Assembly (NCBI GenBank): GCA_022446905.1
Contig: JAKVBT010000007.1
Location: forward strand, 78,568 to 142,567
Reading direction: 5' to 3'
DNA length: 64,000 nucleotides
Source of the DNA: Phycisphaerales bacterium
Lineage (GTDB): Bacteria; Planctomycetota; Phycisphaerae; Phycisphaerales; SM1A02
The position numbers and the translations under genes are program-made. Below are positions 1-64,000 of the stretch, piece after piece; position 1 is the first letter of the stretch, and every line of letters starts with the position of its first letter. The notes beneath the pieces were generated by a model, which worked only from the letters and a program-made list of their open reading frames with translations, was not told where the DNA came from and ran no database searches.

Positions 1-1
1 C

Positions 2-679
2 TTCGTGGACTTTGCTGAGCTGAGAACCGACGGCAGCGGTACTGGCGGATATGCAGGTAGTGGAACAACCAGTGACAACGGCAATGGCACCATCGTCATT
101 ACGCCCTCAAGCGGCGACTACGGCATCGAAGTTGCAATCGACAATCGCAACACCAGCGGCGTGCTTGGTGGAACTGGACCTGACTGCGGCGCCCCTGATG
201 GTGAAGTCGTAGGGACCGGTGTGGAAGTCAAGATCCCGCTGGAACTGATTGACTGGGATTTTGACGGACTACCTTTTGACAATGTGCGCGTGTGCGCCTT
301 TATCAACTCCTCTGACCACGGCTTTGTCTCCAACCAGGTCCTCGGCGGACTCGGCGGATCCGACAACCTTGGAGAAGTAAAGAATGTGGACTTCAGCGCG
401 ATCGACGGAGCCCAGAACTTCCGTCTCGGCGTTGTCGCATCGCCCTGTGTCGGTGCAGTCATCGGCGCGTGCTGCTTTGCCAACGGCGATTGCTGGGAAG
501 GCTTGACCGCTACTGCATGTGATGACAATCGTGGCCTCTTTGGCGGCGACGACAGCGCCTGTGGCGATTGTGATCTCGGCGGCGGAAATGACTGCCCGAC
601 AGATGTTGATGGCAACGGCGCCACTGACGTGGACGATCTACTTCAGATCATCGCGAACTTCGGCAACCCATGTGTCTGA
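2..679 (+). CDS. Secreted protein with GC-type dockerin-like tail (5' end cut by window edge)
   Basis: The reading frame is open to the left edge. The first possible start is a GTG at 5, but the preceding codon is also coding, so the true start lies outside the window. The visible 225 residues are Gly/Asp/Asn-rich and acidic, as in exported beta-rich proteins. A Cys-rich stretch (GACCFANGDCW, then CGDC) precedes a single dockerin-like motif, CPTDVDGNGATDVDDLL, with calcium-loop style Asp/Asn spacing, close to the C-terminus. This tail layout is typical of exported Phycisphaerae proteins and probably serves as a sorting or anchoring signal. There is no sign that it is a cellulosomal dockerin. 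The function of the rest is not recognised. A strong terminator follows directly. Confidence 0.75.
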   Translation, partial: FVDFAELRTDGSGTGGYAGSGTTSDNGNGTIVITPSSGDYGIEVAIDNRNTSGVLGGTGPDCGAPDGEVVGTGVEVKIPLELIDWDFDGLPFDNVRVCAFINSSDHGFVSNQVLGGLGGSDNLGEVKNVDFSAIDGAQNFRLGVVASPCVGAVIGACCFANGDCWEGLTATACDDNRGLFGGDDSACGDCDLGGGNDCPTDVDGNGATDVDDLLQIIANFGNPCV

Positions 680-699
680 GGTTACTACTTGACTGACTC

Positions 700-738
700 A
701 AGAGCCCCTGCATCCGAGAGGCTGTAGGGGCTCTTTCT
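700..738 (+). terminator. Rho-independent terminator
   Basis: A 13-bp stem (700-712 with 723-735, one G-T pair) with a 10-base loop is followed by CTTTCTTG-type T-rich sequence. It sits 21 bases after the stop of the first gene and just before the start of the glycosidase gene, so the two are separate transcription units. Confidence 0.8.
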
Positions 739-779
739 TGCCCTGTTTCAACCTCGACGTATACTTTGGTTTCAATTCC

Positions 780-2789
780 ATGCGCACGCTTCTCATTACT
801 GCTTCTGTGTTGCTCATGCTTGGACTCTGTTCCGAGGCATCAGCCCAATCGACTCGACCGGGCTTTGGCGCTACGCTCTATCAGGACGATGGTGGATGGG
901 GCACAACCTTTCGGACCTGGGCGCCCCATGCAGATGCGATCTATGTGACCGGATCATTCAATGATTGGGCCACCAATACACATCCGCTTGTTGCTGAGCC
1001 TGGCGACCTCTGGAGCCTTGATGTGCCTGCGGTCTGGGCAGGGCATCAATATCAGTTCATCGTGCTCAATGATGGTAATACCTACTGGCGCAATGATCCC
1101 CACGCACGAGCAGTGACCAGTTCAAACGGGGCGTCAATCATCATCAATCCCGATCAACACCAATGGGGAGAGCCATTTGAAATCCCCAACTGGAATGAAC
1201 TGGTGATCTACGAACTGCATCCGGGCACGTTTGGAGTCAATGAAAACCTGTTTCCGGGAAATTTCGAGGGCATCCGAAATCGGCTCGACTACCTCGTCGA
1301 CCTTGGCATCAATGCAATCGAGTTCATGCCCCTCAATGAGTTTGCTGGAGACCAGTCATGGGGCTACAACCCCGCCCACATCTTCTCCGTCGAGAGTTAC
1401 TACGGCGGACCTGCTGCATTTAAGACACTGGTCGATGCCTGTCATGAGCGTGGCATCGCGGTGCTCGTTGATGTGGTCTTCAATCACCTTGGGCCATCAG
1501 ACCTGGGGTGCTGGCAGTTTGACGGCTGGAGCGAGAATGAATTGGGAGGGATCTACTTCTACAACGACGACCGCGCACACACTCCATGGGGAAGCACGCG
1601 GCCTGACTTCGGCAGAGAAGAGGTTCGGAACTGGCTCCATGACGCGGTCATGCAATGGTTTGATGAGTATCGAATTGATGGCATCCGAATGGATGGCACG
1701 CGGTGGATTGAGTGGACCGACGCCGGCAATAATCCTGATGGCTGGAGTTGGATGCAGTGGATCAATGATGAACTGAACACCTGGTATCCAGAGAAGCTCA
1801 TTGCCGCCGAAGACATGAGTAGCAACCACTGGATTACCAAACCAACCAATGAAGGTGGCGCTGGCTTTGATTCTCAATGGGACCCGTGGTTCGTGCACCC
1901 AGTTCGTGAAGTCGTTGAATCGAATGATGATGACTGGCGCAACATGTGGACGATTCATGATGCCATCACCTACACCTATAACGGATCCCCTTTTCAGCGT
2001 GTGATCTACACCGAATCTCACGATGAAGTGGCTAATGGCCGCAGTCGTGTGCCAGAAGCAATCTGGCCGGGCAATGCAGATTCGTGGTTCTCTAAGAAGC
2101 GATCCACACTCGCAGCCGGTGTTCTGTTCACTTCGCCAGGCATTCCAATGATCTTCCAAGGACAAGAGTTTCTTGAGGACGGGTTCTTCAACGACGCCGA
2201 GCCTCTCGACTGGGAACGCGCCGATACCTATACCGGAATCACTGCGCTGTATCGCGACCTCATTCATCTTCGGCTGAACCGAAGTGGACATACACGCGGG
2301 CTCACTGGCCCAAATGTCAATGTGCACCATGTCAATGACTGGGACAAGGTCATTGCCTGGCATCGTTGGATGGATGGTGGAACTGGTGATGATGTCGTCA
2401 TCGTGGCGAACTTCAGAAATCAGGTCTGGGACGACTACCGCATTGGCTTACCTAGAAGTGGTGAATGGAAGGTGCGATTCAATAGTGACTTGGATGGCTA
2501 TGACGAGTCCTTTGATAATCACCAATCTGAAGATGTCGTTGCCGAGCCCATTGCTTGGGATGGCATGGAATGGAGTACGTCTGTCAAGTTCGGCCCCTAC
2601 TCCATGATCATTTTGTCCCAATCTCCTGCATGTCCAACCGATCTGAATGGTGATCAGGCGGTCTCCGTGGATGATCTCCTCATGGTGATTGCATCCTGGG
2701 GCACTGATGCTGCGGATGTGACAGGGGACGGCGTAACGGATGTCAATGACCTGCTTGAAGTGATTGGCACCTTTGGAGACTGCCCATGA
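780..2789 (+). CDS. Secreted GH13 branching-enzyme-like glycosidase with CBM48 and dockerin-like tail
   Basis: This is a 669-residue glycoside hydrolase family 13 protein related to 1,4-alpha-glucan branching enzymes. The chosen ATG gives a clean signal peptide (MRTLLITASVLLMLGLCSEASA). An upstream TTG at 738 lies inside the terminator and would spoil the signal. Residues about 30-125 look like a CBM48 N-terminal beta domain. The TIM barrel carries the three GH13 acids: nucleophile D305 in GIRMDGT, acid/base E344 in IAAED, and D415 in ESHDEV. The last ~50 residues hold two dockerin-like Asp/Asn repeats beginning CPTDLNGD and DVTGDGVTD. Branching enzymes are normally cytoplasmic glycogen enzymes; the signal peptide and tail point to an exported enzyme acting on external alpha-glucan. 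Its stop overlaps the next gene by 4 bases. Whether it branches or hydrolyses cannot be told from sequence. Confidence 0.88.
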   Translation: MRTLLITASVLLMLGLCSEASAQSTRPGFGATLYQDDGGWGTTFRTWAPHADAIYVTGSFNDWATNTHPLVAEPGDLWSLDVPAVWAGHQYQFIVLNDGNTYWRNDPHARAVTSSNGASIIINPDQHQWGEPFEIPNWNELVIYELHPGTFGVNENLFPGNFEGIRNRLDYLVDLGINAIEFMPLNEFAGDQSWGYNPAHIFSVESYYGGPAAFKTLVDACHERGIAVLVDVVFNHLGPSDLGCWQFDGWSENELGGIYFYNDDRAHTPWGSTRPDFGREEVRNWLHDAVMQWFDEYRIDGIRMDGTRWIEWTDAGNNPDGWSWMQWINDELNTWYPEKLIAAEDMSSNHWITKPTNEGGAGFDSQWDPWFVHPVREVVESNDDDWRNMWTIHDAITYTYNGSPFQRVIYTESHDEVANGRSRVPEAIWPGNADSWFSKKRSTLAAGVLFTSPGIPMIFQGQEFLEDGFFNDAEPLDWERADTYTGITALYRDLIHLRLNRSGHTRGLTGPNVNVHHVNDWDKVIAWHRWMDGGTGDDVVIVANFRNQVWDDYRIGLPRSGEWKVRFNSDLDGYDESFDNHQSEDVVAEPIAWDGMEWSTSVKFGPYSMIILSQSPACPTDLNGDQAVSVDDLLMVIASWGTDAADVTGDGVTDVNDLLEVIGTFGDCP

Positions 2790-3793
2790 TGCCTCGCATG
2801 CCACACCGACCGCGCGGTTTCACATTGATGGAACTCATGGTCGTGGTATCGATTCTGGCAGCCATGACAGCTTTGGTGCTGGTCAGTGTTGACTCTATGA
2901 ACACAGCGTCGATGCACGCCTTGGACATGTCGAACCAGCGATCTATTGCGCGGGCCAATATTCAGCATGCCGAGGAACACCAGGGCCTGCTATTGCACCC
3001 GCGCACCGATCGACTCAGTTTGGGCGAGTTAAATCAATTTGCCAATGACTCTTCCTATGACCTTCAACTTGAGGAAATCCCTGCGCTCGTCGAGCGTGGT
3101 GATCGCCGCCTCTGGGTCCGCGCCTATGACGATGCCCTAGCCACCCGACTGATCACTGTGGACCCAGGCCAGCCAGCATCCATGAAAATAGAAAAGGTGG
3201 AAGCCTTAGTCGATGGTGAAGCATGGCAGTACATGGATGGCAACCCTGCCAATTACAAATCACCCCTGGATACCACCAATCGACTCCGTTCCTACTCGCT
3301 CAATGCCTATATCGGATGTGAAATCTCCGCAGACGACATCTATGCGAGAGGCAGTTGGACTGACCCCTTCTATGGTCAGTTCGTCAAGTATTCGGTGCCC
3401 TGCCCCACGCTGAGCTACATCAAGCAGCCAGCCAATACGATCTGCTCCATTACCGAAGACGATCCGGGACACAGTGGCGGCAACCCACCTGGCCACAACC
3501 TGCTTGGATTCATGCTGCACCCCAATCAGATGGCGGGCTATTCGAATTATCAGATTTGGCATGACCTCCCCGGCCTGTGGGACCCGGCCCGAATGAATCT
3601 CTCCTACATGGATGGATCGACGCGCCAGTTCCTATTCAGCGAACCGGAACTAGCGTCATCGCTGGATACCAATGGCGATGGAATCCCAAATCACCGCGCA
3701 ACCTTTGATGGCCCAGATATCCGACGACTGCAAAAGCAGCTGCTTCCAGGTGTTCTTGAATACCGCACAGACTCGGACGTCGGAACAGACTGA
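2786..3793 (+). CDS. Prepilin-type pseudopilin-like protein
   Basis: This 335-residue protein has a type IV prepilin N-terminus: a short basic leader ending RPRG, then FTLMELMVVVSILAAMTALVL. The conserved Phe follows the cleavage Gly, Glu is at mature position 5, and a hydrophobic helix follows. Prepilin peptidase (PilD family) should cut between G and F. The large globular C-terminal part resembles the single-gene pseudopilins abundant in planctomycetes, with an H-X-G-rich surface region and an 'SYMDGS' patch near the end (residues ~270-276). The gene starts inside the glycosidase gene (ATGA overlap), so the two are translationally coupled. This suggests, by inference, a link between the exported enzyme and a pseudopilus-based secretion route. 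It converges on the aminotransferase gene with only 3 bases between stops. Confidence 0.85.
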   Translation: MMPRMPHRPRGFTLMELMVVVSILAAMTALVLVSVDSMNTASMHALDMSNQRSIARANIQHAEEHQGLLLHPRTDRLSLGELNQFANDSSYDLQLEEIPALVERGDRRLWVRAYDDALATRLITVDPGQPASMKIEKVEALVDGEAWQYMDGNPANYKSPLDTTNRLRSYSLNAYIGCEISADDIYARGSWTDPFYGQFVKYSVPCPTLSYIKQPANTICSITEDDPGHSGGNPPGHNLLGFMLHPNQMAGYSNYQIWHDLPGLWDPARMNLSYMDGSTRQFLFSEPELASSLDTNGDGIPNHRATFDGPDIRRLQKQLLPGVLEYRTDSDVGTD

Positions 3794-3796
3794 CGC

Positions 3797-5125
3797 TCAA
3801 CTCAACGTAGCAATGTGCGCCGATTTGATCGCATCGGCTGTCCTGTTGAGCAGTTCGTCGACCTCTTCAAATGTCATTGTCAAAGGCATGCGGTAACGCA
3901 TCGATCTATGGCCGCAAGGTAACACCATGGTCTTGCGATCAAAGAGCGCCGTAACAGCCGCCGCTCGATGTTCCGGGCTCGGGAATGTCACAGCGACCAG
4001 CGTCCCAACACCACGGACATTTGAAAACTCATCTGACTCACGAGCCATCGAGCGCAATCCAGCCTTGAGCCGCTCACCGATATCCAGCGCGTGCGAGCCT
4101 AAATCGTCTTCCGCAATGATCTCCAAGAACCGCCGACTTCGAACCATGTCCACCAGATTTCCACCCCAAGTGGAGTTGATTCGACTTGAGGTCTTGAACA
4201 CGTTCTGTTCCACCTCATCCACCTTGCCACCGGCATAGAGGCCACAAACCTGTGACTTCTTGCCAAATGAGACCACATCCGGCGCGACCCCGTGGTGCTG
4301 CCACAACCATGGCTTGCCAGACCCAAAGAAACCAGTCTGCACCTCATCGAAGATCAGCAGGCAGTCATGCTCGTCAGCGCAGCGTCTGAGCGCCTGCATG
4401 AACTCGGGACGGAAGTGGTTATCGCCGCCCTCGCCCTGCATCGGCTCAATGAGAATGCCGGCAATCTTGTCCTCAGCGCTGGCGAAGGCCTCTTCAAGTT
4501 CCTGAATCGCGCGAGACTCTTCAGCTTCAATATCGTTACACACCCGTCCTTCGAGATCGAATTCACAGAATGGATTATGGATGCGAGGCCAGTCGAAGCG
4601 AGGAAACAAACCGACCTTGTCTGGAATCGTGTTGGTCACACTCAATGTGTAACCACTACGACCATGAAAGGCCTGCTTGAAGTGGAGAATGCTCAGGTCG
4701 TTGCAATTGGCCAGATAGTCAGTGCGACCAAGACGACGAGCCTTCCAATCAAAGGCCGTCTTCATCGCATTCTCAACTGCCAGCGCACCACCAGAAACCC
4801 AGAAGTGATGTGGAAAGCCGTCTGGAGTGGCATGCGTGGCGAAGGTCCGCACAAATCTCGCCATCTCAACGGAATAGAGATCTGAGTTGGCAACCTTGGA
4901 CCGCGATGCAATGCGCAGTGAGGCTTCATAGTCAGGGTCATCAAAGCCAGGGTGATTAAATCCCAGCGGCCAAGAGGCAAAGCAGGTAAAGGCATCGAGG
5001 TAACGATCTCCGGAGGCCGCATCGTGTATCCACGACCCCTGAGACTTTTCAAAGTCGATGACGAGTGGGTAACCGTCTACCAGTTGATGGTGAGCGAGGC
5101 TCCGAAGGACTTCATTGGCCTGCAT
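3797..5125 (-). CDS. lat: L-lysine 6-transaminase
   Basis: This 442-residue class III PLP aminotransferase resembles L-lysine epsilon-aminotransferase, which moves the epsilon amino group of lysine to 2-oxoglutarate and gives 2-aminoadipate semialdehyde and glutamate. Supporting motifs are FTCFASWPLGFNHP near residue 50, GALAVENAMKTAFDWKAR, AFHGRSGYTLS, the cofactor aspartate motif LLIFDEVQTGFFGSG, and FGKKSQVCG with the candidate Schiff-base lysine at K289/K290. The ATG at 5125 is preceded by AGGAGA at good spacing; a longer open frame to 5242 has no such site and a low-complexity Arg-rich start. The gene stands alone between convergent and divergent neighbours. It could serve lysine catabolism or supply aminoadipate semialdehyde/piperideine. 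Confidence 0.88.
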   Translation of the reverse strand: MQANEVLRSLAHHQLVDGYPLVIDFEKSQGSWIHDAASGDRYLDAFTCFASWPLGFNHPGFDDPDYEASLRIASRSKVANSDLYSVEMARFVRTFATHATPDGFPHHFWVSGGALAVENAMKTAFDWKARRLGRTDYLANCNDLSILHFKQAFHGRSGYTLSVTNTIPDKVGLFPRFDWPRIHNPFCEFDLEGRVCNDIEAEESRAIQELEEAFASAEDKIAGILIEPMQGEGGDNHFRPEFMQALRRCADEHDCLLIFDEVQTGFFGSGKPWLWQHHGVAPDVVSFGKKSQVCGLYAGGKVDEVEQNVFKTSSRINSTWGGNLVDMVRSRRFLEIIAEDDLGSHALDIGERLKAGLRSMARESDEFSNVRGVGTLVAVTFPSPEHRAAAVTALFDRKTMVLPCGHRSMRYRMPLTMTFEEVDELLNRTADAIKSAHIATLS

Positions 5126-5271
5126 GGCATCTCTCCTGCGCTGTGGCTGACTTCGTCTGCCGAGCCGCCCATGGTACCGAAGGCCACCCGAGTGCGGCGT
5201 TGATGCCTCAGAAACGGGGTTGAAAGTCGCTGGGTCTTGCATGCCGCACCCGTGACCATACAGTGGTGTTC

Positions 5272-6939
5272 ATGGGTCTTGAAACACTGTTGCTGAATCG
5301 TGGCCTGGTCTCACCCAAACAAGTGGATGAAGCCCTCGCTGCGCAGCGTGAGTCCGGCGAGCGTCTTGATCGAGTGCTTCTCAAGATGGGCCATGTGGAT
5401 CGCGCGGCCATCATGCAGGCGGTCAGCGATCAGTTCTCCATGGAGATCATTGATCTGGCATCGACCACCGTGGATGCTGAGACCTTGGCGCTCCTGCCCT
5501 CTCGACTGATCTACCGATTGCAATGCGTTCCGATCAGCAAGAACGAACAGTCCATTCGGGTAGCCACAAGTGACCCGTTTGATCTCTCTTCTTTCGACGA
5601 GTTGAGCTTGGTCACCGGAATGCCCATCGAACTGGTGCTTGCTGATGAAGAGGAGCTCAGACGTTTTATACGCACCCATTATGGCGTTGCAGGTGACACG
5701 CTTGAGGCGTTGCAGGCAGAGCAGACTGAGGCCGTCAGCGAACTTGCTGATGATGAGGAAGGACAAGCAGAATTAGCGAGCGTCATCCGTCTGGTCAATG
5801 AAGTCTTGATTGAGGCCATCCGCGAACGGGCCACTGATGTGCACATCGAGCCATATGAGCGCCATCTATCGATTCGCTATCGCGTTGATGGTCTACTGAT
5901 GCACGCGAGTGTGCCAAGCAGCGTTGATCAGTACCGCAACGCCATCATCAGTCGCCTCAAGATCATGGCCAATCTCAATGTCGCTGAGCGACGTTTGCCA
6001 CAGGACGGCCGCATCACCATGCGGTATGACGGCCGTCAGTTCGACCTGCGTCTTTCTGTCATTCCCATGATTCATGGCGAAGGCGTTGTGTTGAGAATTC
6101 TGGATGCAACATCCGGCATCATGCCCCTGAAAGATCTCGGCATGCAAGCCAACGTGCTTGAGCCATGGGATCAGGCCATCGCGTGTCCACATGGATTGCT
6201 GCTGGTCACCGGGCCAACTGGATCAGGGAAGTCAACCACACTCTATGCCTCGCTCAATGGAGTGATTACCGAAGAGGTCAAAGCAATCACCATTGAGGAT
6301 CCGGTGGAGTACCACATCGAAGGGTTGAATCAAATCCAAGTGCACTCCGGCGTCGGCTTGAGTTTCGCGGCGGGACTTCGGGCCGTCCTTCGACATGACC
6401 CCGACATCGTCATGGTCGGTGAGATTCGTGATCGTGAAACAGCTGAAGCAGCCATTCAAGCGTCACTGACTGGCCACCTCGTATTTTCAACACTGCATAC
6501 CAATGATGCCGCCGGTGCCATGCCCCGCTTGATGGACATGGGCGTTGAGCCGTTTCTAGTCTCCAGTAGCGTCGAGGGCGTATTGGCGCAACGACTGGTC
6601 AGGCGGATTTGCCCTGACTGCCGACAGACGTGGACTCCAGAAGGATCTGAGTTGCCACCCTGGCTTGATGTCCGCCCAGGCACCACTCTGGCGATGGGTC
6701 AAGGATGCCGCACATGCCGACAAACTGGATTCCGGGGCCGTGTGGGGCTCTATGAATTTCTTGGCATTGGCCCAAGAGTGCGGCAGGAGGTCATCAAGCG
6801 GGCCAGTGGAAGCGAATTGGCCGCTGTGGCGGCTCAGGAGGGCATGCTGACCACATTAGCCATGGCTGGGCGACAGGCCGTGCTCGATGGCCTGACAACC
6901 CCTGATGAGGTCGCCCGTGTGGCGGCCACAAACGTCTGA
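5272..6939 (+). CDS. gspE: Type II secretion / type IV pilus assembly ATPase (GspE/PilB family)
   Basis: This 555-residue cytoplasmic hexameric ATPase powers pseudopilus assembly. The N-terminal ~150 residues form the MshEN/GspE-N domain (GLVSPKQVDEAL...). The ATPase core has Walker A GPTGSGKST (K320), the Asp box ITIEDPVEY, Walker B-like DPDIVMVGEIRD near 378-387, and the His box STLHTNDA. A tetracysteine zinc module follows (C447/C450 and C479/C482), as in true GspE/PilB and unlike PilT retraction ATPases. ATG 5272 is preferred; a GTG at 5263 would add three residues, and neither has a strong ribosome site. No inner-membrane platform gene (gspF) lies next to it, so the secretion genes are dispersed. 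A candidate partner secretin sits at 55-64 kb. Confidence 0.92.
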   Translation: MGLETLLLNRGLVSPKQVDEALAAQRESGERLDRVLLKMGHVDRAAIMQAVSDQFSMEIIDLASTTVDAETLALLPSRLIYRLQCVPISKNEQSIRVATSDPFDLSSFDELSLVTGMPIELVLADEEELRRFIRTHYGVAGDTLEALQAEQTEAVSELADDEEGQAELASVIRLVNEVLIEAIRERATDVHIEPYERHLSIRYRVDGLLMHASVPSSVDQYRNAIISRLKIMANLNVAERRLPQDGRITMRYDGRQFDLRLSVIPMIHGEGVVLRILDATSGIMPLKDLGMQANVLEPWDQAIACPHGLLLVTGPTGSGKSTTLYASLNGVITEEVKAITIEDPVEYHIEGLNQIQVHSGVGLSFAAGLRAVLRHDPDIVMVGEIRDRETAEAAIQASLTGHLVFSTLHTNDAAGAMPRLMDMGVEPFLVSSSVEGVLAQRLVRRICPDCRQTWTPEGSELPPWLDVRPGTTLAMGQGCRTCRQTGFRGRVGLYEFLGIGPRVRQEVIKRASGSELAAVAAQEGMLTTLAMAGRQAVLDGLTTPDEVARVAATNV

Positions 6940-7056
6940 GCGACTGAATTTAGGGGCCATGGGGGCTGTGCATCTTGACTGGTCGGCCTCACATGGGGAC
7001 ACTTCTTCATTCCCCCGCTCTGGCGGCCTGCCAGGCGGACTTGGAGTCCAATTCTC

Positions 7057-8436
7057 ATGGCAATTCGAACGTCTGCCAGTACTGGCGTCATTGTGTCCCT
7101 GATCGTCTTCGTGGTCTTGACCGTTTTGCTGCTCGTCGGAAGCATTTTGCTCTACAGCGAACTCGGCACGGCCAAGGAGTCAGCGACCGAATCACAGGAT
7201 GCTCTTTCCGAGTACGTCACTAAGCCAGAACGCGCTGCGGACTGGCTTATGAGCATTGAGAAGCGCAGTGGCCGCGACTCGGTGATTGGGCACATGTGGA
7301 ACGAGGCTGAAGCAGTGCGACAGTATGGCTTTGGCCTCACCGGCGGCGCGACCATCGATGATGTGAAGACCTTCGGCACCTCTGTCGGTGTCCCGGAAGG
7401 TGGCAGCCTGGCACTGCATGTCGTTGATCTGACCCGACGTCTCCAAGATGCCTCCACCGCCGCACAAGTCGCGCGGCAGGAAGCTCAAGCGGCCAATGCC
7501 ATTGCGGATGATCTTCGTGCACAGCTGGCCATGGCAACTGGTGAACGTGAGTCGCTGCTCGCGATGGAAACCACTCGGCTGCAACCCTATGTGCAAGCAG
7601 ACGCCACCTACGCTGCGAAAATCAATGACGCCGTCACGGGATTCAATCAGGCACAGCAGAGCAGCCGCACTCGGAACCAGACGGACATGGCCCGACTGAA
7701 ATCTGAAACTGATCAGTTGCGAGAAAGCAACGTGCGACTCAAAGGGCGACTGGCCGAATACGAACGCCGCATGAATCGTGATCGACTTCGTGCCTCTGAT
7801 CCGGCCATGTTGGTGGATGGGCACGTGATTGATGTCGTTGGATCCGGCGACCACGTCTACATCGATCTCGGCCGCAACGACCAAATCACGCTGGGTATGC
7901 AGTTCGAGGTCTATGACAATGGCACCCAGATCCAAGTGGACTCGGACAGCGGCCTGCTGCCCCGCGGCAAAGCCAGTCTGCAGGTCGTCAAGGTTGGAGA
8001 CGACAGTTCCAGTGCCAAAGTGACACGATCCGTGGACGGACGACCCATCATTCGTGGCAACGTCATCGCCAACGGCGTCTACGATCCGAATTATCAATTC
8101 AAGTTCCTCGTTCACGGACAGTTCGATGCCAATCAGGACGGTCGACCAAGTCCACAAGAGGCGGAGTACCTTCGCGAAAGGATTGGTCGCTGGGGCGGCG
8201 AGGTTGTACGCGGTGATCGCATCCCAGGAGACCTGGACTTCTTGGTGCTCGGCGTGCAACCATCCGATCCCCTCCCCCTACGCGAGAATGCATCAACCCA
8301 TGAGTATGGTGACTATCAGCGACAGCGAGAAATTGTTGATCTGTACAAGCAGCTGTTCACCGAGGCTCGAGAGGCAGGCATCCCGATCTTGAATCAGAAC
8401 CGTCTGTACATCTTGACAGGACAGCCTGAGGGCTGA
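7057..8436 (+). CDS. Membrane-anchored coiled-coil protein with BRCT-like C-terminal region
   Basis: This 459-residue protein has no confident family. Residues ~9-32 form one strong transmembrane helix (GVIVSLIVFVVLTVLLLVGS), followed by a long, mostly helical segment rich in Gln, Arg, Glu and Ala that looks like a coiled coil (~120-245). A small beta domain (~250-340) resembles modules with 'VVGSGDHVYIDLGRNDQI' spacing seen in several planctomycete envelope proteins. Residues ~340-405 (FLVHGQFD...IGRWGGEVV...LDFLVLG) match the BRCT pattern of a hydrophobic strand, a helix ending in GG, and D-x-VVxG. BRCT assignment is by eye and uncertain. The gene lies between gspE and an acyltransferase on the same strand with short gaps, so a shared transcript is possible. 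Confidence 0.65.
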   Translation: MAIRTSASTGVIVSLIVFVVLTVLLLVGSILLYSELGTAKESATESQDALSEYVTKPERAADWLMSIEKRSGRDSVIGHMWNEAEAVRQYGFGLTGGATIDDVKTFGTSVGVPEGGSLALHVVDLTRRLQDASTAAQVARQEAQAANAIADDLRAQLAMATGERESLLAMETTRLQPYVQADATYAAKINDAVTGFNQAQQSSRTRNQTDMARLKSETDQLRESNVRLKGRLAEYERRMNRDRLRASDPAMLVDGHVIDVVGSGDHVYIDLGRNDQITLGMQFEVYDNGTQIQVDSDSGLLPRGKASLQVVKVGDDSSSAKVTRSVDGRPIIRGNVIANGVYDPNYQFKFLVHGQFDANQDGRPSPQEAEYLRERIGRWGGEVVRGDRIPGDLDFLVLGVQPSDPLPLRENASTHEYGDYQRQREIVDLYKQLFTEAREAGIPILNQNRLYILTGQPEG

Positions 8437-8461
8437 TTGGCCTCTGGCCACGTGGGGCGTC

Positions 8462-9487
8462 ATGGCCCAGCGCAGCACCATCCGAAACTTGGCTGAGTAC
8501 CTGCCTGCACGGCTGGCTGCTTCTGTTATCAACTGCTTCCCCCCCGAACGGAACCTGAGCACATGTGATCTTTTGGCTCGGGCCTATTCCATTGCAGCAC
8601 CAAGGCATGCACAACGCGCCATGGACAATCTCCATGCCAGTTTTCCTGAATGGGACCATGCGCGACTCAAACGAACAGCCCATGAGTCAATCAGGTACCT
8701 CTTTCAACTGGCGATGGTTGATGCAATGACCCTCGATCGGTCCATGCGGCCATGCAATTGGCACAGACGACTCGACCTCTCAGGCGTGAAGGACGCCATG
8801 GACCTGATTGCCGGCGGCGGGCCACTGCTTCTATTGACCGGACACTGTGGAAACTGGGAACTGCTGGGCTACGCATTGTCCGTTGTCGGATATCCAATCC
8901 ACGCCCTGGCCCGCCCACTGGACAATCCCCTATTGAACCGCTGGCTGCTCGGGATTCGCCAGGCTTGGGGCCTTCAGGTGCTTACCAAATGGGGCGCCAC
9001 CCCTGAGATGCAACGCATCATCAACGAGGGTGGACGTCTTGGTTTTATTGCTGATCAGAATGCAGGTGATGGTGGCATCTTTGTGCCGTTCTTTGGCCGC
9101 CTTGCATCCGCCTACAAGTCGATTGCCCTCCTAGCCATGCACCATGAGGTGCCAATCATTGTGGCCACAGCACGCCGATGTCATCAAACGGTGAACTATG
9201 AGATTGTGCTCGGAGATGTGATCCGTCCCGAAGATTGGGCCGAACAAGAAGATCCTCTGTACTACGTGACCGCGCGGTACACCCACGCACTGGAGAAACT
9301 GATTCGCCAGTGCCCCTCCCAATACCTCTGGATGCACCGACGATGGAAGAGCCGCCCCAAGCATGTGCTCGCAGGGCGGGCAATGCCGGACTCATTGGCA
9401 CGACGCATCGCAGCCCTCCCTTGGTATTCGGACACTCAGGTCGAGGCAATTATCGACACGTCCAATCAGGAAGCACAGGCGGATTGA
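8462..9487 (+). CDS. LpxL/HtrB-like lysophospholipid (lipid A) acyltransferase
   Basis: This 341-residue protein belongs to the LpxL/LpxM-like acyltransferase superfamily, which uses acyl-ACP to add a secondary acyl chain to lipid A precursors or related lipids at the cytoplasmic face of the inner membrane. The catalytic H-x4-E motif is visible as GHCGNWE (H128, E133) after a hydrophobic LLLLT strand. The later blocks GGRLGFIADQNAG, FVPFFGRLASAY and QYLWMHRRWKSRP match the family. No classical N-terminal transmembrane helix is evident, so attachment is probably peripheral. The presence of such an enzyme fits a diderm envelope with LPS. Substrate specificity cannot be read from sequence. Confidence 0.82.
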   Translation: MAQRSTIRNLAEYLPARLAASVINCFPPERNLSTCDLLARAYSIAAPRHAQRAMDNLHASFPEWDHARLKRTAHESIRYLFQLAMVDAMTLDRSMRPCNWHRRLDLSGVKDAMDLIAGGGPLLLLTGHCGNWELLGYALSVVGYPIHALARPLDNPLLNRWLLGIRQAWGLQVLTKWGATPEMQRIINEGGRLGFIADQNAGDGGIFVPFFGRLASAYKSIALLAMHHEVPIIVATARRCHQTVNYEIVLGDVIRPEDWAEQEDPLYYVTARYTHALEKLIRQCPSQYLWMHRRWKSRPKHVLAGRAMPDSLARRIAALPWYSDTQVEAIIDTSNQEAQAD

Positions 9488-9519
9488 CGCCGCATAGCGG
9501 GCTGCACGATACTTATCAC

Positions 9520-9891
9520 ATGGCCCGACTGGACGGAATCTCCATTCTGATTGTTGATGATGATCACGACATTCGAGCGGGTATGAGCCTCGCGTTGCGC
9601 GCCGAGGGAGCAAACATTCTGGAAGCTTCTGATGGCAATGAAGCCGTGGCCCAGTGGCGCATTCATATGCCGGACGTGGTTGTACTCGACATGATGTTGC
9701 CCAAGCGTTCTGGATTTCTCGTCCTCGAAGAGCTCATTGAAGGCGAGCAGAAGCCGGTCATTGTCATGGTGACCGCCAACCAAGGTCGCCGCCACGAGGA
9801 GTACGCCCGAAGGCTCGGAGTCGATGGATATCTGACCAAGCCCATCGCACTTGAGGTACTGATCGCCACCATCCACGATCGCCTCCATTGA
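9520..9891 (+). CDS. Single-domain response regulator (CheY-like receiver)
   Basis: This 123-residue protein consists only of a phosphoacceptor receiver domain. The acidic pocket is D13-D14-D15, the phosphorylation site is D57 in VVVLDMMLP, the switch Thr is T85 in VMVTAN, and the conserved Lys is K107 in YLTKPI. There is no output domain, so it probably acts by protein-protein contact or as a phosphorelay intermediate. A longer open frame upstream (from 9235) overlaps the acyltransferase gene and has no domain content, so the ATG at 9520 is taken. Two small genes of unknown function follow and may be co-transcribed. No cognate kinase is adjacent; the histidine kinase at 44.8 kb is one possibility. 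Confidence 0.9.
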   Translation: MARLDGISILIVDDDHDIRAGMSLALRAEGANILEASDGNEAVAQWRIHMPDVVVLDMMLPKRSGFLVLEELIEGEQKPVIVMVTANQGRRHEEYARRLGVDGYLTKPIALEVLIATIHDRLH

Positions 9892-9941
9892 AATGGATTC
9901 AGATCCAGCAGTTGACGACGGCGTGCTAGACTCCCGATCCC

Positions 9942-10238
9942 GTGTACAAGCACTTTGCCATTCTTCCGTCCTCAGACGGCGCTGACAGTCTCGGCTCCCG
10001 CCGTGACTTGCTCGCCCAATTGGCCTCACTCAATACAGGACCGGAACGGGAAGGTGAAGATGTACTTTGGGGACCGGGCATTCGCCTAGAACTAACTCCG
10101 GGTCAGGATCCAGTCAAACAGATGATGCTCACGCTGGTCGAAGAGGAAATTGCCATGCTGGTGGTCATGCGGCTTGTCCGCGTCTGCCAATGGCAATTGG
10201 TGGATCTCGAAACAGGTCAGACGATTGAAGCATCATGA
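9942..10238 (+). CDS. Small protein of unknown function
   Basis: This 98-residue protein starts at GTG 9942 and has no signal peptide or membrane helix. An N-terminal polar third leads into a mixed alpha/beta pattern with a hydrophobic core (IAMLVVMRLVRVCQWQLVDLETG). No family is recognised. Its stop overlaps the start of the next small gene by 4 bases (ATGA). The tight coupling suggests that the two are partners, made after the response regulator upstream. Confidence 0.6.
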   Translation: MYKHFAILPSSDGADSLGSRRDLLAQLASLNTGPEREGEDVLWGPGIRLELTPGQDPVKQMMLTLVEEEIAMLVVMRLVRVCQWQLVDLETGQTIEAS

Positions 10239-10591
10239 GTGAGCACATCACACCAACTGAAGGACTGACCGTTCAGTGCGCCGAAGATGCCACACTGAAG
10301 CAAGAGGCACTGCGCCGTGCAATGGACTATCGCGGCGACGTCACGCTGGTAACCCGTGACGGCAGTGCGACTACTGGGTATCTCTTCGACCTCACGGCAA
10401 ACGGCCAGGCTCGCCTCGATCTTCCAGATGGAAGTGAGCGCAGGCAAATAGCTATCGATGACGTGATTGAAGTCCGGTTCAGTGGCAAGGACACTGCCGC
10501 AGGCAAGAGCTTTGATCGTTGGATCCAGCGATACATCGAAAAGACACTCGCGGGCGAAGAAGCGAGCATCGAGAGCGAATCGCTCGACTGA
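10235..10591 (+). CDS. Small cytoplasmic protein of unknown function
   Basis: This 118-residue protein has no signal peptide. Residues ~30-85 (YRGDVTLVTRDG..TGYLFDL.....LDLPDG..RRQIAIDDVIEVRFSG) have the alternating strand pattern and 'G-x-V-T-L/hydrophobic...DI/V' shape of a small SH3/Sm-like barrel. The last 30 residues are helical and acidic. The barrel suggestion is by eye only and no function is assigned. It is translationally coupled to the preceding gene and converges on the minus-strand gene whose stop lies 3 bases away. Confidence 0.6.
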   Translation: MSEHITPTEGLTVQCAEDATLKQEALRRAMDYRGDVTLVTRDGSATTGYLFDLTANGQARLDLPDGSERRQIAIDDVIEVRFSGKDTAAGKSFDRWIQRYIEKTLAGEEASIESESLD

Positions 10592-10593
10592 AT

Positions 10594-11337
10594 TCACGCA
10601 GCACGACGTTCCTGTTCAAGGAACCGATGTAATGGCACGCGACGCACACCACCAGCCTGTTCGAGCAGCACCTGCTCTACACCAAGTTGAGCCAGTTGTC
10701 TTAGACACGTAACAGATGACTCGCCATCTAGGCTCATTAAAGACGCCCGTGCTGGTCTGCCTGAGTGATCAACCTGCGTGGCTCTGGCCAACGCCCTGCG
10801 ACGATCACAGAACAATCGAATGCTCGGCAATTCATCGATGATCTCAACAAGAGGAAAATCCTCTACAGCATCATCACGAAGCACCAGAATGCAATCCTGT
10901 TGACCAATCCAATCGAGAAGCGCCGCTGCTGGTCCCATGTCCGAACCACGTTCCCGCACTTGCTGCATGGCACCAATCAAGGGCTCCAAGGGAAGACGGA
11001 TACTGCGAGGGCCATGGTCAATACGAATCCACTGAATGCCTCGTTGGTGCAGCCGGCGGAAGACTTGCTCGGCCGTCAATGGATCAACCGAAGCAACACT
11101 GACGTGGGCATCAGCGGAAGATTGAATCCACCCTCTAACGGCATTGAATGCTCGACCACGCGTGGCAAAGGCGAGCAGTACTGGCTCATCCCCTTCCAGC
11201 GTGATGTATGGCAGCGCCGAGTCTTCGCCGACCAAAGCTGGCACATGCCACCGCTTGAGGGCCGCTGCCACCCGGATGGCCTGCACTGGACCCATGGCAT
11301 GGCTTGGATGACGAACTTCTTGCTGACGGTTGGTCAT
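10594..11337 (-). CDS. Conserved-looking protein of unknown function (possible SseB-like fold)
   Basis: The ATG at 11337 is preceded by AGGAGA at ideal spacing. The frame extends upstream to 11457 inside the ABC ATPase gene, but that part is not needed. The product is 247 residues with no signal peptide. The first half (VPALVGEDSALPYITLEGDEPVLLAFATRGRAF...) loosely recalls the SseB N-terminal domain (an 'lP...dg...vFts..ra...W' pattern), followed by a strand-turn-strand reading IRIDHGPRSIRLPLEPL. This resemblance is weak and unverified. It lies just downstream of the ABC transporter genes on the same strand, with a 41-base gap, and may share their transcript. Confidence 0.6.
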   Translation of the reverse strand: MTNRQQEVRHPSHAMGPVQAIRVAAALKRWHVPALVGEDSALPYITLEGDEPVLLAFATRGRAFNAVRGWIQSSADAHVSVASVDPLTAEQVFRRLHQRGIQWIRIDHGPRSIRLPLEPLIGAMQQVRERGSDMGPAAALLDWIGQQDCILVLRDDAVEDFPLVEIIDELPSIRLFCDRRRALARATQVDHSGRPARASLMSLDGESSVTCLRQLAQLGVEQVLLEQAGGVRRVPLHRFLEQERRAA

Positions 11338-11378
11338 GACAGGTCTCCTGCGAAAGAGGACTCCGCCCTGACAACCCT

Positions 11379-12341
11379 CTACGTCCGGAAACATTTCTCC
11401 GGTTCGGACAAACTGCAAGCAACATGATGATTCTCTGACATCGCTCGCATGCCCCAATAGCAGTCAACTTCAGGCCACCAAGGCACTTGCGGCCCATCAA
11501 CCGTATGAACTTGCCAACTGCCCCGCGCTGCGGCCATCGCCTCCTGCACATCAACCAATCGCCCAGAGTCACCTTTGGGGACACACTCCAGCAGGGCAGC
11601 TGTATAGGGGTGCCCGGGCTGATCTAGAACCTCCGCTGCAGTGCCGGTCTCGACCAAGCGGCCACGCCACATCACCGCGATCTCTTGGGCCCACCCACGG
11701 ACTGCAGCAAGATCATGAGTCACCAATAAAACGCCATTGCCTCTCACACAGGTTGATGCGATTAGATCGAGCACACCCGCACGATTCACTGCGTCCAGCG
11801 CAGTTGTTGGCTCATCTGCCAATACAAGTCGGGGCTCAGCTGCCATCGCCATGGCGATCAAGACACGTTGTCGCATCCCACCACTTAACTCATGTGGAAA
11901 CGACCGCGTGACCCTATGTGTGTCTTCAATACCCACAGAAGCCAAAGCCGCATGACACCACTGTGTTGCCGCAGCCCCGCTGAGCCGCTCCAAACGACCA
12001 CGAGACTCCAGCATCTGCCGATCAATGCGCATCACGGGATCAAGTGCCGTCATGGGTTCCTGAAAGACCATCGACACGGTCCGGCCTCGAAGCTCGCGCC
12101 GGTCTTCTGACGCTAGGTCCATGCCGTCAATAAATACACGGCCACCAGCTTGATGAAGACCGCCTGGAAGCAACCCCATCACGGCAAGCGCTGTCAAAGT
12201 TTTACCACTACCTGACTCGCCGACCAACGCTGTTACTTGGCCTGATGGAACGCGAAGACTGACATCCTCAACCAATGGGCTGCCATCCTCGCGAACGATT
12301 GTGAGGCCATCAATGTGCAACGCCAGATTACTGAGTTTCAT
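11379..12341 (-). CDS. ABC transporter ATP-binding protein, OppD/DppD type
   Basis: This 320-residue ATPase belongs to the peptide/nickel (Opp/Dpp) importer family. It has Walker A GESGSGKT near residue 40, Q-loop VFQEPMTALDP, signature LSGGMRQRVLIAMA, Walker B LVLADEPTTALD and switch His VTHDLAAV. The family-typical tail GHPYTAALLECVP precedes a short C-terminus. The usual Cys-rich iron-sulfur-like tail of OppD is reduced, and a Cys-containing extension (VDCYWGMRAMSENHHVACSL) is present instead. The start overlaps the permease stop by 4 bases. No second ATPase (OppF/DppF) is next to it. Confidence 0.9.
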   Translation of the reverse strand: MKLSNLALHIDGLTIVREDGSPLVEDVSLRVPSGQVTALVGESGSGKTLTALAVMGLLPGGLHQAGGRVFIDGMDLASEDRRELRGRTVSMVFQEPMTALDPVMRIDRQMLESRGRLERLSGAAATQWCHAALASVGIEDTHRVTRSFPHELSGGMRQRVLIAMAMAAEPRLVLADEPTTALDAVNRAGVLDLIASTCVRGNGVLLVTHDLAAVRGWAQEIAVMWRGRLVETGTAAEVLDQPGHPYTAALLECVPKGDSGRLVDVQEAMAAARGSWQVHTVDGPQVPWWPEVDCYWGMRAMSENHHVACSLSEPEKCFRT

Positions 12342-13258
12342 GTTGCAACCACACGCTGCCGCGGATCGAGTCGTGTGCGTAGTGATTCACCAAGCACCAT
12401 CAATGCGGTCAATGTCACTGCAATCAACACACAGGGCCACAACAGCAACCACCAATGAGACTTCACCGGGTTCAGTTCTGACAAACCTGAGGAAGCGAGA
12501 TTCCCCCAACTTGGAAGTGGTTCACGGACTCCAATGCCAAGAAAGCTCAGGAAAGCCTCAGAGAGCATCGCCATAGGCACGACCAATGCCGTACAAGCAA
12601 TGATTGGTCCGGCAAGCCATGGAAGGTAGTAGCGTCGAATTTGCCGCGTCCATGGCACACCCGCAACACGTGCCGATTCGATAAATGGCTGCTGACGCAA
12701 GCTCAGCACCTGACCACGAACCACCCGCGCCAGCGTCAGCCAACTCACGGCACCAATGGCAATCCACAAAGTCATCAAGTCAAGCCAGAGCCGACCAGAA
12801 CCACCGAGCGTCCAGCCTGCCCGTTGACGAACACCATCTACTGCAACCGCCAAAAGCACCACCAACAAGATCGCTGGCAATCCATAGAGGATGTCGACAA
12901 TCCGCATCATCACGTTGTCAACCCGACCCGGTGACATCGCCGCAGCCAATCCCCAAGCAGTGCCCAATACCAACGCCGTCGAAGCAGCTGCAAGACCAAC
13001 CATCAACGAGATCCCACCGCCGAGCAGCAAACGTGCCATGACATCACGTCCAAGCCGATCCGTGCCCAACCACCCCTGTGGAGATGGCGGTTGTAATGCC
13101 AATGCCGGATCAGTCGCCTCAAATCGCGCCACTGGCTCACCAGCCATCTTGGGTGATAATGTCCAAGGCAGTGATGCCACGCTGGCGAGGACTATCAGTC
13201 CAAGAACCAATGCTGCCCACAATGCGGGGCTCATGCGACACACACCAAGCCGGATCAT
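12338..13258 (-). CDS. ABC transporter permease, OppC/DppC type
   Basis: This 306-residue inner-membrane permease has one N-terminal helix (OppC_N region), then WLGTDRLGRDVMARLLLGG, the typical DppC/OppC entry motif. Five further hydrophobic segments follow, with a coupling-helix region around SARVAGVPWTRQIRRYYLP. A full importer needs a DppB-type permease, a substrate-binding protein and usually a second ATPase. None is found beside it; the upstream minus-strand gene is an unrelated exported protein. The complex must be completed by genes elsewhere. The substrate (peptide, nickel or other) cannot be assigned. Confidence 0.9.
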   Translation of the reverse strand: MIRLGVCRMSPALWAALVLGLIVLASVASLPWTLSPKMAGEPVARFEATDPALALQPPSPQGWLGTDRLGRDVMARLLLGGGISLMVGLAAASTALVLGTAWGLAAAMSPGRVDNVMMRIVDILYGLPAILLVVLLAVAVDGVRQRAGWTLGGSGRLWLDLMTLWIAIGAVSWLTLARVVRGQVLSLRQQPFIESARVAGVPWTRQIRRYYLPWLAGPIIACTALVVPMAMLSEAFLSFLGIGVREPLPSWGNLASSGLSELNPVKSHWWLLLWPCVLIAVTLTALMVLGESLRTRLDPRQRVVAT

Positions 13259-13286
13259 GCGAGCACCATAGGTGACCGCGGGCCGA

Positions 13287-13910
13287 TCAGCGACCGATCA
13301 AGGTCCGCATCCGCTCATCAACACGCTGTTGAAACTGGGTTCCCAACTCGGTCATATCAGCCTCGGCCTGGGCCAGCTCTGCATGCATGCGATCAAGCAG
13401 CAGCATCTGCGTCTCTCGGGAAGCCGCCAGTTCAGCCTGCACCAAAGCCTGCAATTCGGCTTGTCGCGCTGGATTCACCGGCTGACCAGTGATTGAATCA
13501 CGACGAATCTGTGCCGCCAGTGCATCGATCGCTGCTTCCAACTGAAGTTCCTTGATCTTGCGCGAATACAGGGCCGGATCATCCTCTCGGAGTTGCACCA
13601 TCTCACCAAGCGCTGGACCAAGTTGCCGCAGAGCGCGGGCAAACTGGCTCGGGTCCAACTGACAGGTCGAACGGAGTTGCTCGGCCATACGTGGATCGAT
13701 GGCATCTGCAACCTCAAGAAAGTTGTCTACAAACTGTGATTCGTCTGCGGCATCCATGACAAAGGCCATGCTCGTCGCTGGTGTCAAACGAGCCGCTGTT
13801 GGCGAAGATAGACGGGCGTTAATCGTCTCACCGGCATGAATGACCAGCGCCACTGCCAGTATCAACATCAACCACCATATTCCTGTTGTACATCTCGTTG
13901 GCATCATCAA
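13287..13910 (-). CDS. Exported/anchored helical protein of unknown function
   Basis: This 207-residue protein begins with a hydrophobic segment (IWWLMLILAVALVIHAG) that is either a signal peptide or an anchor. The remainder is almost wholly helical and rich in Glu, Gln, Ala and Arg, with heptad-like stretches (LQALVQAELAAS, MHAELAQAEADM) suggesting a coiled coil. No Cys pairs or catalytic motifs are seen. It follows the anti-sigma-like gene by 7 bases and is probably in the same operon as the ECF sigma factor. Its arrangement downstream of a sigma/anti-sigma pair resembles periplasmic partners of such systems (for example CpxP/CnrX-like helical sensors), but that is only an analogy. Confidence 0.65.
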   Translation of the reverse strand: MMMPTRCTTGIWWLMLILAVALVIHAGETINARLSSPTAARLTPATSMAFVMDAADESQFVDNFLEVADAIDPRMAEQLRSTCQLDPSQFARALRQLGPALGEMVQLREDDPALYSRKIKELQLEAAIDALAAQIRRDSITGQPVNPARQAELQALVQAELAASRETQMLLLDRMHAELAQAEADMTELGTQFQQRVDERMRTLIGR

Positions 13911-13917
13911 GACTCCA

Positions 13918-14466
13918 TCAACCGCCCAGTCGCGCTACAACGCGAACAGCATCCAGTTCATTTTCAAACGCATCCCGGTCACGCTCCCCTTCGGAGAGCA
14001 CCAGATATGAGCCCGCCCCAGATTGAATCGCTGAGACGACGGACTCCAGTCCATCCATTGCATCGCTGTACTGCAAGGACTCCACCATTTGCAGTCCACG
14101 GAATCGATCGAATGGATTGCGGCCTTCTGATTCGGGTTGATCGAGCAACGCCACGGAAGGCATCACTGTGACCTCCGGCAGGTCCGGACCGCGGTCCACC
14201 AGCCAGAAAAGACCCCCCACCACCAAGCCCATCACCGCAGCCACTGCGAGCCGGGCGACCGGCGAGAACACCAAACGACGAGTCTGCGTCCGACGTCCAT
14301 GGCCCAAGGATGCGGTGCTGGCTTGAGCCACCCGTGCTGATAGGCCAGAAGGCACCTCGCGATGAGCCGTCACCCTCAAGAGATCGTCGATGCGTTGATC
14401 GACCTCATCAAGGCGTGGATCGGCCGGCTCATCTGGAGGTTGCCAAGCTGGAGGAGAGTGTGTCAT
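13918..14466 (-). CDS. Putative membrane anti-sigma factor
   Basis: This 182-residue protein starts at the ATG at 14466, preceded by TTGGAGA at 8-base spacing; the frame opens 30 bases further up. The cytoplasmic N-terminal ~80 residues are acidic then basic, and one membrane helix (LAVAAVMGLVVGGLFWLV) separates them from a ~90-residue periplasmic tail. This topology and its position 43 bases downstream of an ECF sigma gene are what an anti-sigma factor would show. A zinc-binding HxxxCxxC motif is absent. Family membership is therefore inferred from context. Confidence 0.65.
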   Translation of the reverse strand: MTHSPPAWQPPDEPADPRLDEVDQRIDDLLRVTAHREVPSGLSARVAQASTASLGHGRRTQTRRLVFSPVARLAVAAVMGLVVGGLFWLVDRGPDLPEVTVMPSVALLDQPESEGRNPFDRFRGLQMVESLQYSDAMDGLESVVSAIQSGAGSYLVLSEGERDRDAFENELDAVRVVARLGG

Positions 14467-14509
14467 TGCTATGTCTCCAACGGCCCTGCGGGCCATCTAT
14501 TGCACCCCA

Positions 14510-15133
14510 TCAGGCCCCACCTTCTAAGAAATCAGCTCCAAAATCGTCTCCAAGCGTCTCTCGGAGCCGTTTGATGGCCCGAAAGTGGCGGGCGAGCACC
14601 GTCCCGGTCGGATGATCTAATAAATCAGCGATCTGCTTGAAACTCAGGCCGGCGACATGACGCAGATGAAGCACCTGTTGATCGGCTTCGCTCAGGTCCG
14701 CCACAGCCGCCCAGAGATCACGAGCCACATCCTCCTCAATCTTCTCGTGGCGTGCTCGGTCCTCCCGACCAGATCGATCCAATGGGGTAAAGACCTCTGA
14801 TTCGACCGGCATCGCCTGCCGCTTTCGTCGCCGCATTTCGTCTCTGAGGCGGTTCATGGCGATACGGAAGAGCCACGACTCGAATCGCCCCTGATCGACA
14901 TAATCCGCCAATTTGGCCGCCACAGTGCAAAAGGTGGATTGTGTGATCTCCTCTGCCAAATCGTGGTCATGGCAATTGGACACCAGCAATGCGTGCACCC
15001 GTGGTGCCCAGGCATGGACGAGATCACACCATGCCTGATCATCACCGGCGACCGCACGGTCGAGCAGCATCTTGACGTCGTGGCTTTCCAGGTCGGTACT
15101 CCAGACCGAAAGAACTCCGTGTTTGATCGGCAC
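14510..15133 (-). CDS. ECF-family RNA polymerase sigma factor
   Basis: This 207-residue sigma-70 family protein of the extracytoplasmic function type has a region 2 (LAEEITQSTFCTVAAKL...RFESWLFRIAMNRLRDEMRRRKR), an acidic linker, and a region 4 helix-turn-helix (LSEADQQVLHLRHVAGLSFKQIADLLDHPTGTV...AIKRLRE). The start is GTG 15133 with AGGG a short way upstream; an in-frame ATG at 15070 would remove a poorly conserved N-terminus. It is the first gene of a minus-strand set with the membrane anti-sigma candidate and an exported helical protein. ECF operons usually autoregulate. No target promoter could be defined by eye. Confidence 0.9.
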   Translation of the reverse strand: MPIKHGVLSVWSTDLESHDVKMLLDRAVAGDDQAWCDLVHAWAPRVHALLVSNCHDHDLAEEITQSTFCTVAAKLADYVDQGRFESWLFRIAMNRLRDEMRRRKRQAMPVESEVFTPLDRSGREDRARHEKIEEDVARDLWAAVADLSEADQQVLHLRHVAGLSFKQIADLLDHPTGTVLARHFRAIKRLRETLGDDFGADFLEGGA

Positions 15134-15165
15134 TTGAGCCCTGGCTACTACAATCCGCTGGCCTC

Positions 15166-16212
15166 ATGCTGGCTATGTCACCAGTCACCACCGCATCAAT
15201 GCCCCCCATCGATCTCTGGGTATCGATTGGCTTGGTAACCATTGGACTGGCGGCCCTGCTCTTCGGCGGCCATCTCTTGGTCACAGGCGCCGCTGGCATC
15301 GCCAAACGCCTTGGTGTGTCTGGTTTGCTGATTGGACTCACCGTCGTAGCCTTTGGCACCAGTGCACCGGAACTGGCTCTGAATGTGACCGCGGCGGCCA
15401 GTAGTCCTGCCGGCGTCGAACTCGCGTTCGGCAATGTAGTTGGATCCAACATGGCCAACATCGGCCTGGTGCTGGGCTTGGCCTGCCTCGTGTCCCCCAT
15501 CATCATTCGTGGGCAAGTGCTGCGACAGGACCTTCCACTGCTGATTGGCGCTGAAATGGTCATGATCGCGATGGCGTGGATGACCCCAGGCATTGATCGC
15601 CTTGGAGGCATCATCCTGCTCGTGGGCATGATTGGCGTATCGATATTGTGGTTTCGCAATGCGCAAGCGCACGCAGATGATGCCCTGACGATCGAAGCAG
15701 AAAGCTTGGCCATCCAAGAGCCGACTTTGAAGTGGTGGATGGCGGTGAGCCTCGTGCTCTCAGGGCTGGCGCTCCTGCTGAGCGGCGCCAAAGCCGCCGA
15801 AATTGGCGCTGTCGCCGTGGCTCAATATGCCGGTGTGGGCGAAGTAGTGATTGGCCTGACCATCGTGGCCATTGCCACAAGTCTTCCTGAAGTGGCTACC
15901 GCCGTAATCGCGGTGCGCAAGCATGAGTCTGACCTCGCAGTCGGCGCTGTGGTCGGTTCGAACTTGTTCAACATTCTGCTGGTGCTCGCATGCACCGCCC
16001 TGGTACGTCCTATCCCTTTACCGGAAGGTCATAGCGACTGGACGCTGATCATCATGCTTGCGCTCACACTGGCCCTCTACCTCGGACCGATCCGACGACA
16101 GACATCCAGAAATGGGCACAGTGAGTTTGAGAGCCAACTGGGACGCGCGTGGGGCGGCAGCGTCCTCACCATATGGGTATTGGTCATGATCTGGACCATA
16201 CTGAGAGCCTAA
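15166..16212 (+). CDS. Calcium/sodium antiporter (CaCA family, YrbG-like)
   Basis: This 348-residue inner-membrane protein has ten or so hydrophobic helices arranged as two inverted halves. Each half carries the alpha-repeat signature: GTSAPELALN with GNVVGSNMANIG in the first, and ATSLPEVATA with GAVVGSNLFNIL in the second. These are the ion-binding Glu-containing motifs of K+-independent Na+/Ca2+ exchangers. The start may be 15166, 15175 or 15199; the last fits best with the first membrane helix. It is divergent from the sigma factor gene 33 bases away. Confidence 0.9.
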   Translation: MLAMSPVTTASMPPIDLWVSIGLVTIGLAALLFGGHLLVTGAAGIAKRLGVSGLLIGLTVVAFGTSAPELALNVTAAASSPAGVELAFGNVVGSNMANIGLVLGLACLVSPIIIRGQVLRQDLPLLIGAEMVMIAMAWMTPGIDRLGGIILLVGMIGVSILWFRNAQAHADDALTIEAESLAIQEPTLKWWMAVSLVLSGLALLLSGAKAAEIGAVAVAQYAGVGEVVIGLTIVAIATSLPEVATAVIAVRKHESDLAVGAVVGSNLFNILLVLACTALVRPIPLPEGHSDWTLIIMLALTLALYLGPIRRQTSRNGHSEFESQLGRAWGGSVLTIWVLVMIWTILRA

Positions 16213-16224
16213 TGGCTCTTCGCC

Positions 16225-17739
16225 TCAGATTGGAAGATCGTCTCCAGCCTGGGGGCCTGCTGGCGGCGGTACTGTTGGCGCACTCCACGAAGACGCCGCG
16301 TAAGACTCTGAACCACCACGAGGTGCCGTCTCGACATACTCATTGAAACGTGTCGATCGGGAATCCCAAACCAACTTCACGGTGCCTGTTGGGCCGTTTC
16401 GTTGCTTCGCGAGAATCACTTCTGCCAAATTGACTTTGTCTGGATTCTCATCGCGCCATTCTTCATCGTGATGGTAATACGCCTCACGATGCAACATCAT
16501 GATGACATCCGCATCCTGTTCAATAGAACCTGATTCACGCAAGTCACTCATGCGGGGACGGTGGCCTTCACGCTGCTCAGCAGCACGATTGAGCTGACTG
16601 AGACACACCACAGGAACGTCGAGCTCGCGTGCCATGGCTTTGATGCCACGACTAATGTCGCTGACCTCCTGCTGACGAGATTCGTTTCGATGTCCAGATG
16701 TCATCAACTGCAGATAGTCAATGACGACACAGGACAGCCCATGTTTCTGCTTCATTCGGCGAGCCTTGGCCCGCAACTGAAGAAGTGTCAGGCCTGGGGT
16801 ATCGTCGATGTACATCGGCACATCGCGCAGTTCATCACAGGCTGCGAATAGTGCGCGGAACTCTGCCTTGCGAAGTGCATTGCGACGCAGTCGATCTCCA
16901 TCAATTCCAGCACGACTGGAAAGAATGCGCTGCACCAATTGGGAAGCGCCCATTTCAAGGCTAAACACACCCACAGCCTCGCCTCGCGTGACCATGTTCT
17001 CTGCAATGTTGATCGCCAGTGCCGTCTTCCCCATAGATGGACGAGCTGCGAGGATGATCATCTCGCCACGCTGAAAACCACCGGTGTAATGGTCCAGTTC
17101 GCTGAAGCCACTGGCAATACCAGTCAGCGGCTGCCCGTCGGAATCCTCAATCCGGGCAATGGCATCTCGAATCAGGCCGGTCAGATCCATGGCTTGTCTT
17201 GACTCTGCCTGCTGTGCGATCTTAAAGATCTGCTGCTCAGCATCGTCAAGAAGTCCTGAGGTGGACTCTGGATTCGTGTACGCACTACGAAGCATGTCAC
17301 CAGCAGCGCCGATCAACTGTCGCAACATCGACTTGTCGCGGACAAGTCGCGCATAGTGCACCGCGTTGGCTGCACTTGGCACAGAGCCAGCCAATTCGAC
17401 TAGATAGTCCAATCCTCCAACCCGTTCCAGAACACCGCGATCTTCGAGAATCTGCTGCAGTTGCACTACATCAACCGACTGATGGGTGTCGTACAGATGC
17501 ACAATCGCCGTCCACAGATCACTGTGCGCTGGTCGATAGAAGTCATCGGCACTCCGGATGATCTGAAGCACATCACCACATGCCTCAGGCGAGAGAATCA
17601 CGGATCCCAGCAGACTCATTTCAGCCTCAACAGCACTTGGGGGCAGCGCGTTGAACAGCTCGGCTAACGATCGGTCGTCGCGTGATTCGCTTCGTTGCTT
17701 GGGCGATCTGGTCGCGGGGCCGTTCACTACTTCAATCAC
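16225..17739 (-). CDS. dnaB: Replicative DNA helicase DnaB
   Basis: This 504-residue hexameric 5'-3' helicase acts at the replication fork. It has an N-terminal DnaB domain (PPSAVEAEMSLLGSVIL...) and a RecA-like domain with Walker A ARPSMGKTA (K238), FSLEMGASQLVQR (motif H1a), Walker B-like CVVIDYLQLM, and CLSQLNRAAEQREGHRPRMSDLRESGSIEQDAD. The C-terminal ~40 residues are low-complexity and Pro-rich. A GTG at 17739 preceded by AGCAGGAAGG is taken as start; an upstream GTG at 17769 has no ribosome site. No intein is present. Confidence 0.95.
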   Translation of the reverse strand: MIEVVNGPATRSPKQRSESRDDRSLAELFNALPPSAVEAEMSLLGSVILSPEACGDVLQIIRSADDFYRPAHSDLWTAIVHLYDTHQSVDVVQLQQILEDRGVLERVGGLDYLVELAGSVPSAANAVHYARLVRDKSMLRQLIGAAGDMLRSAYTNPESTSGLLDDAEQQIFKIAQQAESRQAMDLTGLIRDAIARIEDSDGQPLTGIASGFSELDHYTGGFQRGEMIILAARPSMGKTALAINIAENMVTRGEAVGVFSLEMGASQLVQRILSSRAGIDGDRLRRNALRKAEFRALFAACDELRDVPMYIDDTPGLTLLQLRAKARRMKQKHGLSCVVIDYLQLMTSGHRNESRQQEVSDISRGIKAMARELDVPVVCLSQLNRAAEQREGHRPRMSDLRESGSIEQDADVIMMLHREAYYHHDEEWRDENPDKVNLAEVILAKQRNGPTGTVKLVWDSRSTRFNEYVETAPRGGSESYAASSWSAPTVPPPAGPQAGDDLPI

Positions 17740-17860
17740 ACCCTTCCTGCTCGCACTGGACCACGCCACGATCTACAGCGATGGAATCCACTGTTACATA
17801 GTCCTCTGTTTTGAAACCCAACTCAAGCGTTGACCAATGAATTGGGCAACTTGACTTCCC

Positions 17861-18214
17861 TCAACAGGAGGCTGAGGCCTCTTCAGGAATGTCAGCGGTG
17901 AACTCAATCTCATCATCAATCTCGAGCCCATTGGCCTCTACCGCCATCCGCATCAAACGACCGACCTTGAACTTGACCGTTCGACGCGCGGGAACCGGAA
18001 CACGCTCGAGTGTGCGTGGATTCTGCGCCACGCGTGCTGCACGGGCCTTGGTTTCAAAGACACCAAAGTCACGAAATTCGAGTCGATTACCTTCACCAAG
18101 TTCTTGGATCACATGATCAAGAAAAGATTGAACCACAGTCTTCACATCGGACCGCTTCAGGTCGGTTCCATCAGCGATGCGTTCAACGAGATCCTTTTTG
18201 GTGATGGTGCCCAT
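17861..18214 (-). CDS. HU/IHF-family nucleoid DNA-binding protein
   Basis: This 117-residue protein carries the bacterial histone-like HU/IHF fold. It opens MGTITKKDLVERIADGTDL, has the dimer core DVKTVVQSFLDHVIQELGEG, and then RLEFRDFGVFETKARAARVAQNPRTLERV, in which the 'RxxRxARNPxTg'-like DNA arm is recognisable. The C-terminus is longer and more acidic than HU (about 25 extra residues ending EEASASC). The ATG at 18214 follows AAAGGA at good spacing. It shares a ~250-base divergent promoter region with trkA. Confidence 0.92.
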   Translation of the reverse strand: MGTITKKDLVERIADGTDLKRSDVKTVVQSFLDHVIQELGEGNRLEFRDFGVFETKARAARVAQNPRTLERVPVPARRTVKFKVGRLMRMAVEANGLEIDDEIEFTADIPEEASASC

Positions 18215-18465
18215 CAGGCCATCCTTTCCCCACTGTGCCACAAGGCTGACTCGCGATCATCAGCAGACCGACCGTGAAGCCGCCCATGCGTCGCTCGCCG
18301 TAATCCACCTCGACACGAGGGCGGTCCAGAACCGGCGTGCAGAGACCAGTATGGGGGATCGCCCCACACCCGTCAAGGCAACAGGCAGAGGACACCTGAA
18401 AGGGTGAATCAAGTGTGGACAGAGGCCCGAGTACACTGCTCCCAGCGGACCAGGAGAGGCCAATT

Positions 18466-19815
18466 ATGGACATCATCCTCTGTGGTGGCGGTGAAATCGG
18501 GGGTATCGCAGCCGAAACACTGTCCTCGGCAGGTGATAGCGTCACTTTGATTGACATCGATGAGGCTCGCTTGGAATACCTCGAGAAGCATCTCGATGTC
18601 GCAGTACTCCATGGATCTGCCAGTTCAGCAGCCACCCTGCGGGCAGCCGGTGCAGCCTCGGCTGATGCAGTGATCGCAACAACCAATGTCGATGAAGTCA
18701 ACCTAGTGATCTGCGACATCGCTGCAACACTTGGCGCCCAGCGTACGCTCGCCCGAATCGACCACTCGATGCTGCTTGGAGATGAGCAGCTTGATTACGC
18801 TTCGATCTTTTCAGTGGACCGGCTTTTTTCTCCGGATCGAGCCATGGCGTCCTTGATGGCCTCGCGCCTCCGTCATCCCGCCGCTATTGCGATTGAGCAG
18901 TTCGCCGGCAGCACCATTGAGCTTCAACAGTTTGTCGTGGATGCACGCGCCCGAGGTGTTGGTCTGCCACTGCAAGCTTTAGCGTTGCCAAATGGAACAC
19001 GCGTAGCAGCAGTGACCCGCGATGGTGAGTCGAAGCTGCCTTCGGCGGAAACCACTCTGCAAGGCGGCGACCTTGTGACCATCGTGGCTCATAATAAGTC
19101 AATGGCTGAAGCACGCAGCATGCTTGCAGCGCCGCACTATGGCCGTACGAGCGTGGCCATCTCGGGCGGAACCGCATCGGCTGTCTGGCTGTGCCAGATG
19201 TTGGATGCACGCGACTTTGATGTACGTGTCTTTGAACCAAATCGCCAGCGAGCGGAGCAACTTGGCGCCTTGCTGGATCATGTCACGGTGTTGTGCGCTG
19301 ATGCTGGAGTTCCCGAAACCTTCGATGAAGAGCATCTTGATCAGGTCGATGCCTTCGTTTCGATGCGATCCGATGAGCGGAATATGCTGGCATGTGCGTA
19401 TGCGCTTAATCGCGGCGTTGACCTGGTCATGCCTGTTGTACGACAACGTGAATTTGTGCCGCTCATGCATCAACTTGGCATGCGATTGACTTGGAGCCCG
19501 AATACTGCGGCCGTACAGACGATCCGACGATTCGTCCACTGCAATGAGTTTGAGCGACTAGAAGGCATTTTTGAAGGCACGCTCGATGTGATCCGCCTGC
19601 GCGTTGGCGCAGGCGCTCCACTCATCGACCGCACACTGGCTTCTCTCGGCATCGACACACCAATGGTCATTCTTGCAACAGAAGATCGACTTGGAAATCC
19701 AATCGTCCCTGGTCCAGACATGACCATCGCTGCGGGCCGAACCATGATCATCATTACGACCAGAGATCACACCACAAAGATCAGAACTCTGTTCGCAGCG
19801 GAGTCGAACCGGTGA
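18466..19815 (+). CDS. trkA: Trk potassium transporter regulatory subunit TrkA
   Basis: This 449-residue peripheral protein gates the TrkH channel. It contains two tandem TrkA_N (RCK/NAD-binding) plus TrkA_C units, as in E. coli TrkA. The first Rossmann glycine motif reads ILCGGGEIGGIAAE with the acidic strand end TLIDIDEARLEYLE; the second unit begins SVAISGGTASAVWLCQML. The ATG at 18466 is preceded by AGGAGAGG at 6 bases, and the open frame upstream of it is ignored. The stop overlaps the trkH start, so both subunits are translationally coupled. Confidence 0.93.
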   Translation: MDIILCGGGEIGGIAAETLSSAGDSVTLIDIDEARLEYLEKHLDVAVLHGSASSAATLRAAGAASADAVIATTNVDEVNLVICDIAATLGAQRTLARIDHSMLLGDEQLDYASIFSVDRLFSPDRAMASLMASRLRHPAAIAIEQFAGSTIELQQFVVDARARGVGLPLQALALPNGTRVAAVTRDGESKLPSAETTLQGGDLVTIVAHNKSMAEARSMLAAPHYGRTSVAISGGTASAVWLCQMLDARDFDVRVFEPNRQRAEQLGALLDHVTVLCADAGVPETFDEEHLDQVDAFVSMRSDERNMLACAYALNRGVDLVMPVVRQREFVPLMHQLGMRLTWSPNTAAVQTIRRFVHCNEFERLEGIFEGTLDVIRLRVGAGAPLIDRTLASLGIDTPMVILATEDRLGNPIVPGPDMTIAAGRTMIIITTRDHTTKIRTLFAAESNR

Positions 19816-21410
19816 ATCTCCGTTTCGTGGTGGCGCAGTGGGCTCGCCTTTCTCTGTTGATCGGCAGTCTGCTCACTTTGATCGCATTGATATTCGTCAT
19901 AGTCCCAGGGCAGGGCGGTGTCGTTATGGATGCTGCTGAAATCAGCATGCTGTTCAGCGGTGGCCTAGCGCTGTTGATCGGTGGTCTCTGCTGGGCTTGG
20001 TGTCGAGACGCCAGCATCGAGACTGCCCCAAGTCTGGATCCAGCACAACCTGCCATTACGCGGGCCTATCGTATGACGCGTCGGGATGCGGCATTAGTAA
20101 CTACCGGTGCCTGGGTAATCGGCGCAGGCATCGCTGGGCTCCCCTTTCTGATCTGGGGCCGATTCTCGGGCGCTGCACCGATGTCGCACCCGTTTCACTC
20201 CGTTGTCGATTGCTACTTCGAAGCGATGAGTGGACTGACCACAACCGGCGCCTCGATATTGACCAACATTGAAGCGATTCCACCTTCCTTGTTGATGTGG
20301 CGTTCACTGACCCAGTGGCTTGGCGGCCTAGGCATCCTCGTGCTCTTTGTCGCTGTTCTGCCTAGCCTTGGAACAGCCGCAAAGAAATTGTTTCGCATTG
20401 AGGCCCCTGGACCAGATCCGGAGGGTATTCGCCCGACCATCAAACAGACAGCCCGTCGGCTCTGGATGCTGTATCTGTCGCTCACTACAGCCCAAATCCT
20501 CCTGCTCTTGATTACGGGTATGGGCCTCTTTGACGCGACCAACCACGCATTAACAACGATGGCTACCGGGGGATTTAGCACACGCAACGCCAGCATCGCT
20601 CGGCCGGAATCCTTTGGTGCCGAACTCGTACTCATGCTTTTCATGGTGCTGGCAGGCTCAAACTTCACGGTTCTCTTGGCGATGCTCAAAGGACGATGGA
20701 AGGCTGCCCTAGGAAACACCGAGTTCCGGGTCTATCTGTGCTGCCTGCTCGGTGGCGCTGTGATTGTCACCGCAGCCCTCATGGGGGCCGAACAACCGCT
20801 GGTCCTCACAGATGGAAACACCGAAACATTGACCACTGGAAGCGCCGCGCGTGCCGCGAGTTTTACCGTTATCTCTCAACAGACCACAACTGGATTTGCA
20901 ACTGCCAACTTTGACCTCTGGCCGTTTGCAGCCAAGGCAATTGTGATTGCCCTCATGTTTGTCGGCGGCTCTGCCGGATCGACCGCTGGCGGCGTCAAGA
21001 TCATCCGCGTTTGGATCGCTATTCGAGTGTTGATTGCCGAACTCGAACGGTTCTTCAGACCGGATGTTGTACGCCCACTCAAAGTGAACGGCGCGGTGAT
21101 TGATCAGGAACAGAAATTAAACGTCATGACCTATCTACTGGGCACGGTAGCGTTGCTCTTTCTTGGAGCAGTGGTCATTCAAGCGTTGGAAGCAGATCGG
21201 TCATCGTGTGACTTTGTTACCTCCATCACTGCAAGCTTGGCCACTATCTGCACGGTTGGCCCTGGCCTCAACCAAGTCGGGGCTATCAGCAACTACGGCT
21301 GGTTCTCAGATGCCAGCAAGCTGGTGCTTTGCCTGCTCATGCTCATTGGCCGACTAGAGGTCTTTGTCATACTGGTCCTCTTGAGCCCACGATTCTGGCG
21401 ATCTCACTGA
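19812..21410 (+). CDS. trkH: Trk-type potassium uptake membrane protein TrkH
   Basis: This 532-residue integral membrane channel subunit of the SKT superfamily has four pore-loop repeats with selectivity-filter glycines: TTTGAS, TMATGGFST, TTTGFAT and TVGPGLNQ. Ten or more hydrophobic helices are visible. It starts at GTG 19812, overlapping trkA by 4 bases. Together with TrkA it forms the potassium uptake system in the inner membrane, usually coupled to the membrane potential. Confidence 0.93.
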   Translation: MNLRFVVAQWARLSLLIGSLLTLIALIFVIVPGQGGVVMDAAEISMLFSGGLALLIGGLCWAWCRDASIETAPSLDPAQPAITRAYRMTRRDAALVTTGAWVIGAGIAGLPFLIWGRFSGAAPMSHPFHSVVDCYFEAMSGLTTTGASILTNIEAIPPSLLMWRSLTQWLGGLGILVLFVAVLPSLGTAAKKLFRIEAPGPDPEGIRPTIKQTARRLWMLYLSLTTAQILLLLITGMGLFDATNHALTTMATGGFSTRNASIARPESFGAELVLMLFMVLAGSNFTVLLAMLKGRWKAALGNTEFRVYLCCLLGGAVIVTAALMGAEQPLVLTDGNTETLTTGSAARAASFTVISQQTTTGFATANFDLWPFAAKAIVIALMFVGGSAGSTAGGVKIIRVWIAIRVLIAELERFFRPDVVRPLKVNGAVIDQEQKLNVMTYLLGTVALLFLGAVVIQALEADRSSCDFVTSITASLATICTVGPGLNQVGAISNYGWFSDASKLVLCLLMLIGRLEVFVILVLLSPRFWRSH

Positions 21411-21452
21411 CTCGGTAATTAACCCGGGCATCCACCTCGCCGGGACCATACC

Positions 21453-22022
21453 ATGGCTTATCGCATGTCCATTGATCCCACAGAAATTGTCGACGTCACC
21501 CCCGCACCCATGAGCCGCGCAGACCGGCTCTTTCTGCCAGCTGTCTTCAAAGGGCTTGGAACCACACTGCGGCATTGCTTGGGCAATGTCGGTCGGGATG
21601 GCAAAAACAAGAAGAACATCCATGTCCTGCAGTACCCGGACCAAAAACGTGATGACCGGGATGTGCTCGATGGTGGCCAGTACCGACCAACCTTCCGTGG
21701 TGTGCACCGCCTAAACCGTGATGAAGATGGGCGGGTTCGCTGCGTGGCATGTTTCATGTGCGCAACTGCCTGCCCAGCTGACTGTATTCATATCGTCGGT
21801 GAGGAATCTCCTTGGGATGATCGTGAGAAGTACCCCAAGCAGTTCGACATCGATGAACTGCGGTGCATCTTCTGCGGCATGTGTGAGGAGGCCTGTCCAG
21901 TGGACGCTATTGAACTGACGCCCCGATACGAGGTTGTAGGACTCACGCGGAACGAAATGGTCTTTGACAAGACCAAACTGCTAGAAGTCTTCGACCAGAC
22001 CATCGACGAGAAGCCGATGTAG
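21453..22022 (+). CDS. nuoI: NADH-quinone oxidoreductase subunit I (or related 2[4Fe-4S] protein)
   Basis: This 189-residue protein has two complete 4Fe-4S cluster motifs, CVACFMCATACP and CIFCGMCEEACP, spaced as in NuoI. NuoI carries clusters N6a and N6b in the peripheral arm of complex I. The upstream segment RPTFRGVHRLNRDEDGRVRC and the downstream AIELTPRYE also match NuoI. No other nuo gene is nearby. The gene stands between trkH and the ATP synthase genes, 9 bases before the AtpZ-like gene, so it is probably co-transcribed with them. In many planctomycetes nuo genes form a cluster; the isolation here is unusual. Confidence 0.85.
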   Translation: MAYRMSIDPTEIVDVTPAPMSRADRLFLPAVFKGLGTTLRHCLGNVGRDGKNKKNIHVLQYPDQKRDDRDVLDGGQYRPTFRGVHRLNRDEDGRVRCVACFMCATACPADCIHIVGEESPWDDREKYPKQFDIDELRCIFCGMCEEACPVDAIELTPRYEVVGLTRNEMVFDKTKLLEVFDQTIDEKPM

Positions 22023-22030
22023 CGCCGCTG

Positions 22031-22300
22031 ATGCTGCGACCCTCCAAGAAAGCTGGGCAGGCCGCACAGGACCGCAATCGCACCTGGCGTGCGATGGACA
22101 TGGGCATGACATTGGTCACCGAAGTGATTGCCGGCGTGCTACTGGGGTGGTTCATCGACTGGCTCACTGGATACGAACGCACATTCATCATTGTGGGGGC
22201 CATTCTTGGCGTCATGGTGGGCATGACGAGCTTTATCCGATCTGCACTCAAGGAAAACAAGCGATTGGAAGCCCAGCGACGGGAGCGGCAGGATTCATGA
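22031..22300 (+). CDS. AtpZ/AtpI-like small membrane protein
   Basis: This 89-residue protein has two membrane helices (LVTEVIAGVLLGWFIDWLTG and FIIVGAILGVMVGMTSFI) separated by a short charged loop, and a basic C-terminus. This is the pattern of the AtpZ (ATPase_gene1) proteins encoded at the head of F-type ATPase operons, implicated in c-ring assembly or Mg/Ca entry. It overlaps the following gene by 4 bases. Confidence 0.85.
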   Translation: MLRPSKKAGQAAQDRNRTWRAMDMGMTLVTEVIAGVLLGWFIDWLTGYERTFIIVGAILGVMVGMTSFIRSALKENKRLEAQRRERQDS

Positions 22301-22713
22301 GTGACACGAAGCAGTTGTCCACCCCCCTGCCCACCAGACGGCTCTTGGCAACCTCCCTGGCCTGTCTGGCCATCGCCGCCGCTGGGTGGACGTTGATCAC
22401 TGTCATTGGGCCGTGGCCAATATCCGTGACCCTCCAAGGACTACTGGCACTGGGCATTACCACGCTTGTCTCAACCGGAGGGCTGCTCTTGATTCAACCC
22501 TGGCGCACTCGGCCAATTTTGGCCTGGGGAACCCTGCTCATTGCACTCTCCATGGGCCGAGTCGTAGCCACCTTAGGGACCTGCCTGTTGCTATACTTCG
22601 CGGCTCGATTGTCAGCGGGCCCGCTGCTTCTGGGCGCGTTGACAGGCCTCATTCTGGTGTTGATTGGTGAGACCACCGTCACTGCCAGCGTGTTTCGAAA
22701 AATGAGCCGCTGA
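22297..22713 (+). CDS. AtpI-like membrane protein of ATP synthase operon
   Basis: This 138-residue protein has four hydrophobic helices and few charges between them. It lies between the AtpZ-like and a-subunit genes, where ATP synthase subunit I (UncI) is usually found. Sequence similarity to AtpI is not obvious to me, so the call rests on topology and position. The ATG at 22297 overlaps the previous stop; an open frame further upstream is ignored. Confidence 0.7.
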   Translation: MSDTKQLSTPLPTRRLLATSLACLAIAAAGWTLITVIGPWPISVTLQGLLALGITTLVSTGGLLLIQPWRTRPILAWGTLLIALSMGRVVATLGTCLLLYFAARLSAGPLLLGALTGLILVLIGETTVTASVFRKMSR

Positions 22714-22745
22714 ACGCGGTCGCAATGCCCTCATAAGACACCCTC

Positions 22746-23636
22746 ATGCTTCACATCTTGGCCGCCGGCAACCCGATTCACCACATCACTGACAAAGAAG
22801 TCAGCGGCGATATCACACTGCATATGGTCACGCTGTTGGTGGCGGGTCTGGTTGCCCTCTTTGTGCTGCTTCGAGCGGCCAAGTCGATCAGCACTGGTCA
22901 CGAGGGACAAGGCACCTACCGTTACCTCACCAAGGGCCGATTGTCACAGGTCATCGAGGTCATTTCGCTGTATCTGATTGAGAACGCCATCCGGCCGATT
23001 CTCGGCAGCGACACCCGCAAATTTGTGCCGTTTCTGCTTTCCATCTTCTTCTTCATTCTGACGTGCAATTTGATGGGCCTGATTCCACTGGCCGATCTTC
23101 AGCATGCTATGACCGGAATGAACGTGCCTGAAACACGATGGGCACTCTTCGGTGGCACTGCAACCAGCAATCTGGCAGTCACACTTGGACTGGCACTTAT
23201 GTCATTTGTGGCCATCCAATATCAGGGCTTCCACTCACTGGGCATCAAGGGATGGGCCAGTCACCTGACCGGCGGCGCGCCGCTCTACCTGTTGCCCATC
23301 ATGCTGCCTGTGGAACTGCTCGGCCTCTTTATCAAGCCAACGGCGCTGGCCATTCGTCTCTTCGCCAACATGGTGGCGGGACATACGCTCATGGCCGTAC
23401 TGGCTTCTTTCGGCTACATGGCCTTCATGGCCACAGACGACTGGCTGACCTCTGGTGCCATCTCGCTGGTGTCGATCATTGCAGCCGTTCCGATCACCTT
23501 CCTTGAACTCTTTGTGGCCTTCCTTCAGGCCTTCATCTTCATGTTCCTCACGACGGTCTTCATCGGGCAGATGACACACCACCACGAGGAACATGAGCAC
23601 GATCACGATCACGACCCAGCACCTGTGCCGGCGTGA
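22746..23636 (+). CDS. atpB: F-type ATP synthase subunit a
   Basis: This 296-residue membrane subunit forms the ion half-channels next to the c-ring. The hallmark segment LFIKPTALAIRLFANMVAGHTL contains the essential Arg (R204). Further helices match subunit a (FVPFLLSIFFFILTCNLMGLIP). The C-terminus is an unusual His/Asp/Glu-rich tail (residues ~276-296, HHHEEHEHDHDHDP) with metal-binding potential. A 9-bp hairpin follows before atpE. Confidence 0.93.
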   Translation: MLHILAAGNPIHHITDKEVSGDITLHMVTLLVAGLVALFVLLRAAKSISTGHEGQGTYRYLTKGRLSQVIEVISLYLIENAIRPILGSDTRKFVPFLLSIFFFILTCNLMGLIPLADLQHAMTGMNVPETRWALFGGTATSNLAVTLGLALMSFVAIQYQGFHSLGIKGWASHLTGGAPLYLLPIMLPVELLGLFIKPTALAIRLFANMVAGHTLMAVLASFGYMAFMATDDWLTSGAISLVSIIAAVPITFLELFVAFLQAFIFMFLTTVFIGQMTHHHEEHEHDHDHDPAPVPA

Positions 23637-23648
23637 TCATCCAAATAT

Positions 23649-23677
23649 TCACGGCCCATCAGTGGGACGGGCCGTGA
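23649..23677 (+). other. Intercistronic hairpin between atpB and atpE
   Basis: A 9-bp perfect stem (23649-23657 with 23669-23677) and an 11-base loop lie 12 bases after the atpB stop. There is no T-run, so full termination is unlikely. It may stabilise or tune the atpE mRNA. Confidence 0.6.
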
Positions 23678-23725
23678 CCTTGCATCGACCGTATCGAACG
23701 TGACCCACAGCGTTCTCAAACTTAG

Positions 23726-24079
<354 letters not shown>

Positions 24080-24092
24080 TCTTCCTGGTCAC

Positions 24093-24116
24093 GGCCCCGG
24101 TCAAGTGACCGGGGCC
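24093..24116 (+). other. Intercistronic hairpin between atpE and atpF
   Basis: A 10-bp GC-rich perfect stem (24093-24102 with 24107-24116) with an AAGT loop starts 13 bases after the atpE stop. No T-run follows. It could be a weak terminator or RNA-processing/stability element that lets atpE be expressed above its neighbours. Confidence 0.65.
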
Positions 24117-24176
24117 TACGACCACTTCCTCTGGATTTCCAACGAGGACCACGCTTGGTTCTCTCGGAGCGACGCG

Positions 24177-24710
24177 ATGCAGACCCTCCTTCTCGCCGCA
24201 GATGCTGGCGCCAACCCAGTCAATGTCGAATGGCTGACACTGGTCACCACCATCGTCATCTTCTTGCTCTTTTTTGCCGTGGCTGCCGTATTCATCTGGC
24301 CCAAGATCCTGGCAGGCCTTGATGAACGTGAACAGAAGATTTGCCAAGAGATCGAGCGTGCTGAAGCTGCTCGTGCGGAGGCTGCGGAAGCACTACGCAA
24401 GCAGGAAGATGCATTGCGACTGGCGCGTGTGGAAGCCAATGAAATGATCGCTAAGGCGCGCAGCGCTGCAGAAGATCACGCTCGAGACATGCGGACACAG
24501 GCTGAAGAGGAACTCAATTCCCTCCGAGCGCAGGCGCATCGGGAGATTGACACCGCTCGCGAGGCAGCCGTCAAGGATCTGACAGCGCACGCAGCGAGTC
24601 TCTCCACTGCAATCGCTGGGCGCATCCTTCGCCGGGAGATCAATGATGGAGATCAGCGCGACCTGATCGACCAATCACTCAAGGAGTTTGCGTCAGCACA
24701 CGACGGCTGA
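24177..24710 (+). CDS. atpF: F-type ATP synthase subunit b
   Basis: This 177-residue stator stalk subunit has one N-terminal membrane helix (LVTTIVIFLLFFAVAAVFIWP) followed by a long charged helix rich in Glu, Ala, Arg and Lys (EIERAEAARAEAAEALRKQE...), as expected for the b-dimer coiled coil. ATG 24177 follows CGGAG at 7 bases. A longer frame from 24051 runs back through the hairpin and the atpE end and is rejected. Confidence 0.9.
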   Translation: MQTLLLAADAGANPVNVEWLTLVTTIVIFLLFFAVAAVFIWPKILAGLDEREQKICQEIERAEAARAEAAEALRKQEDALRLARVEANEMIAKARSAAEDHARDMRTQAEEELNSLRAQAHREIDTAREAAVKDLTAHAASLSTAIAGRILRREINDGDQRDLIDQSLKEFASAHDG

Positions 24711-24727
24711 CCCACTGAAGCAGCACC

Positions 24728-25351
24728 ATGCGAGCACAGACGGACACGCTGGCGAGGATCTACGCCCAAAGCCTCTTTGATCTCAGTGAGGCTGCTGGTG
24801 GCCGTGAGAAGATTCTTGAAGTCGCTGACGAACTGGAGCAAATCTGCGAACTGATTCGTGGAGATGCGTCCTTTCGGGAATACCTGACTTCTCCTGTCAT
24901 CGACCCTGCTCGCCGCAGCCTTGGACTTCGGAACATGTTCTCAAGTCGGATTACTGACTTGGTCTTGCGGTTCCTCCTTGTGCTGAACAACAACGGACGT
25001 CTCGGGCACTTCGAACCCATTGCCGCTGGCTTTGACGAACTCGTTCAAGACGCATGGGGCCGCGTTGAGGTCGATGTGTGGACTGCAGCACCACTACAGG
25101 ATGATGTTCATCAGGAACTCCAGACTCGCCTGCACGACATTCTTGGTAAAGAACCAGTCATTCACGCCTGGCTCGACGAGGCCATGATCGGCGGCATTCG
25201 TATTCGTGTCGGGGATCGCATGATTGATGGGTCTGTTGCAGCGAAGCTTCGCCAGATTGAATCGCAACTTCGCCAACAAGGCAGCCGACGGGTCACTGAT
25301 TCCCCAGAGGACTTCCTCTCAGTGCCCAGTGACGAACAGAGATTCGAATGA
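24728..25351 (+). CDS. atpH: F-type ATP synthase subunit delta
   Basis: This 207-residue peripheral stator subunit (OSCP family) links the b-dimer to the alpha/beta head. It opens ARIYAQSLFDLSEAAGG, has the central FLLVLNNNGRLGHFEPIAAGF block, and the C-terminal IGGIRIRVGDRMIDGSVAAKLRQIE, the best conserved delta signature. Its stop overlaps the next start by 4 bases. Confidence 0.92.
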   Translation: MRAQTDTLARIYAQSLFDLSEAAGGREKILEVADELEQICELIRGDASFREYLTSPVIDPARRSLGLRNMFSSRITDLVLRFLLVLNNNGRLGHFEPIAAGFDELVQDAWGRVEVDVWTAAPLQDDVHQELQTRLHDILGKEPVIHAWLDEAMIGGIRIRVGDRMIDGSVAAKLRQIESQLRQQGSRRVTDSPEDFLSVPSDEQRFE

Positions 25352-26121
25352 TGCTGTGGGCCGCCTCTATCTTGACACTCATCGTCACTACAGCAGCACC
25401 TGCTGAGTCGATGCTGATCGTGAAAGGTGTTGCCAACCTACAGATCCCGGCGGATCAATTCTCGATTTCGATCGGCGCAACGCATGTCGAATCGGAGGTC
25501 GATGAGGCCCGGTCAGCTGTTGAGGCGGATCTTGCCAAAATCATCACGGTATTGACGGACTTGGGCTTTGAACGAACCACTGAATGGAAAACTGGCCGCT
25601 ACGACATCTCTCCGCAGTGGCAGCCACGTCCCCGCAACATGACGCGTGAGGAAGCCGACCGATGGCAGCCCAAGATCACTGGCTATCGGGTGGACGCGTC
25701 CGTACAGATCACCTCCAGCCAAATCGACAAAGCCGGGCTATTGATTGCCAAGGCCGCAAAGGCTGGTGCCAATGACATTGGGTCATTGCACTTCAGTTTG
25801 CAAGATCCACGCACCAGTCGTCAAGACGCCATCACCACAGCTGCACAGAATGCCGTTGCCGATGCCACCACGCTTGCCAGTGCAACAGGAGTTCGCTTGA
25901 TCGCTATTCAGAGATTGACGCTGGATGGCGCCTCCGCGCAACCACCACGCCCTATGGAAATGGCGTGGGTTGGTCGCTCCATGATGGCTGCAGACTCAGA
26001 CAAGAGTGCAGGCCCCGATGTTTCCGGCGGGACAGTCACGGTCAGTGCGACCGTAACTGCCCAATGGATGATTGAAGACATGCCGAACGGTCACGAGACC
26101 GCGGCTCGGACCAAGGACTGA
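25348..26121 (+). CDS. SIMPL (DUF541) domain exported protein inside the atp operon
   Basis: This 257-residue protein has a short signal peptide ([19 protein letters not shown]) and then a SIMPL/DUF541 fold: [48 protein letters not shown], and the paired helix [21 protein letters not shown]. It is translationally coupled to atpH (4-base overlap) and ends 14 bases before atpA. SIMPL proteins are periplasmic or exported and of uncertain function, some linked to oxidative stress or surface structures. Its place between delta and alpha genes is not part of standard F-ATPase operons. Confidence 0.85.
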
Positions 26122-26135
26122 CAGGACGAAGACCA

Positions 26136-27689
26136 GTGAAGATTAAAACCGACGAAATCACCGCTGTCATCAAGCAAGAGATCGAACAGTTCGCCAGTGA
26201 ACTGGAGGTCTCGGAAGTCGGCCGCGTCGTTGAAGTCGGCGATGGCATCGCTCGCATCTACGGCCTCGGCTCATGCATGGCTGGTGAACTGCTTGAATTT
26301 GACACCTCAAAGGGCCCGATCATGGGCCAGGCGATGAACCTGGAAGCCGATACCGTTGGTGCGGTGATTTACGGCGAGTACCTCGCCGTTCGCGAAGGTG
26401 ACACGGTCCGAACGACCGGCCGACTTCTCGAAGTCCCTGCCGGCGAGGCCCTGCTTGGACGCGTTGTCGATCCCTTGGGTAATCCCGTTGACGGACGCGG
26501 CCCTATTGAAACCACTGCTACACAGAAGCTGGACATCGTGGCTCCTGGCATCGCTGCCCGTCAGCCAGTGACCGAACCGCTGCAAACTGGTATCAAGGCG
26601 ATTGACTCCATGATTCCGATCGGCCGTGGTCAGCGCGAACTCATCATCGGTGACCGCAAGACCGGAAAGACCGCTGTAGCCCTTGACGCCATCATCAACC
26701 AAAAGCAATTTTGGGGAACTGATGACGCCGTTGTGTGCATCTATGTAGCTGTGGGCCAAAAAGACTCTACGGTCGCTGGTGTGGTCGACACACTGCAACG
26801 CCATGGGGCCATGGACTACACCATCGTTGTCAATGCCGGCGCTTCAACTGCCGCCCCACTGCAATACATTGCCCCCTACGCCGGATGCGCCATGGGCGAG
26901 TACTTCATGTGGAAAGGCAAGGAAGGCCAAACACCCAAGCACGTGCTATGCGTCTATGACGACCTGTCTAAGCAGGCCACGGCTTATCGTCAATTGTCAC
27001 TGCTGCTTCGACGACCACCAGGACGTGAAGCGTATCCGGGCGACGTTTTCTATCTGCACAGTCGCCTACTCGAACGCGCTACCAAGTTGTCCGATGAGAA
27101 TGGCGGCGGTTCACTGACTGCATTGCCAATCATCGAGACGCAAGAAGGCGACGTGTCAGCCTACATCCCCACCAATGTGATTTCGATCACAGATGGTCAG
27201 ATCTATCTGCAACCGGAACTCTTTGCCTCAGGCGTTCGCCCAGCCGTGAACGTCGGAATCTCCGTCAGCCGCGTCGGTGGCAACGCGCAGATTAAGGCGA
27301 TGAAAGAAGTAGCCGGTTCGCTGCGTCTGGACCTTGCCGCTTACCGTGAACTTGAGGCCTTTGCTCAGCTTGGCACCGAACTTGATGCTGCCAGCCAGCG
27401 GCAACTTGATCGCGGCGGTCGCATGGTGGAACTGCTCAAGCAGGGCCAGTACCAGCCATATGACGTCATCGATCAATGCCTCTCAATCTTCGCCGGTTCG
27501 AAGGGCACGCTCGACGACCTGCCACTGGAATCGGTGCATGACTTCGAGCATGGCCTGTTTGACCACTTCCGCGGGCCGGCCAAGAACCTCCGAGATGCCT
27601 TGGCGGAGAAGCGTTCCTTCAAAGGTATGGAGGATGATTTCCTCAAGGAAATCCTCAACTTCAAGGCCACCTTCACGGCCAGCCAGTAG
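26136..27689 (+). CDS. atpA: F-type ATP synthase subunit alpha
   Basis: This 517-residue non-catalytic nucleotide-binding subunit of F1 starts at GTG 26136 with AGGACGAAG upstream. Walker A is GDRKTGKT (172-179). Other family blocks are [56 protein letters not shown], and [14 protein letters not shown]. The length matches the family. A strong terminator follows 25 bases later, and neither gamma, beta nor epsilon genes come next. Confidence 0.95.
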
Positions 27690-27714
27690 CTCTGGCCAAC
27701 CTCATCAACCCAAT

Positions 27715-27752
27715 ACTGAGGGCATCCTGATGGGATGCCCTCAGTCGCTTTT
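27715..27752 (+). terminator. Rho-independent terminator closing the atp operon
   Basis: A perfect 13-bp stem (27715-27727 with 27733-27745) with a 5-base loop is followed by CGCTTTTC. It lies 25 bases after the atpA stop and separates the operon from the phosphatase gene. Confidence 0.85.
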
Positions 27753-27821
27753 CAGCCTGCAGTACTTGGGCGACAATGTCCGAGGTTGCATCCCCCGCCA
27801 AGCCGATAGAGGTGAAACACC

Positions 27822-28856
27822 ATGGCTCATGCACTGACGACATTTCTTCAGCCCGCACTTGAGGCAGTCGCCACGGCTGCAGAGATCACGCGCAGCGTTC
27901 AAGCCAATTTGGCCTCCATTGGGGAGCATGCTAAGGACGATCGAAGCCCGGTCACCGTCGCGGACTATGCGGCCCAAGCCATCGTCTCGCTTGTGCTTGA
28001 GTCCGCCGGCCTACCCCCTGGCGACCGATTGATTGTGGGTGAGGAGGACTCTGAGGCACTGCAGGGGCCAGAATTGGAGGCGGTCAGAGCAGCCGTTGTC
28101 GCCACCGTGTCTCAGTGGCGACCAGGGCTTGACGAGGCATCCATCCTCGCAGCCATCGACTGCTGTGATCATGATGGTTCTGCTGCTGGCTACTGGACCC
28201 TTGATCCAGTCGATGGAACGAAGGGATTTCTGCGAGGACAGCAGTACGCCATCGCCTTGGGACGAATCGAGCAGGGTGAGGTTGTGCTTGGCGTATTGGG
28301 GTGTCCCAACCTACCCATCGATGTGCAGATCGAACCCACAGAAGCGGATCCGACAGGCATTGGTTCGCTGTATGCCGCCGTTCGTGGGGAAGGATCGTGG
28401 GAGTACCCCGGGGCCGACCCATATGAACAACCGCTCCGCATCCATTGCCCGACTTGGTCCTCTGACATGCCTGTGCGGACCTGCGCTAGTGTGGAGAAGG
28501 CCCACACCAACCGCAGCGATACAGACCGACTCCTTGATCACATTGGCGCCAATATTGAACCGGTCAGACTCGATTCGCAAGCAAAATATGCGGTCTTGGC
28601 AAGAGGTCAGGCAGACGCCTATTTGCGCATGCCAACCCGACCGGACTATGTCGAACGCATCTGGGACCATGCCGCAGGTAGTCTTCTCGCTAGCGAAGCA
28701 GGTGCGATCGTGACTGATATCACTGGTGCGCCGCTGGACTTCACATGCGGCGCCGGACTGGAACGCAATCGCGGAGTCGTCGCAGCAGCTGCGGGACTCC
28801 ACCCTCAACTCATTGACGGCATTCGAACACTTGATTTGATCCCCACGGTCTCCTGA
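27822..28856 (+). CDS. Inositol-monophosphatase-superfamily enzyme, 3'(2'),5'-bisphosphate nucleotidase-like
   Basis: This 344-residue Mg2+-dependent phosphatase has metal-binding motifs VGEEDSE, then DPVDGTKGF (DPxDGTxxF), and a C-terminal WDHAAGSLLASEAGAIVTD (WDxAAxxxxxxEAGG-like). KGFLRGQQYAIALG and the long middle insert fit the eukaryotic-like Hal2/SAL1 branch that removes the 3' phosphate from PAP, a by-product of sulfate assimilation and sulfotransferases. The ATG follows AGAGGTG. Its neighbour is an SLC13-type transporter of a family that includes sulfate carriers. Confidence 0.85.
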   Translation: MAHALTTFLQPALEAVATAAEITRSVQANLASIGEHAKDDRSPVTVADYAAQAIVSLVLESAGLPPGDRLIVGEEDSEALQGPELEAVRAAVVATVSQWRPGLDEASILAAIDCCDHDGSAAGYWTLDPVDGTKGFLRGQQYAIALGRIEQGEVVLGVLGCPNLPIDVQIEPTEADPTGIGSLYAAVRGEGSWEYPGADPYEQPLRIHCPTWSSDMPVRTCASVEKAHTNRSDTDRLLDHIGANIEPVRLDSQAKYAVLARGQADAYLRMPTRPDYVERIWDHAAGSLLASEAGAIVTDITGAPLDFTCGAGLERNRGVVAAAAGLHPQLIDGIRTLDLIPTVS

Positions 28857-28895
28857 TACGGAGTGTGAGCGCTGGACCCTTCTGCCTGGTACACG

Positions 28896-30689
28896 ATGCT
28901 GATTCTGCTGCTGGTCGCTGCAGCGCTCATCTCCAATCGGATGGGCATGGATGTGGCCATGCTCGGCGGACTAGTGCTGCTGATGCTCGGTGGTGTGGTC
29001 GAGGTCGACCATGCGGTGGCAGGCTTTGCATCAACAGCGGTGCTCATGCTCGGCGGCTTGTTCATCATCGCCAGTGGCCTTGAGCGGACCGGTGCGGTCC
29101 GACTCTTTGCACTGCGGCTGCTCGGGCATCCCACCTCACTCATCTCTGCCCAATGGCGATTGATGATGCCCGTATCAGCCCTCTCAGGCTTCATGAACAA
29201 CACCCCGGTCGTGGCCATTTGTCTGCCAATTGTGCGTGACTGGGCAAGACGACTTCACTTAAGCCCCTCCCATCTCTTTATCCCATTGAGTTTCGCAGCC
29301 ATTTTGGGTGGAAAACTAACCCTGATTGGAACAGCGACCAACATCATCGTGATGGAAGATTTCATCGGCTGGTGGAAGACCGATGCATCTATATGGGCAC
29401 AAGAGGCTGGCTATGGATCCCCTTCATCCATCGTCGAATTTCTTGGCATCGCTGCTCTAGGACTTCCGTGCCTACTTGTTGGCCTTGTATTCATTAGTTG
29501 CTTTGCATCGCGGCTGCTCCCTGACCGCCAAGGGACATCAAGCCCATTGAAACTGGATGCTCGGCAATATCAAGTCGAGTTCAGTGTGCAGCAGAACTCC
29601 CCGATCGTCGGCAAGAGCATCGAATCTGCAGGACTGCGTAATCTTCCCGGCCTATTTGTATCGGGCATCGAACGCGGGGAATTACAGCTCCCAGCGGTCA
29701 ATCCTGAAACGGTTTTGGAAACAGGAGATCGACTTTTCTTTGTTGGTGAGCTTGAATCCGTCATTGACCTGCGCCGTATCAAGGGATTGGAGCCGCATGA
29801 TCAACAGGCGGACAAAATCGAAGGTCCTCGAACCAATCGTGCGGTCGTCGAAGCAGTAGTTTCTGCCAACTCGCCCCTAGTAGGAAAGAGTGTGCGCGAA
29901 TCACGTTTTCGAACGCGATACAACGCCGTCATTTTGGCTGTGCACCGCCAAGGCGAACAGATCGCGTCAAAAGTCGGCGATATTGTGCTCAAGACTGGCG
30001 ACACCTTACTTCTGGAAACCAGTCGATCGACATGGCAACCTTGGGAACGCAGTGACGAATTCCTTTTGGTCTCTAAGGTTGAAGACGCCGAACCTATCCG
30101 CCATGACCTTGCGCCAATTGCCTTGTTTATTCTCGCCGCATTGGTCGCGATGCTCATCTTTGAACCTGTCAATCGCGTAGTTGCCGTTTGGACATGCGCC
30201 CTAGCGATGGTCGTGACCAGATGTGTCACAGGTAATGAAGCGCGTCGTTCGATCAACTGGCAGGTGCTTTTGGTCATCGGCGCTGCGCTGGGAATCGGCG
30301 CTGCTGTGCAAGCTACCGGCCTTGCGGCCATGGGCGGCCAGGCTCTTGCTGCCCTGAGCAATGGATCCAGTCTCTTTCTTGTGCTGCTTGTGCTTTTTCT
30401 TGTGGCATCCGTTGGTGCGCAAATTGTCACAGCCTATGCGTCGGCGGCACTCCTCTTTCCTGTTTCAATGGATCTTGCTGCGTCACTGGGCGCAGATCCG
30501 ATGATTTTCATGTTCGTCCTAACCATCGGCGTGGGCTGTAGTTTCCTCACGCCCATCGGCTATCAAACCAACCTGATGGTGTATGGACCGGGTGGATATC
30601 GCTTCGGAGATTTCATCCGACTGGGCGGGCCCTTGACCGTCTTGCTGGCTGTCTTGTGTGCGGTGCTCGCGCCAATGGTCTACGGGTGA
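28896..30689 (+). CDS. SLC13-family (DASS) permease with two RCK_C domains
   Basis: This 597-residue inner-membrane transporter has N-terminal hydrophobic helices containing SGFMNNTPVVAICLPIV and KLTLIGTATNIIV, the paired S-N-T/T-x-T-N motifs of divalent anion/sodium symporters. Two cytosolic TrkA_C/RCK_C domains follow (about residues 220-300 and 315-395, beginning SPIVGKSIESAGL and SPLVGKSVRESRF). The second helical half contains FLTPIGYQTNLMVYGPGGY. This layout is shared by SAC1-like sulfate/sulfur-responsive transporters. The substrate is inferred, not proven. Its stop overlaps the next gene. Confidence 0.88.
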   Translation: MLILLLVAAALISNRMGMDVAMLGGLVLLMLGGVVEVDHAVAGFASTAVLMLGGLFIIASGLERTGAVRLFALRLLGHPTSLISAQWRLMMPVSALSGFMNNTPVVAICLPIVRDWARRLHLSPSHLFIPLSFAAILGGKLTLIGTATNIIVMEDFIGWWKTDASIWAQEAGYGSPSSIVEFLGIAALGLPCLLVGLVFISCFASRLLPDRQGTSSPLKLDARQYQVEFSVQQNSPIVGKSIESAGLRNLPGLFVSGIERGELQLPAVNPETVLETGDRLFFVGELESVIDLRRIKGLEPHDQQADKIEGPRTNRAVVEAVVSANSPLVGKSVRESRFRTRYNAVILAVHRQGEQIASKVGDIVLKTGDTLLLETSRSTWQPWERSDEFLLVSKVEDAEPIRHDLAPIALFILAALVAMLIFEPVNRVVAVWTCALAMVVTRCVTGNEARRSINWQVLLVIGAALGIGAAVQATGLAAMGGQALAALSNGSSLFLVLLVLFLVASVGAQIVTAYASAALLFPVSMDLAASLGADPMIFMFVLTIGVGCSFLTPIGYQTNLMVYGPGGYRFGDFIRLGGPLTVLLAVLCAVLAPMVYG

Positions 30690-31636
30690 GTGCGAGAAAA
30701 CGATTTCGGCCGAGTCGCCTACGCTGGATGGTGGGATGGGCCGCATTGATCCTTGGCATCGCATTGACCACCGCATGGTTCGCAGGCATGGTGTTCTCTG
30801 ACCGGTGGTATTGGAGTCAGTGGCTGCTCTGGATGACTGGATTGAGCCTGATCCCCTCAGGTGGTCTGCTCCTCATTGGACACTGGCTTCTGGCACAACG
30901 GGTTCGGATCTATGCCATCGGACTGATGCTAATCGGGCCAGCGCTGTGGGCATCTGGCTTGATCGGAACACACCAGATCGATCCAAACCCGACATCTGAG
31001 TCGATCCGCATTCTGCAATGGGCCGCCGGGCCAGTGATTGGAACACCAGAGGCTTTTGCGACATTCGTTGTCAACAACAACGCCGATGTGAGCATCGTGC
31101 ATGGCGGCCACAGAGCCGCAAGCTCAGCGGCGTACCGGACGTGGACGCATGATCGCCAAGTTGCTATCCGTGGCGCCTTTCTCATCTCCAGCCGCCTCCC
31201 AATTCACCGACTTCAAACACTGATCTGGGCGGACAACATCACACTTGTCCTTCTTGAACTACATCCACCAGACGCCGCTCCCATTCGCATGGTCTTGGCC
31301 GATCTGCCAAGCAGTCCCCAACGCAGCCGATCACAAGTTGCGCAGCGTGTTCATAAGGTGCTTGCTGATCTACCCGGCACGATTGACATCATCCTTGGCG
31401 ATTTCAACATGACCAACGATAGTTGGCAGTTGCGCCATCTCACTGACAACCTGCATCCCATGTGGTCACATTGCGGTGTCGGTTGGGGGGGGACATATCC
31501 TCGCTGGCTTCCCATCGTCCAACTGGATCATGTCCTTTCAACACCAGAGCGAGTTCAGAGCATGCACGTCATCGCCCCCGCTGTTGGGCGTCATCGAGCA
31601 ATTGTCACTGAATACGTGTTGAAACCGGCTGATTGA
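30686..31636 (+). CDS. Membrane protein with endonuclease/exonuclease/phosphatase (EEP) domain
   Basis: This 316-residue protein starts at GTG 30686, overlapping the permease stop. Three N-terminal membrane helices (GWAALILGIALTTAWFAG, LWMTGLSLIPSGGLLLIG, IYAIGLMLIGPALWASGLIG) precede an EEP-fold domain with IILGDFNMTND and VQLDHVLST, the conserved D-x-N and D-H pairs. The usual catalytic Glu near the domain start is not evident: the expected region reads NADVSIVHGG. Related membrane EEP proteins exist in many bacteria with unknown substrate. It converges on the pseudopilin gene with no gap. Confidence 0.75.
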   Translation: MSARKRFRPSRLRWMVGWAALILGIALTTAWFAGMVFSDRWYWSQWLLWMTGLSLIPSGGLLLIGHWLLAQRVRIYAIGLMLIGPALWASGLIGTHQIDPNPTSESIRILQWAAGPVIGTPEAFATFVVNNNADVSIVHGGHRAASSAAYRTWTHDRQVAIRGAFLISSRLPIHRLQTLIWADNITLVLLELHPPDAAPIRMVLADLPSSPQRSRSQVAQRVHKVLADLPGTIDIILGDFNMTNDSWQLRHLTDNLHPMWSHCGVGWGGTYPRWLPIVQLDHVLSTPERVQSMHVIAPAVGRHRAIVTEYVLKPAD

Positions 31637-32488
31637 TCAGCCGTTGGGATCAGCGCCAACCCAGAACGCTGCGCCCCGCTTCCATGGATCCCGCCACAGG
31701 GTCCGAATCAGATCGTTGTGGCTCTCGAACTGGATGGCCGACTCAGAGTCTGGCAAAGCACCTAAGAGGAATGGGTCATCCTGCCACATGACGGAGGCAT
31801 CGGTCCGCAGGACGTTGAGTCCGATGCGGTGATTCAAATCACTGCGTCGCCGAAGCCCATCAACCGACACCATCGTGATGGGTGAGCGGTCCAGAATGGT
31901 GTGGCGACCGTTATCGTCGAGATGCCCGCTGTAGTGGAAGTTGCAATACACCGGGTGATCGGGCTGCATCTCTGGAGCGATCGGATCGGGCGGAACCCAG
32001 TCCTCGCGATACCGACGATATGAATGCTCGCCCCAATGGGCCGGCGAGTAGAAGACCTCTGGAGCCTTGACGAGTCCGGATGCGAACAAATGCCCCAATC
32101 CATCCCAGCCATGCCAGTGAAGGTCATCTAAGGCCAACTCATACCCAGGATGCTTCTTGCGTTGCGCTACTGCCAAACCACGGTCTTGCTCGGTGACGCG
32201 TGGCGCGTACACCCGCATGAGTTCTGCGAGGTCAGCAATGCCGTCATTTTCCTCCAGCACACGACTCGGAGGCAACTTGCCCTTGTGGGCGCCAGCCCAC
32301 ATGGTCAAGCCCTGCCCAAGGGTCCGCTGGTTTCCCGCGCTAATCACGCGGTACGTGGTCATACGCACACTGCGCAAACTCGGCAGCAACACTCCAAGCA
32401 GAACTGAAACAACCGCCATGACGACCATCAGTTCAACCAAGCTGAAGCCTGCTGTAGGTCGCCGGGATGTGCGAGCGAGTCTGAACAT
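31637..32488 (-). CDS. Prepilin-type pseudopilin-like protein
   Basis: This 283-residue protein has a prepilin leader ending RRPTAG followed by FSLVELMVVMAVVSVLLGVLLPSL, with Glu at mature position 5. The globular part has aromatic and His/Trp-rich loops and a distal DGLRRRSDLNHRIGLNVLRTDASVMW, similar in style to the 'H-X9-DG' pseudopilins of planctomycetes. It is a separate transcription unit, divergent from the sigma factor gene at 32.7 kb. Confidence 0.85.
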   Translation of the reverse strand: MFRLARTSRRPTAGFSLVELMVVMAVVSVLLGVLLPSLRSVRMTTYRVISAGNQRTLGQGLTMWAGAHKGKLPPSRVLEENDGIADLAELMRVYAPRVTEQDRGLAVAQRKKHPGYELALDDLHWHGWDGLGHLFASGLVKAPEVFYSPAHWGEHSYRRYREDWVPPDPIAPEMQPDHPVYCNFHYSGHLDDNGRHTILDRSPITMVSVDGLRRRSDLNHRIGLNVLRTDASVMWQDDPFLLGALPDSESAIQFESHNDLIRTLWRDPWKRGAAFWVGADPNG

Positions 32489-32639
32489 TGGAGCCTAGGA
32501 CCAGGCCAGAGGTCATTCCCTGACGAGACCACCCTACACCATACCCCAAGCCTGGCTGATCCAAGGAATGGAAAAAGCTCGTGTCAGAGAGGAGAATAAA
32601 TAAACAAGTGCTTTGTTTTGCCCCAAGTGGCCGTGGACA

Positions 32640-32667
32640 TTGACCGCCCCAACTGTCGTGGTACGGT
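32640..32667 (+). promoter_or_regulatory. Possible promoter of the second ECF sigma gene
   Basis: TTGACC (32640-32645), a 16-base spacer and TACGGT (32662-32667) lie 33 bases before the GTG start, which itself has AGGAGA at 5 bases. The -10 match is poor, so this is tentative. Confidence 0.25.
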
Positions 32668-32699
32668 AGTTCGACCCGACTATGGGCTAGGAGATATGC

Positions 32700-33275
32700 G
32701 TGCCTGAGAAGCACCAAAACCCCGATCTGGACCTCATGCAGCGGGTGGCCAGTGGCCAAGAAGCCGCTGTCGCTGAGTTGTATGACCGATTTGGGGGCCT
32801 TGTCTACCGTGGCGCCCGCCAATTGCTCCCAAGCGATGCGGAGGCAGAAGACGCCGTTCAAGAGGTCTTTTTACGCCTCTGGCGCACAGCCGACCGATTC
32901 GACCCCGAAAGAGCCAAATTGGTGACCTGGGTCATGCTGATCACTCGCCGGCACGTCATTGACCGAATTCGCAGGGCGGCTGTTCGTCACAAACCGAGCA
33001 CCCTGACCCTTGGAAATGAACCTTCCAGCGCTCCAGAACCCTCCGCAACAGCACAAAGTGAGCGTAATGAGCAGTTGCTCGCGTGTTTATCAGCCCTTCC
33101 AGAAATTCAACGTCGGGTCATTGAACGGGCCTACCTGCGTGGGCACACCCTAAAGGAGGTATCCACCCAACTGGATATGCCGCTGGGAACCGTGAAATCA
33201 GCCCTTAGCCGTGGTCTGGCACGGCTCCGAAATAATGCATCTGGAGATGTTCCGGACTGGACTGCATCCTCCTAG
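32700..33275 (+). CDS. ECF-family RNA polymerase sigma factor
   Basis: This 191-residue protein has sigma region 2 (VAELYDRFGGLVYRGARQLL...AEDAVQEVFLRLWRTADRFDPERAKLVTWVMLITRRHVIDRIRR) and region 4 (LPEIQRRVIERAYLRGHTLKEVSTQLDMPLGTVKSALSRGLARLR), a SigK-like arrangement. GTG 32700 has a clear AGGAGA ribosome site. The next gene, 32 bases on, is its likely anti-sigma factor. Confidence 0.93.
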   Translation: MPEKHQNPDLDLMQRVASGQEAAVAELYDRFGGLVYRGARQLLPSDAEAEDAVQEVFLRLWRTADRFDPERAKLVTWVMLITRRHVIDRIRRAAVRHKPSTLTLGNEPSSAPEPSATAQSERNEQLLACLSALPEIQRRVIERAYLRGHTLKEVSTQLDMPLGTVKSALSRGLARLRNNASGDVPDWTASS

Positions 33276-33307
33276 GGGACTCATCCGAACATCTAGACAC
33301 GAGATAT

Positions 33308-34138
33308 ATGACGATGAAATCCACACACAACATCCCTTCCATGCAGGAGTTGGCTGAACTGGCGACCTTAGACGCCTATGGCCTGCTCGACGAGTCTGAT
33401 CTCTTCCGCCTGGAGCAAGCCATGCTCCACGCCCCAAGCGATGTGCGAGCCCGAGTCCGGGCGGTCCAAGATGAGATCGCCACCGACGAGCACCTGCTGC
33501 CTGAGGCCACTCCTCCAGAGCGGCTTCGACAACAGGTGCTCGATCGTGTTCGGGCTGCCATTGACCTGCACGATGTGTCGCACCCAACGGCGTCCATTGC
33601 CCCGTCTGGCATCCAAGATCAACCTCTCTCCTTCTCTCAAGCCGCAATGCGCTCTGTCTGGACTTGGCGCATGGCAGCGCTGATCTTGTTGGGTGCTTGC
33701 GTGGCACTGGTCGTTGTCAAAGAGCGACAGCAACAGCACTTCAATCGAGTTATCCATGAAGCCATCAGTTTGCAGGCAGACTCGCAACTGAAGGACACGC
33801 TCAGCAGTTCCTATGCCACATTTGTCGCGCTGATGGAGCGTCCAGATGTTCGCCATATTTATCTGGTCGGCCCGAACGGAGATGGCGCGGTTCGCCTGTC
33901 TGTTGATGAAGACACTGGGCAGATGTACGCCTTCGGTATGGACCTCGCTGGTCAAGATGGGTGCGCTTTGGAGTTGCGATCCCAAGATGGAAAGGTCGTC
34001 GCGCGTGAGTCATTCCTCACCGACCGATACTTTGCAGGTATTGCCCTTGAGGTTGACCCATCAGAGCTCAAAAATCTCACGGCCTGTCTGGTTTTAGGCG
34101 ATGGTCAAGTCATTGCACAATCGCCGCTCACTGCCTGA
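33308..34138 (+). CDS. RskA-type anti-sigma factor
   Basis: This 276-residue membrane protein begins with a cytosolic helical domain (MQELAELATLDAYGLLDESDLFRLEQAM) like the anti-sigma-K factor RskA N-terminus. It has one membrane helix (WRMAALILLGACVALVVV) and a C-terminal RskA-like extracytoplasmic domain ending in a Leu/Val-rich beta region. No zinc motif is present, as usual for RskA. It follows the cognate sigma gene and converges on the ABC-F gene. Confidence 0.85.
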   Translation: MTMKSTHNIPSMQELAELATLDAYGLLDESDLFRLEQAMLHAPSDVRARVRAVQDEIATDEHLLPEATPPERLRQQVLDRVRAAIDLHDVSHPTASIAPSGIQDQPLSFSQAAMRSVWTWRMAALILLGACVALVVVKERQQQHFNRVIHEAISLQADSQLKDTLSSSYATFVALMERPDVRHIYLVGPNGDGAVRLSVDEDTGQMYAFGMDLAGQDGCALELRSQDGKVVARESFLTDRYFAGIALEVDPSELKNLTACLVLGDGQVIAQSPLTA

Positions 34139-34145
34139 GCAACAC

Positions 34146-36059
34146 CTACGACGACGCATCAATTCGACGCATCCACTCATCTTCGAGTGCGGTGCGTTGT
34201 TCTTGAAGTGCCTTCTGCCGGGCTGTGCATTCGGCCAGTGCCGACGCATCGGACCACACTTCCTCTTGTCCCATCTCCTCAGTAATCGTGTCCATCGCCG
34301 ATTCAACTTCGGCAAGTTGCAGCTCAAGTTCCTCTGAACTCAGTCGTTCGATCTTGCTCTTTTTCTTACGGGGTGGTGCTTTGGGGCTGGCAACTGGAAC
34401 CTCACTGGACTTTGGCATTGGAGAGCCACCCCAACGCTTGTCGAGAACCCAATCGACCGGCTCATGGCTGACCACAGCCCCCCCTTGTCCATCTAGTACA
34501 ACCAGTCGATGGCAGGTCGCTTCCAACATGGCGCGATCGTGACTCACCAAAATCAAGGTCCCATCAAAGGGCCCCCCATCGGCCAACACCGACTCCAGTC
34601 GCTGGGTTGTATCGAGATCGATGTGATTGGTAGGTTCATCGAGTACCAGCACATTGCAGCCACACCCGAATAACCCCGCAATCATCGCTCGAGCACGCTC
34701 GCCACCAGACATCGTCCCAAGCAGTCGATCCTGATCAGAGGATGTGAATAGAAAGGATCCCGCAAGGTCTCTTGCTTGTTGCTCAGATGCATCGCCGTGC
34801 GCCTCTTTGATCACACCTTGTAAATACTCCCACACTGCCAATTCATCACGAAGATGGCCTTGTGTTTGACGAAACCAGCCTGCTTCCACACCAGCGCCCT
34901 GCACAATCCCACCCTGTTGAACAGGAAGATCGCCAAGGAGACAACGAACTAGAGTGGTCTTTCCTGCGCCGTTGGGACCTACGATGCCGATGCGATCCCC
35001 ACGTGTGATTTCTAGGCTGAGATCCTCCACAAGAAGCTTGTCTCCAGCCTGTACCTGAATCTGCTCTGCCGATACCACGCGATCCCCACAGCGGCGTATC
35101 GGCGGCAGGTGCATTGCAGCCACTGCTTCTCGCTCAGGCTGCTCAAGGGTTGACTCATCGATCATTCTTTGCAGTCGTGATTCTCGACCCCGAGCTTGCT
35201 TGGCACGCTGGCCGGCTTTGTATCGCCTGATGTAATCCTGCTCGCGGCGAACCAAATCCTGTTGTTTCTGCCAGGCACGGGACTCTGTCTCGAGTCGCTC
35301 AGCACGTAGAGAACGAAAGGTGGTGTAGTTCCCGTTATAAAGCTCCAGATTTGCGCGACGAATATCAACCATCTGCGTACAGACACGATCCAGTAACCAG
35401 CGATCGTGGCTCACAATCATCACAGCACCGCTGTAGTCCTCAGCGAGCCATGTGGCCAGCCAGCGACGCCCATCGAGATCGAGGTGATTGGTCGGCTCAT
35501 CCAGCAGCAATAGATCTGGCCCCTCTAAGAGGAGTTTTGCCAGAGCCAAACGAGCACGCTCGCCACCACTGAGCACATCGGCAGGACGATCAAGCATCTC
35601 GACCCGAAAACCAAGTCCATGCAGTGTTGCATCGACTTGGTGATCTGCAGACCATCCACCAAGGGAGGCCAGCCGGGATTCCAGTTCAGACTGCTTTGTC
35701 ATCAAGGCTTGCAAGGCTGCGCCCTCTGCAGCAGCCATGCTGGCATAGAGTTGCTCCAATGCTTGCTCAACAGCCTCAACCTCAGCCAGTGCCGTACAAG
35801 CGACCTCACGCACGGACATGCCCGCCGGAAACTTCGGATGTTGATCAAGCAGGCCAACGCGTGTTCCCCGACGCACGTCCACCGTCCCCGAATCGGGCGG
35901 CTGCACACCGGCCATGATGTTGAGCAGCGATGACTTGCCGCTGCCATTGCGGCCGACCAAGCCCATGCGAACCTGTGGCTGAACAGACAGAGAAGCTCCT
36001 TCAAGAATGAGCCGGTTCCCATACTGGATATTCACATTGGAAAGTGTTAGCAAACTCAT
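34146..36059 (-). CDS. uup: ABC-F family ATPase (Uup-like)
   Basis: This 637-residue cytosolic protein has two ABC domains: Walker A GRNGSGKSS and GPNGAGKTT; signatures LSGGERARLALAKLLLE and MSGGERARAMIAGLF; Walker B DLLLLDEPTNHLDLD and VLVLDEPTNHIDLD. They are joined by a charged linker with arm-like helices (QDLVRREQDYIRRYKAGQRAKQ). A Lys-rich spacer and C-terminal coiled coil (SSEELELQLAEVESAMDTI...) mark the Uup/ABC-F subgroup that acts on ribosomes or branched DNA. ATG 36059 is taken; the frame runs back to a GTG at 36107. Confidence 0.92.
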   Translation of the reverse strand: MSLLTLSNVNIQYGNRLILEGASLSVQPQVRMGLVGRNGSGKSSLLNIMAGVQPPDSGTVDVRRGTRVGLLDQHPKFPAGMSVREVACTALAEVEAVEQALEQLYASMAAAEGAALQALMTKQSELESRLASLGGWSADHQVDATLHGLGFRVEMLDRPADVLSGGERARLALAKLLLEGPDLLLLDEPTNHLDLDGRRWLATWLAEDYSGAVMIVSHDRWLLDRVCTQMVDIRRANLELYNGNYTTFRSLRAERLETESRAWQKQQDLVRREQDYIRRYKAGQRAKQARGRESRLQRMIDESTLEQPEREAVAAMHLPPIRRCGDRVVSAEQIQVQAGDKLLVEDLSLEITRGDRIGIVGPNGAGKTTLVRCLLGDLPVQQGGIVQGAGVEAGWFRQTQGHLRDELAVWEYLQGVIKEAHGDASEQQARDLAGSFLFTSSDQDRLLGTMSGGERARAMIAGLFGCGCNVLVLDEPTNHIDLDTTQRLESVLADGGPFDGTLILVSHDRAMLEATCHRLVVLDGQGGAVVSHEPVDWVLDKRWGGSPMPKSSEVPVASPKAPPRKKKSKIERLSSEELELQLAEVESAMDTITEEMGQEEVWSDASALAECTARQKALQEQRTALEDEWMRRIDASS

Positions 36060-36157
36060 TAGGCAATTGGACCTCAAAGACTCCCAAAAGCGATCTGCAC
36101 CGTACACTCGGTTGCGCCTGTCCGCGCTGGCGACAGGAGACTGAGGACGACAGCATC

Positions 36158-36685
36158 ATGCACGACACGCTTTGGGCACCTTGGCGAATGCAGTATCTCC
36201 GAAATCTGGAGACCAACAGCGATGACTCAACCGCTGCCCTAACTGATTTCATCGGGGAAGCATGGGCGCATCCGGATCAGGATGAGACCAACCTCGTCAT
36301 CCACCGCACCAGCGATGGATTAATCATGCTGAATCGCTATCCCTACTCGGCTGGCCATTTGCTGGTCGCATTAGGCGACGCTCGAGGCCGACTCATGGAG
36401 TATGACCCAACACAGCGGCAAGCATTCTGGGCCTTGGTCGACAAAGCGACTGAAATGGTGCATCAGACATTGCACCCGCAAGGTGTCAATCTCGGCGTGA
36501 ACGAAGGCGCTGCTGCAGGTGCGGGACTTCCAGGACACCTACATGCGCATGTCGTACCACGTTGGTTTGGTGATGTGAACTTCATGAGCACAACTGCCGC
36601 ATCGCGGGTGATCCCATCCACACTGGAGGCCATGGCTGAGATGTACCGAGGGAGCGGCAGTGCTTCAATAACAAACGCACACTAA
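36158..36685 (+). CDS. HIT-family nucleotide hydrolase/phosphorylase
   Basis: This 175-residue protein carries the histidine triad GHLHAHVVPRW. Upstream family blocks are LVIHRTSDGLIMLNRYPYSAGHLLVAL and, further on, GVNLGVNEGAAAGAGLPGHLH, as in Ap4A phosphorylase-like (FHIT-related) HIT proteins. The ATG at 36158 lies 11 bases after GAGGA; an open frame back to 36044 overlaps the ABC-F gene start and is not used. It probably cleaves dinucleoside polyphosphates or AMP-linked metabolites. Confidence 0.9.
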   Translation: MHDTLWAPWRMQYLRNLETNSDDSTAALTDFIGEAWAHPDQDETNLVIHRTSDGLIMLNRYPYSAGHLLVALGDARGRLMEYDPTQRQAFWALVDKATEMVHQTLHPQGVNLGVNEGAAAGAGLPGHLHAHVVPRWFGDVNFMSTTAASRVIPSTLEAMAEMYRGSGSASITNAH

Positions 36686-36700
36686 CGCTGCACTCTACAA

Positions 36701-36930
36701 ATGCAATCGGCGCGACCCCTAAATCTCACGATGCGATCCTTGATCGCGGTCATGCATCGGGACTTGCTCGAACCCTCGTACTAGGGGGGCTCGCATGCCG
36801 TCATGCCCGGCCGTCCACACAAAGGAGGCATGGCCATCGAAGCGACAGTTGCGATCCCAGAGGGATCGACAGGAACGAGCAAGTGTGCCCGACGCAAGCG
36901 TGAGTACCCAGGGGAACCGCGCCGACGCAT
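36701..36930 (+). ncRNA. Candidate structured RNA, family not recognised
   Basis: The 386-base gap 36686-37071 has no gene but folds by eye into one large branched structure. Closing arm: 36701-36704 with 36927-36930, 36707-36714 with 36918-36925 (8 perfect bp), 36716-36720 with 36910-36914, and 36725-36730 with 36899-36904. Side hairpin: 36733-36738 with 36742-36747. Second arm: 36753-36761 with 36888-36896 (one mismatch), continuing 36762-36770 with 36876-36884 (9 perfect bp). It is capped by three hairpins: 36773-36776/36783-36786, 36800-36807/36827-36834 and 36852-36858/36862-36868. Pairings are nested and mutually compatible. A weak TACAAA box ends near 36701. Key motifs of tmRNA, RNase P RNA and the SRP GNAR loop are absent. 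It may be a free RNA or the leader of the MFS gene ~140 bases downstream. The plus strand is assumed. Bases 36931-37071 show nothing clear. Confidence 0.6.
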
Positions 36931-37071
36931 GATCAGACTACCACCCGACTGATCGCCGAGCGAGTCTTGAATGCCCGATCTGCCAAACTCCAGCCTGCGA
37001 TAGGCTGCACATTCACGAACAGGTCAAGTCCGGGGTTGAAAGACTGCCCCATGCGTCAAGGACGACGAAAC

Positions 37072-38340
37072 ATGAATCGCCCCCATCTGCCACACGGTGC
37101 GCCACGTCGTGCCTTCGGTCGAGAGTTGGCAGCATGGTCGATGCTGCCAGTCATGGTCGGGGCAGTCGAAGGCGGCGTGATGGGAACCATCGCTAGCCGG
37201 TTCTATGAGCACATTGTTCCTGAACAGTGGCTTGATTTTGCTGTGGCCTTCATGGTGGGAGCAAAAGCCTTTGCCAATTTGGCGAGCATTTTCTGGGCAG
37301 CGGCTGCGAGCGGGCGGCGAAAAATTCGCTTTATCACCACATTGATGCTCTGCTCCGCCGCTTGTGTGCTGGGAGTTGCCTTCATGCCACGCACGCCAGT
37401 GGGATTACTGGGAATGGTCTTCCTGATGACCTCAAGTAGTGTGTGTTGGTCTGGTGTTGTCACGCTGAGAACAACCGTCTGGGCGGCCAACTATCCCAGA
37501 GTTGTCCGCGCCAGCATCGCCGGGAAGCTCGCCATTGTTCAGGCACTGGTGCTCGCAAGCGTTGGACTCCTTATTGGCTGGGCTCAGGATGTGGATCCAA
37601 CCTCATTTCGCTGGCTCTACCCACTGGCCGTTGGCATCTCATTTATTGGTATTGCGGTCTATGCAGGCCTTCCACTGCGCGGGCATCGTCGCCTCCTCCG
37701 AAGCGAACAACATTCAGGTGGCGGCGGGTACTTCGCATCACTGCGATTTGCAGCAAAACCACTGCGTCGAGATCGCAGATTCCGCCAGTTCATGGGCTGC
37801 CTCTTTCTACTTGGCTTTGGCAACATGATGGTTGCTGCCCCATTGGTATTGGCGCTTCGCAGTTCTTTCGATGTAGATAATCTGGTTGGAATTGCAGCGG
37901 TCAGTTCAGTACCGATTTTTATGATGCCCCTGGCGATTCCATTGTGGTCGCGGCTGCTGAACAAAATGCATGTCATACGATTTCGCGCCGTGCACAGTTG
38001 GGTGTTCGTACTTTCCAATGCCATGCTCGCTGCTGCGGTGCTCAGTGGCTCAATGGGGCTGTTGTGGATTTCAGCGATTGTGCGTGGAACTGGATTCGCC
38101 GGTGGTGTCTTGGCATGGAATCTTGGACACCATGATTTCGCTCCAGTAGAAAACTCCGGCGCCTACATGGGGACCCACGTCACACTCACGGGCATCCGAG
38201 GGCTCGCAGCCCCTATGGTGGGCGTCTTGGGGTGGCATTTGGTCGGCGGATGGGTCTTTCTCGCCCCCATTGTCCTAGCTATGGCTGGTGGTCTTGGATT
38301 CGCCATTCTGGCAAAACGGCATGCGTCTGACCATGACTGA
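37072..38340 (+). CDS. MFS-like membrane transporter
   Basis: This 422-residue protein has about 11-12 hydrophobic helices in two halves and few motifs. The loop ARRAFGRELAAWSMLPVMVGAVEGGVMG opens the first helix, and a central cytosolic segment (residues ~210-245) is basic. The topology and alternating Gly-rich helices fit the major facilitator superfamily; the substrate is unknown. The ATG at 37072 has AAGGA upstream. An open frame starts earlier (TTG 36967) in the region after the structured RNA, but its first ~35 residues look non-coding. A structured-RNA candidate lies upstream and could be its leader. Confidence 0.78.
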   Translation: MNRPHLPHGAPRRAFGRELAAWSMLPVMVGAVEGGVMGTIASRFYEHIVPEQWLDFAVAFMVGAKAFANLASIFWAAAASGRRKIRFITTLMLCSAACVLGVAFMPRTPVGLLGMVFLMTSSSVCWSGVVTLRTTVWAANYPRVVRASIAGKLAIVQALVLASVGLLIGWAQDVDPTSFRWLYPLAVGISFIGIAVYAGLPLRGHRRLLRSEQHSGGGGYFASLRFAAKPLRRDRRFRQFMGCLFLLGFGNMMVAAPLVLALRSSFDVDNLVGIAAVSSVPIFMMPLAIPLWSRLLNKMHVIRFRAVHSWVFVLSNAMLAAAVLSGSMGLLWISAIVRGTGFAGGVLAWNLGHHDFAPVENSGAYMGTHVTLTGIRGLAAPMVGVLGWHLVGGWVFLAPIVLAMAGGLGFAILAKRHASDHD

Positions 38341-38343
38341 TCC

Positions 38344-38352
38344 TGCTATGAT
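38344..38352 (+). promoter_or_regulatory. Possible extended -10 promoter before rpsA
   Basis: TGCTATGAT is an extended -10 (TG-n-TATGAT) right after the MFS stop and ~140 bases before the rpsA start, leaving a long leader. No clear -35 is present. Confidence 0.35.
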
Positions 38353-38490
38353 GAACGATTCATCTCAGGGTCCTCAGCCGTGCCATTCTTGGTGATGCAA
38401 CGAGCATCCGGTGGCCGGATTGAGTGAGTCATTCAACCTGCGGACGCGGCCCGCAGTTCCCACCCCCTGACGCCGCTATGTGACTATCTC

Positions 38491-40266
38491 ATGGTTGATT
38501 TTAATCTGATCGCCGATCTCGGCATCGATGATGCTGACGTTCAGAAACTAATACAAGCACAAATTGGCACTGATGCCGGTGATGAGCAACTGGACACTCT
38601 GCTCACCGGCGATATCCAACAGGTTTCTCGGGGACGCATTCTGATGGGCAAGGTCGTCGGCAAAGCTGGCGATGACGTTGTCATCGACGTTGGTCTCAAG
38701 TCCGAAGGACTAGTGCACAAAGGTGAGTTCGATAATTTTGATGCCCTCAAGCACGGGGATGAAATTGAAGTATTGCTTGAGGATCTCGATGACGGCTCCG
38801 GCGTCATCAAGCTCTCGAAGCGCAAGGCTGATCGCATTCGCGGCTGGGAGCGTGTTCTCGAAACCAAAGCCGAAGGCGATATCGTCGAAGGCCGTGGCAT
38901 GCGGAAGATCAAGGGCGGCTTGCTTGTCGATATTGGCGTGCCAGTCTTCCTCCCTGCATCACAGATTGACGTACGACGTCCTGGCGATGTCAGTGAGTTC
39001 ATCGGCAAGACGATTCGCGCAGAGATCCTCAAGATTGATGAAGAACGACGCAACATCGTCATCAGTCGCCGCAACGTTATCGAACGCGAGCGATCTGAAG
39101 CGAAGAAACGCATTCTCTCCAACATCGAAGAAGGCCAGATGGTCAAGGGAACCATCACCAACATTGCCGAGTTTGGCGCATTTATCGATCTTGGCGGCAT
39201 CGACGGCCTCCTACACATCACCGACATGAGTTGGGGCCGTGTCAATCATCCCAGCGAAATCTGCAAATCCGGCGACGAGATCGAGGTCAAGGTGCTCCGC
39301 ATCGACCACGACAAGGAGAAGATCGCACTCGGACTCAAGCAGAAGGAGCCAAGTCCATGGGACGATATCGAGGAGCGATTCCCAGTCGGACACCGCATCC
39401 GCGGCAATGTCGTGAGTCTAGTGAGCTACGGCGCCTTTATTCAACTGGTCGAAGGCATCGAAGGATTGGTCCACGTATCAGAAATGTCGTGGACACGACG
39501 CATCAACCATCCAAATGAAGTCGTCAAAGTTGGCGATGAGGTTGAGGTCGTCGTTCTGGATATCAATCGCGACAAACAGGAAATTTCACTCGGCATTAAG
39601 CAGACTGAAGTCAATCCATGGGAGTTGGTCGCCGAGAAGTATCCAGCTGGCACCATCGTTGATGGCGCTGTCCGCAACCTGACCAACTATGGCGCATTCA
39701 TTGAGATTGAACCTGGTATTGACGGCTTGCTGCACGTTTCAGACATGTCTTGGACGGAGAAGATCTCTCACGCCAGCGAGAAGTACAAGAAGGGAGATCC
39801 CGTCGAGTGCGTCGTGCTGGAAATTGATCAAGAGAAGCAGCGTGTGGGGCTGGGCGTCAAACAGCTCACGGAAGATCCTTGGGTCACCGCGATTCCGGAG
39901 GCCTATCATCCCGGCATGGTCGTGCACGGCAAAGTCACCAAGATCACCAACTTTGGCGTCTTTGTAGAACTCGAGGAAGGCCTCGAAGGCTTGCTCCACA
40001 TCTCTGAACTTTCTGATGAGAAGATCAGCGACCCACAAGAAGTGGTCAAGCCTGACCAACAAGTGGATGTCAAGATTCTTCGAGTGGACACCGACGACCG
40101 AAAGATCGGACTCAGTCTCAAGCGCGCCCAGTGGGGTGAGACTGATCACTCCGCCGACGAGGGAGATGGTGGCAAGGGACGACAAAAATCACCGGACCTT
40201 CCATCACCAACTCGTGGTGGCATGGACGATCACGGCGCAATGGGTACCGACAAGATCGAATTCTGA
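38491..40266 (+). CDS. rpsA: 30S ribosomal protein S1
   Basis: This 591-residue protein has six S1 RNA-binding domains: RGRILMGKVVG..., EGDIVEGRGMRKIKGG..., EGQMVKGTITNIAEFGAFIDL, VGHRIRGNVVSLVSYGAFIQL, AGTIVDGAVRNLTNYGAFIEI and PGMVVHGKVTKITNFGVFVEL. Each of the last four is followed by a DGLLHI/VSxMSW-type block. S1 brings mRNA to the 30S subunit. The gene stands alone with a ~150-base leader, which may carry autoregulation as in other bacteria. The C-terminus is a short polar, disordered tail. Confidence 0.95.
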   Translation: MVDFNLIADLGIDDADVQKLIQAQIGTDAGDEQLDTLLTGDIQQVSRGRILMGKVVGKAGDDVVIDVGLKSEGLVHKGEFDNFDALKHGDEIEVLLEDLDDGSGVIKLSKRKADRIRGWERVLETKAEGDIVEGRGMRKIKGGLLVDIGVPVFLPASQIDVRRPGDVSEFIGKTIRAEILKIDEERRNIVISRRNVIERERSEAKKRILSNIEEGQMVKGTITNIAEFGAFIDLGGIDGLLHITDMSWGRVNHPSEICKSGDEIEVKVLRIDHDKEKIALGLKQKEPSPWDDIEERFPVGHRIRGNVVSLVSYGAFIQLVEGIEGLVHVSEMSWTRRINHPNEVVKVGDEVEVVVLDINRDKQEISLGIKQTEVNPWELVAEKYPAGTIVDGAVRNLTNYGAFIEIEPGIDGLLHVSDMSWTEKISHASEKYKKGDPVECVVLEIDQEKQRVGLGVKQLTEDPWVTAIPEAYHPGMVVHGKVTKITNFGVFVELEEGLEGLLHISELSDEKISDPQEVVKPDQQVDVKILRVDTDDRKIGLSLKRAQWGETDHSADEGDGGKGRQKSPDLPSPTRGGMDDHGAMGTDKIEF

Positions 40267-40295
40267 TCAAGTCGCTTCATATTGCTTGCGATTCC

Positions 40296-40332
40296 CTGAC
40301 GGGGAAGGTCTCTCTCAGGCCTTCCCCGTCAG
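40296..40332 (+). terminator. Long hairpin after rpsA, probable terminator
   Basis: A perfect 13-bp stem (40296-40308 with 40320-40332) and an 11-base loop lie 30 bases after the rpsA stop. There is no T-run after it, so termination may be incomplete or factor-assisted. The rest of the gap to 40543 shows no further feature. Confidence 0.55.
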
Positions 40333-40542
40333 CACATCACCGCAAAAGTCAGCAGCGTCAGTACCGCCAGCCTGCGGCGGTTTGCTGTCCAGTGCATGAG
40401 CGTCGTCATCATCACGACAGCTCCTCCCTATCTCTTCTCTTCCTATTGTCACACGCAGTGTCTCATACTTTCTCCGAGACACCTGTACCATGGCCCAATC
40501 CACCGGACTTGCAAGCCAAGACATATTGGAAAGTGCTGTCTC

Positions 40543-42399
40543 ATGCTAGGAACACCGATATCAGCCCTCATGACCCGACTCATCGGTACATATCTTGCTT
40601 TTACGGTGGCCAATACCTCCTCAACTGCGGTAGACCCCGTTACAGCCATCCAAAGTTGGCAACAGGCTCGACAGTGGGTAGATCAGAACACTCCTGACAC
40701 GCCGAGCCTGGATCCCATACCTGTGGAAGGTGTTCACATCACCCTCTCCCACAATCAACGGCCTGTGGCATGGGCAACATCCACCATATGGGCGGGCGCT
40801 ACCAGCCCCGTTTCCCAAGCAGTGGCAGCAGCCATTCAATCAGCTCGGCAGGACTCCTTGTTTCGCAATCTTCCTGATGATCTGCAAAACGATGCCCTAA
40901 GCCAGCTGGCAGTTGAAGTAGAGGTCGCTGGGCCCCTCGAACCGATTACCGCTCCCACACTCCGAGAAGCTGCCAACACGCTATCTCCCGCGACCGATGG
41001 TTTAGCGCTACGTGTAGACCGAAACTGGATTGTGCGATTCCCTTCTTACTTACGCATGACAGGTGATGGGTCAACGTATGAGGAATTGAAGAGTCTTGCT
41101 ATCGCTGCTCGCATGAGCCTATCTGAAATGGATGAAGCGAGACGAACAGGGAACGTCACCTTGTATCGATTCAAGACCGTCGACTTGCTACAGGATGCGC
41201 ACACCACTCCAGCCCGACTGTATATCCGTGGCGAAGAATCTCCGCGCATTACCTATGACCGCGAACAACTCACCAAATTCGGTGATCGAGTCGCGAATCG
41301 ACTCACTGCACAGCTCGTTACACCAGAACTTGAGATGGAAGACTCGCCGCCATCTTTTCTTATGGGTGACTATGACGCAGCAGCTGGGCGGTATGCCAAC
41401 ACGCAAGCTCCGCTTCGAGACCACATGCTCGCTGCCTTGGCCCTACATCGGTGGCAGATCGCAACTGGTGTGGACGCAGTGACGTGGTCTCAAGTGGGCC
41501 AGAGCCTGCGCGCTGCCGCACTCGAATCTATGTCAACAGATCCTATTGATGTAGCACTGCATGCCATGCTGATGAGATCATCACTACTACCCATTGATGA
41601 AGCGCGGTCTGAAGCAGTGCTTGATTTGGCAGGCAATCAGGAACACTCCTTAGCTGCTCGATCCATTGCAGCTCTCGGGATGGTGGACCAGCCCGCTCTT
41701 GTCGAGCAAATCTTGATTGATGCCACTGAAGCTCCACCGAGCAAGGTCTTTAACGCGCTGCCTTGGATTGGCTGGCTGGATCAACAACATGCTCAGATGA
41801 AAAATGAACCACTCATGCTGTCCGAGCAGTGGCGCGCCATCGAGTACATGATGGTTGATCGACAACATACGACTGGCCCACTCCAAGGCGCAATTGGCCT
41901 GAACGAACATGTGGAATCGATCTCAGCGCACATGCTCCGCCCTTTGGCCTTCTACATCAGCATGCACCCTTCGCCTGCACCATGGACGGTCAATGCCATC
42001 CAGTTCATTTCGACACTGATCGTCCCCAAGGCGTATCACCCTTTCCGGGGCGAAAGCTCCGCTGATGGCATTCGCATGGCTCCGTGGGATGATCTGATGC
42101 CAATCTGGGCTCAAGCAATGACCCTGCTCTGTGTCTCTGAGATGCTTCAGTCGGGTTTTGCCCATTCGGATCATGGGCCAGACGACCCATCATGTATGCT
42201 CGAGCCGAAGCACAGGAGATCCAATCATGTCTATGCGCATGCTGACTACGTTCATCCTCTCATGGGTGATGTGCATCGGTTGGACAACAAGCCCTCCTCC
42301 CTCCCGCGATGGCATCACATTGTCAAAACTCATTTACGCCGATGTCGATGCTGGCTTCCAGGGGCAGTCAGCTGGAGAAGTCCTGCGCTTTCTCTTTGA
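40543..42399 (+). CDS. Exported protein of unknown function with overlapping 3' end
   Basis: This protein of about 618 residues is taken from ATG 40543, which gives a signal peptide-like start (SALMTRLIGTYLAFTVANTSSTA). The frame opens further up at 40396, but the extra residues are Cys/His-rich and implausible. The body is helical, with alternating Ala/Leu repeats (EAVLDLAGNQEHSLAARSIAALGMVDQPALVEQIL) suggestive of HEAT-like or TPR-like packing. No catalytic motif is recognised. The last ~57 codons overlap the next gene (start 42227) in another frame and read like a shadow of it. The natural stop may therefore have been lost by a frameshift near 42.2 kb, or by a sequencing error. Confidence 0.55.
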   Translation: MLGTPISALMTRLIGTYLAFTVANTSSTAVDPVTAIQSWQQARQWVDQNTPDTPSLDPIPVEGVHITLSHNQRPVAWATSTIWAGATSPVSQAVAAAIQSARQDSLFRNLPDDLQNDALSQLAVEVEVAGPLEPITAPTLREAANTLSPATDGLALRVDRNWIVRFPSYLRMTGDGSTYEELKSLAIAARMSLSEMDEARRTGNVTLYRFKTVDLLQDAHTTPARLYIRGEESPRITYDREQLTKFGDRVANRLTAQLVTPELEMEDSPPSFLMGDYDAAAGRYANTQAPLRDHMLAALALHRWQIATGVDAVTWSQVGQSLRAAALESMSTDPIDVALHAMLMRSSLLPIDEARSEAVLDLAGNQEHSLAARSIAALGMVDQPALVEQILIDATEAPPSKVFNALPWIGWLDQQHAQMKNEPLMLSEQWRAIEYMMVDRQHTTGPLQGAIGLNEHVESISAHMLRPLAFYISMHPSPAPWTVNAIQFISTLIVPKAYHPFRGESSADGIRMAPWDDLMPIWAQAMTLLCVSEMLQSGFAHSDHGPDDPSCMLEPKHRRSNHVYAHADYVHPLMGDVHRLDNKPSSLPRWHHIVKTHLRRCRCWLPGAVSWRSPALSL

Positions 42400-43027
42400 G
42401 TACACCGGTGTCAATGCACGCCTCATGCCAATCGAGGCAGACCAAAGTTCTGGCATCGACTTAAAAACCAAGATTACGCTCCCCAAGGCAGACCGGCCAG
42501 CGTTGAACCTCTTGCAAGATGTACTCATCCAATGCAGTAAGACGGAGCCATGCACCTGGCAAATCCGTGACGGTGTACTCGAGGTGTCCTCGAAGTCTCG
42601 GCTCGCCACCGAAACCATGATGGTGGTCAAGACGATCCCAATTGATGACCTCTTGACCGAGATTCCTGACTATGACGACCCCCCCAATCTCAATCCTGGT
42701 GGCGGACAAGGTGGTGGTGGACAAAGTGGAGGAATCGCTGAGTTTCAATCACGTCAGCAGCGCCTCGATGAGTTGATCAATCTTCTAACCCGAACAATTG
42801 AGCCAGAAGCATGGGAGCGTCGTGGAGGAAGCTGGGCATCCATCCAGGTCTATCAGCAAACACTGGTTGTCCGCGCTCCTCGTTGGATTCAACGTCAAAT
42901 CGATGGATTTTCGTATCGCATTCCAACTCCTGAGGGTCGCACCGCCCGAACCCTTCGGTCTACAGGTGGACAGATTCGCGTTGAAGTACCGCTGTCCGAA
43001 CGCATGCGCAAACAATACGATCAATGA
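42227..43027 (+). CDS. Secretin-short-domain (STN-like) exported protein
   Basis: This 266-residue protein starts at ATG 42227 with AGGAGA at 7 bases. A signal peptide (MLTTFILSWVMCIGWTTS) is followed by a domain like the secretin/TonB short N-terminal domain: FQGQSAGEVLRFLFEYTGVNARL...ITLPKADRPALNLLQDVLIQ...CTWQIRDGVLEVSS. Then come a strand (VKTIPIDDLL) and a Gly-rich linker (GGGQGGGGQSGG), followed by a second alpha/beta module with TLVVRAPRWIQRQIDGF, the usual end of a secretin N1 module. It has no channel domain. It may be a soluble partner of a secretin, or a decoy/assembly factor. Confidence 0.7.
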   Translation: MSMRMLTTFILSWVMCIGWTTSPPPSRDGITLSKLIYADVDAGFQGQSAGEVLRFLFEYTGVNARLMPIEADQSSGIDLKTKITLPKADRPALNLLQDVLIQCSKTEPCTWQIRDGVLEVSSKSRLATETMMVVKTIPIDDLLTEIPDYDDPPNLNPGGGQGGGGQSGGIAEFQSRQQRLDELINLLTRTIEPEAWERRGGSWASIQVYQQTLVVRAPRWIQRQIDGFSYRIPTPEGRTARTLRSTGGQIRVEVPLSERMRKQYDQ

Positions 43028-43036
43028 CTCTGCCAC

Positions 43037-44368
43037 CTATTCGTGGCGAAGTGCTTGAATCGGATCTTGTCGACTGGCAACGATTGCGGGGTACGCGCCA
43101 AAGACAACTCCAGTAGCTACTGCAACCGTGAATGAAACGATGATTGACCAAAGCGTGATCGCCGACTCAAAGGTGACATCCACTTGAATGTGCTGTTGAA
43201 TCAGTGGAAGCGACAGAATCCAGGGAAGCACCCGATCAACAGCGAGCGAGAGTCCGACACCAAGAATAATTCCAATAATCCCACCTGCGGCGGAGATTGT
43301 GCCGGTCTCCACAAGAAACTGTGAGACGATATGTCGCTGCGTTGCCCCAAGCGCACGACGAATACCGATTTCACGAGTGCGCTCAATAACAGAGGCCAGC
43401 ATGATGTTCATGATGCCAATACCCCCAACCAGCAGGCTGATCGCTGCAATGGCTGTCAAGAGCAAGTTCATCGCAAAGGTCGTGCGCTCCACATTAGCGA
43501 GCAGCTCCCATGGCACAATGACCGTGACATCTCCGCGTTCACCATGCCCATAGTCCACAATACGATGAACACGGGCAGCCATCGAAAGCACATCGTCGCT
43601 TTCAGACGCCTCAACATAAATCTCTGAGAATCGTGTCTCTTCACCGGAAAAAGAACCGCTGACTCGGCGGTAGACGGTGTCACTGAACTCAAGACGCCCC
43701 GTTTGAATGGGAATATGCACGTCGAGATTCAAGTCACGACCGACAAGAGCGCCTCCAGCGCCCCCAGCAAGCCCGATCGGCTCTAGTACACCGATAATCG
43801 TGAAGATCCGGTCATCAATCCGAATGGTGTCTCCAATAGGGTCTTGAATTGGGAAGAACTGTCGTGCCACCTCAGAGCCAATGACTGCAACACGCTGATG
43901 CGAATCGCCATCCTCAGGCACCAGATAACGGCCTCCCTGCTCGACATCCAACTTGAGCACATCGATCAGCTCCGGTGTCGTGCCGAATACCTGACTGGTT
44001 GTTCTTTTTGATGAGTGCGAAACTTCAGATCCAAATGCCTTCAGTGGAACAATCCGCTGCGCCTCAGGAAGCGATTCAACAAGACGATTCCAATCGGCAT
44101 CCTCGAGGCCAAATTTGGCAACAAAACTTCGGCGTTGTGTTCCGACCGATGATGACTCCGGTGGTCGTTGCGAGCGAATAATGATGTTGCTCGCACCAAG
44201 CGATTCAATATTACGTATCGCTGCTTGCTTGTTCCCCTCACCGATGGAGACCATCAGGATTACCGCAGCCACACCCAAAATGATCCCAAGGCTCGTCAGA
44301 ATCGAGCGCAGCATGTGGAGCCGAAGATTATTCAGGCCCAGTCGAAGTGTCTCAAGGAAGAGTTCCAT
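43037..44368 (-). CDS. MacB/FtsX-type ABC transporter permease
   Basis: This 443-residue protein has the MacB layout. N-terminal helix 1 (SILTSLGIILGVAAVILMVSIGEGNK) is followed by a large periplasmic MacB_PCD domain (~50-290), then three C-terminal helices including NIMLASVIERTREIGIRRALGAT, the mechanotransmission signature, and a C-terminal DPIQALRHE. Such permeases move lipoproteins, peptides or toxins, or release envelope tension, together with a cytosolic ATPase and often a membrane-fusion protein. Neither is adjacent. It converges on the STN-like gene. Confidence 0.9.
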   Translation of the reverse strand: MELFLETLRLGLNNLRLHMLRSILTSLGIILGVAAVILMVSIGEGNKQAAIRNIESLGASNIIIRSQRPPESSSVGTQRRSFVAKFGLEDADWNRLVESLPEAQRIVPLKAFGSEVSHSSKRTTSQVFGTTPELIDVLKLDVEQGGRYLVPEDGDSHQRVAVIGSEVARQFFPIQDPIGDTIRIDDRIFTIIGVLEPIGLAGGAGGALVGRDLNLDVHIPIQTGRLEFSDTVYRRVSGSFSGEETRFSEIYVEASESDDVLSMAARVHRIVDYGHGERGDVTVIVPWELLANVERTTFAMNLLLTAIAAISLLVGGIGIMNIMLASVIERTREIGIRRALGATQRHIVSQFLVETGTISAAGGIIGIILGVGLSLAVDRVLPWILSLPLIQQHIQVDVTFESAITLWSIIVSFTVAVATGVVFGAYPAIVASRQDPIQALRHE

Positions 44369-44421
44369 AGGTCAGCATCAGATTGCCCATGTGGACGAAG
44401 CGAGCATGGTAGGCTCAGAGC

Positions 44422-44724
44422 ATGGGAGCTCGCCATGTCATTGCGGTCGTGGAGGAACACGAAACTGATCGTGGCTGGCGATTTGGCTGTGATCTTGCCG
44501 GATGTGGGTATGCCTGGGTGCGTCTCGATTGGTCAGACTATGACCATTGGTGCCCCGGTGGGGACATCAGCCCCAGCATTGTTGTCGAACGCGTGCTGAC
44601 CTTGATGTCCACCGAAGGCCTCACCATCCCATCGAACTTCGATATTGCCCGCATTCATCGGCTCCTGAACAATCCGGAGGCGGTGCATCAAGCCATCCGG
44701 CCAACGACCAACGGCCCAGACTAA
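44422..44724 (+). CDS. Small protein of unknown function
   Basis: This 100-residue protein has no signal peptide. Its composition is Trp/Asp/Cys-flavoured (GWRFGCDLAGCGYAWVRLDWSDYDHWCPGG). The C-terminal half is helical. No family is recognised. It lies 37 bases before the histidine kinase gene and 53 bases from the divergent MacB-like gene; co-transcription with the kinase is possible. Confidence 0.5.
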   Translation: MGARHVIAVVEEHETDRGWRFGCDLAGCGYAWVRLDWSDYDHWCPGGDISPSIVVERVLTLMSTEGLTIPSNFDIARIHRLLNNPEAVHQAIRPTTNGPD

Positions 44725-44761
44725 GGCCCTGCCGTCCCTATGAAGGTGGTACGGTACGTCT

Positions 44762-46372
44762 ATGACGCGCGGCATCAGCCTCGCCAACAAGTGCCTCATC
44801 CTGTTCGGCTGCGCCATCGTCGCCATCCTTGTCGGTGCGCTGCTTGTGCCTTGGGTTGGCGTTCGAACCCTTGTACATGAAAACCAAATTGAAGTGGCTG
44901 GACAGGTTTCTGACGCTTGGCTCGCTGGCAAAATCAAACTTGGAGGCTTGCGCTACCTACGAAAGACAGAATTAGAGGTTGGCGGCGAGTCTGATGGCAT
45001 GCAACTGTCCTGGATTCCTGCAGCTGACATCGATGTCCAAGCTGAGCCCGACGCCTTCATCAGTAAGGCGATGCAGGCCTTCTCAAGTGACCGTGAACGT
45101 GAGTGGTACACCCTGAGAGGCCAAAAGGATGAGCGGGACTTCGTGCTCTTTGCCCGACCAGTGACAGCCACTGGGCTACGCCGCCTGGGCGACCCAACCA
45201 TTTCTGACTTCAGCGCGGGAGTCTCCGATCCCTCAGTCACTGATCCCATCAGAGGCATCCTGGTTGTGTCACGCAATACGCAGTTTGGTGACCGCCAACT
45301 TGACCGCAGTCGATCTGTCATCGTGCTAACCGGACTCGCCGCTGGTGTCCTGGCTGTCATCGTGTTCTGGCTCATTCTCATTCGCTTGATTTTCTCGCCA
45401 GTACGACGGCTTCGGAGAATTGCAGACCTCGTTGGCGAGGGGGAAGTCGATGCCAGAGCTGATATCCGAACTGGAGATGAGTTTGAGGAACTCTCTTTTG
45501 GTTTTAATGAGATGCTTGATCGGCTGTCGCAGGCACGAGATCGACTTGAACAGATGAATGAAAGTCTTGATCTCAAGGTGTCCGAACTGGCTGAAGCGAA
45601 TGTCGGCCTTTGGGAGTCTTCACGCTTTAAGACCGAATTTATTGCAAACGTCAGTCATGAGTTGCGCACACCACTGAATTCGATCATTGGCTTTGCGGAA
45701 CTTTTGCAAAGCGAGTTGAATGAAGGCGAATCCCCATCAGCCAAGCACGTACGGTACCTAGACAACATCATGACCAGTGGAAGAAGCCTGCTGGAAATGA
45801 TTAACGAACTCCTGAGCATGGCGAAGATTGAAGCTGGTCGCATGGAAGTGATCGCAGAGCCGACGAACCTGTCCGACTTACTCGAGGGTATTACTGGGAT
45901 CATGACCCCTCAAGCGACGGCAAAATCAATAGATGTACGCATTGATGTCGAGCCAGGGATGCCCTCAATCAAGACTGATCCGGGCAAGGTGCAACAAGTG
46001 CTCTACAACCTGCTTTCAAATGCAATCAAATTCACACCCGAAAACGGAGCCGTGCAATTGAAAGCGTCTCGCATAGTCCAAGAGGGCACCATCACACGTG
46101 TTGACATCTCTGTCGCTGACACTGGGCCTGGCATCCCAGAAGATCTACAAGAATTGATCTTTGAGAAATTTAGGCAAGTAGATGCCAGCCATACGCGACA
46201 TCACTCTGGTACTGGACTTGGACTAGCTATTTGCCGTGAGTTAGCCGACATGCTGCAGGCAAGTCTTGCTGTGGATTCAACTCCCGGCCAGGGTGCTACT
46301 TTCACGCTTTCACTGCCAGTTGAATGGGCGCCGCCGCGACCTCAATCGCTCATGGATTCGACGAGTTACTGA
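44762..46372 (+). CDS. Membrane sensor histidine kinase
   Basis: This 536-residue kinase has two membrane helices (residues ~13-33 and ~190-212) flanking a ~155-residue periplasmic sensor, then a HAMP linker (RRLRRIADLVGEGEVDARADIRTGDEFEELSFGFN) and a coiled coil. The phosphoacceptor region is FIANVSHELRTPLN (H299). The ATP-binding module has N box LYNLLSNAIKFTP, G1 ADTGPGIPE, F box FEKFRQVD and G2 GTGLGLAICRE. The cognate regulator is not adjacent; the CheY-like protein at 9.5 kb is a candidate. Its last ~23 bases overlap the next gene on the other strand. Confidence 0.93.
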   Translation: MTRGISLANKCLILFGCAIVAILVGALLVPWVGVRTLVHENQIEVAGQVSDAWLAGKIKLGGLRYLRKTELEVGGESDGMQLSWIPAADIDVQAEPDAFISKAMQAFSSDREREWYTLRGQKDERDFVLFARPVTATGLRRLGDPTISDFSAGVSDPSVTDPIRGILVVSRNTQFGDRQLDRSRSVIVLTGLAAGVLAVIVFWLILIRLIFSPVRRLRRIADLVGEGEVDARADIRTGDEFEELSFGFNEMLDRLSQARDRLEQMNESLDLKVSELAEANVGLWESSRFKTEFIANVSHELRTPLNSIIGFAELLQSELNEGESPSAKHVRYLDNIMTSGRSLLEMINELLSMAKIEAGRMEVIAEPTNLSDLLEGITGIMTPQATAKSIDVRIDVEPGMPSIKTDPGKVQQVLYNLLSNAIKFTPENGAVQLKASRIVQEGTITRVDISVADTGPGIPEDLQELIFEKFRQVDASHTRHHSGTGLGLAICRELADMLQASLAVDSTPGQGATFTLSLPVEWAPPRPQSLMDSTSY

Positions 46373-46700
46373 CAGGCTTCTGCCATGGCCAGTCCTTCGA
46401 CTTGTGCAGTACACCAGCTGCGCGCTTCACGCACTGCCGACATGCGTTGCCCTCATTCCGCGATCCGACAAAGCCTGGGTCATCCGAGGTCTGCAGGCAC
46501 AAGCAACAGGTCTCGATCGGTGATCCAGTTTCGTTCACTGCCAATTGCACCCAGGCTTTAGACAAACAATCGCCGCAGATCAAACTACCTCGATGCCCTT
46601 CTACACAAGGTGTCCCCTGAGACCAGGCTGCAACCCCGCAGAAATCGCATAGAAGATCCTCGATCTGCACATCATCCGGATTCAAGCCCTCACGATGCAT
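46350..46700 (-). CDS. Small Cys-rich zinc-ribbon-like protein
   Basis: This 116-residue protein has four CxxC-like pairs: CDFC, CGDC, CCLC and CRQC, plus GHRGSLICGDC. This suggests two zinc sites of a zinc-ribbon or ClpX-ZBD-like type. No catalytic motif is seen. The ATG at 46700 lies 11 bases inside the 3' end of trmB on the same strand, so it is probably translated by coupling. Its own 3' end overlaps the histidine kinase gene. Confidence 0.65.
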   Translation of the reverse strand: MHREGLNPDDVQIEDLLCDFCGVAAWSQGTPCVEGHRGSLICGDCLSKAWVQLAVNETGSPIETCCLCLQTSDDPGFVGSRNEGNACRQCVKRAAGVLHKSKDWPWQKPVSNSSNP

Positions 46701-47370
46701 CAGACTTCTCCAAATTGTCCACACGTGTGAGCGTCATGGCATTGAAAGACCGCCCCTCGCGGCGGTATTTCCGCTCAAAATTAGTACCGACCACTTCTTC
46801 ATCGCCCGCAGATTGCGGTGTAACAAATGGGCCACGATCGAAGAGATTGGCCGCAGCTTCAACATGAAGCTCATACCACTCCCACAACTCAGCATGATCC
46901 GTTACCAAATGTACTTGCCCGGACAATTTAAGGACACGATGCATGTGCTGTAACGTTGAGTGCTGCACCAATCGACGTTTGTGATGCCGCTTCTTTGGCC
47001 ATGGATCAGTAAAGTACAAGTGGATCACATCGACTGTGTGATCAGCACATCGGTGCGTCAAAAACTCCGAACCATCATCGCGCAGCACTCGCACATTGTT
47101 CAGTGTGTGTCGTCGCGCTCGATCGGCTGCATAACGCTGAAACTCCCCCGCCCACTCAATCCCCAAAAAGTTCGTATCGGTCTGCATCGCCGCTTGTTGA
47201 ACAAGAAACGTGCCTTTGCCAGATCCTATTTCCAACTCAAAGCGTCGATTGGGGTCCGCAAACAGCAGGCGTGGATCCAGCGTCGCATTTTCCCACTGAG
47301 GCAGATCTTCTCGATCCAGACCCCAGCCTTGGAGATCTTGTGGGGTTCGACGGGACAAACCGAAACTCAA
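46690..47370 (-). CDS. trmB: tRNA (guanine-N7)-methyltransferase TrmB
   Basis: This 226-residue enzyme makes m7G46 in tRNA using S-adenosylmethionine. It has the SAM-binding motif ELEIGSGKGTFLVQ, then FLGIEWAGEFQRYAADRA, DDGSEFL, and the family hallmark YFTDPWPKKRHHKRRLV. The start is TTG 47370, with TAGGAGA at good spacing and no better ATG nearby. It follows rsfS by 27 bases on the same strand. Confidence 0.92.
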   Translation of the reverse strand: MSFGLSRRTPQDLQGWGLDREDLPQWENATLDPRLLFADPNRRFELEIGSGKGTFLVQQAAMQTDTNFLGIEWAGEFQRYAADRARRHTLNNVRVLRDDGSEFLTHRCADHTVDVIHLYFTDPWPKKRHHKRRLVQHSTLQHMHRVLKLSGQVHLVTDHAELWEWYELHVEAAANLFDRGPFVTPQSAGDEEVVGTNFERKYRREGRSFNAMTLTRVDNLEKSDAS

Positions 47371-47396
47371 GACTGATTCTCCTACCCAACGGCTAG

Positions 47397-47819
47397 TTAC
47401 GTGCTTCGGGTAAATGGCAACTCTGGAGCATCACCCCATAAGTCGTCTAGATCGTAATAGGCCCTACGTGCCGGCTCGAAAAGATGCACCACAACGTCGA
47501 CGAAATCGACCACAACCCACGTCGATGCGGGGTCGGAGGTGGTTCGAAACCGAGTCATTCCATGCTCAGCGCCGAGATCTTCCATTTCAGCGCCCACAGA
47601 TTTGACCTGCCGATCACTGGTTCCGGATGCGACGAGTACGAAGTCGCAGACATGACTTCGGCCTCGCACATCAAACAAGCGCACGTCACTGCAATGACGG
47701 TCTTCCGCCAACCTTGCCGCTTCAAGGGCAAATCCCAGACCAGCATCTCCAGATGCTGACCGATCAGACCCCGAGTTTGGGCCGGGGACGGCCGCCGGGC
47801 TCCCTTTGGACTCTGTCAT
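47397..47819 (-). CDS. rsfS: Ribosomal silencing factor RsfS
   Basis: This 140-residue RsfS/Iojap protein binds L14 and blocks 30S-50S joining in starvation. It contains AARLAEDRHCSDVRLFDVRGRSHVCDFVLVASGTSDRQVKS and a final WVVVDFVDVVVHLFEPARRAYYDLDDLWGDAPE, which matches the 'VHVF...R.fYdLE.LW.da' end of the family. A poorly conserved Ser/Gly-rich N-terminus precedes the fold. It lies 7 bases after hppA. Confidence 0.93.
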   Translation of the reverse strand: MTESKGSPAAVPGPNSGSDRSASGDAGLGFALEAARLAEDRHCSDVRLFDVRGRSHVCDFVLVASGTSDRQVKSVGAEMEDLGAEHGMTRFRTTSDPASTWVVVDFVDVVVHLFEPARRAYYDLDDLWGDAPELPFTRST

Positions 47820-47825
47820 CGAGAC

Positions 47826-50486
47826 TCAGCCCAAGCCGAGCGCTGACTGCACCGTCGGTCCGAAGTAGACCACGAGGCCGGAGAATACAACCGACACAAT
47901 GGCAATGAGCTTGATAAGGATGTTGAGCGACGGGCCAGAGGTGTCCTTGAATGGGTCACCCACAGTGTCGCCGGTCACAGATGCCTTGTGTGACTCAGAA
48001 CCCTTGCCACCATGATGGCCGGCTTCAATGTATTTCTTGGCGTTATCCCAAGCACCACCCGCATTGGCCATATAGATGGCCACTGCAAAGCCGCTTGTCA
48101 GGCCGCCGACGAGCAATCCCATGACACCGCCGACACCGAGTACGAGCCCAACCACGACAGGTGTGATGATCGCCAGCAATGAAGGTACAACCATTTCACG
48201 CTGAGCGCCAGCAGTGGAGATTGAGACACACTCCTGATAGTCCGGATACTCGACACCATCAATCATGACGCGGGTCGGCCAATTTGTTGGATCAGCAACA
48301 TCACTGTCAGACATTCCATCTGCCTTGAACTTATCACGCATCAGTTTGAACTGACGTCGACACTCGTTCATCATTCGATAGGCGGCACGCCCCACTGCGT
48401 TCATAGTCATTGCGCAGAACACGAACGCCAACATGACGCCAAGGAACAGGCCACCAAGAACCCGTGGGTTCATGATGGAGATATCAAAGAAGGCCGCCAT
48501 GTGTTTCAGAGTTGCTCGATCAGCTGGGACCAAGTCAATTTTTGCACCACCTTCGATTCCATCAATGGGAACTGTTACATCGAAGACACGATTCATTGGG
48601 TCCCACGATGCATCGACTGTGAGGTGTGTGTGTCCAGCAAACCAAGTGCCTACTGCTTCAGCGACTTCGTTGGATGTCAACATGAGGCCACCACCAGCAG
48701 CTGTCCCTTTGCCAGTCTCGGCAAGCATCTTAAATTCGCCATGCCCGAGGTAGTCCAGGTGCAGCGTGTGCATTCCTGAAAGTTCAGCGTAGTCAAATCC
48801 ATGTACGTTGGACGTGCTGATGCCAGCTACCTCTGCGATCTGCTGCGCCTCAGGCTGGTCAACTGTCAACTTCTCGACCACCGCACCTTTGACCACGATT
48901 GCATAAGCGGCCAGAAGTGCCATCGCGGTCAGCGCCGCGGAACCAATAGCAAAGCCCTTGCCTGTGGCTGCAGTCGTGTTCCCAAGCGAGTCAAGCATGT
49001 CAGTGCGTTCACGCACAAAGGAGGGCTGCCCGGTCATTTCTGCATTACCACCGGCGTTGTCAGCAATCGGTCCGTATGCATCGGTCGCCAACGTGATGCC
49101 AAGTGTGCTGAGCATGCCGACTGCAGCAATGCCCACGCCGTACAAGCCAAGCAGGAAATTGCTATTGCCGCCACAGAAACCAAACGCCAGAAGAATTGCC
49201 GCGACGATGACCACTAGTGGCGCCCAAGTAGACTTCATGCCCTCGGCAATGCCCGCAATGATGACTGTGGCATGCCCGGTCTGGGTCTGCTCAGCAATGC
49301 GTTGCGTTGGCGCGTGTTCGTATGAGGTGTAGTACTCAGTAGCAAAGGCGATGATCAGACCTGCAAGCAAGCCCGTCACGATCGCCAGCCATGGCTGCCA
49401 CCACACAAAGTTGATTGGGTTTTCACTGCCAAGCAGAAGGTAGAACAAGACGCCGCCGCCCACAGTCACCAATGCAGACGCAAACCACACACCCATGTGC
49501 AGTCCCTTGAGCAATTGACTGAAGGAAGCCCCTTCCTTGGCCCGAACGACAAAGACCCCGAGCAGCGAGCAAATGATGCCGATACCCGCCAATGCCATTG
49601 GAGCGCTCGCCAACACGAGGGCCCACTGCTTCACGTTGACATCCTGGCCCATCCAGTTGCCGGCAAAGATAGCCGTGGCGCCCAACGCCATCGAAGCAAG
49701 AATCGAACCGTAGTAAGACTCGTAGAGGTCAGCGCCCATGCCCGCAACGTCGCCAACGTTGTCACCAACGTTGTCAGCAATGGCTGCAGGATTACGTGGA
49801 TCATCTTCCGGAATACCAGCTTCCACTTTGCCAACAAGGTCAGCACCCACGTCAGCTGCCTTCGTATAGATGCCACCACCGACACGAGCAAAGAGCGCCT
49901 GCGTAGAGGCGCCCATGCCATAAGTCAGCATGATGGCCGTAATCGTTTCAAGGGTCCATCCCTCTGGAGTGAAGACGTTCCAGATGAAGAACCAAGCACT
50001 CGCATCTAAAAGGGCAAACCCAACGACGACTAAGCCCATGACTGCACCAGATCGGAACGCAACGGTCAAACCATCATTGAGTGACTGCTTGGCAGCAAAG
50101 GTGGTTCGAGCTGATGCATTGGTCGCCATCTTCATACCGAACCAACCGCATAAGCCCGAGAACAGACCGGCAATCGGAACGCCAACGGCGGACCAAATCG
50201 GCTGGATACCAAGAACACCCAGCAGCACCAGTGCTGCCACCAGTGCGATAAACACAATGAAGACGACCTTGTACTGACGTACCAGATAGGCCATGGCACC
50301 CTTACGGACAGCCTCGGCAATTCGGATCATCTCCGGCTCACCTTCGCTCTTGCTCATGACGTTTCGGCTAAAGAGAAAGGCCGACAACAGCGCCAACACA
50401 GCGCCGATTGGCGCAATGAACCACACCCATGCGTGGTTAACGATTCCTTGAATGCCTTCAACGTTGGACAGAAGCATCGTGCTCAC
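47826..50486 (-). CDS. hppA: Membrane-bound, ion-translocating pyrophosphatase
   Basis: This ~886-residue, many-helix pump hydrolyses PPi and exports ions. The substrate loop is DVGADLVGKVEAGIPEDDPRN (from D212) with DNVGDNVGDVAGMGADLYES. GNTTAATGKG has Ala506 and Gly509 at the positions that in this family indicate K+-dependent enzymes (K+-independent ones have Lys and Thr). Whether it moves H+ or Na+ cannot be decided. A ~130-residue insert (about 533-665), hydrophilic and mostly beta, lies between two helices. GTG 50486 with GAGGAG at 8 bases is the best start; ATG 50477 is close by. Confidence 0.9.
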   Translation of the reverse strand: MSTMLLSNVEGIQGIVNHAWVWFIAPIGAVLALLSAFLFSRNVMSKSEGEPEMIRIAEAVRKGAMAYLVRQYKVVFIVFIALVAALVLLGVLGIQPIWSAVGVPIAGLFSGLCGWFGMKMATNASARTTFAAKQSLNDGLTVAFRSGAVMGLVVVGFALLDASAWFFIWNVFTPEGWTLETITAIMLTYGMGASTQALFARVGGGIYTKAADVGADLVGKVEAGIPEDDPRNPAAIADNVGDNVGDVAGMGADLYESYYGSILASMALGATAIFAGNWMGQDVNVKQWALVLASAPMALAGIGIICSLLGVFVVRAKEGASFSQLLKGLHMGVWFASALVTVGGGVLFYLLLGSENPINFVWWQPWLAIVTGLLAGLIIAFATEYYTSYEHAPTQRIAEQTQTGHATVIIAGIAEGMKSTWAPLVVIVAAILLAFGFCGGNSNFLLGLYGVGIAAVGMLSTLGITLATDAYGPIADNAGGNAEMTGQPSFVRERTDMLDSLGNTTAATGKGFAIGSAALTAMALLAAYAIVVKGAVVEKLTVDQPEAQQIAEVAGISTSNVHGFDYAELSGMHTLHLDYLGHGEFKMLAETGKGTAAGGGLMLTSNEVAEAVGTWFAGHTHLTVDASWDPMNRVFDVTVPIDGIEGGAKIDLVPADRATLKHMAAFFDISIMNPRVLGGLFLGVMLAFVFCAMTMNAVGRAAYRMMNECRRQFKLMRDKFKADGMSDSDVADPTNWPTRVMIDGVEYPDYQECVSISTAGAQREMVVPSLLAIITPVVVGLVLGVGGVMGLLVGGLTSGFAVAIYMANAGGAWDNAKKYIEAGHHGGKGSESHKASVTGDTVGDPFKDTSGPSLNILIKLIAIVSVVFSGLVVYFGPTVQSALGLG

Positions 50487-50632
50487 TGGACTCACTCCTC
50501 GATCGGTCGTCGAATCAAAAGAATTCGATCTACCAAGACCTGGGTTCAATTGAAAAACTTGGGCGACTTCCCATCACCACTCCGTACCGCAGGGCACAGG
50601 ATGGGGTGGACTGAAAATGCATGTAGCAGGGA

Positions 50633-50884
50633 TCAGCGACCTCGCCCGCCGGGTCGGGCAGGAGGTCGTGGACTTGGGCGAGCACCACCGGCGGCTTCAC
50701 TTTGAATGCGCTCCATCCTCGAGATGGCCTTGCGCATCGCACGCCGACGTCGCTCAGAGGGCTTCTCGAAATACTGCTTGCGCTTGACGTCCTTGGTGAG
50801 GCCCTCTTTTTCACAGAGCTTCTTGAAACGGCGGAGCATCTGATTGACGGACTCACCGTGCCGGGATTTAATCCGAATAGCCAT
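50633..50884 (-). CDS. rpsU: 30S ribosomal protein S21
   Basis: This 83-residue basic protein fits S21: SVNQMLRRFKKLCEKEGL, then RKQYFEKPSERRRRAMRKAI, a hallmark of the family. A Pro/Arg/Gly-rich tail (SPRPPARPGGRGR) extends the usual ~65-70 residues. ATG 50884 is the natural start; the open frame runs back to 50950 without similarity. Confidence 0.92.
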   Translation of the reverse strand: MAIRIKSRHGESVNQMLRRFKKLCEKEGLTKDVKRKQYFEKPSERRRRAMRKAISRMERIQSEAAGGARPSPRPPARPGGRGR

Positions 50885-50977
50885 ATGTGAAGGGGTCTCC
50901 TCAGGGACAATCAAGCCGAGTATTAGAGCCGAAAAGGCTCCACTTGACAAGGCTCAACCCCCGCTATGGTGTTCTCC

Positions 50978-51631
50978 ATGCGGCTGATTGTCGATGCTTG
51001 GAATGTGCTGCATGTACAGGGGGTACTGCCCTCTGGACTGGCCGGAATGGACCTCATTGGCCTCAGCCGCTTACTTGGTCGAAGCCGCTGGAATGGCCTT
51101 CTGACCGACCTGGTCTGCGATGGAAGCCCCTCAACAGCACATGAGACCCTCCCAGAGCATATTCGGGTGTCTTGGTCAGGCCATGATCAGGAGGCCGACG
51201 ACCTGATTGAGGCGATGATTGAGCAATCGACGACCCCCCGAAGATTGACCGTGGTGTCCTCAGATCTCAGACTTAAAAAAGCTGCTAAGCGACGTCGCTG
51301 TAAGTGGTTGGATGCCCAGTCCTTTCTCCGGGCCTTGCTGGACGATCTTTCCAGCACACTGCCTGAGAACCCCCCAAAGGCCTCTCACGAAACAGCTGAC
51401 CAGTGGAGGCGGACCTTTGGACTTGACGCAGAAGCTGTCCAGCAACTGCATGCGGATGCGGAATCCATGGAACTGCCCGAGGCAATGGCCTCCCCGCAAG
51501 ACAATCCCCCCGCAACTCGACCTACACCGCCCAAAGGGAAGCCACCCCGCAATAGCCCCACAGGCACATCGAGCATATTCCCAAAGGGATTGATTGAACA
51601 AGCTGTTCGCATTGCCAAAGGCGAGGCCTGA
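50978..51631 (+). CDS. NYN-domain (PIN-like) putative ribonuclease
   Basis: This 217-residue protein starts at MRLIVDAWNVLH, the first strand and first acidic residue of the NYN/YacP fold. Later acidic motifs are HDQEADDLIEAM and VVSSDLRLKKAA, consistent with a divalent-metal nuclease centre. The C-terminal ~75 residues are Pro/Ala-rich and probably disordered. The relation is to YacP/Rae1-like NYN proteins, which cut mRNA on the ribosome. Its position beside rpsU is consistent with that but does not prove it. Confidence 0.78.
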   Translation: MRLIVDAWNVLHVQGVLPSGLAGMDLIGLSRLLGRSRWNGLLTDLVCDGSPSTAHETLPEHIRVSWSGHDQEADDLIEAMIEQSTTPRRLTVVSSDLRLKKAAKRRRCKWLDAQSFLRALLDDLSSTLPENPPKASHETADQWRRTFGLDAEAVQQLHADAESMELPEAMASPQDNPPATRPTPPKGKPPRNSPTGTSSIFPKGLIEQAVRIAKGEA

Positions 51632-51637
51632 AATGCC

Positions 51638-52264
51638 TCAGGGCCAGCGACGTGAGATCTCCCAGCCACCGGGCTTGGCCTCATACACGATGCGATCATG
51701 CAACCGATCATCGCCCTCCTGCCAGAACTCGATCCGCTCCAAAGCCACTCGTAGGCCTGTCCAGTGTGCGGGGCGAGGCACCTCTGATCCAACTGGGTAC
51801 AACTCTGCGACCTCTGCAACTCGATCAGCGAGCGCGCCTCGGTCAGCTAATGGTCGCGATTGATCGCTCGCGACACCCCCGACTTGGCTCCCCCACGGCC
51901 GCGAGACCCAATACGCATCAGCCTCGGCATCCTCCACCTGACTGACCGCCCCACTGATTCGCAACTGTCGCCCAAGAAGATCCCAATGAAACAACAGTGC
52001 TGCATGCGGGTTCTCCGCAATCTGCGTTCCTTTATCGCTCTGCAAATTCGTATACACCACGGCGCCACGCGCATCAAGACCTTTAAGTAGAAGCATGCGC
52101 GCCGCAGGCTGACCATCCCGTCCGCAGGTCGCCAAGGCCGCAGCATTGGGATTGGGCCTTCCTGAATACTGCGCCGCATCATCCAACCACTGGTGCATGA
52201 TGACCAACGGATCAGGGCCTAGCCTGTCCATATCGGTCAGCGAAAACCCCTCAGGTAGGCTCAT
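51638..52264 (-). CDS. pdxH: Pyridoxamine 5'-phosphate oxidase
   Basis: This 208-residue FMN enzyme oxidises pyridoxine/pyridoxamine 5'-phosphate to PLP. It contains AAALATCGRDGQPAARMLLLKGLDARGAVVYTNLQSDKGTQI (FMN/substrate binding), AALLFHWDLLGRQLRISG, and the C-terminal W-x(n)-RLHDRIVYEA...W-x(n)-RRWP, matching the PdxH dimer tail. It is coupled to purE by a 4-base overlap. Confidence 0.95.
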   Translation of the reverse strand: MSLPEGFSLTDMDRLGPDPLVIMHQWLDDAAQYSGRPNPNAAALATCGRDGQPAARMLLLKGLDARGAVVYTNLQSDKGTQIAENPHAALLFHWDLLGRQLRISGAVSQVEDAEADAYWVSRPWGSQVGGVASDQSRPLADRGALADRVAEVAELYPVGSEVPRPAHWTGLRVALERIEFWQEGDDRLHDRIVYEAKPGGWEISRRWP

Positions 52265-52782
52265 TCAGACGGGTGTCCTGGCGCACCTGGCAAAGAGAAA
52301 GTTGCTTCTGACTGCGCCGCTCTAAATGCCAAATACCGCTCACGCAGCGCGTCATCCGAGAGGGATAGAACGGAGACTGCCAATAACGCTGCATTAATCG
52401 CCCCGGCTGAACCAACCGCAAGTGTTCCTACGGGGATGCCCTTGGGCATCTGCGCCATTGACAGCAGCGAATCAAGCCCTTCCGTAGACCATGCTTTCAT
52501 CGGACATCCGAGAATTGGCAGATGTGTCATGGCGGCCGCCACGCCAGCAAGATGCGCAGCCCCACCAGCAGCACAAATCAAAATCTGAATACCGCGTGCT
52601 TCAGCATGCTGGCAGTAGTGCTCGAGGCGCTTTGCAGCGCGGTGTGCGGAAATCACATTGCATTCGTGAATAACGCCAAGATCCGACAGCGTTTTTGAGG
52701 CCTTTTCCATCGTTGGCCAATCAGAAGCGCTGCCCATCAAGACGCCGACACGAGCCCCATCAACAGTGGTGTAGTCATTCAT
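52261..52782 (-). CDS. purE: N5-carboxyaminoimidazole ribonucleotide mutase
   Basis: This 173-residue class I PurE converts N5-CAIR to CAIR in purine synthesis. Signatures are VLMGSASDWPTMEKASKTL, SAHRAAKRLEHY, AAGGAAHLAGVAAAMTHLPILG and GTLAVGSAGAINAALLAV. It needs a PurK partner, which is not in the window. It is immediately upstream of pdxH, with the stop and start overlapping. Confidence 0.95.
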   Translation of the reverse strand: MNDYTTVDGARVGVLMGSASDWPTMEKASKTLSDLGVIHECNVISAHRAAKRLEHYCQHAEARGIQILICAAGGAAHLAGVAAAMTHLPILGCPMKAWSTEGLDSLLSMAQMPKGIPVGTLAVGSAGAINAALLAVSVLSLSDDALRERYLAFRAAQSEATFSLPGAPGHPSE

Positions 52783-52881
52783 TCCGGCATGGTAGCCAGA
52801 CCCGAGTCAGCGGTCAGATTGGTGTCCCCGACAGGCCAATGACGCTACTAGGCTGGGCTGCTAGAATCGGCGATTCACCAA

Positions 52882-52952
52882 TGGGGATTGGTGTAACGGT
52901 AGCACGACTGACTCTGAATCAGTTAGTCCAAGTTCGAATCTTGGATCCCCAG
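52882..52952 (+). tRNA. tRNA-Gln (anticodon CTG)
   Basis: This 71-base cloverleaf has acceptor TGGGGAT (52882-52888) pairing with ATCCCCA near the end, and G as discriminator, as in E. coli tRNA-Gln. The anticodon stem is ACTGA/TCAGT with loop CTCTGAA (anticodon CTG). The T-arm is CCAAG-TTCGAAT-CTTGG. The CCA end is not encoded. A terminator follows at 52959. Confidence 0.92.
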
Positions 52953-52958
52953 TTCGCA

Positions 52959-52997
52959 ACACGCCCCTCGACCCAATATCGGATCGAGGGGCGTGTG
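52959..52997 (+). terminator. Terminator after tRNA-Gln
   Basis: A long perfect stem (about 52959-52971 with 52984-52996) with a 12-base loop starts 7 bases after the tRNA. Only a short T-stretch (TGATTTC) follows. The same hairpin could also stop the convergent minus-strand gene that ends at 53023. Confidence 0.7.
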
Positions 52998-53022
52998 ATT
53001 TCAACCACAATAGATGATGGTG

Positions 53023-54738
53023 TCAACGGCGGCTGCGACCGGTCCCACCTGCTGGGGCCGCCGGAGGCTGGCTGGCCTTCTGAAGGGCCTGAATCATGTC
53101 GTACCAGGCTTTCATATCTGTGCGAATTCGAACCTGATCCCAATCTTGACCGTCTGACGAACCGATCATCGACAGCATCACTGGCTTGCCATCCGGAATC
53201 GCCGGGGGCAACATCGCACCCATGGGGCCAAGCATAGCTCGCATCATCACAAGACCCTCAGACAGGACCTGATGCATATCAGCCACCATGCCCCAAGTCC
53301 CGCCTGCCAATGTATTGCTCATGGCTTTCGACAATGCGTTATCAGCGCCGCCAGCCATAATCGCTTGTCGTGCCTGCGCGACATCGACATCACCCAAGGC
53401 CGACAAGACATGCTTTCCAACAGGGATATACCGCACCGGCATACCTTCAGGACCACCGAGCATCTTTTGCACGATCTGATGTGCCATCGCCATCTGCGCC
53501 TGACCACCCTGATCCATCATGTCATCCATCATGCCAAGTTGCATGAGCTTCTTGACATCAGCCTTCATGCGGAAACCAACGCCCGGACCTTCAACCTCCA
53601 TGGGGGTCATCTGTACGCCGATGTCTAATTCATTGATGGCTTCAATGGCCTTGACCCCTTCTTTGATCGCGGCGTCAGGGTCATCTGTGTCATTGACTGC
53701 GATCATGCTGAAGCCCTGATCGCCAAATGACATGCCCATGGCATAGCCGGTCTTGGCATAGCCGAGCGCTTTCTTACTCAGCTCAATCGTCTTCCTGAGC
53801 CCACTAGCGTCTGCGGCTGGGAGATACTGCAAGGACGTATCAGATTGATCCATCAGATAGTCCATGGCAGACTTGTCGAAGACTGCCATCATGGGCATCG
53901 TGTTTGGAACCAAACGAGCCAGTCCACTCAGGCCCTGAGATGGGGTTGTCAGCATTGACTTCTCGGCAGGTGTGATCCGCGCCAAGACATCAAGTTCAGA
54001 ACCCTTGAGATCAATGCCCCAATTCCACTCATTAATGCCATCAATGAACTGACGAATCTGCGCCACATTCGCTTCTTGCGAACGCTTCAGCATCTCCATC
54101 TGCGCAGGAGGCATGGATCCCTGAGGCATATTCATCTGCATCATGGAGAGGGCCATGTCGATCTGATCCTTAAAGATCTCTCGAGCCAACTTCTGGTCGA
54201 CGTTTGCAGCCATGGTTGCAGACAACATGCCTTGGCCAAGCGTGCTGGGCTGCGCAGGCAGGTCATACGGCCGATTTGTGAGCGACACCCAATTACTTCC
54301 AGGCAACCGGGTGATATGCATACTGGGCTGCGTCGATTCAACAACAGACGAATCAGCCACATGGAAAATCATGCCGACAAGGGGGTCGCCTGTCTTGGGA
54401 TCAGGCTTGCCCACGAAGACTGCTGCAGCCGCCTTGGAATCGACTCCGGCGCTTCCAGGAGGCCCGCCATTCTTCTTCACCATCATGTTGAGACCGCTCA
54501 CTGGACCACTCATGGCCACCAACATCGCCATTTGTGGCTCGATGGCTGAGACCGTCTTCAGGAGGTCCTGCTGCATGTCCTCCACTGAGGCTGTGTAGGC
54601 AAGCACGATTGAATCTTGGGGCACCAACTTGGTCACATCCGCTGGCACACTGGCCGGCCCAAATGGTGCCGCCATGCTCAGAGACAGTGGAATAAGGGCC
54701 ACACAAGCAGCCACAAAACGAATCATTGACATGAACAT
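53023..54738 (-). CDS. Met-rich exported protein of unknown function
   Basis: This 571-residue protein starts at the ATG at 54738, with GGAGGAG at 8 bases, and has a signal peptide (MIRFVAACVALIPLSLSMAA). The mature part is methionine-rich, with patches such as MMQMNMPQGSMPPAQMEML and LGMMDDMMDQGGQAQMAMAH. The domain pattern is alpha/beta with repeated 'GM...A' helices and a Pro/Ala-rich tail. No family is recognised. It may be periplasmic or surface-bound. It is upstream, on the same strand, of nothing closely spaced: 105 bases separate it from the lipoprotein gene. Confidence 0.72.
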   Translation of the reverse strand: MFMSMIRFVAACVALIPLSLSMAAPFGPASVPADVTKLVPQDSIVLAYTASVEDMQQDLLKTVSAIEPQMAMLVAMSGPVSGLNMMVKKNGGPPGSAGVDSKAAAAVFVGKPDPKTGDPLVGMIFHVADSSVVESTQPSMHITRLPGSNWVSLTNRPYDLPAQPSTLGQGMLSATMAANVDQKLAREIFKDQIDMALSMMQMNMPQGSMPPAQMEMLKRSQEANVAQIRQFIDGINEWNWGIDLKGSELDVLARITPAEKSMLTTPSQGLSGLARLVPNTMPMMAVFDKSAMDYLMDQSDTSLQYLPAADASGLRKTIELSKKALGYAKTGYAMGMSFGDQGFSMIAVNDTDDPDAAIKEGVKAIEAINELDIGVQMTPMEVEGPGVGFRMKADVKKLMQLGMMDDMMDQGGQAQMAMAHQIVQKMLGGPEGMPVRYIPVGKHVLSALGDVDVAQARQAIMAGGADNALSKAMSNTLAGGTWGMVADMHQVLSEGLVMMRAMLGPMGAMLPPAIPDGKPVMLSMIGSSDGQDWDQVRIRTDMKAWYDMIQALQKASQPPAAPAGGTGRSRR

Positions 54739-54843
54739 GAACTCAACTCCTCCAATGGACCTGTATGGGGTACTGCAACCACCGCAGCCGCCACCAGCCA
54801 GTCCCGGAGGGTATAGGCCCACCACTACTTCAGCAACTGAGGC

Positions 54844-55392
54844 TTATTGAGGAGTTGATGGCCCGCGACCGACCTGGACGACACGTTGGCCTGGCTGTGC
54901 CTCAACGACAGGCCCACCCTCGATAGCCAGAAATCGGGCTGTCACATTCGCCGCAAGCGCTGGCATCCGATCCCCGCCATTCTGTCGGAGATCAAGCGCA
55001 AAGCTATACCCAGGAAGATCAAACACTGCTGGCCCGGCGGCGGCAGCTGACTGCTGCTGATTAAATGTCCAAACTCGCCAAGGTCGCTCAATTGACTCAT
55101 CTAAGGGCTGCAGTTCGAACTCGAAGACCCCCGGCACCAACACCGGATCATTGCCCTCAATCAAAACCGCTGTCACATCGATGGTATCCGGATAGCCATC
55201 TGCATCTGTATCTCGCGGTTTCGACCTAATCATGACCGCCATTTGCTCAGCGCGATTCGCATGACGCAGTGGCACTGTCTTTGGTTCTGGCCGCGCAGAC
55301 ATTTTGGGTTTCGGGGAAGGTGGTGCAGAGGGCGACTGGACGGTTTCACACCCTGCAGCAACCACGAAGGCAATAAGCGCCAGACGTTTCAA
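54844..55392 (-). CDS. Small lipoprotein candidate coupled to the giant secretin gene
   Basis: This 182-residue protein starts at TTG 55392, overlapping the stop of the secretin gene. The N-terminus MKRLALIAFVVAAGCETV shows a lipobox (A-A-G-C) for signal peptidase II. The mature part is Pro/Lys-rich, then a compact beta-rich domain (DTDADGYPDTIDVTAVL...GVFEFELQPLDES...). By position and type it could be a pilotin or accessory lipoprotein for the secretin. Direct pilotin similarity (AspS, GspS, PilF) is not evident. Confidence 0.65.
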   Translation of the reverse strand: MKRLALIAFVVAAGCETVQSPSAPPSPKPKMSARPEPKTVPLRHANRAEQMAVMIRSKPRDTDADGYPDTIDVTAVLIEGNDPVLVPGVFEFELQPLDESIERPWRVWTFNQQQSAAAAGPAVFDLPGYSFALDLRQNGGDRMPALAANVTARFLAIEGGPVVEAQPGQRVVQVGRGPSTPQ

Positions 55393-58300
55393 GGAGATGA
55401 TTCCACCGGGAGATCGCTGGGGGTGATGGCCTCTTCCAAATCGCGAATCTTTAAGTCATAGCCCTCTTGATCAAAGAGACCTTGCTTGTCCAACTCGCCA
55501 GTCTTGATTTTGTCAAGGAGTGTTGGCGGCAATGTCAAACGATCAACCTGCTGATCTGTCATCACTCGGATTTCTTCCAACTGCGTGGGGCTCGTGACCA
55601 CATGCGGCGTGAGCACAATTACCAATTCCGTCCGATCAAGCTGCTCGTTCACGCTCGTAAACAACTTCCCAAGCAATGGAATGTCCCCCAAAATTGGGAC
55701 CTTGTCTTCCCGAAATTCATAGGTCTCATTGATCAATCCACCAATGACGATCGTCTGGCCATCACGTACCGTGACCGTTGTATCAGCCGTTCGTTGGATG
55801 ATGCGCGGCGTATTCACACCAACAGCAGGTTGATCGAAGGTGGCACCCAACTTTGACAACGTCGGCTTGACCTCCATGCGCACATACCCATCGGGATTAA
55901 TCGAAGGCGTCACACTCAAGATGACACCAACTTCCTTTTCCTGCAACGGCACACTCGTCAGGCCCGTGTCGTAAGTCGTTGCTCCGACCGGAACGTAGAT
56001 GATTTCTCCTACATTGATATTGGCAGGCTCGTTATTGGCTGCCATGATCGAAGGATTGCTCAAAATATGTAGCCTGCCTTGATTCTCCAATGCTCTCAAG
56101 ACAACATTGAAGTCCAACGCACCTAATGTAAGTGAAGGCAACCCAGCTGCAACAACCGGGGAAAACGACGCGAAGTTCCAGTTGCCAATACCAATCGAGG
56201 GGTCGACACCCCAATCAACACCACCATCGAGCGACACCTCTGCAAGCAATACTTGAATAAGGACCTGCGGCGGATCGACATCCAGTTCTTTAATCAGTCC
56301 CTGGATACGTTCCATGTACCGGGGACTGGCACTGACCAACAGAGAATTGGACTTGTCATCCCCCCGGATCGTCACTTCCCGCTCGAGCAGACGCGCTGCC
56401 GAGCCAAGTTGGTCAACGCCGATCGTCTCGATCAACTTCTGCTGCTCGGTCTCAACAAAGTCACCAAGCACCGAAGCGACTTCACTCGCAGTGGCATTTC
56501 GCAACTGGTAGAGATGCGAGTCTCGCTCATTGGCCTTTGCAGAATCAAGTTCATCAATGACCGATTCAACAAGATCCAGATACGCGGGTGTTCCAGACAC
56601 AATCAAGCTATTTGTACGACTGTCGACGGTGATGGCAAGTTGTTGGCGAGGATCGGGAACAGCGGTCAACTCGGTGCCGCCAAAGTCCCCACCCATGCCC
56701 TCAAGACCATCGGCCATGCCAGACAAGTCCTGCCCGTCGCGAGGCTTGAGAACCAACAGATCGTCGCCCTCGTCGAGCCTGAAGAGGTCTTTGAGAAGCA
56801 CTGACATCGCTGCGGCGTCGGCATTATCCAATTTGAAAATACGGACGTTCTTTGAACCCACCGAGGATTCATCAAGATCTCGAATCATGTCTTCGAGCAT
56901 GTCCATGGAATCCGCTGGCGCCTTGATAATGACCGTGTTGGTTCGCACATCTGGAGTCAGGTTGATGGACTCTCGCAATGCAGTGCTGACCTGCATCTCC
57001 TGGCCTTCACCGAGATCCTCATTTGATCGCACATAACGCAGCACGGTCGCACGTTCCGCGCGCCGCCCACGTCCAAGACCCCGGCCAGAGAGCACATCCT
57101 CAATCAGCCGCACAGTCTCGAGCGCATTGGCGCTGGTCAATGGCACGTGCCGAATCTCCACTACAGATGAAGGTGCTGTACCGTCAAGCCGACCAATCAG
57201 TGAACTGATTTCTCGAACATCTGACTCGGAGGCGCTGACCATAACGGCATTGAGTTGTTCATCAGCAGTCACGCGAACTGTTCCTGAACCACGCAGCCGA
57301 TTGGCCTCGCGCACGTACAGATCATCAAGCATGTCAACCATGGCCCGCGCAGAAGTCACCTGAAGGTGGAAAACCTCGAGTTCGCGACCGAACCCACGCT
57401 CTGACTCCGCCTGCTCAAGCATGCGAAGGAAATCTTCAATGACGACGAGATTTTCACGGCTGGCCGCCACAATCAGGCTGTTGGACACATTGTCCGATTG
57501 AATAGACACACGATCCGTTGGTGTTGATGCTTCACCAAGACTCTGCTGTCGATCACGCATCAGCCGCTCGATTCGAGGGGCGAGATCTGCGGCCTGAGCA
57601 GCTCCATTGACTGCCAGCAAATTCAGTCCAATCGCCGGATCTGTCGGCGCGTCTGAAAGTCGCCGAATCAGATCTCGAATGTCATCAAGATCCTCTGGTC
57701 CCGCAGACACCAGCAAACTGTTGGATCGACTGTCAATCTGAATCAATGGCATCTGGGCGCGACGAGAGGCCGGAGGAAGATCGATGTATCGACGCTCCAT
57801 CACCGCATTGACCGTCTCAGCCACACGCGATGCGTTGTTGTCACCTGCATCGATCACTTCAATCAGGCCACGCTGCACGAGGTCTGATCCATCAAGATCC
57901 TTGACCAATCGCCCAACAACCTCGAACGCATCCTGACCACCAGCAACGATTAGTGAATTGGTGCGTTCATCAGACATCACCGTCACACGTTGCAGTTCTG
58001 CCGTCTTTTGGTCCACAACTCGAAGTCGAGCAAGCCGCGCATCCATCATCCTCTGAACAACGTTTTGCATGCGTGCCGACGTGGCGTGCTCCAACGGGAA
58101 GCTACGAATCTCTGCATAGTCAGCAGTTAACTCAGAGTCCAGCGACTGAATGATTGGCTCAATCACAGCAAATGACCTGCTGCTAGTCGCCACGATCAAA
58201 GTATTGGTCCGCTCATCTGTCTGGGCAACCACCCGATCTTCGCGCTCGAGGATCCCCGCAGATACCTGCCCATCGACCAAACGAGTCACAGTTGTCGCAA

Positions 58301-61300
58301 TCTGAGAGGCCGCCCCATGATCGAGCGGATAGAAACGCACACTAGATGCAGGCGATGCCTCTTCAACATCCAACATCGCTACGAGTTCCCCTGCAATATC
58401 AAGATTGTCTTGGGTGCCGACCAGCAGGAGTGCATTGAGTGTGTCATGCGGCAAGACAACCAACTCATGCATCGGTCGGAATACGTCCGATTCGGCGACA
58501 CTTCGCTGATCAGATCGCAACATCCGCATCCGACCCACTTGCTGACGCATCGCCGATGCACTCGGCGCTGCATCAGTGCCATCAATGAGCACACGGGTCA
58601 GCATGGCGGCCGTCTCAATGGGGTCAGCCCACTTGAGACGAACCAGTTGCGTATCTACCCAGCCCGTAGTGACGTCGGAATCAAGTCGGTCGACCAATAC
58701 CTCAACAGTCGACACTGCATCTTCCGTGCCAGCGACTACAACTGTATTGGTGGTCTCATGTACCGTCATAGCGACATCACCCATGAGGGCTCGCCCCACA
58801 ATGCTTGATGGAATGCCCATCCACCCCCGCTTGCCCAGCCCGCCCAGACTCTTGCCTTGACTGAACAGTTCGCGAACCACGCGAGCAAAGTCTGACGCAG
58901 CCAAGTTGTCTAGCGGAAGGATGCGCACGATCACGGAATCAGACAATGGCAGTTCATCGAGCAGATCCACCAGCGCAACAATGGCGTTTAAATTGTCTGG
59001 AGTCGAACTGATCAACAATGCGTTCTGTGTCTCATGCGTTGTAATACTGATAGGGCGTGTTAAGTCCAGTGCAATGTCTGGATCATGCACGCCATCACCC
59101 AGCATGGACAACCGGCGAATCTGTTCCTGCACCGCTCTGGCCCGAGGCGATGTGGTCTTCTGTGAGGATGGATCGAGCATGTCGCGCAAAACAGAAGCCA
59201 CTGCTTCAGCCTGCGCATTCTTCAACTGCACGAGTTTCAACATTGCATCAGCTGAATCCGGCTCTGAATCCATCGACTTGAAGAAGGCACTCAAAGCGTC
59301 ACGGTCTGCAGGGTTGCCTAGCACCATCAGTGCATTGCGCCCTGGAAGTGCGGTGACGGTAATCGGATCCGTCACGATGCGTTGCGCTGCACTATCTCTT
59401 GCTGGCCTGTTGAGACCCAACTCCTGCACCACCCGCCGCGCCTCTTCAGAGGTCACACGTTGTAGGTCAATAATGAACACCCCTTGATTGACTGGCGGTG
59501 CCAGGCGATCAAACTCATCGATCATTCCAGAAATGACAGCCATCGATCGCGGGGGAGCGGTCACCAGCAGACTGTTGCTCCGCGTATCAGCGAGCACTCG
59601 ACCTTCGACGACAATGGAAGTCCCGCCATCTGGATCGTTCAGGACGATGGGCTGACCATCGAGACTTAGTGCTTGCCTGAGTAGATTCGCGGTATCAGCT
59701 GCTTTAGCGGACTTGAGCACGAAGGTCTGCACAGATGACGCGGCGTCATCAGCAGAGTTCACCGAAGCAAGCATGGATTCAATCTCTGAATGCTCTTTGG
59801 ACGTGCCTACCACGATGATTTGGCGGCGATTGGAGTCAACGCGAACTTGCAACTCGTTGGAAGATGCTGACCGCCACCATGATCGCCGCTGAGTCCCAAA
59901 TGCAGTTTCGATCAATTCCGACATCAAGTCTGCAGACCCACGTGGCACTCGATAGACCTTAATGGTCCTCGCCAATGTCGGCGCAGCTGGCTGGTCAAGC
60001 ACCGAGACAACCTGTTCAACAGAGTCAAATGCAGCGCCATAACCAGTCACCACGATGGCATTCGTGCGCTCGTCGGCCATGATCGACACCTTGCTCTTCG
60101 GTGCCTTGCGATTGCGCGACCCCATGAGCCAGATATCGCCATAGAGCAGATTATTAACCATCGACTCCACATCCCCCGAGACTGCAGCGGCCTTTGCATG
60201 CTGCAGAGGGAAGACGCGAATTTCATATTGCTCATTACCAGCACCCACATCCAGTTGGGCAACCAGTGACTGAATGGCTTGATAATCCTCATCGTTGGCC
60301 GCTACGAGGAGCACCCGGTCTGCTGCTTCTCCCTGAATTGTTACACGACGCTGTTTAGAGCCTGCAATACGAGCACGATCGTCATAGAGACGCTGCAACG
60401 CTTTGGCAACATCAGCGGCGTCGGCACGTTCAAGTCGAATGGTCCGAACCGCGTACTCAACGCTCGCATCCCGATCAATCTCAGCAAGCACTGCATCGAT
60501 CTCCCGAGACGTTTCTTCGTCAGCCCGCACCAGAAGTAGACCAGATGCATCATCAGGAACAATGACCACCGAACTTCCTTTAGCGCCTGATGACGCAATG
60601 ACTGTGCTCTGCAACAAGCGGGCTGCCTGAGATGGCCGCGCTTGCTTCAGCGCGATCGTACGCAGCGGCGGAAGCGATTCACTGGTGGGGACATCGAGCT
60701 GCTTGAGCAAAGAAGCAACTTCCTTGAGTTGTGACTGGTCCGCAGTCACCAATAAAGCATTGGTTCGCTCGTCATACGAAACATCCGGCTGGAGTTGAAC
60801 TGCACCAGTCTTCGCAACCGCGTAATAGCGGGCCCGCAGGACATTCCGCAGCATCGATGAAAGCGGCCTTGCCGCGGCATGTTCGAGCGGGAAGATCTGC
60901 AGAGTGGGCGCTGATGCCACAGGCGACTGATCCATGAGTTCCACATAGCGATCAATAAATGGAATGGCTTCGGTCGGTGACATCACCACCAAAGAACCAC
61001 TTCCACTGTCGGCGCTGACCTGAATCCGGTCAGGACGGAAAGCCGCCTCCACAGCATCCTCGCCACCCATCATGGTGACTGCGAGATGACGCATGCGGCC
61101 TGCCTGCCGACTTGCACTGGTTCCACGAAGCAACTCCTGCAAGTTCCTGGCAATTCTTGATGCCGCACCGTTGGTCAACGGGTAGATCTTCACGATCGCT
61201 GATTGATCGTTGTTTGAAACGCCTACTGCTTTGATGATCTGAGTAACCGACTCAAAATCCGAATCGGTGGCTGAGACGATCATGGCGTTGGTGTCTACGT

Positions 61301-64000
61301 CGGGAATGATGCTCACGCGTCGAGTTAAATCGCCGCGGCGACCGGCGGTGGGTGTGATCTGTGCCATTGCCTGCTGAACCAATCGCGTCAGGCGTGACGC
61401 ATCGGCACGGTCACCCAACTCAATCCGATGCAGGCGACCAGCCTGCTTGGGCATCTGTGAGCGTAGCTGCTCCAGCAGCCGCCGTACCTGCTCCACACTG
61501 CGGCGACTACCCACAAGCACAAGGCTATTGGTCTCTGCATCAACAGCAATCGACACCGCCGGCGAATCCCCAACTGCTTCCACGCTCGCCTGAACCGCTC
61601 CAATCGCCGCCATGACAGGAAGCCAACGAGGAGACCACAACATGGCCCCAGGCACAGGACCATCAGCACCAAGTAAGTCCTCAATGTTAATAACTCGAAT
61701 AGCAGGCCCACCATCACGGTTCAGCATGCGGCGGAGTGTCTCTGCCAGCTCACCTGCGTCACCTTGTGCCGGGTCAATTGGAATCAACTGCATCTGACGA
61801 CTTGATGTCATCGCCGCTGCATCCACCGAACCAACAACCTGGTCAATCAACTGCATCTGAGCGTCATCTGCACGCACGAGCAGCGTTCCACTTGACTGAT
61901 CCACTCGCACAACTGGTGGCAACTTCGACTGATCATCGGCAAAGACCGCTTCAATGCTGACTGCCAGCGATGTCGGATCAGCGTGCTGTACATGAATCAC
62001 TCTGACGGCCCGCGCTGTTCGATCTTCTTGATCTCCAGCAACGGCATCCAACTGCCGGACCATCTCTTCAGCCGCATCAACTGCCGGAGCGAGACCGGCA
62101 ATAACGACTGCATTCAAACGCTCGTTTGCAACCACGCGAACGCCAATGCCCTGATCAGGCAATGGGATGCGATAACGAAGCCGCTGGAGTCGTTCATATT
62201 CATTGAGCGATTCCAAGCCCATGAGCGACTGCATCATCGCCGCCACCTGATCCGCCCGAGCATGGTCGAGATGCACCATTCGGACCTGTTGCTCATCAAA
62301 GGATTCGCCTGTATCAAGCTGGCTGATCACTGACTTCACATAGTCGACCTGGGGTTCAGTACCGGTCACAATGACTGCATTGCTTGCTGCCACAGCAGAC
62401 ACATTGGCCTGTGGTCGACCTGGCTCAAACATCGAGCGGGCTTGGATCGCTCGCTGGACAGAAGCTGCCACATCCACTGCTGACGATCGCGCCAAAGGAA
62501 CAACTTCAACCGTTGCCTGATTGGGAACATCCAGCGCCTTGACCAATTCTGCAAGCAGTGATTGCTGACGAGTCGTCGCTGTAATGCCGACAGCATTGAT
62601 GTCTGTGAGCGACGACACATGCGGTGGCGCACCCTCAGACGCAACACCTTCGTGCAGAGACGCAAGATCCGCCAGTCGAATCGCCGCCTCCTCGGGCTCA
62701 ATATGTCGAAGCGTCAAAATGCGGGTGACTGGGGCTGGTCCTGCCAACTCGATGTATCGGCGCAAAGCCTGTTCGTAGAGTCGAACACCCTCAGTATGCC
62801 CACTGATCACCACGCGACGCCCAGAGCGATCTGCCTCAACGTTGGGGCGATGAAGACTGCCCTCCCCGCCACCCATCTGCACAAAGGCCTCATCAGCCTG
62901 CGAAATGGCATCTTCCTGAGCTCCAGAAAGTGGAATCACCCGCACCTGAAAGTCCCCGGCTTGTGGCTGATCAATTGAGCTCACAATCGTGGTGATGGAA
63001 GACATATCTGTGGGAGATGATGTGACAACCAGTGCATCAATCAAATCGACTGCTTCAACCTGCGGCGGTGTCCACGGGCTGCCATCTGTTGGCGAAAGCA
63101 TTGCACGCGCCGCAGTTGACACACTTTTCGCGACACGAGATGGACGAACATGCTGCAAATCGAACCGACGAGTGACACGCTCCTCCAAGATGCCCTCTGC
63201 AATGGACTGCAGGAAAGCAGCCCGATCAGCAACCGTTTCTGGGTTCCCAACAAGCTCAATCACATCATGAGCTGGGTCCGCGCGGACAACCACATCGTCA
63301 GTCAGGTCATATTGCTCCAACATGTCAGCATGACGCTGCATGACATCATCAATCGCTCCGGGGCGTAGCTTCAAACGGCGAATCGCCGGGGCTGCTGCTG
63401 GAGACACATCGAGGGCAGCGATCATGGCAGCAGCATGGGCGACCCGATCTAATGGGCCTGCAAGCACAATCGCCCGGGCATCAGGCGTGGGTGCCATGCG
63501 GACAGCAGCCCGCTGCGATGGCAGCAAGGCAGCATTGAGCGAAGCCATGACTTGGGCAGGAGTTGCGTCTTCAACAGCAACAACTTCGACCGTCTGAGTT
63601 CGCATAAGCCCGGGTGAACCATCGAGTTCCGCTACTACAGCCGCCAATTCCGCTACGCGAGTCGAGGGGCCTGTCATGATGATGCTGGATCGCTCTGGCA
63701 GCGGAAGCACCTGAGGCCGCTCGCCATCAGGCATAGACATGATCACACCATGCAGTCGCTGCGTCGCATCGGCAGGCGAGAGCGTGTTCAACACCAGAGT
63801 CCTGGTCGAACGACCACCGGCAGAGGTGGAACCCTCCGAACCTGCCACATCAAGCAGTTGAATGATCTCACCGAGTTTGTCCAAGAGCGGACGGGAACCT
63901 TTTGCAATGATCAAGCCAGCGCGATCATCCGCTGTAAATGTCAGGTTGCCCATAGTGGTCTCTTCGACCTTCACAAGCTTGCCCTTCTTATCTGGTCGAT
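55389..64000 (-). CDS. Giant secretin with ~31 tandem N-domain modules (N-terminus cut by window edge)
   Basis: The frame runs open to the right edge, giving at least 2,870 residues; the first in-window start-like codon (GTG 63974) is internal. The C-terminal ~300 residues (DNA ~55389-56290) form a typical secretin channel: VLIQVLLAEVSLDGGVDWG, HILSNPSIMAANNEPANINVGE, VGVILSVTPSINPDGYVRMEV, VTVRDGQTIVIGGLINE, and KVPILGDIPLLGKLFT, then a short tail. GspD/PilQ normally have three to five N-domains; here ~31 secretin_N/NolW-like modules of ~80 residues precede the channel. Each module ends like DxRTNSLIVxxxxxxxxxIxxLIxxLD. The stop overlaps the lipoprotein gene. No N0/signal part is visible. 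Function as an outer-membrane channel is inferred from the family. Confidence 0.88.
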   Translation of the reverse strand, partial: RPDKKGKLVKVEETTMGNLTFTADDRAGLIIAKGSRPLLDKLGEIIQLLDVAGSEGSTSAGGRSTRTLVLNTLSPADATQRLHGVIMSMPDGERPQVLPLPERSSIIMTGPSTRVAELAAVVAELDGSPGLMRTQTVEVVAVEDATPAQVMASLNAALLPSQRAAVRMAPTPDARAIVLAGPLDRVAHAAAMIAALDVSPAAAPAIRRLKLRPGAIDDVMQRHADMLEQYDLTDDVVVRADPAHDVIELVGNPETVADRAAFLQSIAEGILEERVTRRFDLQHVRPSRVAKSVSTAARAMLSPTDGSPWTPPQVEAVDLIDALVVTSSPTDMSSITTIVSSIDQPQAGDFQVRVIPLSGAQEDAISQADEAFVQMGGGEGSLHRPNVEADRSGRRVVISGHTEGVRLYEQALRRYIELAGPAPVTRILTLRHIEPEEAAIRLADLASLHEGVASEGAPPHVSSLTDINAVGITATTRQQSLLAELVKALDVPNQATVEVVPLARSSAVDVAASVQRAIQARSMFEPGRPQANVSAVAASNAVIVTGTEPQVDYVKSVISQLDTGESFDEQQVRMVHLDHARADQVAAMMQSLMGLESLNEYERLQRLRYRIPLPDQGIGVRVVANERLNAVVIAGLAPAVDAAEEMVRQLDAVAGDQEDRTARAVRVIHVQHADPTSLAVSIEAVFADDQSKLPPVVRVDQSSGTLLVRADDAQMQLIDQVVGSVDAAAMTSSRQMQLIPIDPAQGDAGELAETLRRMLNRDGGPAIRVINIEDLLGADGPVPGAMLWSPRWLPVMAAIGAVQASVEAVGDSPAVSIAVDAETNSLVLVGSRRSVEQVRRLLEQLRSQMPKQAGRLHRIELGDRADASRLTRLVQQAMAQITPTAGRRGDLTRRVSIIPDVDTNAMIVSATDSDFESVTQIIKAVGVSNNDQSAIVKIYPLTNGAASRIARNLQELLRGTSASRQAGRMRHLAVTMMGGEDAVEAAFRPDRIQVSADSGSGSLVVMSPTEAIPFIDRYVELMDQSPVASAPTLQIFPLEHAAARPLSSMLRNVLRARYYAVAKTGAVQLQPDVSYDERTNALLVTADQSQLKEVASLLKQLDVPTSESLPPLRTIALKQARPSQAARLLQSTVIASSGAKGSSVVIVPDDASGLLLVRADEETSREIDAVLAEIDRDASVEYAVRTIRLERADAADVAKALQRLYDDRARIAGSKQRRVTIQGEAADRVLLVAANDEDYQAIQSLVAQLDVGAGNEQYEIRVFPLQHAKAAAVSGDVESMVNNLLYGDIWLMGSRNRKAPKSKVSIMADERTNAIVVTGYGAAFDSVEQVVSVLDQPAAPTLARTIKVYRVPRGSADLMSELIETAFGTQRRSWWRSASSNELQVRVDSNRRQIIVVGTSKEHSEIESMLASVNSADDAASSVQTFVLKSAKAADTANLLRQALSLDGQPIVLNDPDGGTSIVVEGRVLADTRSNSLLVTAPPRSMAVISGMIDEFDRLAPPVNQGVFIIDLQRVTSEEARRVVQELGLNRPARDSAAQRIVTDPITVTALPGRNALMVLGNPADRDALSAFFKSMDSEPDSADAMLKLVQLKNAQAEAVASVLRDMLDPSSQKTTSPRARAVQEQIRRLSMLGDGVHDPDIALDLTRPISITTHETQNALLISSTPDNLNAIVALVDLLDELPLSDSVIVRILPLDNLAASDFARVVRELFSQGKSLGGLGKRGWMGIPSSIVGRALMGDVAMTVHETTNTVVVAGTEDAVSTVEVLVDRLDSDVTTGWVDTQLVRLKWADPIETAAMLTRVLIDGTDAAPSASAMRQQVGRMRMLRSDQRSVAESDVFRPMHELVVLPHDTLNALLLVGTQDNLDIAGELVAMLDVEEASPASSVRFYPLDHGAASQIATTVTRLVDGQVSAGILEREDRVVAQTDERTNTLIVATSSRSFAVIEPIIQSLDSELTADYAEIRSFPLEHATSARMQNVVQRMMDARLARLRVVDQKTAELQRVTVMSDERTNSLIVAGGQDAFEVVGRLVKDLDGSDLVQRGLIEVIDAGDNNASRVAETVNAVMERRYIDLPPASRRAQMPLIQIDSRSNSLLVSAGPEDLDDIRDLIRRLSDAPTDPAIGLNLLAVNGAAQAADLAPRIERLMRDRQQSLGEASTPTDRVSIQSDNVSNSLIVAASRENLVVIEDFLRMLEQAESERGFGRELEVFHLQVTSARAMVDMLDDLYVREANRLRGSGTVRVTADEQLNAVMVSASESDVREISSLIGRLDGTAPSSVVEIRHVPLTSANALETVRLIEDVLSGRGLGRGRRAERATVLRYVRSNEDLGEGQEMQVSTALRESINLTPDVRTNTVIIKAPADSMDMLEDMIRDLDESSVGSKNVRIFKLDNADAAAMSVLLKDLFRLDEGDDLLVLKPRDGQDLSGMADGLEGMGGDFGGTELTAVPDPRQQLAITVDSRTNSLIVSGTPAYLDLVESVIDELDSAKANERDSHLYQLRNATASEVASVLGDFVETEQQKLIETIGVDQLGSAARLLEREVTIRGDDKSNSLLVSASPRYMERIQGLIKELDVDPPQVLIQVLLAEVSLDGGVDWGVDPSIGIGNWNFASFSPVVAAGLPSLTLGALDFNVVLRALENQGRLHILSNPSIMAANNEPANINVGEIIYVPVGATTYDTGLTSVPLQEKEVGVILSVTPSINPDGYVRMEVKPTLSKLGATFDQPAVGVNTPRIIQRTADTTVTVRDGQTIVIGGLINETYEFREDKVPILGDIPLLGKLFTSVNEQLDRTELVIVLTPHVVTSPTQLEEIRVMTDQQVDRLTLPPTLLDKIKTGELDKQGLFDQEGYDLKIRDLEEAITPSDLPVESSP
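56290..63974 (-). repeat. Tandem array of about 31 secretin N-domain modules (protein-level repeat)
   Basis: By eye I count about 31 successive modules, each with an opening strand-helix (xxVRxxxLxxAxAxxVAxxLxxL), a variable loop, a strand with D-(E/S)-R-(T/S)-N-(S/A)-L-(I/L)-V-(S/T/A)-(A/G), and a closing helix ending LD. Modules average about 83 residues; several have inserts (for example before 61.6 kb and near 56.7 kb). Nucleotide identity between modules is low, so this is an old, diverged expansion, not a recent DNA repeat. Confidence 0.85.

Follow-up and report, generated by a model that had tools for sequence, protein, structure and literature searches.

A giant secretin gene at the edge of the window

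The window, a stretch of 64,000 nucleotides (contig positions 78568-142567) from the genome of an uncultured planctomycete, 2.58 Mb in 79 contigs, ends inside a very long open reading frame on the minus strand, which encodes a secretin and is followed by a small lipoprotein gene. The features relevant to this locus are:

5272-6939, plus strand: GspE ATPase, away from the operon; its orthologues track the giant secretin
54844-55392, minus strand: downstream lipoprotein of 182 aa with a lipobox and a DTDxxGYPD motif
55389-64000, continuing to 64724, minus strand: giant secretin gene, with an open frame reaching the window edge
55569-56126, minus strand: secretin channel domain, residues ~2867-3052; PF00263 at 169.9 bits
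56277-64000, running on to 64265, minus strand: N-module array, residues 154-2816, 32 modules
61464-61799, minus strand: module 12, a long-insert module whose homologue is the split site in the relatives L088, L091 and L105

A first-pass annotation of the same DNA had placed the start of the secretin gene outside the window, and on the continuing contig it was located 724 bp further on. The complete gene thus spans window positions 55389-64724 (L002:957-10292, minus strand), and its product has 3111 aa. From the N- to the C-terminus the protein consists of a signal peptide, a GspD-type N0 domain, 32 Secretin_N modules, one secretin channel and a short tail, with the signal peptide, the N0 domain and module 1 being encoded beyond the window edge, up to position 64724. 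The N0 domain, modules and channel together cover 87% of the chain, and the modules are separated by linkers with a median of 8 aa, although several modules are weak or contain long inserts.

The profile searches suggested with the first-pass annotation matched both expected domains and bear out its description of one C-terminal channel preceded by a long array of Secretin_N-like modules: PF00263 was found in a single copy (169.9 bits against a Pfam cutoff of 27.5), while Secretin_N (PF03958) reached 789 bits over 29 stretches. Iterated HMMs counted 31 and 32 modules, and an HMM trained solely on the modules of other species also found 32, but detected none in 50 of 50 shuffled sequences of the giant secretin. 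The earlier estimate of about 31 modules agrees with these counts, since 30 lie wholly within the window, one more straddles its edge and the full protein has 32. An AlphaFold model of N0 and modules 1-9 consists of repeated beta-alpha-beta-beta-alpha units (pLDDT 80.4, pTM 0.41); the last eight modules with the channel were predicted more poorly (pLDDT 69.5, pTM 0.32). In both models the inter-module confidence is low, as reflected by these pTM values, and the interdomain geometry differs from that of GspD, with an rmsd >10 A over several domains.

A variant form of the type II secretion system GspD

By sequence and predicted fold, the giant secretin is almost certainly a GspD, the outer-membrane secretin of type II secretion systems (T2SS). 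The N0 domain matches PF21305 with 28.2 bits (cutoff 27), and its fold superimposes on the N0 of ETEC GspD with a Z-score of 10.9 and an rmsd of 2.7 over 80 residues. Profile matches of the C-terminal part are best for PulD (5e-68), followed by PilQ (4e-38) and InvG (2e-18), the NCBIfam model TIGR02517 (gspD) scores 821.6 bits against a cutoff of 351, a score that is inflated by repeated matches, and T2SS secretins top the Foldseek ranking for both AlphaFold models. The protein therefore has the N0 domain of a GspD, GspD as its closest secretin, and T2SS platform, ATPase and pseudopilin genes to go with it; a PilQ-type channel is not its nearest relative, the PilQ matches being far weaker than those to GspD. 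Where it departs from GspD is the usual order of N0 followed by N1-N3, which is typical of the family, yet not demanded by the family models: here 32 modules follow N0, and the protein is therefore classed as a variant form of the T2SS GspD. The initial reading as a secretin stands, and can be sharpened to a GspD whose gene ends a T2SS gene cluster.

This operon has the order F-G-H-I-J-K-L-M-D-lipoprotein, with the giant gspD in the D position and, upstream of it, F, G, three more small pseudopilin-like genes (designated H, I and J chiefly from their position), and K-like, L-like and M-like genes; the gene order is common to the intact giant loci examined. GspG clears the T2SS equivalog cutoff (97.7 vs 88.85), and the L-like protein resembles PilM structures (~1e-12). 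The M-like (GspM/GspC-like) protein has 314 aa, with a single membrane segment, a linker rich in proline and a small terminal domain, for which a resemblance to the GspC HR domain or PilP was suggested by eye; a profile search against the PDB gave no significant match to the HR domain.

The start of the lipoprotein gene overlaps the stop of the giant secretin gene, and a Pfam search with the 182-aa product returned no match. In Phycisphaerae the gene after the giant secretin encodes a lipoprotein with a DTDxNGYPD-like motif, and in most Verrucomicrobiota examined one is found at the same position with weaker scores, while none was detected in the three 3-module operons. This lipoprotein is a possible pilotin or accessory protein. 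Its motif, DTDxNGYPD, is calcium-loop-like and accompanies the expanded secretins.

The GspE encoded at 5272-6939 is likely to be the cognate ATPase of the system. Of the 21 genomes that carry the giant secretin, 20 have a GspE orthologue (E <1e-150), and the one without is a 72%-complete assembly; the window GspE is 52% identical to that of G029, where the gene lies directly upstream of gspF. A close GspF orthologue is present in all 21 of these genomes, as well as in the fragmented assemblies G004 and G007. Four members of the window genome's genus (G001-G003 and G008) were found to lack the giant secretin together with the GspF and GspE that belong to it; the system is therefore gained or lost as a unit.

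Distribution and evolution of the array

The window genome and 40 relatives were searched, and an orthologue of the giant secretin was found in 21 of the 41, with several members of the same genus being without one. The smallest intact orthologue has 23 modules in 2559 aa (G011), that of G020 has 55 modules in 5086 aa, and the overall range is 23-63 modules and 2559-6169 aa in Phycisphaerae and Verrucomicrobiota. The largest secretin encountered, L174 (minus strand, ~444-18950; G366), has 63 modules in a 6169-aa open frame. In a sample of the class, 160 of 396 genomes match the giant secretin at E <1e-150, and seven single-contig genomes (G017, G034, G335, G362, G486, G519 and G551) contain giant frames of 3776-4933 aa. 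Nearly all of the best 80 loci from a scan of named genomes are labelled Planctomycetota or Verrucomicrobiota, and in the two Verrucomicrobial records with matchable contigs GspF lies ~8 kb upstream of the giant. One record labelled Cyanobacteria (L126, RHKP01000005.1) also contains a giant secretin and is probably a mislabelled planctomycete bin. Homologues in other Phycisphaerae, which the first-pass annotation had proposed to look for, are therefore present with 23-63 modules; the planctomycete setting that it assumed holds for the carriers in Planctomycetota, but is too narrow, since the protein also occurs in Verrucomicrobiota.

Other planctomycete families have secretins with 7-9 modules (~1250-1500 aa) or 11-12 modules (~2200-2330 aa); in L155, L156 and L157 of family f66 (2221-2331 aa) only the 11-12 modules were detected, leaving much of the chain unassigned. 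An ordinary 3-module GspD is found in some relatives, two of which (G032 and G036) carry it within the same kind of operon. In a tree of the channel domains, the giants from Planctomycetota and Verrucomicrobiota, together with the 7-12-module clade, are placed apart from the 3-module GspDs and the PilQ-like proteins with an SH-aLRT of 88, which gives moderate support to the node joining the giants with the 7-12-module clade. The Verrucomicrobial giants nest beside some of the planctomycete ones, so that common descent and transfer are both possible. The module order of a planctomycete and a Verrucomicrobial giant agrees far beyond that of shuffled modules (z = 13).

Modules inside one protein are only ~26% identical to each other, and the array is therefore old; a recent repeat expansion in the window genome was rejected, the best within-protein module pair being 39% identical. 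Between species, by contrast, modules pair by position: 50/50 between G034 and G025, 37/37 between G031 and G027, and 32/32 between the window genome and G006, the latter with an additional four-module block. Block duplications of two, three and five modules were seen in relatives. In the relative pairs tested, each quarter of the array has a dN/dS of 0.07-0.20. The number of modules is 50 in all f2 genomes counted and 37-38 in f4, and this steadiness within a lineage suggests that array length matters, with shared ancestry contributing. Blocks of modules would be gained or lost in frame, after which array length would stay fixed within a lineage.

Giant secretins encoded by two genes

In three loci of one clade (L088:1141-13822, L091:44-11988 and L105:1199-13717) the giant is encoded by two adjacent genes, which are all split at one site inside the module homologous to the long-insert module 12. 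The first gene ends with the first half-module (model positions 1-31), whereas the second gene has its own signal-peptide-like start, followed by the second half-module (positions 30-64); joined in silico, the halves score 25-37 bits as one module. Families f79 and f80 also have the giant as two genes, split inside a module ~14 modules from the channel, where intact relatives have a long low-complexity insert, and the second gene again begins with a signal-peptide-like start. This split is clear in L171-L173 and L177 from alignment to the intact relatives, and weaker in L175. Here the joined half-modules gave no score as one module, so that the f79/f80-type split rests on the halves themselves and the alignment. 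Signal peptides of the split genes were judged by eye and hydrophobicity. At the level of sequence, the retained halves suggest that the two chains of split giants meet by rebuilding one module. Since there are two splits in different modules, with halves kept on both sides, an ordered stack explains them more readily than a loose tether, and the split genes provide natural domain-complementation experiments.

A proposed periplasmic tube of stacked rings

We propose, with a probability of about 0.6, that the extra modules form a stack of rings, and thereby a periplasmic tube with a length of the order of 100 nm. The N0 end would contact the inner-membrane platform through the 314-aa GspM/GspC-like protein, as in ordinary GspD, and the C-terminal domain would form the outer-membrane channel. 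Each module would pack laterally against the same module of the neighbouring subunits, resulting in a stack of ~33 rings, inside which the pseudopilus would act, moving cargo over an unusually wide or invaginated periplasm. With a ring height of ~2.5-4 nm, which is our own estimate, the 32 modules would contribute ~80-130 nm, so that the tube of the window protein would measure very roughly 80-130 nm and that of the 63-module relative up to ~2x as much. For comparison, PulD has four N rings and a length of 20 nm, and GspC binds to its N0 (PMC6882859). The PilQ of Thermus thermophilus has six rings and measures 35 nm; these rings are reported to let it reach across most of a wide periplasm (PMC5745081). 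Planctopirus limnophila, which is not known to carry a giant secretin, was described as having strongly invaginated membranes and a huge periplasm (PMC5394234).

Ring stacking, as well as subunit number, tube length, the periplasm-spanning role and cargo, is inferred. Stacking is favoured because the linkers are short, the modules are conserved by position, the half-modules of split genes are complementary and the six-ring T. thermophilus protein provides a precedent; it is also favoured by the constant module number in f2 and the even purifying selection, although the constant number may reflect shared ancestry instead. Whether the model extends to a whole T2SS class is an even bet: this class would be widespread in Phycisphaerae and Verrucomicrobiota, with a continuous tube of ~25-65 stacked rings and a length of ~80 nm to >200 nm, the ring number being tuned to envelope depth, and some lineages would join two separately exported chains via a split ring domain.

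Comparison with known secretins

Secretins are among the best-studied bacterial machines. The giant shares with ordinary T2SS GspD the N0 domain, the Secretin_N modules, the one C-terminal channel and a gene that closes an operon of pseudopilin and platform components, but has 32 modules after N0 (23-63 in relatives) rather than about three. At 3111 aa, it far exceeds the secretin family mean of 555 +/- 151 aa (PMC4827864). T. thermophilus PilQ likewise has an extended N-domain stack, as the giant would have, ahead of one channel; however, it forms six rings from 757 aa and serves a type IV pilus and competence, whereas the giant has 33 N-type domains and belongs to a T2SS operon. Six N rings were called an unusual number in 2017 (PMC5745081). 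The 3-module GspDs of G032 and G036 lie in the same kind of operon (E, F, pseudopilins, L-like, M-like, then D), but have 809-818 aa, with gspE within the cluster and no downstream lipoprotein detected. The 7-12-module planctomycete secretins also have extended arrays and join the giants in the channel tree, but are shorter (~1250-2330 aa), the joining branch having an SH-aLRT of 88. A full-text search of open-licence PMC papers returned no description of a giant secretin of such build, in line with the first-pass annotation, which knew of none.

Arrays of 23-63 modules, present in two phyla, would make these the largest of all proposed secretin assemblies. The series of 3, 7-12 and 23-63 modules in related systems offers a natural test of ring number against envelope-spanning length, and the giant arrays bear on protein movement over a deep periplasm in bacteria with unusual envelopes.

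Alternative readings

The most serious, though unlikely, alternative to the stacked tube is a flexible tether, in which N0 and the channel-proximal modules form rings, while the remaining modules, like beads on a string, connect the pore with the inner membrane over a variable gap. The low predicted inter-module order, the long low-complexity inserts of some modules and the flexibility of the N-module of ordinary T2SS secretins (PMC10550240) fit this arrangement; however, a tether should permit exchange and drift, whereas module identity is kept by position across species under even selection, and the split genes retain complementary half-modules. Less probable still is a docking array, with modules acting as periplasmic binding sites that gather or sort many cargo proteins and tube length being secondary. 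That the modules are strongly unlike each other (~26% identity) and yet position-conserved looks as if each had its own partner, but such a pattern fits specific contacts between adjacent rings as well, and no link to cargo was found. It is improbable that the protein is a secretin of the type IV pilus kind, belonging to a surface appendage like the crateriform structures of planctomycetes, which in P. limnophila link the membranes and bear fibres (PMC5394234). The L-like protein does match PilM, but GspG exceeds the T2SS equivalog cutoff (97.7 vs 88.85), the operon includes a GspK-like gene, and the match to T2SS secretins is much stronger than that to PilQ, with the PilQ-like secretins forming a separate branch.

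An assembly artefact, a gene fusion or a decaying pseudogene, for which one could cite the 79-contig assembly of the window genome and the frame breaks in some relatives, was rejected as extremely improbable, since intact giants are present in seven single-contig genomes as well as in many independent assemblies, the giant has a single channel, its modules are too diverged for a misassembled repeat and pair singly with those of other species, and dN/dS of 0.07-0.20 in relatives indicates purifying selection that is even along the array; for the family, the single-contig genomes and the selection also effectively dispose of the assembly error fusing several genes that the first-pass annotation had considered. 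In L044 (G039), L087 and L117 (CP053450.1) the giant is broken into overlapping frames, with no signal peptide after the frame breaks in L044; these breaks are probably assembly frameshift errors or decay.
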